Below are positions 1 through 34,275 of a DNA stretch of 34,275 nucleotides, piece by piece; positions within the stretch are counted from its first letter, which is position 1; the number at the start of each line of letters is the position of its first letter. A program made the translations under genes and the position numbers. Under the pieces are notes generated by a model that saw nothing but the letters and a program-made list of their open reading frames with translations, had not been told where the DNA came from and made no database searches. Origin of the DNA: Bacteroides sp. (GTDB lineage Bacteria > Bacteroidota > Bacteroidia > Bacteroidales > Bacteroidaceae); the NCBI GenBank assembly GCA_015060705.1, contig SUXY01000033.1, positions 1-34,275 of the forward strand, read 5' to 3'.

Positions 1-410
1 ATAAAATCATCGGTGAGCTTGGCTTGGATGACAAGACTGCCGCTAAGTTCAAGGATGTGTACAAAAAGTACATGACTGAAATGAACGATTTGCGAACAAA
101 GAACATGCCTAAGAAAGAAGGTGTACAACCGGAAGGCAAAAAGACTCCTGCAATGCCAACAGATGCCGAAGTAGACAAGATGATGCGTGAACGTTTCGCA
201 ACGAGCCGAAAGATGTTGGATATCCGCGAAAAGTATTACGATGAATTCCGCAAGTTCTTGGCACCGAAGCAAGTGCAGAAGATTTTTGACAAAGGTCAAA
301 TGAACCGTGGCAAGTTCAATAAGGAAATGAACCGTCGTGCGGGTATGAAAAAGATGGAAGATGGCAAGCGTAGCAATCATCAAAATCGACCGATGCCGAT
401 TCAAAAATAA
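1..410 (+). CDS. Partial Lys/Met-rich protein, possibly Spy/CpxP-like (3' end only)
   Basis: The reading frame is open from position 3 to the stop at 408-410, so the true start lies upstream of the window; the TTG at 24 is internal. The visible ~135 residues are very rich in Lys, Arg and Met and predicted largely helical. Two helix blocks can be seen, one around DDKTAAKFKDVYKKYM and one around REKYYDEFRKFLAPKQVQKI. That pattern (helix, basic linker, helix ending in a phrase like 'FLAPKQVQKI') resembles small periplasmic Spy/CpxP-like or LTxxQ-type proteins often found in Bacteroidales, sometimes beside an ECF sigma factor gene. The signal peptide and upstream partner are outside the window, so location and role are inference. 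A hairpin terminator follows directly. Confidence 0.6.
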   Translation, partial: KIIGELGLDDKTAAKFKDVYKKYMTEMNDLRTKNMPKKEGVQPEGKKTPAMPTDAEVDKMMRERFATSRKMLDIREKYYDEFRKFLAPKQVQKIFDKGQMNRGKFNKEMNRRAGMKKMEDGKRSNHQNRPMPIQK

Positions 411-427
411 TTGAATCTTATAGAAAG

Positions 428-460
428 AAAGGGGTACGGATAATATCTGTACCCTTTTCT
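428..460 (+). terminator. Rho-independent terminator after the partial gene
   Basis: GGGTAC at 432-437 pairs with GTACCC at 449-454. The stem is extended by flanking A/T and G-T pairs and is followed by a T-rich run (ttttctttt). It separates the first gene from the glucosaminidase promoter just downstream. Confidence 0.75.
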
Positions 461-490
461 TTTGCTTTTACAAATAAAGTTGTAAGTTTG
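461..490 (+). promoter_or_regulatory. Bacteroidetes-type promoter for the glucosaminidase gene
   Basis: TTTG at 461-464 (-33) and TAAGTTTG at 483-490 (-7, matching TAnnTTTG) are 18 bp apart, one short of the usual 19-21. Transcription would start about 15 nt before the ATG at 512. Confidence 0.6.
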
Positions 491-511
491 CGGTAAAATG
501 AATGAAAAACC

Positions 512-1393
512 ATGAAAAGACTGATATTTTCTCTTGTTTTGATTAGTTGTTGCTTGGCGATACAAGCGCAAACTCGCAATAAACAATACGAAGATTACAT
601 TAAGAAGTACCGAGAATTGGCGGTAGATGAGATGAAGAAGTATCATATTCCGGCCAGTATCACTTTGGCGCAAGGTTTGTTGGAGTCTGGAGCAGGACAA
701 AGTACCCTTGCCCGTAAATCGAACAATCATTTCGGCATCAAGTGTGGAAGCGACTGGAATGGCAAGACCGTAAGCCACGATGATGATGCGAGAGGAGAAT
801 GCTTCCGTGCATACAAGCATCCTAAACAATCTTACGAAGATCATTCCAAATTCTTGGCTGGACGTCCGCGTTATGCGTCGCTTTTCAAACTGAAAATCAC
901 GGATTACAAAGGGTGGGCAAGAGGTTTGAAGAAAGCCGGTTATGCTACCAATCCCCGTTATGCCGACCAACTCATTGATATCATCGAACTATACGATTTG
1001 GATAAATACGACAAAAAAGGCGGTTTGAAATGGATGAAAGAGAACCCGAATCCACACCAACCTTACATTGCCAATGATTTGGTGTATATTGTGGTGCGTG
1101 CAGGCGATAGCTGGAAATCCATTTCCAAGGAATTTGATATCAGCCAAAGTAAACTTCGCAAGTATAACGATTTATACAAGGGATATATCTTGCAAGTAGG
1201 TGACATTCTCTATCTGGAGAAGAAGAACAAGAAAGCTGGCAAAGAGCATATTGTCCACGTACTCCGAGCTGGGGAATCCATGTACAGCATTTCTCAGAAA
1301 TACGGCATCCGTTTGAAGAATCTTTATAAGTTGAACAAAATGGATGCAGAAGACCCAGCACCGGAAGTAGGAACTATCTTACGGTTGCGATAG
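512..1393 (+). CDS. Secreted glucosaminidase (GH73) with two LysM domains
   Basis: This is a 293-residue peptidoglycan hydrolase. Residues 1-20 form a signal peptide (MKRLIFSLVLISCCLAIQAQ), so the protein is exported. Residues ~25-165 match the mannosyl-glycoprotein endo-beta-N-acetylglucosaminidase fold (GH73): 'ITLAQGLLESGAGQSTLA' holds the likely catalytic Glu58 and is followed by 'NNHFGIKC'. Two LysM domains follow, beginning near 'YIVVRAGDSWKSISKEF' and 'HIVHVLRAGESMYSISQKY', each with the usual GDxL/GTxL-type ending. LysM modules bind N-acetylglucosamine chains, so the enzyme probably cleaves glycan strands during wall growth or division. It is monocistronic, with its own promoter upstream and a separate promoter for the next gene. 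The family call is firm; the exact bond cleaved is inferred. Confidence 0.92.
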   Translation: MKRLIFSLVLISCCLAIQAQTRNKQYEDYIKKYRELAVDEMKKYHIPASITLAQGLLESGAGQSTLARKSNNHFGIKCGSDWNGKTVSHDDDARGECFRAYKHPKQSYEDHSKFLAGRPRYASLFKLKITDYKGWARGLKKAGYATNPRYADQLIDIIELYDLDKYDKKGGLKWMKENPNPHQPYIANDLVYIVVRAGDSWKSISKEFDISQSKLRKYNDLYKGYILQVGDILYLEKKNKKAGKEHIVHVLRAGESMYSISQKYGIRLKNLYKLNKMDAEDPAPEVGTILRLR

Positions 1394-1435
1394 TGTTTTT
1401 TATAAATATAAGATAGATATCTGAAAAAATATGAC

Positions 1436-1443
1436 TACATTTG
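1436..1443 (+). promoter_or_regulatory. -7 box of the cytochrome/oxidoreductase operon
   Basis: TACATTTG matches TAnnTTTG and lies 33 nt before the ATG at 1477. No clear TTTG -33 box sits at the expected distance, so the promoter may need an activator. Confidence 0.5.
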
Positions 1444-1476
1444 TAGGTAATAATCGGATAATATCGAATAAAGGGT

Positions 1477-3000
1477 ATGTCAAAGGCTAGTAAAAGTAAA
1501 AAATATTTCTTGTTGGGATTAGGAGCAATCGTTATTGGATTTTCTTTGTTGATTGTATTCAATTGGATGTGGGACAAGAGTTCTACCAACGATTCGTGTA
1601 TGTCCTGTCACTACCATACCGATTCAGACACGAGTTGGAAACAGTCGGTGCATTACAATAGTAAGAGTGGTGTAATGACGGATTGTGCCGCTTGTCACCT
1701 TCCACCGAAGGGTACTTTGGATTATACCAAGGCCAAGCTATCTACCGGTATGCAGGATGTGTGGTCTTATCTCACCAAAAACAAGGAAGACATTGATTGG
1801 GAAAGCAAGGGGGAATTGGAATATGCCCAAAAGATTGTGTACAATGAATCTTGCAAGGCCTGTCACGTCAATATTTATCCCGAAGGTATCACCGATGAAG
1901 GGGTAACAGCTCACCTTTATTACGATGACAATGAAGAAAAACTTGGTTTGCAATGTATTAGTTGCCATTTGGATGCCGGACACTATAACCCGAATTACCA
2001 ACATTCTGCATTGAAGGAAGTGCCAAAGACCAGTGGTGAAATCTATGCTTCTGCCACTGAAATAAAGTCCTTTGAAAATTACATCGAAACCATTCCGGGA
2101 ACTTCGGCTTCCATTCGTATGATTGCCATTCCGGGTGGTACATTCACCATGGGGTCTCCGGATTCCGAACCTTTCCATAAAGCCGATGAAGCTCCTCAAA
2201 GAAAAGTAGAAGTATCTTCTTTCTTCATGGGCGAAATGGAAGTGACTTGGGATCAGTTTTGGGCCTTCTATGCTGAAACCATGTCGGAAGGTCGCACACC
2301 TCCAGCTGTAATCTATGCAAACAATACCCGTGAAGATCTGGATGCAGTCAGTGGTCCGACTCCTCCATTTGGTATTCCTGACCAAGGTTGGGGTATGGGG
2401 ACTCGTCCGGCTATTACAATGACACACTATTCAGCAGAAACCTTCTGTCAATGGCTTTCGCTCAAGACCGGTAAGAAATATCGTTTACCGACCGAAGCCG
2501 AATGGGAATATGCCGTTCGTGGAGGAACAACCACTCCTTACTTCTTCGAAGGTAGTCCAAGTGATTATACCAACGAAGGTTTCTGGAACGGAATCTTTGG
2601 TGCTGATACTACTCAAATTAACCGCTATGTTGTTTATGTAAACAATAGCAAGAACCGTTCCCAAGAGCCGAGCAAGGTACAAGCTAATCCGTTCGGTCTG
2701 AAGAACATGTTGGGTAATGTTATGGAGTATTGTTCGGATTGGTATGCCGAAGATGCTTATAGCCAATTGCAAGACGGTACCAAGGATCCGAAGGGACCGG
2801 AATCGGGTACGGAATATGTTGTAAGAGGGGGTACTTATGCTAGTGATGCAGCCGACCTTCGTAGTGCAGCTCGTAGCCATACCCGCCACGACGATTGGTT
2901 GCGTACTGACCCTCAAAATCCGAAGAGTATTTGGTGGTACTCGGATATCCGTAGCATCGGTTTCCGTGTCGTATGCGAATTGCCGGAAGAAATTAAGTAA
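1477..3000 (+). CDS. NapC/NirT-type tetraheme cytochrome c fused to a formylglycine-enzyme-like (SUMF1) domain
   Basis: This 507-residue protein has two parts. The N-terminal part has one membrane anchor (residues ~10-30) and four CxxCH heme c motifs: CMSCH (41-45), CAACH (70-74), CKACH (126-130) and CISCH (160-164). 'HYNSKSGVMTDCAACHLP' closely resembles NapC/NirT/NrfH quinol dehydrogenases, which pass electrons between menaquinol and periplasmic enzymes. From ~213 on it is a SUMF1 domain ('MIAIPGGTFTMGS', 'LPTEAEWEYAVRGG', 'GNVMEYCSDWY', 'GFRVV'). The two active-site cysteines of true formylglycine-generating enzymes are missing: the segment after RGG (450-452) reads TYASDAADLRSAARS. The domain is therefore more likely structural or ligand-binding than sulfatase-activating. 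It is first in a five-gene operon ending in cytochrome c maturation genes, which fits a heme protein. The electron-flow direction and partner are inference. Confidence 0.85.
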   Translation: MSKASKSKKYFLLGLGAIVIGFSLLIVFNWMWDKSSTNDSCMSCHYHTDSDTSWKQSVHYNSKSGVMTDCAACHLPPKGTLDYTKAKLSTGMQDVWSYLTKNKEDIDWESKGELEYAQKIVYNESCKACHVNIYPEGITDEGVTAHLYYDDNEEKLGLQCISCHLDAGHYNPNYQHSALKEVPKTSGEIYASATEIKSFENYIETIPGTSASIRMIAIPGGTFTMGSPDSEPFHKADEAPQRKVEVSSFFMGEMEVTWDQFWAFYAETMSEGRTPPAVIYANNTREDLDAVSGPTPPFGIPDQGWGMGTRPAITMTHYSAETFCQWLSLKTGKKYRLPTEAEWEYAVRGGTTTPYFFEGSPSDYTNEGFWNGIFGADTTQINRYVVYVNNSKNRSQEPSKVQANPFGLKNMLGNVMEYCSDWYAEDAYSQLQDGTKDPKGPESGTEYVVRGGTYASDAADLRSAARSHTRHDDWLRTDPQNPKSIWWYSDIRSIGFRVVCELPEEIK

Positions 3001-3024
3001 AATATAATCTTAAAAGTAGATACT

Positions 3025-4380
3025 ATGAGTGAAGAAAAAATGAATAGAAGAGGCTTCTTGAAAGCGTCTACCGTATTAGGTGTAGGTAGTGTTGTTGGAG
3101 CTTCTGCACTGCTTTCTGCATGTAAGGATGGTAATGGATTGGTTCCATTGAAGCAACCGGGTGAGTTTTATGTTCCTGAGTTGCCGGATAAGGCGATGGA
3201 TGGTAAGGAATTGAAAGTGGGTCTGATTGGTTGCGGTGGACGCGGTAATGGAGCCATCGACGATTTGTTCAATGCGGCTAATGGTATTATAGTACATGCA
3301 TTGGGTGACGTGTTTGCCGACCGTGTAGAAAGTACTCGCAAGAATATTCAGGAAAAACATCATCAGGATGTACCGGCTGAAAATTGCTTCATCGGATTCG
3401 ATGCTTACAAGCAAGTCATCGACTCGGGTGTAGATATGGTGATTTTGACCACTCCTCCTGTATTCCGTCCGCTTCATTTTCAGTATGCAACTCAAAAGGG
3501 TAAGCACTCGTTCTTGGAAAAACCGATTGCAGTCGATGCAAAAGGTTATCGTACCATCATGGCAACAGCCAAGCAGGCACAAGCCAAGAATTTGAGTGTC
3601 ATTACAGGTACTCAGCGTCATCACCAACGTCCGTATGTAGAAGCCAACAAGTTGATTCAAGCCGGTTATATCGGTGAAATCACTGGTGGTAATGTTTATT
3701 GGAACCAATCCATGCTTTGGTATAGAAACCGTGAAAAAGGTTGGAGCGATATGGAATGGATGATTCGTGACTGGGTAAACTGGAAATGGTTGTCGGGTGA
3801 CCATATTGTAGAACAACATGTACACAATATCGATGTATTCTTGTGGATGTCAGGTTATCGGGTAGCTAAGGCAACCGGTTTTGGTAGTCGTCAGCGCCGT
3901 ATTACTGGTGACCAATACGATAATTTCAGTGTAGATTATGAAATGGAAAACGGTGTCCACTTACATAGTATGTGTCGTCAGTTGGATGGTTGCAGCAACC
4001 TGGTAGGTGAATATATCCAAGGAACCAAGGGCTCATGGAATAGTGTGAGCCATGAAATTAAGGACCTCAAGGGTAATGTCATTTGGAAATACGATGAAGA
4101 AGCAGCCAAGGCTGAATTCCAGCAACATAATCCATATGTACTCGAACATGTAGATTGGGTGAACCACATTCGTAAGGGTACAGCTCATGATGAAGCGACC
4201 GAATGTGCTATTTCCAGTTTGGTAGGTGTGATGGGACGTGAGTCGGCTTACAAGGGAAGCACCATTACTTGGGACGAAATGAGTCAGTCGGATTTGGACT
4301 ACATGCCGGAGAAACTCGAATTGGGTGCTATGGATATGTCGAAACATCAGGTAGAAGTACCGGGTAAGGAACAGAAATAA
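3025..4380 (+). CDS. Tat-exported Gfo/Idh/MocA family oxidoreductase (lipoprotein)
   Basis: This 451-residue protein begins with a twin-arginine signal (RR at 8-9 in 'MNRRGFLKAS') and a lipobox-like 'LLSAC' with Cys33. It is thus probably folded with its cofactor in the cytoplasm, exported, and lipid-anchored. The Rossmann motif 'KVGLIGCGGRGNG' lies at ~64-76 and the family EKP motif at 165-167. 'EQHVHNIDVFLW' (~263-274) holds the probable catalytic His. Family members oxidise or reduce sugars, cyclitols and glycosides using NAD(P); some exported members keep the nicotinamide tightly bound and transfer electrons elsewhere, as in 3-keto-glycoside chemistry. It starts 24 nt after the tetraheme cytochrome gene and ends 7 nt before a TIM-barrel gene, suggesting that substrate electrons are exchanged with the cytochrome. 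The substrate is unknown. M6 (3040) is an alternative start nearer the RR motif. Confidence 0.88.
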   Translation: MSEEKMNRRGFLKASTVLGVGSVVGASALLSACKDGNGLVPLKQPGEFYVPELPDKAMDGKELKVGLIGCGGRGNGAIDDLFNAANGIIVHALGDVFADRVESTRKNIQEKHHQDVPAENCFIGFDAYKQVIDSGVDMVILTTPPVFRPLHFQYATQKGKHSFLEKPIAVDAKGYRTIMATAKQAQAKNLSVITGTQRHHQRPYVEANKLIQAGYIGEITGGNVYWNQSMLWYRNREKGWSDMEWMIRDWVNWKWLSGDHIVEQHVHNIDVFLWMSGYRVAKATGFGSRQRRITGDQYDNFSVDYEMENGVHLHSMCRQLDGCSNLVGEYIQGTKGSWNSVSHEIKDLKGNVIWKYDEEAAKAEFQQHNPYVLEHVDWVNHIRKGTAHDEATECAISSLVGVMGRESAYKGSTITWDEMSQSDLDYMPEKLELGAMDMSKHQVEVPGKEQK

Positions 4381-4387
4381 GGGAACT

Positions 4388-5305
4388 ATGGATAGAAGAA
4401 AATTTATCACCAACTCGATGTTGGGCGCTGCTTCAGTTGCAGTTGCCGCTTCAAGTACATCTTTACTTACTTCATGCGCTTCGGCGGAAAAGAAGATTGA
4501 AGTACCTTCACCGGAACTCCGTTTGTCTTTCCAGGAAGGTATCGCACCGGGTGAAAGCTTGACTGAAAAGTTGGATTATATGGAAAGCTTGGGAGTCGTA
4601 GGTCTGGAACCGGGTGGAGGTAATCTGGCTGGTAGAGTGAATGAACTTCAGCAAGCACTTTCCGGTAGAAACATCCAAATTTCGGCTATTTGTGCTGGTT
4701 TTGGTGGCTTTATCTTGGCGGAAGACCCGAAGGTAAAGGCTGAATTTGATTCTACCATGCGTGATATCATTGCTGCTGCTGGCGAATTGGGTTCTACCGG
4801 TGTGATTATGGTGCCGGCCTTCAATTGGCAGAACGGTAGCAAGCCTCATACGTTGGAAACTCGTGAATACCTTTGCGAACAGATGCATGAATTGGGAGAA
4901 TATGCCTTGAAGCATAAGACCACTGTCATCTTGGAACCATTGAACCGCAAGGAAGCTCATTACCTTCGTCAGGTAGCCGATGCGGCTGCTATCTGCCGTG
5001 ACTCCAAGAGTGCCGGTGTGAAGTGTATGGGTGACTTCTGGCACATGCAGGAAGAAACTTCCGATTATGCAGCGTTCCTTTCGGCTGGTAAGGAATACTT
5101 GCAACATGTCCATGTAGCGAGCCGTGGTCGTCGCATCATGCCGGGTGAGGACGGTGAACTTGACAATTATGTGGAAGGTTTCCGTGCCTTGAAGCAATTG
5201 GAATATCCATACTATGTAAGTTTTGAATGTGGTACCAAGGGGGATCGCAACCAAACCGTTAAGGCGGCTGTGGAATTGCTCCATGCCCAGTGGGAACAAG
5301 CATAA
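4388..5305 (+). CDS. Tat-exported sugar isomerase/epimerase-like TIM barrel protein
   Basis: This 305-residue protein carries a Tat-type signal (RR at 3-4, hydrophobic stretch, 'LLTSC' lipobox with Cys30), matching the export route of the gene before it. The mature part fits the xylose-isomerase-like TIM barrel superfamily (AP endonuclease 2 / sugar phosphate isomerase). Likely metal ligands lie in 'VILEPLNR' (Glu), 'GDFWHM' (Asp, His), 'HVHVASRGRR' (His) and 'VSFECG' (Glu). Relatives isomerise or epimerise keto sugars, and some act on 3-keto-sugars made by Gfo/Idh/MocA partners. An exported phosphate-sugar isomerase would make little sense, so an unphosphorylated sugar substrate is more likely. 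It is third in the operon with 7-nt gaps on both sides. The exact reaction is not known. Confidence 0.82.
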   Translation: MDRRKFITNSMLGAASVAVAASSTSLLTSCASAEKKIEVPSPELRLSFQEGIAPGESLTEKLDYMESLGVVGLEPGGGNLAGRVNELQQALSGRNIQISAICAGFGGFILAEDPKVKAEFDSTMRDIIAAAGELGSTGVIMVPAFNWQNGSKPHTLETREYLCEQMHELGEYALKHKTTVILEPLNRKEAHYLRQVADAAAICRDSKSAGVKCMGDFWHMQEETSDYAAFLSAGKEYLQHVHVASRGRRIMPGEDGELDNYVEGFRALKQLEYPYYVSFECGTKGDRNQTVKAAVELLHAQWEQA

Positions 5306-5312
5306 ACGGACG

Positions 5313-6206
5313 ATGCTTTCCCGACGATATAAACAAATGATTGGACGCTGTGCCCTACTATTTCTAGTAGGCACAGCGTTGCAATTTATGTGGGGGAATG
5401 TAGATGCTTCCTTCCTGATTTACCCATGGAATCTTTGTGTAGCGGTCAATTATCTGTATTTGCATATTCTGATGTATTTTTATGCTGGTAAGTATCCTTG
5501 GGTCAAGACGTTATACGACCGACCGGCAACTCTTTCTTCTTTGTTCTCTTTATTGATACTGACACTTGTTTTCGGACTGGTCAGACAAGACGGTTCTACG
5601 GACAGTATATTGGGAATGCTCGGCTTTACCCGGATGTCCTCATCCTGGATCTTTGTCCTGTATCTTCTTCATTTCTTGACAGCTTTAGGTATGAAGGTGA
5701 TAGATGACATGGTTCATTGGAGGAAACGGAATCTTCCGGTCGTGTTGATGCATGTGGCATGCTACGTAGTTATGCTTTCTTCCGTTTTAAGTAGTGGGGA
5801 AAAAGTTCGGGTCAGGGTGACAGCGGCAGAGAATGCTTCGATCAGTATGGGAATCACAGAAAATCGAAAGATGTACGAGCTTCCTTTTACTCTGACACTC
5901 AAGGAATTCTCTATGGAGGGAGATTCTCTTCGTATGTATTATTTGTCCAAAGTAGCTATTACGGATGAAGAGGGTACTCAAGAAGCCAATATCTTGGTCA
6001 ATCATCCCGCTAGCATCGGAGCTTGGCGAATTTACCAGGCCGGATACGATCAGGTTCAAGGTCGATGGATCAGTATTTTTGAATGTGTAAAGGATGGTTG
6101 GTATCCCCTTATACAAGTAGCCATGTGGGTAATTTTGATAGGCGGTGTGTGGATGATGTTTGGGGGATGGAATCAACGGAAAAGAAAGAAGGAGGACAAG
6201 GCATGA
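5313..6206 (+). CDS. ResB-like cytochrome c biogenesis protein (system II)
   Basis: About 297 residues. The ATG at 5313 is chosen because it follows the previous stop by 7 nt, whereas an upstream in-frame start would overlap the TIM-barrel gene by more than 80 nt. There are four hydrophobic segments in the first ~165 residues ('LLFLVGTALQFMWG', 'LCVAVNYLYLHILMYFYAG', 'LFSLLILTLVFGLV', 'IFVLYLLHFLTALGM'), a soluble domain ('FTLTLKEFSMEGDSLRMYYLSKVAI...NHPASIGAWRIYQAGYD'), and a last membrane segment near the C-terminus. That layout, with a periplasmic domain containing 'NHP...WRIYQ.GYD', is typical of the short Bacteroidetes ResB/Ccs1 proteins that bring apocytochrome c to the heme ligation site. 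It overlaps ccsA by four bases (ATGA). Likely client: the tetraheme protein of the same operon. Confidence 0.8.
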   Translation: MLSRRYKQMIGRCALLFLVGTALQFMWGNVDASFLIYPWNLCVAVNYLYLHILMYFYAGKYPWVKTLYDRPATLSSLFSLLILTLVFGLVRQDGSTDSILGMLGFTRMSSSWIFVLYLLHFLTALGMKVIDDMVHWRKRNLPVVLMHVACYVVMLSSVLSSGEKVRVRVTAAENASISMGITENRKMYELPFTLTLKEFSMEGDSLRMYYLSKVAITDEEGTQEANILVNHPASIGAWRIYQAGYDQVQGRWISIFECVKDGWYPLIQVAMWVILIGGVWMMFGGWNQRKRKKEDKA

Positions 6207-6982
6207 GTTGGGAAAGTTTTATTTATTATGCGTTGCTATCCGGTTTGTGTTGGCTGGCAGGAGCTATCCTGGCTTTTCGAGATAAACGAAACATGGCGAT
6301 GACCTTTACCGGCTTGGGTTCCTTGGTTTTCTTCGTCTATATCGTAGGTCTGTGGATCAGTTTAGAACGTCCCCCTTTACGTACCATGGGAGAAACCCGC
6401 CTCTGGTATTCGTTCTTCTTGTCCATGATTGGTGGAGTACTCTATGCCAAATGTCGCTATCGTTGGATATTGGGGTTCAGTACCTTGATGTCTTTGGTCT
6501 TTGTACTTGTCAATCTGTTGAAGCCTGAAATTCATAGCAAGGCATTGATGCCCGCTCTTCAGAGTGTGTGGTTTGTCCCCCACGTTATAGTATATATGTT
6601 TTCTTATGCTCTACTGGGAGCAGTTACTCTGTTTGCTATTTACTTGTGGTTCAGAAAGACCCCCGAAGAAGCTTCCGACAAGGAATTGGGTATCTGTGAT
6701 GGATTGGTCAGAGTAGGGTGGAGTTTCCTTACTTTGGGCATGACCATGGGAGCGTTGTGGGCGAAAGAAGCGTGGGGAGACTATTGGAGTTGGGACCCCA
6801 AAGAAACCTGGGCATTTGCCACTTGGCTTAGCTATCTCTTTTATTTACACCTCCGTCCGTCTTGCAAACATCAGGATTTCTTGTTCGCTTGGTTGATCTT
6901 TTCATTCATTTTGCTTCAGATGTGTTGGTGGGGAATCAACTATCTTCCGTCAGCACAAGGTACAAGTATTCATACATATTAA
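6203..6982 (+). CDS. ccsA: CcsA-type cytochrome c biogenesis protein (heme ligation)
   Basis: This 259-residue multi-pass membrane protein completes the system II cytochrome c synthetase with the ResB-like gene before it. The tryptophan-rich heme-handling motif 'KEAWGDYWSWDPKETWAFATW' is present at ~188-207, and the C-terminus ends in 'TSIHTY', holding one of the conserved external histidines. The ATG at 6203 is chosen over an upstream in-frame ATG because it makes the coupled ATGA overlap and has a strong purine-rich site (aaggaggacaag) just before it, unusual for Bacteroidales. CcsA exports heme and attaches it to CxxCH cysteines. It is last in the operon; the next gene has its own -7 box. 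Confidence 0.9.
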   Translation: MSWESFIYYALLSGLCWLAGAILAFRDKRNMAMTFTGLGSLVFFVYIVGLWISLERPPLRTMGETRLWYSFFLSMIGGVLYAKCRYRWILGFSTLMSLVFVLVNLLKPEIHSKALMPALQSVWFVPHVIVYMFSYALLGAVTLFAIYLWFRKTPEEASDKELGICDGLVRVGWSFLTLGMTMGALWAKEAWGDYWSWDPKETWAFATWLSYLFYLHLRPSCKHQDFLFAWLIFSFILLQMCWWGINYLPSAQGTSIHTY

Positions 6983-7014
6983 TGAAAAAATGTATGGATT
7001 TTAAAATTAATGTT

Positions 7015-7022
7015 TATCTTTG
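7015..7022 (+). promoter_or_regulatory. -7 box for the M28-like peptidase gene
   Basis: TATCTTTG matches TAnnTTTG and places the transcript start near 7029, which rules out the TTG at 7020 as a start codon and leaves ATG 7041 or 7050. No good TTTG lies at the expected -33 distance. Confidence 0.55.
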
Positions 7023-7049
7023 CCGCCAATTAATTTAAAAATGATAGGC

Positions 7050-9134
7050 ATGAAAAAGTTAAGATTTACATTTACTTTGTTTTTGTCCCTGATGATGACA
7101 GGATTGATGGGACAAGAATATACTAGCCCATTCAATCATAGTTTGATGAATGAGAAATTTTATGACTTGATTGTAGGAGAGTCGTCGGGCGATAGAGCCT
7201 TTTATCACATCTTGGATATCGCTCCTTACGAGAGAGACCGTAAAAGCGAAGACTATAAAGGTCTTTTCATGGAGTCGGTGTATGTAGTAGACAAATTGAA
7301 GAGCTATGGATTTGTCGATGCAAAGACTGAATTGTTGGGCAAGACCAAGACTTGGGACGGTGTCAGTGCTACTCTTTGGGAAGTATCTCCGAATACCAGC
7401 AAGTTGGCCGATTATCGCGATTTGGCAGCTATCTTGGGACAAGGCAGCAAGAGCGCTCATGTCACAGCAGAATTGGCTTGGGTAGGTCGTGGTACTCAGA
7501 TGGAAATCGATGCGGTTGATTTGAAGGGTAAGATTGCTGTTACTGAAGCATCGGTAGGTAGAGTCCATGATTTGGCTGTAAAGGCAGGTGCTGTCGGTAT
7601 TATCTCTTACTATTCTCCACGTCCATTGGTCGATCCGATTCAGATTCCGAATAGCGGTATCAGAGGTAACAACGCTACTTTCTGCATCAACTTGACTCCA
7701 AGAGACGGTTATGCATTGAGAGACCGTTTGTTGAAGGGCGAAAAGATTACCGTAAAGGCTGATATCGAAACCACAACCGAAGAAACCAATATCGAAGTAC
7801 CGACTTGTTTAATCAAGGGTGCTGATGCCAATGCAGAAGAAATCATTCTTTGTGCTCACCTTTTTGAAGGTTATGTAAAGTTGGGTGCAAATGACAATAT
7901 TTCCGGTTCGGCAGCTTTGATTGAAGTAGCTCGTACATTGAATGAATTGATTGAAAGCGGTCAACTCCCAAGACCGAAACGTTCCATCCGATTCATTTGG
8001 GTTCCGGAATTCCAGGGAACCATTCCATGGGCTATCCAACACAAGGATATCCTGCAGCATACCTTATGTAATATCAACCTCGACATGGTAGGCTTGTGGT
8101 TGAGCAAGAGCCAGTCCATGTATTGTTTGCATCGTACCACCATGGGTAATCCTCATTACTTGAATGATGTGGCAGAAAGTTTCTATCATTACATGGGAGC
8201 TACCAACAAGGCATTTGTAGCAACAGGCGTAGGTAGACCGGAAGCGTTGAAGCCGGTTTACAGTGTAACCGGTTCCAGAGATCCTTTCTATTACTCCATC
8301 AATGCTCATTATGGTGCATCAGACCACGAAGTATTCAATGATTGGGGTGTACAGGCACCGGGTGTCATCATGATTACTTGGCCGGATAACTACTATCATA
8401 CATCGGGTGACCGTCCGGAAATCTGTGATCCAACCCAACTTCATCGTGCCATTGTATTGGCAGCCGTATCAGCTTATACCATTGCCGAAGCCGAAGAAGA
8501 AGGTGCCGTACGCATCGCTTCTGAAGTAGCTGCCAATGCCAACAAGCGAATGGCTATTAAGATGCGTTATGACCTTTCACGAATGAATGGTGCATCTAGC
8601 GAAGATTTCTCCAAGTTGTATCGTGCGGCTAAGTTCAATCAGGATGCCATGTTGCAGAACGAAATTGCTACATTAGGTTCTGTAATGGAATTGGCTCCGA
8701 CATCGGCTTCTTTGAAAGAATTGGTAACATCGCTTCAGAATGGAGTAAAGGCAGCATGGGCAACCAATGGCAAGACAATCGATGCAGCCATGAAGGTGCG
8801 TGCAGCATCGTTGGGCGTAGCTCCGTTGAAGATTGTTCTTTCTGCCGAAGAAAAGGCAGCAACCAAGGTATATCCTCGTAGTACAGCCAAAGTAAAGGAA
8901 TTCGGTTATGGTGTTCTTCGTTCGGTATCCAAAGAATTGATGACCAAGTATGGTTTCGACCAGAGAGGTGCCGTCAATCATGGTGCTGAAATTGCTAAGT
9001 TGACCGTCGGTGGTACCAACAGCATTTTGGACATCAAGAAGATGCTCGATGCTCAATTCCCGAATCCGGATAATTTGGAAACAATCACCAACTACCTAAA
9101 AATGTTGAAAGAATCAGGATTGGTAGAATACTAA
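7050..9134 (+). CDS. Secreted M28-family (DUF4910-like) aminopeptidase with PA domain
   Basis: A 694-residue protein from ATG 7050 (ATG 7041 adds MIG). 'MKKLRFTFTLFLSLMMTGLMGQ' is a signal peptide. A PA-type insert is visible ('VDLKGKIAVTEASVGRVHDLAVKAGAVGIISYYSPRPL' region), then the zinc peptidase core: 'ILCAHLFEG' (His), 'GANDNISGSAALIEVART' (Asp), 'WVPEFQGT' (Glu), 'INLDMVG' (Asp) and 'NYYHTSGDR' (His). Where classical M28 enzymes read AEE, this one reads PEF, as I recall for DUF4910-type members, so the second metal site may differ. The last ~200 residues are helical and unassigned. The probable role is release of N-terminal residues from peptides in the periplasm or outside. It is monocistronic with a strong terminator. 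The fold is secure; activity is inferred. Confidence 0.83.
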   Translation: MKKLRFTFTLFLSLMMTGLMGQEYTSPFNHSLMNEKFYDLIVGESSGDRAFYHILDIAPYERDRKSEDYKGLFMESVYVVDKLKSYGFVDAKTELLGKTKTWDGVSATLWEVSPNTSKLADYRDLAAILGQGSKSAHVTAELAWVGRGTQMEIDAVDLKGKIAVTEASVGRVHDLAVKAGAVGIISYYSPRPLVDPIQIPNSGIRGNNATFCINLTPRDGYALRDRLLKGEKITVKADIETTTEETNIEVPTCLIKGADANAEEIILCAHLFEGYVKLGANDNISGSAALIEVARTLNELIESGQLPRPKRSIRFIWVPEFQGTIPWAIQHKDILQHTLCNINLDMVGLWLSKSQSMYCLHRTTMGNPHYLNDVAESFYHYMGATNKAFVATGVGRPEALKPVYSVTGSRDPFYYSINAHYGASDHEVFNDWGVQAPGVIMITWPDNYYHTSGDRPEICDPTQLHRAIVLAAVSAYTIAEAEEEGAVRIASEVAANANKRMAIKMRYDLSRMNGASSEDFSKLYRAAKFNQDAMLQNEIATLGSVMELAPTSASLKELVTSLQNGVKAAWATNGKTIDAAMKVRAASLGVAPLKIVLSAEEKAATKVYPRSTAKVKEFGYGVLRSVSKELMTKYGFDQRGAVNHGAEIAKLTVGGTNSILDIKKMLDAQFPNPDNLETITNYLKMLKESGLVEY

Positions 9135-9136
9135 AA

Positions 9137-9171
9137 TAAAAGCAGCTAGGTTAAAACCTAGCTGCTTTTAT
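9137..9171. terminator. Bidirectional terminator between convergent genes
   Basis: A near-perfect hairpin (AAAGCAGCTAGG / CCTAGCTGCTTT around a TTAAAA loop) with A-runs before and T-runs after. It can stop transcription of the peptidase gene (+) and the FAD oxidoreductase gene (-), which converge here. Confidence 0.9.
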
Positions 9172-9223
9172 TATACCATATCAGATGATGTTCAATTTAT
9201 AGCTTGCTGATAATTGAAGAAGT

Positions 9224-10705
9224 TTATTCTGTTTTAGTGATGGCATACACCGTTTCTTTTCCTAATATTTCTGCACATGTAAAAAGAGAGGTCATACTAA
9301 CTCCTAATAAACCGTGTATTGTCAGGCTTTGTCCAGTCAAAAGAAGGTTAGGGATAGGGGTCTTTGGGGTTAGCAAAGTCATCATTGGGCTGTGCCAATC
9401 TTTCCGTACACCATATGCAGAACCTTCAGGGGTAGCGGTATAATCCCGGTATGTTAATGGGGTGCTGCTGAAATGTCCTTCTATCATGTGGCGTAATCCA
9501 GGGATGAATGTTTCTGCTAAAGTGATACATTCATTTGCTTTCCTTTCTTTGAAAGCAACGTATTCATCACCTCGATGACCAACTGTTGTATTATTCCATT
9601 GAGCTACTTCATCCCAAAGCATAGGGGTTACAATATCTACATAGCGGGTGTAAGGTGAACCGTCTTCCGGTACACGGCAACAGACGAGGATACCCGAAAC
9701 GGGACCATCTTCCCGATAATAGGTCCATACATTCGGTTTTTTGTATATGTATTGGTTCCAATTGAAATACTTCAACGTGTTCGGTTTTATAATCAGTGAA
9801 ACGGTATACATACCATAAGTGTTGGATAAGGAATGAATACGTCTGCGATATACTTTTCTGATTCGTGTACTTTCTTTTACCAAATCCACCGTTACGGTAG
9901 GATGTGTATCACTGATAAACCAATCGGCTTCATAAAGTTCTCCGTTCACGGTGCGGGCAGCTACTAATTGTCCATCTTTTTCTATCAGTTCTTCTACACC
10001 GGAATTACAGATAACTTCCCCGCCCATACTACGGATGTCACGAACCAAAGATTCTACCAGCATGGAACCATCTCCTTTCAGTCTCCATGAACTTTCTATG
10101 AAGCTATTGTTTCCTTGTGCAAAAGTATAGAGCGGCAATGTTTCTTTGTCTAATTCCATTTTGAGTGATGAACCGCAGAGCACATTTCTCAGCAATGGGT
10201 CATGAAATGTTTGGTTCAAGAACTCATACGCACTTTTCCCAAATAGAGATGTATTGAAGAAGTTCACTTCATCTCTCGGTAAGATGGCATCGTGAAGATG
10301 TTTGCCTATTTCCCTCATGATGTCTGCATACTGCTGCAAACCTGCTCGTTCCGATGGGAAATCCTTTGCCAAAGTATCAACGAAAGCATCTAAACCTTCT
10401 GCATAAGCGAAGTTTTTTTCTCCAATCATCACACGATCGAATCCCTCAGCATCAAGATGTTGCCAAGGTAAATTCATGAGATTCATGTATTTGAAAATAG
10501 GGTAGAGAGCATTCCCTGGTGCCAATCCACCTACATAATGTAATCCTGTGTCAAGTGCAATTCCTTTCCGGCGATAACTCTGCATACATCCCCCAGGATG
10601 CTTTTCTTTTTCCAACACGCAAACTTTTCTTCCTTGTTTGGCCAAAATATATGCACATTGCAAACCGCCTAGGCCGCTACCTATAATGATAATTTCGAAT
10701 TTCAA
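9224..10705 (-). CDS. FAD-dependent oxidoreductase, phytoene desaturase / retinol saturase-like
   Basis: About 493 residues from the proposed TTG start at 10705. The N-terminal 'EIIIIGSGLGGLQCAYILAKQGRKVCVLEKEKHPGG' is the dinucleotide-binding fold of the carotenoid-desaturase/retinol-saturase flavoprotein family. A C-terminal FAD-contact stretch is also visible ('PIPNLLLTGQSLTIHGLLGV'). The frame extends to a TTG at 10756, but that TTG is part of a -7 box TATCTTTG, so it cannot be translated from that promoter; no ATG lies near the Rossmann fold, which leaves TTG 10705. No carotenoid genes are nearby, so the substrate is unknown; Bacteroidetes relatives are simply annotated NAD(P)/FAD-dependent oxidoreductases. 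It stands alone on the minus strand. Confidence 0.82.
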   Translation of the reverse strand: MKFEIIIIGSGLGGLQCAYILAKQGRKVCVLEKEKHPGGCMQSYRRKGIALDTGLHYVGGLAPGNALYPIFKYMNLMNLPWQHLDAEGFDRVMIGEKNFAYAEGLDAFVDTLAKDFPSERAGLQQYADIMREIGKHLHDAILPRDEVNFFNTSLFGKSAYEFLNQTFHDPLLRNVLCGSSLKMELDKETLPLYTFAQGNNSFIESSWRLKGDGSMLVESLVRDIRSMGGEVICNSGVEELIEKDGQLVAARTVNGELYEADWFISDTHPTVTVDLVKESTRIRKVYRRRIHSLSNTYGMYTVSLIIKPNTLKYFNWNQYIYKKPNVWTYYREDGPVSGILVCCRVPEDGSPYTRYVDIVTPMLWDEVAQWNNTTVGHRGDEYVAFKERKANECITLAETFIPGLRHMIEGHFSSTPLTYRDYTATPEGSAYGVRKDWHSPMMTLLTPKTPIPNLLLTGQSLTIHGLLGVSMTSLFTCAEILGKETVYAITKTE

Positions 10706-10753
10706 TGTTTTCCTTTGTTTTTTAAATAATTTGCAAAGAAAGTGAATATCTGT

Positions 10754-10761
10754 CAAAGATA
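10754..10761 (-). promoter_or_regulatory. -7 box of the FAD oxidoreductase gene
   Basis: On the minus strand this reads TATCTTTG. It would give a leader of about 40 nt before TTG 10705. No convincing -33 TTTG is seen upstream. Confidence 0.5.
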
Positions 10762-10856
10762 CAATTAAACGTATATATATTTTTATAGGGCTTTCCTATA
10801 TCGTACTACAGTGTATCATTTTTGTAGCATGGTTGTCGATTTTGGGTAATATACGA

Positions 10857-10891
10857 CAAAAAGAAAGGCAACTACGAAAAACGTAATTGCC
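10857..10891 (-). terminator. Terminator of the tRNA-Arg gene
   Basis: On the minus strand a 10-bp stem (GGCAATTACG / CGTAGTTGCC, one G-U pair) with a five-T loop is followed by a T-rich run (TTTCTTTTT). It lies about 20 nt after the tRNA 3' end. Confidence 0.85.
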
Positions 10892-10911
10892 TGATTCTTA
10901 ATGTTTCAAAG

Positions 10912-10985
<74 letters not shown>

Positions 10986-11001
10986 ATCCTTAATTGCGCT
11001 G

Positions 11002-11033
11002 CAAAGGTAGAGGTTTTTGTTGAAACGTGCAAG
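11002..11033 (-). promoter_or_regulatory. Promoter of the tRNA-Arg gene
   Basis: The minus strand shows CTTG (-33, one mismatch to TTTG) at 11030-11033 and TACCTTTG (-7) at 11002-11009, 20 bp apart. The start would fall about 10 nt before the mature tRNA. Confidence 0.65.
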
Positions 11034-11063
11034 AAAAAATGAAATTTTCTTTTGAAAATAGGG

Positions 11064-12452
11064 CTAATCCTTGATTTTCTGCTTGTACATTTCGGCACGT
11101 CCAAGGATGTCTTTCACGAAATTGTAGGTTTCGCGACCTCGGAAGTAGCCGTTTTTGCAGACGGGATCGTTGAAGTATTCTTCGTTGCTTTTCAAAAGAA
11201 TGTAGACTTCTACATTGTCATCCCACTTATATTTGTCTTTGCCATATTTTTCGGTTAATGCCATGGCATCGAATACATGACCAATACCGGCATTGTATGA
11301 GGCCAATACAAACTTCATCTTTTCATTTGGGTCGGTCACCTTGCTGAAAGAGCGGGCTATTTGAGCCAAATACTTGGTGGCTGCTTTGACACTTTCTTCC
11401 GGATTCTGTTCCTTCCCTTCAGGGACTCCCATGGCACGGGCAGTTTTCGGCATCATCTGCATCAATCCTCTAGCACCAACCCAGGATACAGCGGTGGTAT
11501 CGAAGTTGGATTCATTGTAGGCCAACGAAGCAATCACTCGCCAATCCCAACCTACTTCCGGAGCATATTTTTTGAATAGGTCATCGAAGTGAGAAATCTT
11601 TCCGTCTTTAATGGAGAGGATAGGACCATGAGGCAGATGTTTACTTTGTTCAAAGTATTTCTTGGTGCTAGCTTTGTATGCTGGGGTCGTAATATTTTCT
11701 TTATGCCATTGGTTAGCTGCTTCTCCCAATAAAGGAGATGTTTTTCTGACCGCCCATGAAGCACGTTGGTCGAAGCTAACAGCCATTTGAATATTCAGAT
11801 TGGAATAATAAGTCTTGTTCAGGCGTGCCAAATCATTGTCAGATATGGCATAATCAATGGTTCCGTTGGATACTTGCATGAGCAAGTCTTCGTTGCTGAT
11901 GCTATCGTTGGTTACTTCGTGAATTTTGATGCCACCTCCCAGTTCTTTATCCAGATTGATCAGTCTTTCCAAATGTTTGCCCGGCTTGGCGTATACATCC
12001 TTGTCTATCAGGTCAGTGACATTGGCTAATGCTTTCTGGCCTTTTTGGCTGTTACGTTGTACCAATACTTGGTGGGTAATGATGTCTTCTCCACAAAACA
12101 ATACACTATCCTTGAATTCTTTGGTTATCGGAAGAGGGTAGGCAATGAAATCCCCTTCGCCGTTCAATAACATGTGGACCAATTCTTCGGTATCAGAAGC
12201 TGTTTTAATTTTCAGTTTCAATCCAAGGGATTCGGCAAATTGCTTTGCCAATTCGTATTGGAATCCCATGGGTTCTCCTCGATAATCGAAATAAGATATG
12301 GAACTGTTCAAGGTCAGGGCCACCACTTCACCGCTATCTTTCATTTGCGGAAGGTCGTAATGTTCCATGTCGACAGTCGTCTCTTGTTGTTTCTTTGGTT
12401 GACACCCCAACATGCAAATGCATGCAAGTATCAGGAAGGATATTTGTTTCAT
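11064..12452 (-). CDS. mltF: MltF-like lytic transglycosylase lipoprotein
   Basis: This 462-residue protein starts with a lipoprotein signal ('MKQISFLILACICMLGC'). Residues ~40-265 form a solute-binding-protein type 3 domain ('VVALTLNSSISYFDYRGEPMGFQYELAKQFAESLGL'). It is followed by an SLT lytic transglycosylase domain ('IASLAYNESNFDTTAVSWVGARGLMQMMPKTARAMG', catalytic Glu in NES; then 'VLASYNAGIGHVFDA'). This two-domain order is that of MltF, in which the binding domain is thought to sense wall fragments and regulate cleavage of glycan strands to 1,6-anhydro products. It is divergent from a Dabb gene, with interleaved promoters. The domain call is firm; regulation by ligand is known from the family, not seen here. 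Confidence 0.92.
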   Translation of the reverse strand: MKQISFLILACICMLGCQPKKQQETTVDMEHYDLPQMKDSGEVVALTLNSSISYFDYRGEPMGFQYELAKQFAESLGLKLKIKTASDTEELVHMLLNGEGDFIAYPLPITKEFKDSVLFCGEDIITHQVLVQRNSQKGQKALANVTDLIDKDVYAKPGKHLERLINLDKELGGGIKIHEVTNDSISNEDLLMQVSNGTIDYAISDNDLARLNKTYYSNLNIQMAVSFDQRASWAVRKTSPLLGEAANQWHKENITTPAYKASTKKYFEQSKHLPHGPILSIKDGKISHFDDLFKKYAPEVGWDWRVIASLAYNESNFDTTAVSWVGARGLMQMMPKTARAMGVPEGKEQNPEESVKAATKYLAQIARSFSKVTDPNEKMKFVLASYNAGIGHVFDAMALTEKYGKDKYKWDDNVEVYILLKSNEEYFNDPVCKNGYFRGRETYNFVKDILGRAEMYKQKIKD

Positions 12453-12474
12453 ATCGAGGAAATAATTAAATTTG
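12443..12474 (+). promoter_or_regulatory. Promoter of the Dabb-domain gene
   Basis: TTTG at 12443-12446 and TAAATTTG at 12467-12474, 20 bp apart. The -33 box lies just inside the start of the divergent mltF gene. Confidence 0.7.
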
Positions 12475-12477
12475 CAT

Positions 12478-12509
12478 CAAAAGTAATAATAAATCATTTA
12501 AATATCAAG
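12478..12509 (-). promoter_or_regulatory. Promoter of the mltF-like gene
   Basis: The minus strand shows CTTG at 12506-12509 (one mismatch to TTTG) and TACTTTTG at 12478-12485, 20 bp apart. It ends only 3 bp from the -7 box of the opposite-strand promoter, so the two polymerases compete for the same DNA. Confidence 0.6.
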
Positions 12510-12512
12510 CAT

Positions 12513-12812
12513 ATGGTTAAGCACATTGTCATGTTCAAGTTGAAAGAAACTCTTTCAAAGGAAGAAAAGTTGGATGTAATGAATCGTTTCAAGGCAGCTA
12601 TTGAAGCTTTGCCGGCAAAAATTGATGTGATTCGTAAAGTATTTGTAGGTTTGAATATCAACGAAGCCGAAGCGTGGGACATTTGTCTGGAAAGTGAATT
12701 TGATACATTGGATGATGTGAAGTTCTATGCTGCACATCCGGATCATGTGGCTGCTGCCGGTATCTTGAAGGACGCCAAGTTGGATCGTGCTTGTGTAGAT
12801 TATGAATGCTAA
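12513..12812 (+). CDS. Dabb (stress-responsive alpha/beta barrel) domain protein
   Basis: A 99-residue single-domain protein, starting at ATG 12513 ('MVKHIVMFKLK'). The frame is open further upstream but those codons lie before the promoter. The N-terminal strand 'KHIVMFKLK' and the C-terminal 'FDTLDDVKFYAAHPDHVAAAG' are the classic Dabb pattern of a dimeric alpha/beta barrel. Bacterial members are small cytosolic proteins, mostly without known function; related folds include olivetolic acid cyclase and muconolactone isomerase-like proteins. It shares its control region with the divergent mltF gene. No role can be assigned beyond the family. Confidence 0.88.
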   Translation: MVKHIVMFKLKETLSKEEKLDVMNRFKAAIEALPAKIDVIRKVFVGLNINEAEAWDICLESEFDTLDDVKFYAAHPDHVAAAGILKDAKLDRACVDYEC

Positions 12813-12853
12813 TCATTGATTTGAAAGAATAATTGAAGTTTTTCTGATAATTA

Positions 12854-12885
12854 TTTGTGTCTTTCGATTTAATGCTATATTTTTG
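12854..12885 (+). promoter_or_regulatory. Promoter of the his operon
   Basis: TTTG at 12854-12857 and TATTTTTG at 12878-12885, exactly 20 bp apart: a near-ideal Bacteroidetes promoter. Transcription would begin close to 12890, just before the leader peptide ATG at 12908. Confidence 0.8.
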
Positions 12886-12907
12886 TCGCCTATAAAATTA
12901 AAAATGT

Positions 12908-12952
12908 ATGCAAAGAACTTCTACACATCATCATCACTTTCCTAACGATTGA
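12908..12952 (+). CDS. His operon leader peptide (14 residues, four consecutive His)
   Basis: The frame from ATG 12908 to TGA 12950-12952 encodes MQRTSTHHHHFPND, with codons CAT CAT CAT CAC in a row at 12926-12937. It lies between a strong promoter and an intrinsic terminator upstream of hisG. A short peptide with a His run in exactly this place is the hallmark of histidine attenuation: when charged tRNA-His is scarce the ribosome stalls on the His codons and lets the antiterminator form. The overlapping frame from ATG 12904 encodes no His run. No Shine-Dalgarno is visible, as is common in Bacteroidetes. Confidence 0.85.
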   Translation: MQRTSTHHHHFPND

Positions 12953-13024
12953 ATCGGTGGGCACGATGTTGTTGTAGTCAATGATATACGAAAGGGGCTT
13001 ACCGATAGTTGGTAAGCCTTTTTT
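12953..13024 (+). promoter_or_regulatory. His attenuator: antiterminator and terminator
   Basis: The terminator stem is GGCTTACC (12996-13003) with GGTAAGCC (13011-13018), followed by six T. The alternative pairing is ATCGGTGGGC (12953-12962) with GCTTACCGAT (12997-13006): ten pairs including two G-U, using the whole 5' arm of the terminator. The antiterminator arm begins right after the leader stop codon, where a ribosome finishing the peptide would mask it and one stalled at the His codons would not. A third possible pairing joins CTACA (12921-12925) to TGTAG (12973-12977), sequestering the His-codon region. Confidence 0.85.
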
Positions 13025-13056
13025 ATTATAAAAGAAACAAATAAAAGAAAGAATAT

Positions 13057-13908
13057 ATGCTGAGAATTGCAGTACAATCGAAAGGCCGTTTGTTTGAAGA
13101 AACAATGGCATTGTTGCAGGAAGCGGACATCAAGATTCCTTCTTCTAAGCGTATCTTGTTGGTACAGGCTTCGAACTTCCCTGTGGAGGTGCTTTTCCTC
13201 CGTGATGATGATATCCCTCAATCGGTAGCCAATGGCATAGCCGATTTGGGTATTGTAGGTGAAAATGAATTTGTAGAACGCAACGAAGATGCTGAAATCG
13301 TGAAGCGTTTGGGCTTCAGCAAGTGCCGTTTGTCGCTCGCCATTCCAAAGGATGTGGACTATCCGGGATTGTCTTGGTTCGAAGGACGGAAAATCGCCAC
13401 TTCTTATCCGGGTATTTTGGAACGTTTCATGGAAAAGCATGGTATTCATACCGATATTCATGTCATCACTGGTTCGGTAGAGATTGCTCCGGGTATCAGT
13501 TTGGCAGATGCTATCTTTGATATCGTTAGTTCGGGTTCTACTTTGGTAAGCAACCGCTTGAAGGAAGTGGAAGTAGTCATGAAGAGTGAAGCATTGCTTA
13601 TCGGCAACAAGAACTTGTCGGAAGAGAAGAAGGCTGTCTTGGAGGAATTGCTTTTCCGTATCGATGCGGTAAAGGCGGCCGAAGATAAGAAATATGTTTT
13701 GATGAACATCCCGACCGAAAAGTTGGGAGAAATCATCGAAGTACTTCCGGGCATGAAGAGTCCGACTGTGATGCCGTTGGCACAAGAAGGTTGGAGTTCC
13801 GTACATACAGTGCTCGACCAGAAGTGTTTTTGGGAAATTATCGGTAAGTTGAAGGCATTGGGTGCCGAAGGTATTTTGGTACTTCCGATAGAGAAAATGA
13901 TTTTATAA
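13057..13908 (+). CDS. hisG: ATP phosphoribosyltransferase, long form
   Basis: A 283-residue enzyme for the first step of histidine synthesis (ATP + PRPP to phosphoribosyl-ATP). 'MLRIAVQSKGRLFEETMALLQEADI', 'ADLGIVGENEF' and the PRPP-site region 'DAIFDIVSSGSTLVSNRLKEV' (family E..D.V.TG.TL) are all present. The length and the C-terminal 'VLMNIPTEKLGEIIEVLPGMKSPTVMPL' domain mark the long HisG_L form. That form carries its own regulatory domain for feedback by histidine and needs no HisZ. It is first of a four-gene cluster and is controlled by the attenuator ending 33 nt upstream. Confidence 0.97.
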   Translation: MLRIAVQSKGRLFEETMALLQEADIKIPSSKRILLVQASNFPVEVLFLRDDDIPQSVANGIADLGIVGENEFVERNEDAEIVKRLGFSKCRLSLAIPKDVDYPGLSWFEGRKIATSYPGILERFMEKHGIHTDIHVITGSVEIAPGISLADAIFDIVSSGSTLVSNRLKEVEVVMKSEALLIGNKNLSEEKKAVLEELLFRIDAVKAAEDKKYVLMNIPTEKLGEIIEVLPGMKSPTVMPLAQEGWSSVHTVLDQKCFWEIIGKLKALGAEGILVLPIEKMIL

Positions 13909-13910
13909 TT

Positions 13911-15194
13911 ATGAAAAAGATACTTTATCCGAGTAAGTCCGAATGGGCGGAAATGCTTCGTCGTCCGGTATTGAATGTCGAGATATTATTTGAAAACGTC
14001 GGCACGATTTTGAAAGAGGTGCGTACAAATGGCGATAAGGCGGTTATCGAATATGAAGAACGTTTCGATAAAGTGAAACTGGAATCGTTGGCGGTATCTG
14101 AGGCTGAAATCAAGGAAGCCGAAAAGGAAGTACCTATCGAATTGAAGGTGGCTATCTTGTTGGCTCAACGAAATATCTATACCTTCCACAAGAAGCAGAA
14201 GTTCGAAGGGAAGAAGGTGGAAACCATGGAAGGTGTCACTTGTTGGCAAAAGGCTGTAGGCATCGAAAAGGTGGGTTTGTATATCCCTGGGGGAACAGCA
14301 CCATTGTTCTCTACCGTGTTGATGTTGGCTGTACCTGCCAAGATTGCAGGTTGTAAGGAAATAGTTCTGTGTACACCTCCCAACAAGGAAGGTAAAATCA
14401 ATCCGGCTATTCTTTATGCAGCTCAGGTAGCTGGTGTAAGCAAGATTTTCAAGGCTGGTGGTGTTCAGGCAATCGGTGCGATGGCTTATGGTACGGAGAG
14501 TGTGCCTAAGGTATACAAGATTTTTGGTCCGGGCAATCAGTATGTCATGGCGGCAAAACAACAAGTGGCCATGCACGATGTAGCCATTGACATGCCGGCA
14601 GGTCCGTCGGAAGTGGAAGTGATTGCTGATGAAACAGCCAATCCGGCATTTGTGGCAGCTGACTTGCTTTCTCAGGCGGAACATGGTGTGGATAGTCAGG
14701 TGGTCTTGATAACGACTTCAGAAAAGTTGCTTGATGAAGTGGAATACGAAGTACAACATCAGTTGTCCCGTTTGCCTCGTTGGCAGATTGCAGAAAAGTC
14801 ATTGGTGAATAGTAAGTTGATTTTGGTGAAGGACATGGATGAAGTGATTGAACTGACCAATGAATATGCACCGGAACACTTGATTATCGAGACCAAAAAC
14901 TATATGGAATTGGCGGAAAGAGTTGTGAATGCCGGTTCGGTCTTCTTGGGTTCCTATACTCCGGAAAGTGCGGGTGACTATGCATCGGGTACCAACCATA
15001 CCTTGCCGACCAATGGTTATGCCAAGGCATATAGCGGTGTAAGTTTGGATAGCTTCATCCGGAAGATAACCTTCCAGGAAATCAGTCGGGAAGGTATTCA
15101 GAACATTGGTCCGGCTATCGAAGTTATGGCGGCTCATGAGCAACTGGATGCTCACAAGAATGCAGTAACCGTTCGTTTGAATTCATTGAAGTAA
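13911..15194 (+). CDS. hisD: Histidinol dehydrogenase
   Basis: A 427-residue, zinc-dependent, NAD-dependent enzyme that oxidises L-histidinol to histidine in the last two steps of the pathway. Family motifs: 'KVGLYIPGGTAPLFSTVLMLAVPAKIAGC', 'IFGPGNQYVMAAKQQV', 'DMPAGPSEVEVIADETANPAFVAADLLSQAEHG' (zinc-binding Gln/His), and 'YAPEHLII' with the catalytic Glu-His pair. The length is usual for the family. It starts two nt after the hisG stop, so it is translationally close-coupled. Confidence 0.97.
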   Translation: MKKILYPSKSEWAEMLRRPVLNVEILFENVGTILKEVRTNGDKAVIEYEERFDKVKLESLAVSEAEIKEAEKEVPIELKVAILLAQRNIYTFHKKQKFEGKKVETMEGVTCWQKAVGIEKVGLYIPGGTAPLFSTVLMLAVPAKIAGCKEIVLCTPPNKEGKINPAILYAAQVAGVSKIFKAGGVQAIGAMAYGTESVPKVYKIFGPGNQYVMAAKQQVAMHDVAIDMPAGPSEVEVIADETANPAFVAADLLSQAEHGVDSQVVLITTSEKLLDEVEYEVQHQLSRLPRWQIAEKSLVNSKLILVKDMDEVIELTNEYAPEHLIIETKNYMELAERVVNAGSVFLGSYTPESAGDYASGTNHTLPTNGYAKAYSGVSLDSFIRKITFQEISREGIQNIGPAIEVMAAHEQLDAHKNAVTVRLNSLK

Positions 15195-15197
15195 ATT

Positions 15198-16241
15198 ATG
15201 AGAAGTTTGAAAGAATTGACACGTCCCAATGTATGGGCTTTGAAACCATACTCTTCGGCACGTGATGAATATAGTGGAGTGGAAGCATCGGTATTCCTCG
15301 ATGCGAATGAGAATCCGTATAATACTCCCAACAACCGTTATCCGGACCCGTTGCAACGGGATTTGAAAGCGTTGATTGCTCCTTTGAAAGGGGTAAAGGA
15401 AGAAAATATTTTCTTGGGTAATGGTAGTGATGAAGCCATTGACTTGATATTCCGTGCATTCTGTCGTCCGGGTATTGACAATGTGGTGGCTATCGATCCT
15501 ACTTACGGTATGTATCAGGTATGTGCCGAAGTGAACGATGTGGAATATCGTAAGATGTTGCTTGATGTGTATTATCAGTTCAAGGCTAGTTCTTTGCTTT
15601 CGGCCATTGACGAGAATACCAAGGCTATGTTCATTTGCTCGCCTAACAATCCGACTGGCAATAGCCTTTGTCGCAAGGAAATTGAGTCGTTGTTGAAGAA
15701 GTTCGATGGTTTGGTAGTGGTGGATGAGGCTTACATCGATTTTTCCAGTTCGGAATCGTTGTTGAAGGATTTGGAACAATATCCGAATTTGATTGTGTTG
15801 CAGACCTTCTCGAAAGCTTGGGGTTGTGCGGCTATCCGTTTGGGTATGGCTTTTGCATCACCTGAAATCATTGCGATTTTCAATAAGATCAAGTATCCGT
15901 ATAATGTGAATCGATTGACTCAAGAAGAAGCGATGAAGGTTTTGAAACAACCGGAGCTAATCAAGGCATGGGTTAATACTTTGCTCGAAGAACGTACCCG
16001 AGTGATGGATGAGTTTGTCAAGTTGCCTTGTTGTGTACGCGTATTTCCGACTGATGCCAACTTCTTCTTGGCGAAGGTTTATGAAGCTACACAGATTTAT
16101 AACTATTTGGTCAGCGAAGGTATCATTGTACGTAATCGTACAAATGTAGCTTTGTGTAATGATTGCTTGCGCATTACGATTGGTACGAAGGAAGAAAACG
16201 ATGCTTTGTTGGATGCTTTAAGAAAGGTGGAGGTAGAATGA
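15198..16241 (+). CDS. hisC: Histidinol-phosphate aminotransferase
   Basis: A 347-residue fold-type I PLP enzyme converting imidazole acetol phosphate to L-histidinol phosphate. '[12 protein letters not shown]' and '[17 protein letters not shown]' bind substrate and cofactor phosphate, 'CSPNNPTGN' and '[11 protein letters not shown]' are typical, and Lys206 in '[16 protein letters not shown]' is the PLP Schiff-base lysine. It begins 3 nt after hisD and overlaps hisB by four bases (ATGA). A phenylalanine/tyrosine aminotransferase paralog is less likely given the his operon context. Confidence 0.97.
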
Positions 16242-17359
16242 AGAAAGTATTGTTCATAGATAGAGACGGTACGTTGGTTATCGAACCCCCCATCGATTAT
16301 CAGCTTGATGCTTACGAGAAGTTGGAATTCTATCCGAAGGTATTCCGTAACCTTGGTTTTATCCGTAGTAAATTGGATTTTGAGTTTGCCATGGTGACTA
16401 ATCAAGACGGGTTGGGTACTTCATCTTTTCCGGAAGATACATTTTGGCCGGTGCATAACCTTATGATGAAGACCTTTGAAAACGAAGGCATCACTTTCGA
16501 TGAAGTGTTTATAGACCGTAGTTTCCCGGAAGACAATGCACCGACCCGTAAGCCACGCACCGGTATGTTGGGTAAATACTTGAACAATCCGGAGTACGAT
16601 TTGGCTGGCAGTTTTGTGATAGGCGACCGTTATACCGATGTGGAATTGGCTAAGAACTTGGGTTGTAAGGCGATTTATCTGCAAGACAATCAGGATGCAT
16701 TGGTAGAAAAGGGTTTGGAAGAGTATTGTGCCTTGGCTACCAAGGATTGGGATCAGATAGCCGAATTTCTTTTTGCCGGAGAACGGGTAGCAGAAGTAAG
16801 ACGCACCACCAAGGAAACCGATATATATATAAAGGTAGACTTGGACGGAAGCGGAAAGTGTGATATCTCGACCGGCTTAGGATTCTTTGATCACATGTTG
16901 GAACAAATCGGTAAGCATGGAAGTATCGACTTGACTATTCGTGTGAAAGGTGATTTGGAAGTGGATGAACATCATACCATCGAAGATACAGCCATTGCCT
17001 TAGGTGATTGTTTGGCACGTGCATTAGGCGATAAGCGAGGCATTGAACGATATGGTTATTGTTTGCCAATGGATGATTGCTTGTGTCAAGTCGCTTTGGA
17101 TTTTGGCGGTCGTGCCTGGTTGGTATGGGATGCCGAGTTCAAGCGTGAAAAGATAGGAGAGATGCCGACCGAAATGTTCTTGCATTTCTTCAAGTCATTG
17201 AGTGATGCGGCTAAGATGAATCTTAATATCAAGGCTGAAGGGCAAAATGAACATCACAAGATTGAAGGTATCTTCAAGGCATTGGCCCGTGCCATCAAGA
17301 TGGCAGTCAAACGAGATATTTATCATTTCGAAGTTCCTTCCAGTAAAGGTAGTCTCTGA
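16238..17359 (+). CDS. hisB: Bifunctional histidinol-phosphatase / imidazoleglycerol-phosphate dehydratase
   Basis: A 373-residue fusion of two pathway steps. Residues 1-~165 are a HAD phosphatase ('[15 protein letters not shown]' nucleophile Asp, '[17 protein letters not shown]', 'TRKPRTGML', '[16 protein letters not shown]'). Residues ~185-373 are the manganese dehydratase ('[14 protein letters not shown]', '[14 protein letters not shown]', '[18 protein letters not shown]'). The start at 16238 forms an ATGA overlap with hisC; the longer frame would extend into hisC. The phosphatase loop reads '[11 protein letters not shown]' and lacks the zinc-binding Cys/His cluster of the E. coli enzyme. 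hisH, hisA, hisF and hisI are not here, so the pathway is split between loci. Confidence 0.96.
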
Positions 17360-17364
17360 TTTTG

Positions 17365-17441
17365 TTTCACCACAGAGTACACAGAGTAACACTGAGTTCT
17401 TATTTATAACTTTGTGTAACTCCGTGTACTCTGTGGTGAAA
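17365..17441. repeat. Long inverted repeat between hisB and nadE
   Basis: A 34-nt left arm (17365-17398) and a 34-nt right arm (17408-17441) are reverse complements at about 30 positions, with a 9-nt AT-rich loop. The core reads CACCACAGAGTACACAGAG. Both arms end in T/A runs, so the hairpin could terminate transcription both ways between the convergent genes. The ACAGAGTACACAGAG wording resembles a dispersed intergenic repeat seen in unrelated bacteria. It ends two bases before the nadE stop codon. Confidence 0.85.
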
Positions 17442-17443
17442 AA

Positions 17444-19369
17444 TTAAAGTTCTTCACATTCTTTCAACCAAAGAGTAGCGCAAGCGTCACTAGGCATGCG
17501 CCAATCACCACGAGGACTCAATCCTACGGAACCTACCTTCGGACCGTCCGGTAAGCAAGAACGCTTGAATTGTTGCTGGAAGAAACGGCGACAGAAGGTA
17601 GTGAGCCACTTCTTGATCGTTTCTTCATTGTATGTTCCACGGAAAGCTGTACATGCCAAGAAATAAATCTTGGACGGACGGAAGCCGAAACGCAAGAAAT
17701 GATAAATGAAGAAGTCGTGCAATTCGTATGGACCTACCAAGTCTTCGGTCTTTTGCTTGATGTTTCCTTGTTCGTCGGCTGGAATCAATTCCGGACTGAT
17801 CGGTGTATCTACAATATCCAACAAGGTATTGCGTGATTCATAATCCACACCATTCAAGGCTACCCAATTTACCAAGTATTTCACCAATGTCTTAGGGATA
17901 CTTCCGTTGACTCCATACATAGACATGTGGTCGCCATTGTAAGTCGCCCAACCCAAAGCCAATTCCGACAAGTCACCGGTACCAATTACCAAAGCATTTA
18001 CCTTATTGGCAAAGTCCATGAGGATTTGGGTACGTTCACGAGCCTGACTGTTTTCATAAGTCACATCGTGCTTGGTCATATCGTGATCGATATCCTTGAA
18101 GTGTTGGATACAAGCCTCCTTGATACTGATTTCATGTATCGTGATACCGAGGGATGACATCAGATGCAAGGCATTGTTGTAAGTACGGTCGGTAGTACCG
18201 AAGCCTGGCATGGTGATACCCACAATGCCCTTTCTTGGCAAGCCCAACTTATCGAATGTCTTCACGCAAACGAGTAAGGCGAGGGTAGAGTCGAGACCTC
18301 CGGAAATGCCGACTACTACGGTCTTGCAATTGGTATGGATGAGTCGCTTGGCCAATCCCATAACCTGTATTTCAAAAATTTCTTCGCAACGTTGGTTCAA
18401 GGCATCACCTTGTGGAACGAATGGATGTGCCTCAATCGGACGAGTCAGAATCAGGTCACGTTGGTTCACCAATTCGGTACCGATATGAATAGCCGGTTGG
18501 TCCTTGTACTTGGCTATGTTGGCAGAGAAAGTAGTGTTGTTACGACGTTCGTTGCGGATACGTTCTACATCAATTTCGCTGATGATGAGTTGTTCCTTCA
18601 ATGAGAAACGTTCGGATGCAGCCAGGAGCGTACCATTTTCGTAAATCAATCCGTTGCCGCCGAATACCACATCGGTAGTCGATTCACCGAAACCACAAGA
18701 ACTGAATACATAGCCACCCAAGCAACGGGCCGACTGTTGGCTGAGAAGCGTACGCAAGTAAGTCTGTTTACCAATGCTTTCGGTTACAGCAGCAGTATTG
18801 AAAATAATTTCAGCGCCCTTCAAGGAAAGGTTGGAACTTGGTGGAACCGGTGCCCATACATCTTCGCCCATTTCGATGCCAAAGCATGTTTCGGCTGTAT
18901 CGAACAAGAGGTTGGTACCAAGAGGAACGTTCTGTCCACAAAGTCGGATATTTGTTTCAGTATGGTCGGATGCCGATGAGAACCAACGTGCTTCTGCATT
19001 CTCCTTATGATTCGGAAGATAAGTTTTTGGCACAATCCCCAATATCTTTCCCTTTTGAAGAGCCACGGCACAATTCATCAACGTACCGTTGACCACCAAT
19101 GGCATTCCCACAATCGAGATGATATCCATTTGTCGGGTATTGTTCATGATTTGCATCAAGGCGATTTCGGCTTCTTCTAGAAGGAGAGTTTGTCCGAAGA
19201 GGTCGGCACAAGTATAACCGGTGATGCACAATTCCGGAAAAACGATAATCTGTACACCCTTACCGTCGGCAATGGCGATTTGGGTATCAATCTGTTGGGC
19301 ATTGAATTTGCAATCTGCTACCTTCACAGCAGGAATGGCAGCTGCCACTTTTACAAAACCATATTTCAT
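17444..19369 (-). CDS. nadE: NAD synthetase, glutamine-dependent type, with altered glutaminase active site
   Basis: A 641-residue two-domain enzyme for the last step of NAD synthesis. ATG 19369 is chosen because 'MKYGFVKVAAAIPAVKVADC' is the normal N-terminus; the frame extends 14 codons further. The N-terminal nitrilase-like glutaminase has Glu46 ('VFPELCITGY') and Lys115 ('VPKTYLPN'). At the nucleophile position, where the family reads EICEDLW, this gene reads EMGEDVW (Gly168, codon GGC at 18866-18868), one base from Cys TGC. The C-terminal synthetase is intact ('VGISGGLDSTLALLV', 'TGDLSELALGWATYNGDHMSMYG'). If real, the enzyme would depend on free ammonia; a sequence error is the alternative. 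nadC of the same pathway lies 7 kb away. Confidence 0.95.
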   Translation of the reverse strand: MKYGFVKVAAAIPAVKVADCKFNAQQIDTQIAIADGKGVQIIVFPELCITGYTCADLFGQTLLLEEAEIALMQIMNNTRQMDIISIVGMPLVVNGTLMNCAVALQKGKILGIVPKTYLPNHKENAEARWFSSASDHTETNIRLCGQNVPLGTNLLFDTAETCFGIEMGEDVWAPVPPSSNLSLKGAEIIFNTAAVTESIGKQTYLRTLLSQQSARCLGGYVFSSCGFGESTTDVVFGGNGLIYENGTLLAASERFSLKEQLIISEIDVERIRNERRNNTTFSANIAKYKDQPAIHIGTELVNQRDLILTRPIEAHPFVPQGDALNQRCEEIFEIQVMGLAKRLIHTNCKTVVVGISGGLDSTLALLVCVKTFDKLGLPRKGIVGITMPGFGTTDRTYNNALHLMSSLGITIHEISIKEACIQHFKDIDHDMTKHDVTYENSQARERTQILMDFANKVNALVIGTGDLSELALGWATYNGDHMSMYGVNGSIPKTLVKYLVNWVALNGVDYESRNTLLDIVDTPISPELIPADEQGNIKQKTEDLVGPYELHDFFIYHFLRFGFRPSKIYFLACTAFRGTYNEETIKKWLTTFCRRFFQQQFKRSCLPDGPKVGSVGLSPRGDWRMPSDACATLWLKECEEL

Positions 19370-19398
19370 ATAGATAATATTAATAGGTAACGATAATG

Positions 19399-19406
19399 CA
19401 AAAATA
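19399..19406 (-). promoter_or_regulatory. -7 box of nadE
   Basis: The minus strand reads TATTTTTG (TAnnTTTG) 30 bp upstream of ATG 19369. No exact TTTG is seen at the -33 distance. Confidence 0.5.
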
Positions 19407-19466
19407 ATCATTCCTAACAGAAAACAGCTAGATATAAAAGAAAATTTAGAAATAATTCGAGAAAAG

Positions 19467-19497
19467 TTTGCAGATATCTAAAAAGTATCTATCTTTG
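19467..19497 (+). promoter_or_regulatory. Promoter of the Fur/PerR-like gene
   Basis: TTTG at 19467-19470 and TATCTTTG at 19490-19497, 19 bp apart. The start site would fall at about 19503, which excludes ATG 19501 as start codon and supports ATG 19546. Confidence 0.75.
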
Positions 19498-19545
19498 CAA
19501 ATGAAAATTAATTGTAATTATTCCAATTCTGAAAGAGAGGTATTA

Positions 19546-19971
19546 ATGAAAACGTATGACTATCTATTAAGCTTTAATGTCAAACCATCAGTGCAGCGTT
19601 TGGCTATCATGGATTATTTATTAACGCACCGCACACACCCCTCTATTGAAGAAATCTATTTGGCTTTGTGTGATGACATCCCGACCCTTTCAAAGACAAC
19701 GGTATACAATACCTTGAAATTGTTTGTGGAACACGGTGCAGCACAGATGTTGACTATCGACGAAAAGAATGTGTGCTACGACGGCGACATTTCATTTCAC
19801 TCGCATTTCTTGTGCAAGCAATGTAATAAGATTTATGACATGCCGGCATCGCCAGCCGATGAAAAGGTTCAGCAGATGAAAGAAGAAGGATTCGATGTAA
19901 GTGAAATCCACCAATATTATAAAGGCATCTGTCCGGCTTGTAAGCAACAGAATGAATTGCAAGGTAATTAA
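19546..19971 (+). CDS. Fur-family regulator, PerR-like
   Basis: A 141-residue metal-dependent repressor. The winged helix spans ~15-70 ('LTHRTHPSIEEIYLALCDDIPTLSKTTVYNTLKLFVEHG'). Structural zinc cysteines are at 90, 93, 129 and 132. The regulatory site 'CYDGDISFHSHFLC' has an Asp (79) where PerR proteins use Asp and iron-sensing Fur usually has Glu, plus His85 and His87; this favours peroxide sensing. The next gene, 42 nt downstream without a visible terminator, is a rubrerythrin, a common PerR target. ATG 19546 is chosen because an earlier ATG lies at the predicted transcript start, and a purine run (gaaagagagg) precedes it. PerR identity is inference; Fur-family membership is firm. Confidence 0.9.
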   Translation: MKTYDYLLSFNVKPSVQRLAIMDYLLTHRTHPSIEEIYLALCDDIPTLSKTTVYNTLKLFVEHGAAQMLTIDEKNVCYDGDISFHSHFLCKQCNKIYDMPASPADEKVQQMKEEGFDVSEIHQYYKGICPACKQQNELQGN

Positions 19972-20013
19972 CTGATAAAGAAAATATTGACTAACTGATT
20001 AAAACTGAAAATT

Positions 20014-20568
20014 ATGGCTAAGAAATTTATTTGTACTGTTTGTGGTTATATTCATGAAGGTGATGCAGCTCCTGAAAAGTGTCCATTGTGTAAGGTTCCA
20101 GCTAGCAAGTTCAAGGAAATGGAAGAAACAGAAGGTGGCTTGCAGTTTGCAGACGAACACGTGATTGGCGTAGCTAAGGGTTGCGACGAAGAAATGATCA
20201 AGGATTTGAACAACCACTTCATGGGTGAATGTACAGAAGTAGGTATGTACTTGGCAATGAGCCGTCAGGCTGACCGCGAAGGCTATCCAGAAATTGCAGA
20301 AGCTTTCAAGCGTTATGCATGGGAAGAAGCTGAACACGCTGCTAAGTTTGCTGAATTGCTCGGTGATGTAGTTTGGGATACCAAGACTAACGTAGAAAAG
20401 CGTATGAATGCAGAATGTGGTGCTTGCGAAGACAAGAAGCGCATTGCTACTCGTGCTAAGCAATTGAATCTCGATGCTATTCACGATACAGTTCATGAAA
20501 TGGCAAAGGACGAAGCTCGTCACGGTAAGGGTTTCGAAGGCTTGTTCAACAGATACTTTAAGAAATAA
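20014..20568 (+). CDS. Reverse-order rubrerythrin (rubredoxin domain first)
   Basis: A 184-residue non-heme iron peroxidase. The N-terminal rubredoxin-like site uses Cys7, Cys10, Cys23 and Cys26 ('[25 protein letters not shown]'). The ferritin-like di-iron helices follow ('[29 protein letters not shown]', '[17 protein letters not shown]', '[11 protein letters not shown]', '[16 protein letters not shown]'). In classical rubrerythrin the rubredoxin domain comes last; this order is that of 'reverse rubrerythrins' of anaerobes, which reduce hydrogen peroxide (and in some cases oxygen) with NADH-derived electrons. It probably shares a transcript with the PerR-like gene, so peroxide would induce both. 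Confidence 0.93.
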
Positions 20569-20590
20569 GCATAAATTTAAAGGTTAGAGA

Positions 20591-20623
20591 GAGGAGTGGG
20601 AGTTATTCTTACTCCTCTTTTTT
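20591..20623 (+). terminator. Terminator after rubrerythrin
   Basis: GAGGAGT (20591-20597) pairs with ACTCCTC (20611-20617), followed by six T. Confidence 0.8.
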
Positions 20624-20643
20624 CGTATACGGGCGTTCGCTGA

Positions 20644-20704
20644 AAGATGATACATCTTACCCCGATAAGATGATACATCTTACTGCGATAAGATGCTACA
20701 TCTT
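20644..20704. repeat. Three palindromic repeats, 23-bp period, between CGTATACG boxes
   Basis: AAGATGATACATCTT occurs at 20644-20658 and 20667-20681, and AAGATGCTACATCTT at 20690-20704. Each is a 6-bp inverted repeat (AAGATG/CATCTT) around 3 bases, with 8-base spacers (ACCCCGAT, ACTGCGAT). The group is flanked by the self-complementary octamer CGTATACG at 20624-20631 and 20717-20724. Confidence 0.95.
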
Positions 20705-20765
20705 CCGGCGGAAGCTCGTATACGCATATTTGTTCGGGTTTCATGCTTGTGATGAAGTAAGGAAC

Positions 20766-20810
20766 TTGTCTACTTTTTCTGGAGGATTTGTTTAGGTATT
20801 GTCTACTTTT
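20766..20810 (+). repeat. Two direct copies of TTGTCTACTTTT
   Basis: Exact 12-mers at 20766-20777 and 20799-20810, starting 33 bp apart. They could be a remnant of an insertion element end or paired protein sites; nothing nearby decides. Confidence 0.8.
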
Positions 20811-20903
20811 ATCGCTTTTTAGTCCAATATTAATAAAGTTTCAGGAAGGCATTGCACTCGTTACACCGGTAGCTTAACTGATTGTGCTTCAGAAGACAAG
20901 TGA

Positions 20904-20940
20904 TGGCAGGAGTCCTGCCACCGCCCGTATTTTCCTGCCA
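20904..20940. repeat. Palindrome TGGCAGGAGTCCTGCCA plus partial copy
   Basis: TGGCAGGA / TCCTGCCA arms around one base at 20904-20920, with a further TCCTGCCA at 20933-20940. It is GC-richer than the surroundings and has no T-run, so it is not a standard terminator. Confidence 0.85.
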
Positions 20941-20989
20941 CCAAATTGTTAAATAGAGTAAGATTGTAGGATGTTCAAATACTTTATAT

Positions 20990-20997
20990 TACATTTG
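20990..20997 (+). promoter_or_regulatory. -7 box of the toxin-antitoxin operon
   Basis: TACATTTG matches TAnnTTTG, 27 bp before the antitoxin ATG at 21025. A weak ATTG lies at 20963-20966 (23-bp spacing). Confidence 0.55.
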
Positions 20998-21024
20998 TGT
21001 TCAGAATCATAATATATTCAGAAT

Positions 21025-21267
21025 ATGGAAACAACTGTAAGGGTACAAGCTTCTTTTCGTTTAAGAACAGAACTAATGGAAAGACTTAAGATATGTGCAA
21101 AAGCAAGTAACCGGAGTCTCAATAATTTTGTGGAGAATGTATTGCTTGATGCCATGTTTCGTGAACCTAATGAAACAACAAAGGCTGCTATTGCGGAAGC
21201 AATGAACGATAAGCACAAGACAACGTATGATAATGTAGACGAATTAATGAGTGAATTAATGAAATGA
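21025..21267 (+). CDS. Antitoxin, ribbon-helix-helix type
   Basis: An 80-residue protein with an N-terminal ribbon-helix-helix pattern: a beta strand ('TTVRVQASFRL'), helix ('TELMERLKICAKASNR') and 'SLNNFVENVLLDAM'. A charged, probably unfolded tail follows that would wrap the toxin ('KHKTTYDNVDELMSELMK'). Such antitoxins bind their own promoter as dimers, so the operon is probably autoregulated, with toxin-antitoxin complexes tightening repression. Its last four bases (ATGA) overlap the toxin start, which keeps the two made together. The family is not certain (RelB/DinJ-like or an Arc-type group). Confidence 0.82.
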   Translation: METTVRVQASFRLRTELMERLKICAKASNRSLNNFVENVLLDAMFREPNETTKAAIAEAMNDKHKTTYDNVDELMSELMK

Positions 21268-21530
21268 AAAAGCTACATCCCACAAGTCAGTTTAAACGAG
21301 ACTTTAAAAAGTATAAACATAATCCATCTAAAGTGGCTGCTTTTGAAAAGATAGCGGAAATGCTTATAAACGAGATTCCTATCCCTTCATTGCATAAACC
21401 TCATTTTTTGAAAGGGGAATATAAAGGTTGTATGGAGTGTCATATTGAAGATGATTACTTATTAATATGGATAGATGGGGATATAATCGATTTAGTTAGA
21501 ATTGGTTCACATTCTGAATTGTTTAGATAA
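21264..21530 (+). CDS. Toxin, YafQ/RelE family mRNA interferase
   Basis: An 88-residue protein of the RelE/ParE superfamily, closest to the YafQ pattern: 'SQFKRDFKKYKHNP', 'PHFLKGEYKGCMECHIEDDYLLIWI' and 'LVRIGSHSELF'. The histidines in 'HKPHFLKG', 'ECHIEDD' and 'RIGSHSELF', with the Asp pair, match the catalytic set of YafQ, which cuts mRNA in the ribosome A site. It overlaps the antitoxin gene by four bases. It lies in a repeat-rich stretch between housekeeping genes, as expected for a mobile addiction module. Its target codon cannot be read from sequence. Confidence 0.88.
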   Translation: MKKLHPTSQFKRDFKKYKHNPSKVAAFEKIAEMLINEIPIPSLHKPHFLKGEYKGCMECHIEDDYLLIWIDGDIIDLVRIGSHSELFR

Positions 21531-21591
21531 TAGTGTCTATCATATTTGTTTGGTAAGATGTAATTGATTTGAAACAATTCTGGATAAAATG

Positions 21592-21627
21592 AAAAAGTCC
21601 GAAGCAAGGAAAAACTTCGGACTTTTT
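21592..21627. terminator. Bidirectional terminator between toxin and thioredoxin genes
   Basis: A 13-bp perfect stem (AAAAAGTCCGAAG / CTTCGGACTTTTT) around a 10-base loop, with the A and T runs on both strands. Confidence 0.92.
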
Positions 21628-21632
21628 CAATA

Positions 21633-22088
21633 TTATTTCTTATTCAGCAAAACCTCATCAATGGCTCTTCGGAAAGTAGCTTTATCGGCAGCTCCGACGA
21701 TGATCTGTGGCTGGCCGGTCTTGGGGATAAAGACAATGGTTGGTAAGGACTGAATGCCCATGGCCATGGAAAGTTCTTTTTCCTTGTCCGTATCTACCTT
21801 ATAGATGACGATGCTGTCGCCATATTCTTTGGCCAAATCCTTCAAGATCGGAGCAACCATGCGACATGGACCGCACCAAGTGGCATAGAAGTCTATAACG
21901 GCTGGTTTGTCACCCTGGAATTTCCATTCGGTAGCACCGGTGGTGTAATCGAATACCTTGTCCAAGAACATCTGTTTGTCCATTTGGACAACGGATGCAG
22001 TTTCTTTCTTTTCTTCTTTTGGGTTTTGTGCGCACGAAGTGGTGAACAGTGCGAACAAAACGATGAGGCTTGCTAAAATTCTTTTCAT
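21633..22088 (-). CDS. Thioredoxin-fold lipoprotein
   Basis: A 151-residue protein from ATG 22088 ('MKRILASLIVLFALFTTSC'), a lipoprotein signal ending at the lipobox Cys; the longer frame would run into the upstream gene. The mature part is a full thioredoxin domain with the redox pair in 'DFYATWCGPCRMVAPIL' and the cis-Pro loop 'SLPTIVFIP'. It is anchored facing the periplasm, where it could reduce or exchange disulfides, for example in apocytochromes or outer-membrane proteins. It lies 5 nt downstream of a second, cytosolic-type thioredoxin gene, so the two are co-transcribed. Confidence 0.88.
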   Translation of the reverse strand: MKRILASLIVLFALFTTSCAQNPKEEKKETASVVQMDKQMFLDKVFDYTTGATEWKFQGDKPAVIDFYATWCGPCRMVAPILKDLAKEYGDSIVIYKVDTDKEKELSMAMGIQSLPTIVFIPKTGQPQIIVGAADKATFRRAIDEVLLNKK

Positions 22089-22093
22089 TGTTA

Positions 22094-22396
22094 CTATTGG
22101 TAATCGGTTAATAGCTGTAGTAAAGCTATCGTGGAAATGATTCCGCTTTGCCTCCACAGCTGTTCACCGTTTTTAAATATAATAAAAGTAGGGACCGACT
22201 GGATACGGTAACGTTCGGCAAGTTCCTTTTCTCTGTCTATGTCTATTTCGACTACTTTGGCTTTCTCGCCCATTCGTTCGGCCACATCGAGAAGTCTCGG
22301 TTTCATAATCTGGCAAGGTCCACACCATTCTGCATAAAAATCTACCAAAACCGGTTTGGGAGATTGAATCACTTCTTTGAATCTATCCATATTCAT
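22094..22396 (-). CDS. Thioredoxin (cytosolic type)
   Basis: A 100-residue single-domain thioredoxin with no signal peptide: 'VLVDFYAEWCGPCQIMKPRL' active site and 'VPTFIIFKNGEQL' with the cis-Pro. It reduces disulfides in cytosolic partners. M3 is an alternative start. No TAnnTTTG box is seen directly upstream, so it may be read through from the genes upstream past the hairpin at 22455-22492, or use a weaker promoter. Together with the downstream lipoprotein thioredoxin it could serve both sides of the inner membrane. Confidence 0.9.
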   Translation of the reverse strand: MNMDRFKEVIQSPKPVLVDFYAEWCGPCQIMKPRLLDVAERMGEKAKVVEIDIDREKELAERYRIQSVPTFIIFKNGEQLWRQSGIISTIALLQLLTDYQ

Positions 22397-22454
22397 TCTA
22401 TTATAGGTTATAGCAGATAAACATGGAAGTGGAGTGGATTGTTTGTCAGGATGA

Positions 22455-22492
22455 CAAAAAAAGTCCGAAACAGCTCGTAGTTGTTCCGGACT
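22455..22492 (-). terminator. Terminator after the OmpH-like gene
   Basis: On the minus strand AGTCCGGAACA pairs with TGTTTCGGACT (one mismatch), followed by TTTTTTT. It separates the OmpH-like gene from the thioredoxin pair. Confidence 0.8.
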
Positions 22493-22513
22493 CTTCCTAT
22501 ATTTATTGATGAA

Positions 22514-23119
22514 TTACTTCTTTACAGAAGGAGTGTAACGTGCATTCAAACCTTCAACGATTTCGTTGGTGATATTGTATGCTGGGTTACCGTACAACAA
22601 GTTGTCGAATGCTGTGTTGCTGATGATCAAATCATAACCCTTAGTCTGGTTGTATACCTTCAAGAAAGAGTTGATAGAGTCACGCAATTCCAAGCTGTTC
22701 TTTTGGTTTTCAGCAGCAAGTTCGCTGGTCAACTTCTGTTGCAATTCCTGCAATTCCTGTTGGAGCTTCATCAAGCGTGCCTGTTCCTGTTCAGCACGTT
22801 CGCGAGAAGCATAGCCATTGTTCTGAATCTTGCGGTCGAATTCTCTTGCTTCAGCTTCGAGCTTCTTGCCCTTTTCATTCAAGGTAGTGCGGATGTTTTC
22901 TTCCTTCTTCAACATCTGTTCGCTCAAGTCGTTCCAGAAGTTGTACTTAGTCAACAAGGAGTCGATTTCAACGAAAGCAATCTTCATATTAGAAGAACCT
23001 GCAGCACCAGCAGCAGGAGCTGATGTAGTGGCAGCGTTGTTGTTTCCTGCACATTGAGTGAATCCCAATACGATGGCCAATGCCAACAATCCGTTCAGGA
23101 TAAAGTTAGTTTTTTTCAT
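22514..23119 (-). CDS. OmpH/Skp-like lipoprotein
   Basis: A 201-residue protein with a lipoprotein signal ('MKKTNFILNGLLALAIVLGFTQC'), an Ala/Ser-rich spacer, then a long helical coiled-coil region (~60-150, rich in Glu, Gln, Leu and Lys) framed by 'MKIAFVEIDSLLTKY' and 'YDLIISNTAFDNLLYGNPAYNITNEIVEGLN'. This order (beta strand, long hairpin of helices, beta strands) is that of the OmpH/Skp periplasmic chaperone family that shields outer-membrane proteins. The lipid anchor differs from soluble Skp. It probably follows a small membrane protein gene on one transcript. Confidence 0.88.
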   Translation of the reverse strand: MKKTNFILNGLLALAIVLGFTQCAGNNNAATTSAPAAGAAGSSNMKIAFVEIDSLLTKYNFWNDLSEQMLKKEENIRTTLNEKGKKLEAEAREFDRKIQNNGYASRERAEQEQARLMKLQQELQELQQKLTSELAAENQKNSLELRDSINSFLKVYNQTKGYDLIISNTAFDNLLYGNPAYNITNEIVEGLNARYTPSVKK

Positions 23120-23147
23120 AATGATTTTTAGTATGTTATTTTATTAA

Positions 23148-23369
23148 TTATTCTCTCTCAAGTTCCTTCTCTCTTTCAGCGATGGCGTGCTTGTTTCCCT
23201 TTTGTGCTTCACGGTCTTGGGACTGAACGCAACCGATGCCTCTTTTCTGCATTTCTTTGTTGCCGCTAACATGCATACTGGGAAATTTTCCTTTGATAAG
23301 GATGCCGATACACAAGAAAAAGACGCAAATCGCAACAATTGCTGCAGTTAAGTAGATAGTTTCGAGCAT
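23148..23369 (-). CDS. Small conserved-looking membrane protein
   Basis: A 73-residue protein. ATG 23369 is chosen because the longer frame's TTG (23390) lies inside the -7 box. One membrane helix ('IYLTAAIVAICVFFLCIGILI') is followed by a charged tail with 'FPSMHVSGNKEMQKRGIGCVQSQDREAQ'. Proteins with this tail wording recur in Bacteroidales to my recollection, with no known function. It probably heads a two-gene transcript with the OmpH-like lipoprotein 28 nt downstream, hinting at an envelope role. I do not recognise a functional family. Confidence 0.72.
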   Translation of the reverse strand: MLETIYLTAAIVAICVFFLCIGILIKGKFPSMHVSGNKEMQKRGIGCVQSQDREAQKGNKHAIAEREKELERE

Positions 23370-23387
23370 TTTTTTTAAATTTGTCTG

Positions 23388-23419
23388 CAAAAATAGTGCA
23401 AGGCGGGTTAACTGCCAAA
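23388..23419 (-). promoter_or_regulatory. Promoter of the small membrane protein / OmpH-like operon
   Basis: The minus strand shows TTTG at 23416-23419 and TATTTTTG at 23388-23395, exactly 20 bp apart. The transcript would start near 23381, about 12 nt before ATG 23369. Confidence 0.8.
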
Positions 23420-23446
23420 TTTTTTATGAATTAATAAAGGTTACGT

Positions 23447-24901
23447 ATGGAAAAAATAGAATTGAAACCGGCATCAGTATTCCATTATTTTGCTGAAATA
23501 TGCAAGGTGCCACGCCCTTCGAAGAAGGAAGAGAAGATTATTGCTTACTTAATGAACTTTGCTGAAGAGCAGGGATTGGAAGCTAAAAAGGATGAAGCTG
23601 GTAATATTTTGATCAAGAAACCGGCTACTCCGGGATTGGAAAACTTGAAGACCGTAATCCTCCAATCGCATATTGACATGGTTTGTGAAAAGAACAGTGA
23701 CTCGAACCATGATTTCTTGAATGACCCAATTGAAACTTATATCGACGGTGAATGGTTGAAGGCAAAAGGTACAACTTTGGGTGCTGACAATGGTATCGGT
23801 ATGGCGACTCAGTTGGCTATCTTGGCAGCTAATGATATTCAGCATGGGCCGTTGGAATGTCTCTTTACGGTTGATGAAGAAACTGGTTTGACCGGTGCTT
23901 TTGCTTTGAAAGAAGGATTCATGGATGGTCATATCCTGATTAATCTTGACTCGGAAGATGAAGGAGAATTGTTCATCGGTTGTGCCGGTGGTGCCAATAC
24001 TACAGCTGAATTTGCTTATACGGAAATCGATGCTCCTCAGGATTATTTCTTCTTTAAGGTAGCTATCAAGGGCTTGACTGGTGGTCATTCGGGTGATGAT
24101 ATCAACAAGAACCGTGCCAATGCCAATAAGTTGCTCAACCGTTTCTTGACTCAGGTGGCTGCGAAGTACGATATGTATCTTTGTCAGATTGACGGTGGTA
24201 ATTTGCATAATGCCATTCCACGTGAAGCTTCTGCCATTTGTGCCATTCCGATGAAGCATAAGGAAGATGTACGAATCGATATGAACATCTATACCGCTGA
24301 AATAGAAAATGAATTCAGTGTGACTGAACCGAACTTGCGTACGGAATTAGGCTCTGAATCTCCTTGTGCTAAGGCTATTGACAGAGATACAGTGGCTCGT
24401 TTGTTGAAGTCGGTTTATGCTGTTCATCACGGTGTATATGCTTGGAGTCAAGATATGCCGGGGTTGGTAGAGACTTCTTCTAACTTGGCTTCCATCAAGA
24501 TGGTAGACGGTAAGATTAAGATTGTTACCAGCCAAAGAAGTTCGATCCTTTCTTCTCGTAAGGACATGTCGGAAATGGTACGCTCAGCTTTCCAACTGGG
24601 TGGTGCAGAAGTGAAGACTAGCGACGGTTATCCAGGTTGGAAGCCGAATCCATCTTCTCCGATCTTGAAGGTAGCGATTGAAAGCTATAAGAAGTTGTTC
24701 GGTGTAGAACCGAAGGTGAAGGCTATTCATGCCGGTTTGGAATGTGGATTGTTCCTTGAAAAGTATCCTCATTTGGATATGTTCTCTACTGGTCCTACTT
24801 TGAGAGGGGTACACTCACCAGATGAACGTATGCATATTCCGGCCGTAGATAAGTTCTGGAAACATTTGTTGGATGTCTTGGTAAATGTTCCGCAGAAGTA
24901 A
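23447..24901 (+). CDS. pepD: Cytosolic dipeptidase PepD (M20 family, aminoacyl-histidine dipeptidase)
   Basis: A 484-residue metallopeptidase of the M20C type that splits dipeptides, including Xaa-His. Metal-site motifs are in order: 'ILQSHIDMVCEKN' (His), 'LGADNGIGMATQLA' (bridging Asp), 'FTVDEETGLTGA' (Glu pair) and 'LINLDSEDEGELFIGCAGG' (Asp), with the late 'TLRGVHSPDERM' (His). A lid/dimer domain is inserted near 'LTGGHSGDDINKNRANANKLLNR'. There is no signal peptide. The next gene starts 3 nt after its stop, so the two form an operon although their products act in different compartments. Confidence 0.95.
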   Translation: MEKIELKPASVFHYFAEICKVPRPSKKEEKIIAYLMNFAEEQGLEAKKDEAGNILIKKPATPGLENLKTVILQSHIDMVCEKNSDSNHDFLNDPIETYIDGEWLKAKGTTLGADNGIGMATQLAILAANDIQHGPLECLFTVDEETGLTGAFALKEGFMDGHILINLDSEDEGELFIGCAGGANTTAEFAYTEIDAPQDYFFFKVAIKGLTGGHSGDDINKNRANANKLLNRFLTQVAAKYDMYLCQIDGGNLHNAIPREASAICAIPMKHKEDVRIDMNIYTAEIENEFSVTEPNLRTELGSESPCAKAIDRDTVARLLKSVYAVHHGVYAWSQDMPGLVETSSNLASIKMVDGKIKIVTSQRSSILSSRKDMSEMVRSAFQLGGAEVKTSDGYPGWKPNPSSPILKVAIESYKKLFGVEPKVKAIHAGLECGLFLEKYPHLDMFSTGPTLRGVHSPDERMHIPAVDKFWKHLLDVLVNVPQK

Positions 24902-24904
24902 ATC

Positions 24905-25996
24905 ATGAAATTTAGGTTTGTCATTCAGAGGAACGAAGTGACGAAGAATCTCGGAAGCATCAAGTGGATGTTACCGAGATCCTTCGCTTCGCTCTGGGTG
25001 ACATTCCTTTTTCTTTGTTTCCCTATAACTATCCATTCACAGGAATCTTTTCGTGTGATGTTCTGGAATGTGGAGAATCTGTTTGATACAAAAGATGATC
25101 CTCGAAAGAATGACAATGAATTTCTTCCCGAAGCTACTCGACATTGGAATTTCTTCCGTTATCGGGATAAATTGAAGAACTTGGCCAAAGGCATCATAGC
25201 ATCGGGTAATGAATATGTGCCGGATCTGGTGGGATTGTGTGAAGTGGAAAATGATTCTTGTTTGTATGATTTAACTCGACGTTCTCCTCTTAAAGAAGCC
25301 GGATATCGGTATGTTATGACGGATTCACCCGATCAGCGAGGTATTGATGTGGCATTGCTTTATCAGCGAGGAAGTTTTAAAGTGCTTCAGCATCAGTCTA
25401 TTCGGATTCCACATAAGCAACTGAAAAAGGGAGCTACCAGAGATATTCTTCATGTGGTGGGCGAAGTGCTATCCGGAAATCAATTGGATGTATTTGTTTG
25501 TCATTTTCCTAGCCGAAGCGGTGGGCAAGCCAAGAGTGAACCTTATCGCTTATTGACTGCAAAGATTTTGAAGGAAGCGGTCGATTCGGTGATGAAAGTT
25601 CGAAAGCATCCTCATATTCTGATTATGGGGGATTTCAATGATTATCCTACAAACAAGTCTATGAAGAAAGTGCTTTGTGCTGACGGTGGTTTGCGGAACC
25701 TGATGAAAGATAAGAAAGAGGGAACGTATCGCTATCGGGGCGAATGGGGGATATTGGACCAATTTATTGTATCAGAAAACTTGCAGAAAAAGAAAGGAAG
25801 TATCCGCACCTCTTCAAAGAAGGTACAGATACTTCGACATGATTTTTTATTGGAGGAAGACGAGAAGTACGGTGGAGACAAACCTTTCCGTACTTACAAT
25901 GGCATGAAATACTTGGGAGGTTTCAGCGATCATCTTCCCATTTCCTTGGATTTGGAAATCTTTATTCGTGATGATAAGGGTTATTATTCAAAATAG
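24905..25996 (+). CDS. Secreted endonuclease/exonuclease/phosphatase-family protein with repeat-derived N-terminus
   Basis: Up to 363 residues. The catalytic domain is complete: 'FRVMFWNVENLFD' (Asn), 'VGLCEVEND' (Glu), 'CHFPSRSGG', 'LIMGDFNDYPT' (Asp, Asn) and 'GGFSDHLPISLDL' (Asp, His). The fold cuts phosphodiesters in DNA/RNA or phosphate from lipids and inositols; the substrate is unknown. A hydrophobic export segment ('LWVTFLFLCFPITIHSQ') precedes it. The first ~33 codons are encoded by a palindromic repeat (24919-25003), so residues such as 'RNEVTKNLGS' and 'MLPRSFASLWV' are translated repeat DNA. Two starts are possible: ATG 24905 or ATG 24968, which gives a normal-length signal peptide. 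The 3' end overlaps rlmH on the other strand by 35 bp. Confidence 0.85.
   Translation: MKFRFVIQRNEVTKNLGSIKWMLPRSFASLWVTFLFLCFPITIHSQESFRVMFWNVENLFDTKDDPRKNDNEFLPEATRHWNFFRYRDKLKNLAKGIIASGNEYVPDLVGLCEVENDSCLYDLTRRSPLKEAGYRYVMTDSPDQRGIDVALLYQRGSFKVLQHQSIRIPHKQLKKGATRDILHVVGEVLSGNQLDVFVCHFPSRSGGQAKSEPYRLLTAKILKEAVDSVMKVRKHPHILIMGDFNDYPTNKSMKKVLCADGGLRNLMKDKKEGTYRYRGEWGILDQFIVSENLQKKKGSIRTSSKKVQILRHDFLLEEDEKYGGDKPFRTYNGMKYLGGFSDHLPISLDLEIFIRDDKGYYSK
24919..25003. repeat. Palindromic dispersed-type repeat inside the nuclease gene's 5' end
   Basis: The left arm 24919-24954 (beginning TGTCATTCAGAG, ending GAATCTCGG) and right arm 24974-25003 (CCGAGATCCTTCGC to GGGTGACA) are imperfect reverse complements. 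The wording 'TGTCATTC.GAG..GAAG..GAATCTC' is that of an intergenic repeat met in many unrelated bacteria; here it lies within an open reading frame. Confidence 0.85.
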
Positions 25997-26435
25997 TCAT
26001 CGCCCGATAGAGTTGCTCTACAAAAATCAACCGGATCATTTGGTGAGAGAAGGTCATCTTCGAAAGTGAAATCTTCTCTTGGGCTGCTTCGTATACTTTC
26101 GGGGCGAATCCATAAGGACCACCGATAATGAACACCAAACGTTTGTTTACGGTGTGCATCTTCCGTTCTACCCAGTCAGCAAACTCGATGGATCGGAACT
26201 CCTTGCCATGTTCATCCAGCAATACCACAACATCACCCGGTTGTAAAGATTTCAGAATTAGTTCTCCTTCCTTTTCCTTTTGTTGTTCCATACTCAAACT
26301 CTTGGTATTCTTCAATTCAGGAATAACTTCCATGTCGAATGAGATGAAATGTTTGGTGCGGGAAACATAATCGTCAATGGCGGTGATGTAATGTTTTTCT
26401 ACGGTGCGTCCGACTACTAATAATGTAAATTTCAT
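25962..26435 (-). CDS. rlmH: 23S rRNA (pseudouridine1915-N3)-methyltransferase
   Basis: A 157-residue SPOUT-class methyltransferase acting on helix 69 of 23S rRNA in assembled ribosomes. Seen: 'MKFTLLVVGRTVEKHYITAIDDYVSR', 'VVLLDEHGKEFRSIEFADWVERK', the knot motif 'LVFIIGGPYGFAPKVYEAA' and 'LSKMTFSHQMIRLIFVEQLYRA'. The length is standard. Its 3' end overlaps the convergent nuclease gene by 35 bp. Its promoter is back to back with that of nadC. Confidence 0.97.
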   Translation of the reverse strand: MKFTLLVVGRTVEKHYITAIDDYVSRTKHFISFDMEVIPELKNTKSLSMEQQKEKEGELILKSLQPGDVVVLLDEHGKEFRSIEFADWVERKMHTVNKRLVFIIGGPYGFAPKVYEAAQEKISLSKMTFSHQMIRLIFVEQLYRAMTILNNNPYHHE

Positions 26436-26457
26436 GTGTTTCTTTTCTTTAATTCTC

Positions 26458-26488
26458 TTTGCAAAAATACAGAAAAAACATACCTTTG
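26458..26488 (+). promoter_or_regulatory. Promoter of nadC
   Basis: TTTG at 26458-26461 and TACCTTTG at 26481-26488, 19 bp apart. The start near 26494 leaves ATG 26518 as the better start codon, since ATG 26497 would sit at the transcript end. Confidence 0.78.
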
Positions 26489-26497
26489 CCTATCAAA
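26462..26497 (-). promoter_or_regulatory. Promoter of rlmH, overlapping that of nadC
   Basis: The minus strand reads TATTTTTG (-7) at 26462-26469 and TTTG at 26494-26497, 24 bp apart (longer than usual). The whole element lies within the nadC promoter. Confidence 0.5.
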
Positions 26498-26517
26498 TGA
26501 TAAAAAAACAACATACT

Positions 26518-27369
26518 ATGGACGAAAAGATTGTAAAAGACTTGATTGACAGACTCATTGATTTGTCATTTGCAGAAGATATAGGTGATGGGGACCATAC
26601 TACTTTATCGAGTATTCCAGCAGATGCTATGGGAAAGTCGAAGTTGCTCATCAAGGAAGAAGGTATTTTGGCAGGTATTGAAATTGCCAAGATGGTATTC
26701 CATCGTTTCGATCCTACCATGAAGGTAGAGGTATTCATTGAAGATGGTACTTGGGTGAAGCCGGGTGATGTAGCTATGATCGTGGAAGGAAAAATCCAAT
26801 CGTTGCTCCAGACTGAACGTTTAATGTTGAATATCATGCAACGTATGAGTGGTATTGCTACCATGACCAATCGCTATGTGAAGAAGTTGGAAGGTACTAA
26901 GACACGTGTGTTGGATACTCGTAAGACTACTCCGGGTATGCGTATTTTGGAGAAGATGGCGGTAAAGATTGGTGGTGGATGCAATCATCGTATCGGTTTG
27001 TTTGACATGATTCTGTTGAAAGATAATCATGTGGACTTCTCGGGTGGTATACACAATGCGGTAACTCGTGCCAAGGAATATTGCAAGGCAAAGGGTAAGA
27101 ACTTGAAGATAGAACTCGAAGTGCGTAACTTTGATGAGTTGCAACAAGCCTTGGATGAAGGTGTAGATCGTATTATGTTCGACAACTTTACTCCGGAGGA
27201 CACTAAGAAAGCGGTAGAAATTGTTGCAGGTCGTTGTGAAACCGAATCTTCGGGTGGTATCACTTATGAAACCATGTTGCCGTATGCACAGGCAGGGGTA
27301 GATTTCATTTCGTTTGGTGCATTGACTCACTCTGTGAAGGGGATGGATATGAGTTTTAAAGCTTGCTAA
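26518..27369 (+). CDS. nadC: Nicotinate-nucleotide pyrophosphorylase (quinolinate phosphoribosyltransferase)
   Basis: A 283-residue enzyme of de novo NAD synthesis: quinolinate + PRPP to nicotinate mononucleotide. Motifs: 'AEDIGDGDHTT', 'LLQTERLMLNIMQRMSGIATMT', 'RVLDTRKTTPGMRILEKMAVKIGGGCNHR' (substrate-binding Arg/Lys/His), 'LLKDNH', 'KIELEVRNFDE', 'DRIMFDNFTPE' and 'ESSGGITYE'. The start at ATG 26518 is set by the promoter. It is followed 3 nt later by a DUF4923-type gene, giving a two-gene operon. nadA and nadB are not in the window. Confidence 0.96.
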   Translation: MDEKIVKDLIDRLIDLSFAEDIGDGDHTTLSSIPADAMGKSKLLIKEEGILAGIEIAKMVFHRFDPTMKVEVFIEDGTWVKPGDVAMIVEGKIQSLLQTERLMLNIMQRMSGIATMTNRYVKKLEGTKTRVLDTRKTTPGMRILEKMAVKIGGGCNHRIGLFDMILLKDNHVDFSGGIHNAVTRAKEYCKAKGKNLKIELEVRNFDELQQALDEGVDRIMFDNFTPEDTKKAVEIVAGRCETESSGGITYETMLPYAQAGVDFISFGALTHSVKGMDMSFKAC

Positions 27370-27372
27370 GAG

Positions 27373-27960
27373 ATGAAAAGAATAATATGTGTCATGGCAT
27401 TGTTTTGTGCGGTAGCAGTACAAGCTGATGCACAGAGCTTGAAAGATATTCTATCGGGAGTGGTAAAGAATGTAGTGGGAGATAAGGCTACTACAGAAAC
27501 TTCGTTGATAGGAACTTGGGTATATGTGGCTCCGGATTGTCAGTTGAAAGGCGATGATGTTTTGAAGAACATCGGTGGGGACGCTGCGGGTGCTGAAGTG
27601 GAAAAGAAGATGCAGCCGATTTATGAAAAAGCGGGTCTGAATACCATTCAGTATACGTTTAATGAAGACAAGACTTGTTCGTACACCATTAAAGGCAGAA
27701 AGGTGGAAGGAACATATGTGTTTGATCCGGAAGCCAAAACCGTAACTATTAAAGCCGGTAAGTTGGGCATGAAGACCACTGCCAATATTGTAACTTTGGG
27801 TAACAATATGAGTTTTGTATTTGATGCCGATAAGATTCTTTCGGTAGTGAAGAGCATAACTGGAGCGACATCCAGTCTGAACAATTCGGCTTCTACCGTC
27901 AATAAACTGTTGGAGCAGTTTAATGGAATGATGATTGGATTTGAATTGAAGAAGCAATAA
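27373..27960 (+). CDS. Exported DUF4923-like (lipocalin-like) protein
   Basis: A 195-residue protein with a signal peptide ('MKRIICVMALFCAVAVQADAQ'). The mature part contains 'LIGTWVYVAPDCQLKGDDVLKNIGG', 'YTFNEDKTCSYTIKGRKVEGTYVFDPEAKTVTIK' and a Ser/Asn-rich end. 'GTW.Y....C.L' followed by beta strands is the DUF4923 pattern of Bacteroidales, thought to form a lipocalin-like barrel. The function is unknown. It starts 3 nt after nadC and ends in a strong terminator, so it is co-transcribed with an NAD-synthesis gene for no evident reason. Confidence 0.83.
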   Translation: MKRIICVMALFCAVAVQADAQSLKDILSGVVKNVVGDKATTETSLIGTWVYVAPDCQLKGDDVLKNIGGDAAGAEVEKKMQPIYEKAGLNTIQYTFNEDKTCSYTIKGRKVEGTYVFDPEAKTVTIKAGKLGMKTTANIVTLGNNMSFVFDADKILSVVKSITGATSSLNNSASTVNKLLEQFNGMMIGFELKKQ

Positions 27961-27962
27961 TT

Positions 27963-27993
27963 AAAAAAAGGAGCGATAAACGCTCCTTTTTTT
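27963..27993. terminator. Bidirectional terminator between the DUF4923-like gene and recA
   Basis: AAAAAAAGGAGCG / CGCTCCTTTTTTT around ATAAA, with A and T runs on either side. Confidence 0.93.
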
Positions 27994-28000
27994 AATTTCC

Positions 28001-29035
28001 TTATTCTTGTTCCTTCATAGCTGCAAAAATCAAGCCTTCTAATTCTTCCGCTAATTCCGGATTGTCTTGAATGACTTGCTTACAAGCATCACGGCCTTGT
28101 CCCAACTTGGTATCATTGTAGCTGTACCAAGAACCACTCTTCTTGATGATGCCGTATTCTGCACCCAAGTCGATGATTTCACCCGAACGGGATATACCTT
28201 CACCAAACATGATGTCGAACTCGGCACGACGGAACGGAGGAGCTACCTTATTCTTGACTACCTTCACCTTGGTTTGCTTGCCCAAAACAGTATCACCGTC
28301 CTTGATTGGACTACCCGGTCGGATATCAATACGTACTGATGAGTAGAATTTCAAAGCATTACCACCGGTGGTTGTTTCCGGGTTACCAAACATGACGCCA
28401 ATCTTTTCACGTAACTGGTTGATGAAGATACAGGTAGTATTGGTTTTGCTGATAGCTGATGTCAATTTTCTCAAAGCTTGAGACATCAAGCGAGCCTGCA
28501 AACCTACCTTGTTGTCACCCATATCGCCTTCGATTTCTGCTTTTGGAGTCAAGGCTGCCACCGAGTCGATGACGATGATATCGATAGCTGATGAACGGAT
28601 CAATTGTTCTGCAATTTCCAAAGCTTGTTCACCGTTGTCCGGCTGGGAAATCCAGACATTGTCTACGTCTACACCCAATTTGGCTGCATAGAAACGGTCG
28701 AATGCATGTTCAGCATCGATAAAAGCAGCAATACCGCCTGCTTTCTGCGCTTCTGCAATCGCATGAATAGCCAAAGTTGTCTTACCGGAAGATTCCGGTC
28801 CATATATTTCGATGATTCTACCTTTCGGATAACCGCCTACACCAAGCGCATAGTTCAAAGCTACCGAACCGGTAGGAATGACTTCCACATCCTGAATCTT
28901 TTCATCGCCCAATTTCATGATAGAGCCTTTACCAAAGCTCTTTTCAATCTTGTCCATAGCCGCTTGCAAGGCTTTCAGCTTCTCGCTATTGCTTGCACCT
29001 GCAGCAAATTCCAATTCGTTGTCTTTCTTAGCCAT
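28001..29035 (-). CDS. recA: Recombinase RecA
   Basis: A 344-residue strand-exchange ATPase. The Walker A is '[19 protein letters not shown]' and the Walker B '[12 protein letters not shown]'. '[10 protein letters not shown]', '[26 protein letters not shown]' (loop 1), '[35 protein letters not shown]' (loop 2) and the acidic C-terminus are all present. It is full length and monocistronic, with its own -7 box. No LexA-like operator was recognised upstream. Confidence 0.99.
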
Positions 29036-29068
29036 ATTTTATAGATTATAATGTGAATTTACAGAAGG

Positions 29069-29076
29069 CAAAGATA
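29069..29076 (-). promoter_or_regulatory. -7 box of recA
   Basis: The minus strand reads TATCTTTG (TAnnTTTG) 33 bp upstream of the ATG. The -33 region reads GTTTTA, not TTTG. Confidence 0.6.
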
Positions 29077-29143
29077 AGGAATTATTTCTAAAACAGTCAT
29101 ACTTGGCGAAAAGATAATTGTCTTTTTTAAAAGAGTGGCATCT

Positions 29144-29187
29144 TTTGGTCAAAAGGTTTTATTTAATGATACTTTTGCGTATATTTG
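29144..29187 (+). promoter_or_regulatory. Promoter region of the first GH2 gene, with two possible -7 boxes
   Basis: TACTTTTG (29170-29177) and TATATTTG (29180-29187) both match TAnnTTTG. TTTG at 29144-29147 is 22 bp before the first. This TTTG lies in a short palindrome CTTTTGGTCAAAAG (29142-29155), a candidate operator. Confidence 0.55.
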
Positions 29188-29210
29188 TAGAAAATAAATC
29201 TATATAGCGT

Positions 29211-31022
29211 ATGAAAACAACATTTATATCCGTTTTATGTCTTTTAATCTCTTTGGGCGCATCTGCTCAATGGAAACCGGCTGGTGATAAAATCAAGACT
29301 CAATGGGCGGAGCAAATCGATCCAAATAATGTTTTACCGGAATATCCTCGTCCGATTATGGAACGTGGAGAATGGAAGAATCTGAATGGTTTGTGGCAAT
29401 ATGCCATTGTTGATAAGGGGGCACGTACTCCGCAAACATTCGATGGAGAAATTCTGGTGCCGTTTGCCGTGGAATCTTCTCTTTCAGGTGTCCAAAAGCG
29501 CATCGACGATACCAAGGAGTTGGTATACCAACGTTCTTTCGATGTTCCTTCGGCATGGAGAGGAAAACAAATCCTGCTTCACTTCGGTGCGGTGGATTGG
29601 AAAGCGGATGTATGGGTAAACGATGTGAAGGTGGGTAGTCATACCGGTGGATATGCTCCGTTCTCTTTCGATATCACTCCGGCATTGGTAGCGAAGGGTG
29701 CCAACAAATTGGTGGTTCGTGTATGGGACCCGACCGACAAGAGTTACCAGCCTCGTGGAAAGCAGGTGAGTAATCCGAGTGGTATCTGGTATACGCCGGT
29801 CAGTGGTATCTGGCAAACGGTATGGTTGGAACCGGTAGGAGAGAAGCACATTGCCAACCTCCGTATCCTCCCGGATGTAGACCGGAATATCTTGAAGGTA
29901 GATGCTTGTGTTACTGACCACGATGCAACCGATATGCTCGAAGTCAATGTATATGACGGCAATCAATTGGTGGCGTCGGGCAAGAGCATTAATGGCGAAC
30001 CGGTAGATGTAGCCATGCCGGAAGATGTGAAACTCTGGAGTCCGGACAGTCCTTTTCTTTATACATTGAAAGTCGCTCTAACTAGCAAAGGTAAGGTGAT
30101 GGACAAGGTAGACAGTTATGCAGCCATGCGTAAGTTCTCTACCCGTCGCGATGCAGAAGGCATCGTTCGTTTGGAACTGAACAACAAGCCTCTCTTCCAG
30201 TTTGGTCCGCTTGACCAGGGATGGTGGCCGGATGGTCTGTATACTGCTCCGACCGATGAAGCCTTACGTTACGATGTTCAGAAGACCAAGGATTTCGGTT
30301 TCAACATGATTCGTAAACACATCAAGGTAGAGCCTGCCCGTTGGTACATGCATTGCGACCAGTTGGGTATCATCGTATGGCAAGACATGCCGAGTGGCGA
30401 CAAGAACCCGGAATGGCAGATGTATCAATACTTCAACGGTCGTGAACGTGTCCGCTCAGCCGAATCGGAAGCCAACTATCGCAAGGAATGGAAAGAAATC
30501 ATGGATTACTTGTATTCGTATCCTTGTATCGGTACATGGGTGCCGTTCAACGAGGCATGGGGGCAGTTCAAGACTCAGGAAATAGCCGAATGGACCAAGC
30601 AATACGACCCGTCCCGTCTGGTGAATCCGGCAAGTGGTGGCAACCATTACCAGTGTGGTGATATGCTCGACTTGCATAAATACCCGGCTCCTGAAATGTA
30701 TCTTTACGATGCCCAGCGCCCGACTGTCTTGGGTGAATATGGGGGTATCGGCCTTGTGATGAAAGACCACTTGTGGGAGCCGAACCGTAACTGGGGATAT
30801 GTACAGTTCAATTCATCGAAAGAAGCAACCGATGAATATGTGAAGTATGCCGAAATGCTTTATAATTTTATCAAGAAGGGATTCTCGGGTGCTGTCTATA
30901 CGCAGACTACTGATGTGGAAATCGAAGTGAACGGTTTGATGACTTATGACCGTAAGGTAATCAAGTTGGATGAGGCTCGTGTTCGTGAAATTAACCAACG
31001 TATTTGCAATTCATTGAAATAA
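29211..31022 (+). CDS. Secreted glycoside hydrolase family 2 enzyme
   Basis: 603 residues with a signal peptide ('MKTTFISVLCLLISLGASAQ'). The jelly-roll sugar-binding domain is at ~40-215 ('RGEWKNLNGLWQYAI', 'LVPFAVESSLSGVQ', 'LLHFGAVDWKADVWVNDVKVGSHTGGYAPFSFDIT'), then an immunoglobulin-like domain, then the TIM barrel. Glu448 ('VPFNEAWGQF') is the probable acid/base and Glu509 ('VLGEYGGIG') the probable nucleophile. It is short for the family and lacks LacZ C-terminal domains; the specificity (galactosidase, glucuronidase, mannosidase or other) cannot be told. It precedes a second GH2 gene by 26 nt, so they are probably co-transcribed and may attack the same glycan. Confidence 0.93.
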   Translation: MKTTFISVLCLLISLGASAQWKPAGDKIKTQWAEQIDPNNVLPEYPRPIMERGEWKNLNGLWQYAIVDKGARTPQTFDGEILVPFAVESSLSGVQKRIDDTKELVYQRSFDVPSAWRGKQILLHFGAVDWKADVWVNDVKVGSHTGGYAPFSFDITPALVAKGANKLVVRVWDPTDKSYQPRGKQVSNPSGIWYTPVSGIWQTVWLEPVGEKHIANLRILPDVDRNILKVDACVTDHDATDMLEVNVYDGNQLVASGKSINGEPVDVAMPEDVKLWSPDSPFLYTLKVALTSKGKVMDKVDSYAAMRKFSTRRDAEGIVRLELNNKPLFQFGPLDQGWWPDGLYTAPTDEALRYDVQKTKDFGFNMIRKHIKVEPARWYMHCDQLGIIVWQDMPSGDKNPEWQMYQYFNGRERVRSAESEANYRKEWKEIMDYLYSYPCIGTWVPFNEAWGQFKTQEIAEWTKQYDPSRLVNPASGGNHYQCGDMLDLHKYPAPEMYLYDAQRPTVLGEYGGIGLVMKDHLWEPNRNWGYVQFNSSKEATDEYVKYAEMLYNFIKKGFSGAVYTQTTDVEIEVNGLMTYDRKVIKLDEARVREINQRICNSLK

Positions 31023-31036
31023 TAATAGAAACTTAA

Positions 31037-34275
<3,239 letters not shown>

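Follow-up and report, generated by a model that had tools for sequence, protein, structure and literature searches.

Five genes on the same strand (1477-6982), spaced 24, 7, 7 and -4 nt apart, form an operon in the window, the whole stretch of 34,275 nucleotides that was analysed. The operon and its spacings had been described in an earlier account made from the letters alone (the sequence-only reading), and the open reading frames and the sequence agree with that description exactly. The features of the locus are as follows.

1436..1443, + strand: TAnnTTTG box, 33 nt upstream of gene 1, sequence TACATTTG, weak
1477..3000, + strand: gene 1, fusion of a membrane-anchored NapC/NirT tetraheme cytochrome and an FGE-sulfatase-like domain, 507 aa
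1492..1995, + strand: Cytochrom_NNT half of gene 1 (residues 6-173), with the N-terminal helix, four hemes and K87-x3-G91-x2-D94
2119..2886, + strand: FGE-sulfatase/SUMF1-like half of gene 1 (residues 215-470), with a conserved tail to residue 500
3025..4380, + strand: gene 2, Gfo/Idh/MocA oxidoreductase with Tat signal and lipobox, 451 aa
4388..5305, + strand: gene 3, xylose-isomerase-like TIM barrel with Tat signal and lipobox, 305 aa
5313..6206, + strand: gene 4 (ATG at 5313), ResB/CcsB-type cytochrome c synthetase subunit, 297 aa
6203..6982, + strand: gene 5 (ATG at 6203), CcsA-type (Cytochrom_C_asm) cytochrome c synthetase subunit, 259 aa

The TAnnTTTG box, which we take to be the Bacteroides-type -7 motif, is weak evidence because 40 such boxes are observed in the window against 27 expected by chance. 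A second box lies at 7015-7022, before the M28 peptidase gene (7020-9134) that comes next; this peptidase was rejected as a sixth member of the operon, since L062, the nearest relative, is the one locus of the 80 where it is detected next to the other genes.

The families assigned by the sequence-only reading are those found with Pfam and NCBIfam, except that in gene 1 it recognised the NapC/NirT tetraheme cytochrome and overlooked the larger half of the protein. The first half (residues 6-173) matches Cytochrom_NNT (2e-26) and has the makings of the NapC/NirT family, namely the NNT domain, an N-terminal membrane helix (residues 5-34 in the predicted model) and four CXXCH hemes (CMSCHYH, CAACH, CKACH and CISCH). 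The heme residues and a K-x3-G-x2-D pattern (K87, G91, D94) are invariant in the fusion alignment. The larger half (residues 215-470) is an FGE-sulfatase domain (7e-40). Matches to FGE sequences in the PDB agree with this profile hit, and so does the predicted model, whose fold has human FGE as its first-ranked structural match (whole-model pLDDT 71.9, moderate confidence); gene 1 therefore encodes a fusion protein, more than a simple NapC/NirT cytochrome.

The FGE-like half has the fold of the family without its copper site. The two positions that we take to be the copper-binding cysteines of FGE are Ser456 (aligned to 6s07) and Leu461 (by spacing), and neither is Cys in any of 81 rows (80 loci and the window); a role in sulfatase maturation is therefore rejected. 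Two motifs of this half, SGPTPPFGxPDQGWG and TDPQxPKSxWWxSD, are invariant or nearly so (n=38 sequences) and lie in regions modelled at pLDDT <50. The PvdO model, which shares the FGE fold and is named dihydropyoverdine dehydrogenase in NCBIfam, matches gene 1 weakly (87.2 bits against a cut-off of 500), and a stand-alone homologue of this half in genome G308 keeps the second motif, with no cytochrome or Gfo gene within the 19.9 kb read. The likely role of the domain is in binding or docking. Among the matches listed from open-licence PMC text there was no paper on a NapC-FGE fusion; a tetraheme cytochrome joined to a copper-less FGE fold is an architecture not found in these listings, and the operon suggests a candidate function for it.

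The cytochrome half resembles NrfH and NapC in its single membrane helix, four hemes, K-x3-G-x2-D pattern and NNT domain, and it lies, like NrfH, beside system II ccs genes, as nrfHA does in G007 and G025. It differs from them in its FGE-like half, in having a Gfo enzyme as partner instead of NrfA, and in its first heme, which is CXXCHxH in all 80 fusion rows having that column, with Asp94 kept. In NrfH this motif is CXXCHxM with an Asp on the distal side, as far as the part of PMC8840924 seen describes it, and all 10 short NNT-type (NrfH-like) proteins compared from related genomes have CXXCHxM. NrfA (PF02335) has no match in the genome of the window (88% complete) and a strong match in only 4 of the 13 fusion-bearing genomes searched; the matches in G057 and G404 are weak (best 24.3 bits against a cut-off of 24.1). 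In G027 and G025, the two strong-NrfA genomes whose locus was read, NrfA has its own NrfH, and none of the loci read showed NrfA next to the fusion. On this distribution nitrite reduction was rejected as the job of the cytochrome, and a pairing with a nitrite reductase, which would have counted against the sequence-only reading, is not supported. A survey of CXXCH DNA patterns in the genome gave 30 loci from the first 100 sites, none of which had a frame of >80 aa with at least two CXXCH.

Gene 2 matches GFO_IDH_MocA (3e-9) and the corresponding C3 domain (3e-9), and shows a Rossmann NAD-binding motif (GxGxxG at 69-74), D95, the lysine of EKP (165-167), E263/H267 and an alpha/beta C-domain; the enzyme would carry bound NAD. 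Its best NCBIfam model is inositol 2-dehydrogenase (TIGR04380), at 51.6 bits, far below the cut-off of 355. Foldseek places TM_0414 first for the model; the leading structures, which include DgpA1 and DgpA (17-19% identity), rank as ties, and inositol dehydrogenases head the PDB sequence matches. Under permissive patterns (R[RK]xF and a loose lipobox), all 79 Gfo homologues from the 80 loci carry the two signals; 3 of 5 distant cytochrome-linked copies have a lipobox Cys and yet fall outside the lipobox pattern. Among the isomerase homologues scored, R[RK]xF occurs in 64/64 and the lipobox in 59/64 (11 of 75 left unscored). The export signals proposed earlier for both enzymes are thus kept in homologues, and gene 2 apparently encodes an enzyme lipid-anchored outside the inner membrane. 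Cysteines of the Gfo enzyme were considered as a cytochrome-specific redox relay and rejected, since Cys70 is present in 4/4 and Cys317 in 3/4 of the cytochrome-free paralogues compared.

Gene 3 matches AP_endonuc_2 (2e-28) and is a close relative of the solved structure 3kws, so far named only 'putative sugar isomerase', for which the operon suggests a candidate function. It is also related to the 3-keto-D-glucoside 4-epimerase 6wn6. E183, D216, H242 and E280, which we take to be the metal ligands, are present in 74 of 74 barrel rows, as in a YcjR-like barrel. The product is a putative metal-dependent keto-sugar isomerase or eliminase, predicted from its signals to be exported and lipid-anchored.

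Gene 4 matches ResB (4.5e-12) and is a short form, 297 aa against 396 and 408 aa in L102 and L072; gene 5 matches Cytochrom_C_asm (5e-30), is the sole PF01578 match in the genome, and reaches 127.8 bits with the CcsB-type model TIGR03144, below the cut-off of 187.6. The pair would attach the hemes of the cytochrome. ResB comes next in 44 of the 73 loci with a complete isomerase gene and is absent in 28 that have 461 to 6,703 nt of contig left (one more has no room); CcsA follows ResB in 36 of the 44 by tblastn, and 3 of the 8 misses lie within 130 nt of a contig end. The ccsBA linkage is clade-specific and no obligate part of the module.

The rest of the order is more constant. The fusion gene has the Gfo gene next to it in every one of the 79 contigs long enough to show it, and in all 74 with room for a third gene a xylose-isomerase-like barrel comes next, distant genomes carrying another barrel subfamily. 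The sequence-only reading had all five genes as one set; cytochrome, Gfo and isomerase do stay together in that order, and the synthetase pair does not always accompany them. The loci compared are the best 80 of 197, and because many come from related gut MAGs the counts are not independent. In the alignments the window is joined by 80 fusion, 75 Gfo and 73 isomerase rows, genes cut 3' by contig ends being left out. Of 60 related genomes, 11 have the fusion and those same 11 have the Tat-signalled Gfo gene (a raw count that ignores kinship); among the genomes compared, G010, G029 and G046 are less than 70% complete. Isolates of Bacteroidales also carry the fusion architecture, among them Phocaeicola abscessus CCUG 55929 and Alistipes sp. 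dk3624.

These observations suggest that keto-sugar chemistry may be wired to the respiratory chain in these gut Bacteroidales. The reading we prefer, with a probability of roughly 45%, is that the fusion cytochrome links an exported, NAD-carrying sugar or glycoside dehydrogenase, together with a keto-sugar isomerase, to menaquinone, the exchange of electrons probably running in the oxidising direction. The Tat-exported, lipid-anchored Gfo enzyme, bringing its own NAD, would act outside the cytoplasm on a sugar or glycoside, oxidising a ring hydroxyl that is most likely the one at C3; the keto product would then be rearranged or cleaved by the barrel. Whenever such a cycle is out of redox balance, the inner-membrane tetraheme cytochrome of the NapC/NrfH kind, with its FGE-fold domain for binding or docking, would re-oxidise the bound NADH and pass the electrons to menaquinone. 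The neighbours and the nearest structures favour 3-keto-glycosides as substrates. The full scheme is put forward only tentatively: a dedicated multiheme cytochrome, docked by its FGE domain, would re-oxidise a Gfo enzyme whose NAD stays bound, and sugar oxidation outside the inner membrane would thereby feed menaquinone directly. We know of no NAD-dependent enzyme that passes electrons to a NapC-type cytochrome, and no paper on a cytochrome-linked Gfo enzyme was among the matches listed from open-licence PMC text.

The main rival, itself rather unlikely, is a redox-neutral keto-glycoside cycle, in which a single bound NAD serves the Gfo enzyme both to oxidise the glycoside coming in and to reduce the keto-sugar going out; the cytochrome would only prime or repair the cofactor or have a separate job, with no net flow of electrons. 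It draws on the 3-keto-disaccharide hydrolases near several loci, on Gfo paralogues in loci without the cytochrome and on two precedents as given in the parts of the papers seen: the ping-pong mechanism of DgpA, whose bound NAD is recycled by 3-oxo-glucose with no cytochrome needed (PMC11239390), and BT2158, a glycoside 3-dehydrogenase of the periplasm that is required for the use of disaccharides (PMC11300592). Without electron exchange, the co-inheritance of fusion and Gfo would be surprising. Given the co-inherited quinone-type cytochrome, the redox balance of exported NAD-bound enzymes becomes testable.

Comparably doubtful is the same module acting on inositol, a polyol or a keto-uronate, as an exported IolG/IolO-like pair. 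The closest NCBIfam models (inositol 2-dehydrogenase for Gfo, the 5-keto-L-gluconate epimerase IolO for the barrel), the inositol dehydrogenases and TM_0414 among the Gfo matches and TM_0416 among those of the barrel point this way, but all these NCBIfam scores are far below their family cut-offs, the barrel matches the 3-keto-D-glucoside 4-epimerase better (83.0 against 46.5 bits), and 3-keto-disaccharide hydrolases are among the neighbours.

The opposite direction of electron flow, from menaquinol through the fusion cytochrome to a Gfo enzyme that reduces keto-sugars, as an electron sink or for salvage of 3-keto-sugars to ordinary sugars, is improbable. By the redox potentials, reduction of a sugar ketone by menaquinol is uphill, and oxidation is therefore the favoured direction; moreover, 11 of the 80 loci, and also G406 and G025, have upstream a gene for a cytosolic-type Gfo enzyme, judged by eye to begin without a Tat motif, which could do the salvage with cytosolic NADH. 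The invariant K-x3-G-x2-D would suit the menaquinol-driven direction, as an Asp lies at the quinol-side heme of NrfH in the part of PMC8840924 seen; the Lys of the pattern presumably has a role too.

Least probable is that the FGE-like half is a catalytic terminal domain, which would take electrons from the hemes as a metal- or thiol-based redox enzyme, with Gfo and isomerase as downstream or substrate-making neighbours: its motifs, conserved yet modelled at low confidence as if a ligand were missing, and the PvdO match speak for this, and the non-Cys copper positions and the stand-alone homologue against it.

Several known systems share parts of the operon preferred here as a respiratory module. 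Zymomonas glucose-fructose oxidoreductase and GH109 enzymes have the Gfo fold by fold matches, at a low identity of 12-14%; they are exported, redox-neutral enzymes with bound nicotinamide and are not known to be cytochrome-linked. In E. coli, YcjS is, we assume, of the Gfo type, and YcjS and YcjR are presumably cytosolic. There, a sugar dehydrogenase is likewise encoded with a 3-keto-D-glucoside isomerase barrel (compare the 6wn6 match), in an ABC-importer gene cluster for which the part of PMC11543891 seen names no cytochrome. DgpA/DgpBC and the Agrobacterium operon GlycDH-AtOGE-AtHYD-Gfo, whose reduction step is done by Gfo (PMC10628242), also combine a Gfo enzyme with isomerase-like TIM barrels on 3-keto-glycosides; no multiheme cytochrome is mentioned in the parts of PMC10628242 and PMC11239390 seen. 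Exported glycoside oxidation of the Gfo/Idh/MocA type is represented in Bacteroides by BT2157-BT2158 of B. thetaiotaomicron, in which BT2158 is periplasmic (PMC11300592) and its pathway partner BT2157 is a 3-ketotrehalose hydrolase with DUF1080 (PMC9007349), as far as these sources were seen. Unlike that pair, the operon in the window has the tetraheme-FGE fusion and no DUF1080 protein, and gene 2 scores 24.4 bits against an equivalog cut-off of 750 for BT_2158_fam, a model that matches 25 of 32 members of the Gfo alignment at E <= 0.001. Gut bacteria break down glycans and plant glycosides not only by hydrolysis but also, as is now emerging, by keto-glycoside pathways.

Finally, cydAB-like genes, recognised by eye, adjoin the operon in 7 of the 80 loci and lie near it in L151, which suggests respiration in those cases, not generally.

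The five genes stand at the positions and with the spacings that the sequence-only reading gave them, as open reading frames and a re-reading of the sequence showed; its observation is confirmed and improved, and its interpretation is partly supported. The window is the complete contig 76 of a 2.95 Mb genome of 88% completeness. The first gene had been read as a tetraheme cytochrome, which holds for residues 6-173 (Cytochrom_NNT in Pfam) but not for the whole protein, since residues 215-470 match FGE-sulfatase, and this match (7e-40) outscores that of the cytochrome. Compared by sequence with the PDB, the second half matches FGEs, a Treponema variable protein, PvdO and PorK; FGEs are also the top structural matches of the fold predicted for the full-length protein (mean pLDDT 71.9). 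No report of a cytochrome-FGE fusion was found among the matches listed in the literature searched. It sets this operon apart as a new variant among the exported oxidoreductase systems for keto-sugars.

In the cytochrome half, four CXXCH motifs, extra histidines and K87-x3-G91-x2-D94 are invariant in 38 sequences. The menaquinol-side heme of NrfH is described as having the Met of CXXCHXM as its ligand and an Asp on the opposite side (PMC8840924, in part). The fusion retains this Asp, whereas the Met is His in 80 of the 80 rows having that column (one locus is cut), and CXXCHxM is found in all ten short NNT-type proteins of related genomes. The cytochrome half is therefore a distinct branch in which the first-heme motif is altered, yet one that still looks quinone-reactive.

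Among 80 loci retained out of 197, the Gfo gene directly follows the fusion wherever there is room (79/79) and the barrel gene comes next (74/74, with a gap above 300 nt in 18). ResB is next in 44 of the 73 loci with a complete barrel gene, and CcsA was found after it in 36 of these 44. In 14 loci, all but one of them labelled Alistipes, a small gene is inserted between Gfo and barrel (L085, about 12051-12536, and 13 further loci); the one representative examined is DUF6016 by Pfam, a WbuC-like cupin. Of 60 related genomes, 11 carry the full-length fusion, and exactly these 11 carry the Gfo orthologue; seven of them also have the window-type barrel. Among the other four, a barrel of a different subfamily adjoins in G042, G049 and G057, and the contig of G046 is just 3.4 kb. 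An even draw of 395 genomes across the phylum (E <= 1e-60) holds the full-length fusion in three, namely its own genome, G406 and G404, and the FGE half only in a fourth, G308. G404, from another class, retains fusion and Gfo and has a barrel just upstream. On these counts the fusion-Gfo-barrel module is uncommon, scattered in distribution and strongly conserved as a unit. The closest relatives of the fusion protein, among the 80 best of 197 matches, are from MAGs labelled Bacteroides or Bacteroidaceae that come from the guts of ruminants (roe deer, water buffalo and goat). All five genes are also present in Phocaeicola abscessus.

In the FGE half, the first and second FGE copper cysteines correspond to S456, by alignment to 6s07, and to L461, by spacing; Cys is present at either position in 0 of 81 rows. 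Two motifs particular to the family show little or no variation among 38 sequences, and their loops (residues 288-305 and 475-490) are modelled at pLDDT < 50. A homologue in G308 with a signal-like start shares 45% identity and the second motif (DPQxPKSxWW):

G308:C1:5879772-5880653 (L146 9407-10408): stand-alone FGE-half homologue

Neither a cytochrome nor a Gfo gene was found in the surrounding 19.9 kb. We infer that the FGE half is an FGE-fold domain that binds a ligand or partner.

3-keto-disaccharide hydrolases (PF06439) are recurrent neighbours of the conserved pair. They occur in L105; in G404, where several Tat-Gfo and barrel genes are clustered; in G025, at a locus that also encodes a SusD and paralogues of Gfo and the barrel; and on a 13 kb contig of G049 shared with another Gfo copy. 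L067, L069 and L070 have one by similarity to the L105 protein. The loose lipobox pattern fits 79/79 Gfo copies encoded beside the fusion; five more distant linked copies all have the Cys, two of them the pattern. Of four unlinked paralogues, three have no such Cys and one (G049) does. A second Gfo gene, whose start shows no Tat motif on visual inspection, lies directly upstream in 11/80 loci and in G025, and upstream past a GH2 gene in G406. Known systems with such gene sets, as far as the cited accounts go, work on 3-keto-glycosides: BT2158 (PMC11300592) with BT2157 (PMC9007349), DgpA (PMC11239390), AtOGE/AtHYD/Gfo (PMC10628242) and YcjS/YcjR (PMC11543891). Tat-signalled Gfo and barrel genes adjoin SusD/SusC-like genes in L179 (6228-15198) and L177 (8605-16225), the L179 SusD being called by Pfam and the rest by eye; L179 also has a 3-keto-disaccharide hydrolase, and the genomes of both loci (G025 and G027) carry the fusion.

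In the working model that we regard as most likely, exported enzymes act on a sugar or glycoside and the fusion cytochrome couples this oxidation to menaquinone: Gfo would oxidize the substrate with its carried NAD, the barrel would change the keto product and the cytochrome would exchange electrons with menaquinone. Co-inheritance argues that cytochrome and Gfo work together. The weak link is NADH-to-heme transfer, of which we know no precedent, and DgpA, so far as its account extends, manages without such a step. From the potentials, electron transfer from sugar hydroxyls to menaquinone should go more readily than the reverse. Reverse flow and a redox-neutral cycle are both live rivals. Quinol oxidation is given as the usual reaction of NapC-family proteins (PMC12285233, in part).

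Heme attachment had been regarded as dedicated to this operon. In its own genome the CcsA is the sole PF01578 match and the fusion the sole NNT protein; no NrfA was found in this 88%-complete genome, which agrees with a cytochrome not paired with a nitrite reductase. Because the fusion and nrfHA of G025 each have their own CcsA nearby, and the fusion loci of G058 and G042 have no ccs genes (their sole PF01578 match lies elsewhere, within an open reading frame 835 or 1034 aa long), ccsBA dedication is real in one clade and is not a defining part. The ResB (5313-6206) is about 100 aa shorter than those of L102 and L072 (297 against 396 and 408 aa), an internal stretch apparently missing; L062 and L063, which are the nearest relatives, likewise have a short open frame here.

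Genes that resemble cydAB (bd quinol oxidase) by eye are located upstream of the fusion in L090, L092, L093, L094, L096, L098 and L127, and about 1 kb from it on the opposite strand in G057 (L151 11788-14483). Elsewhere in the window are ordinary histidine biosynthesis genes (hisG, hisD, an aminotransferase and hisB-type; 13057-17359) and a tandem pair of glycoside hydrolase family 2 genes (29211-34273), the second cut by the contig end.
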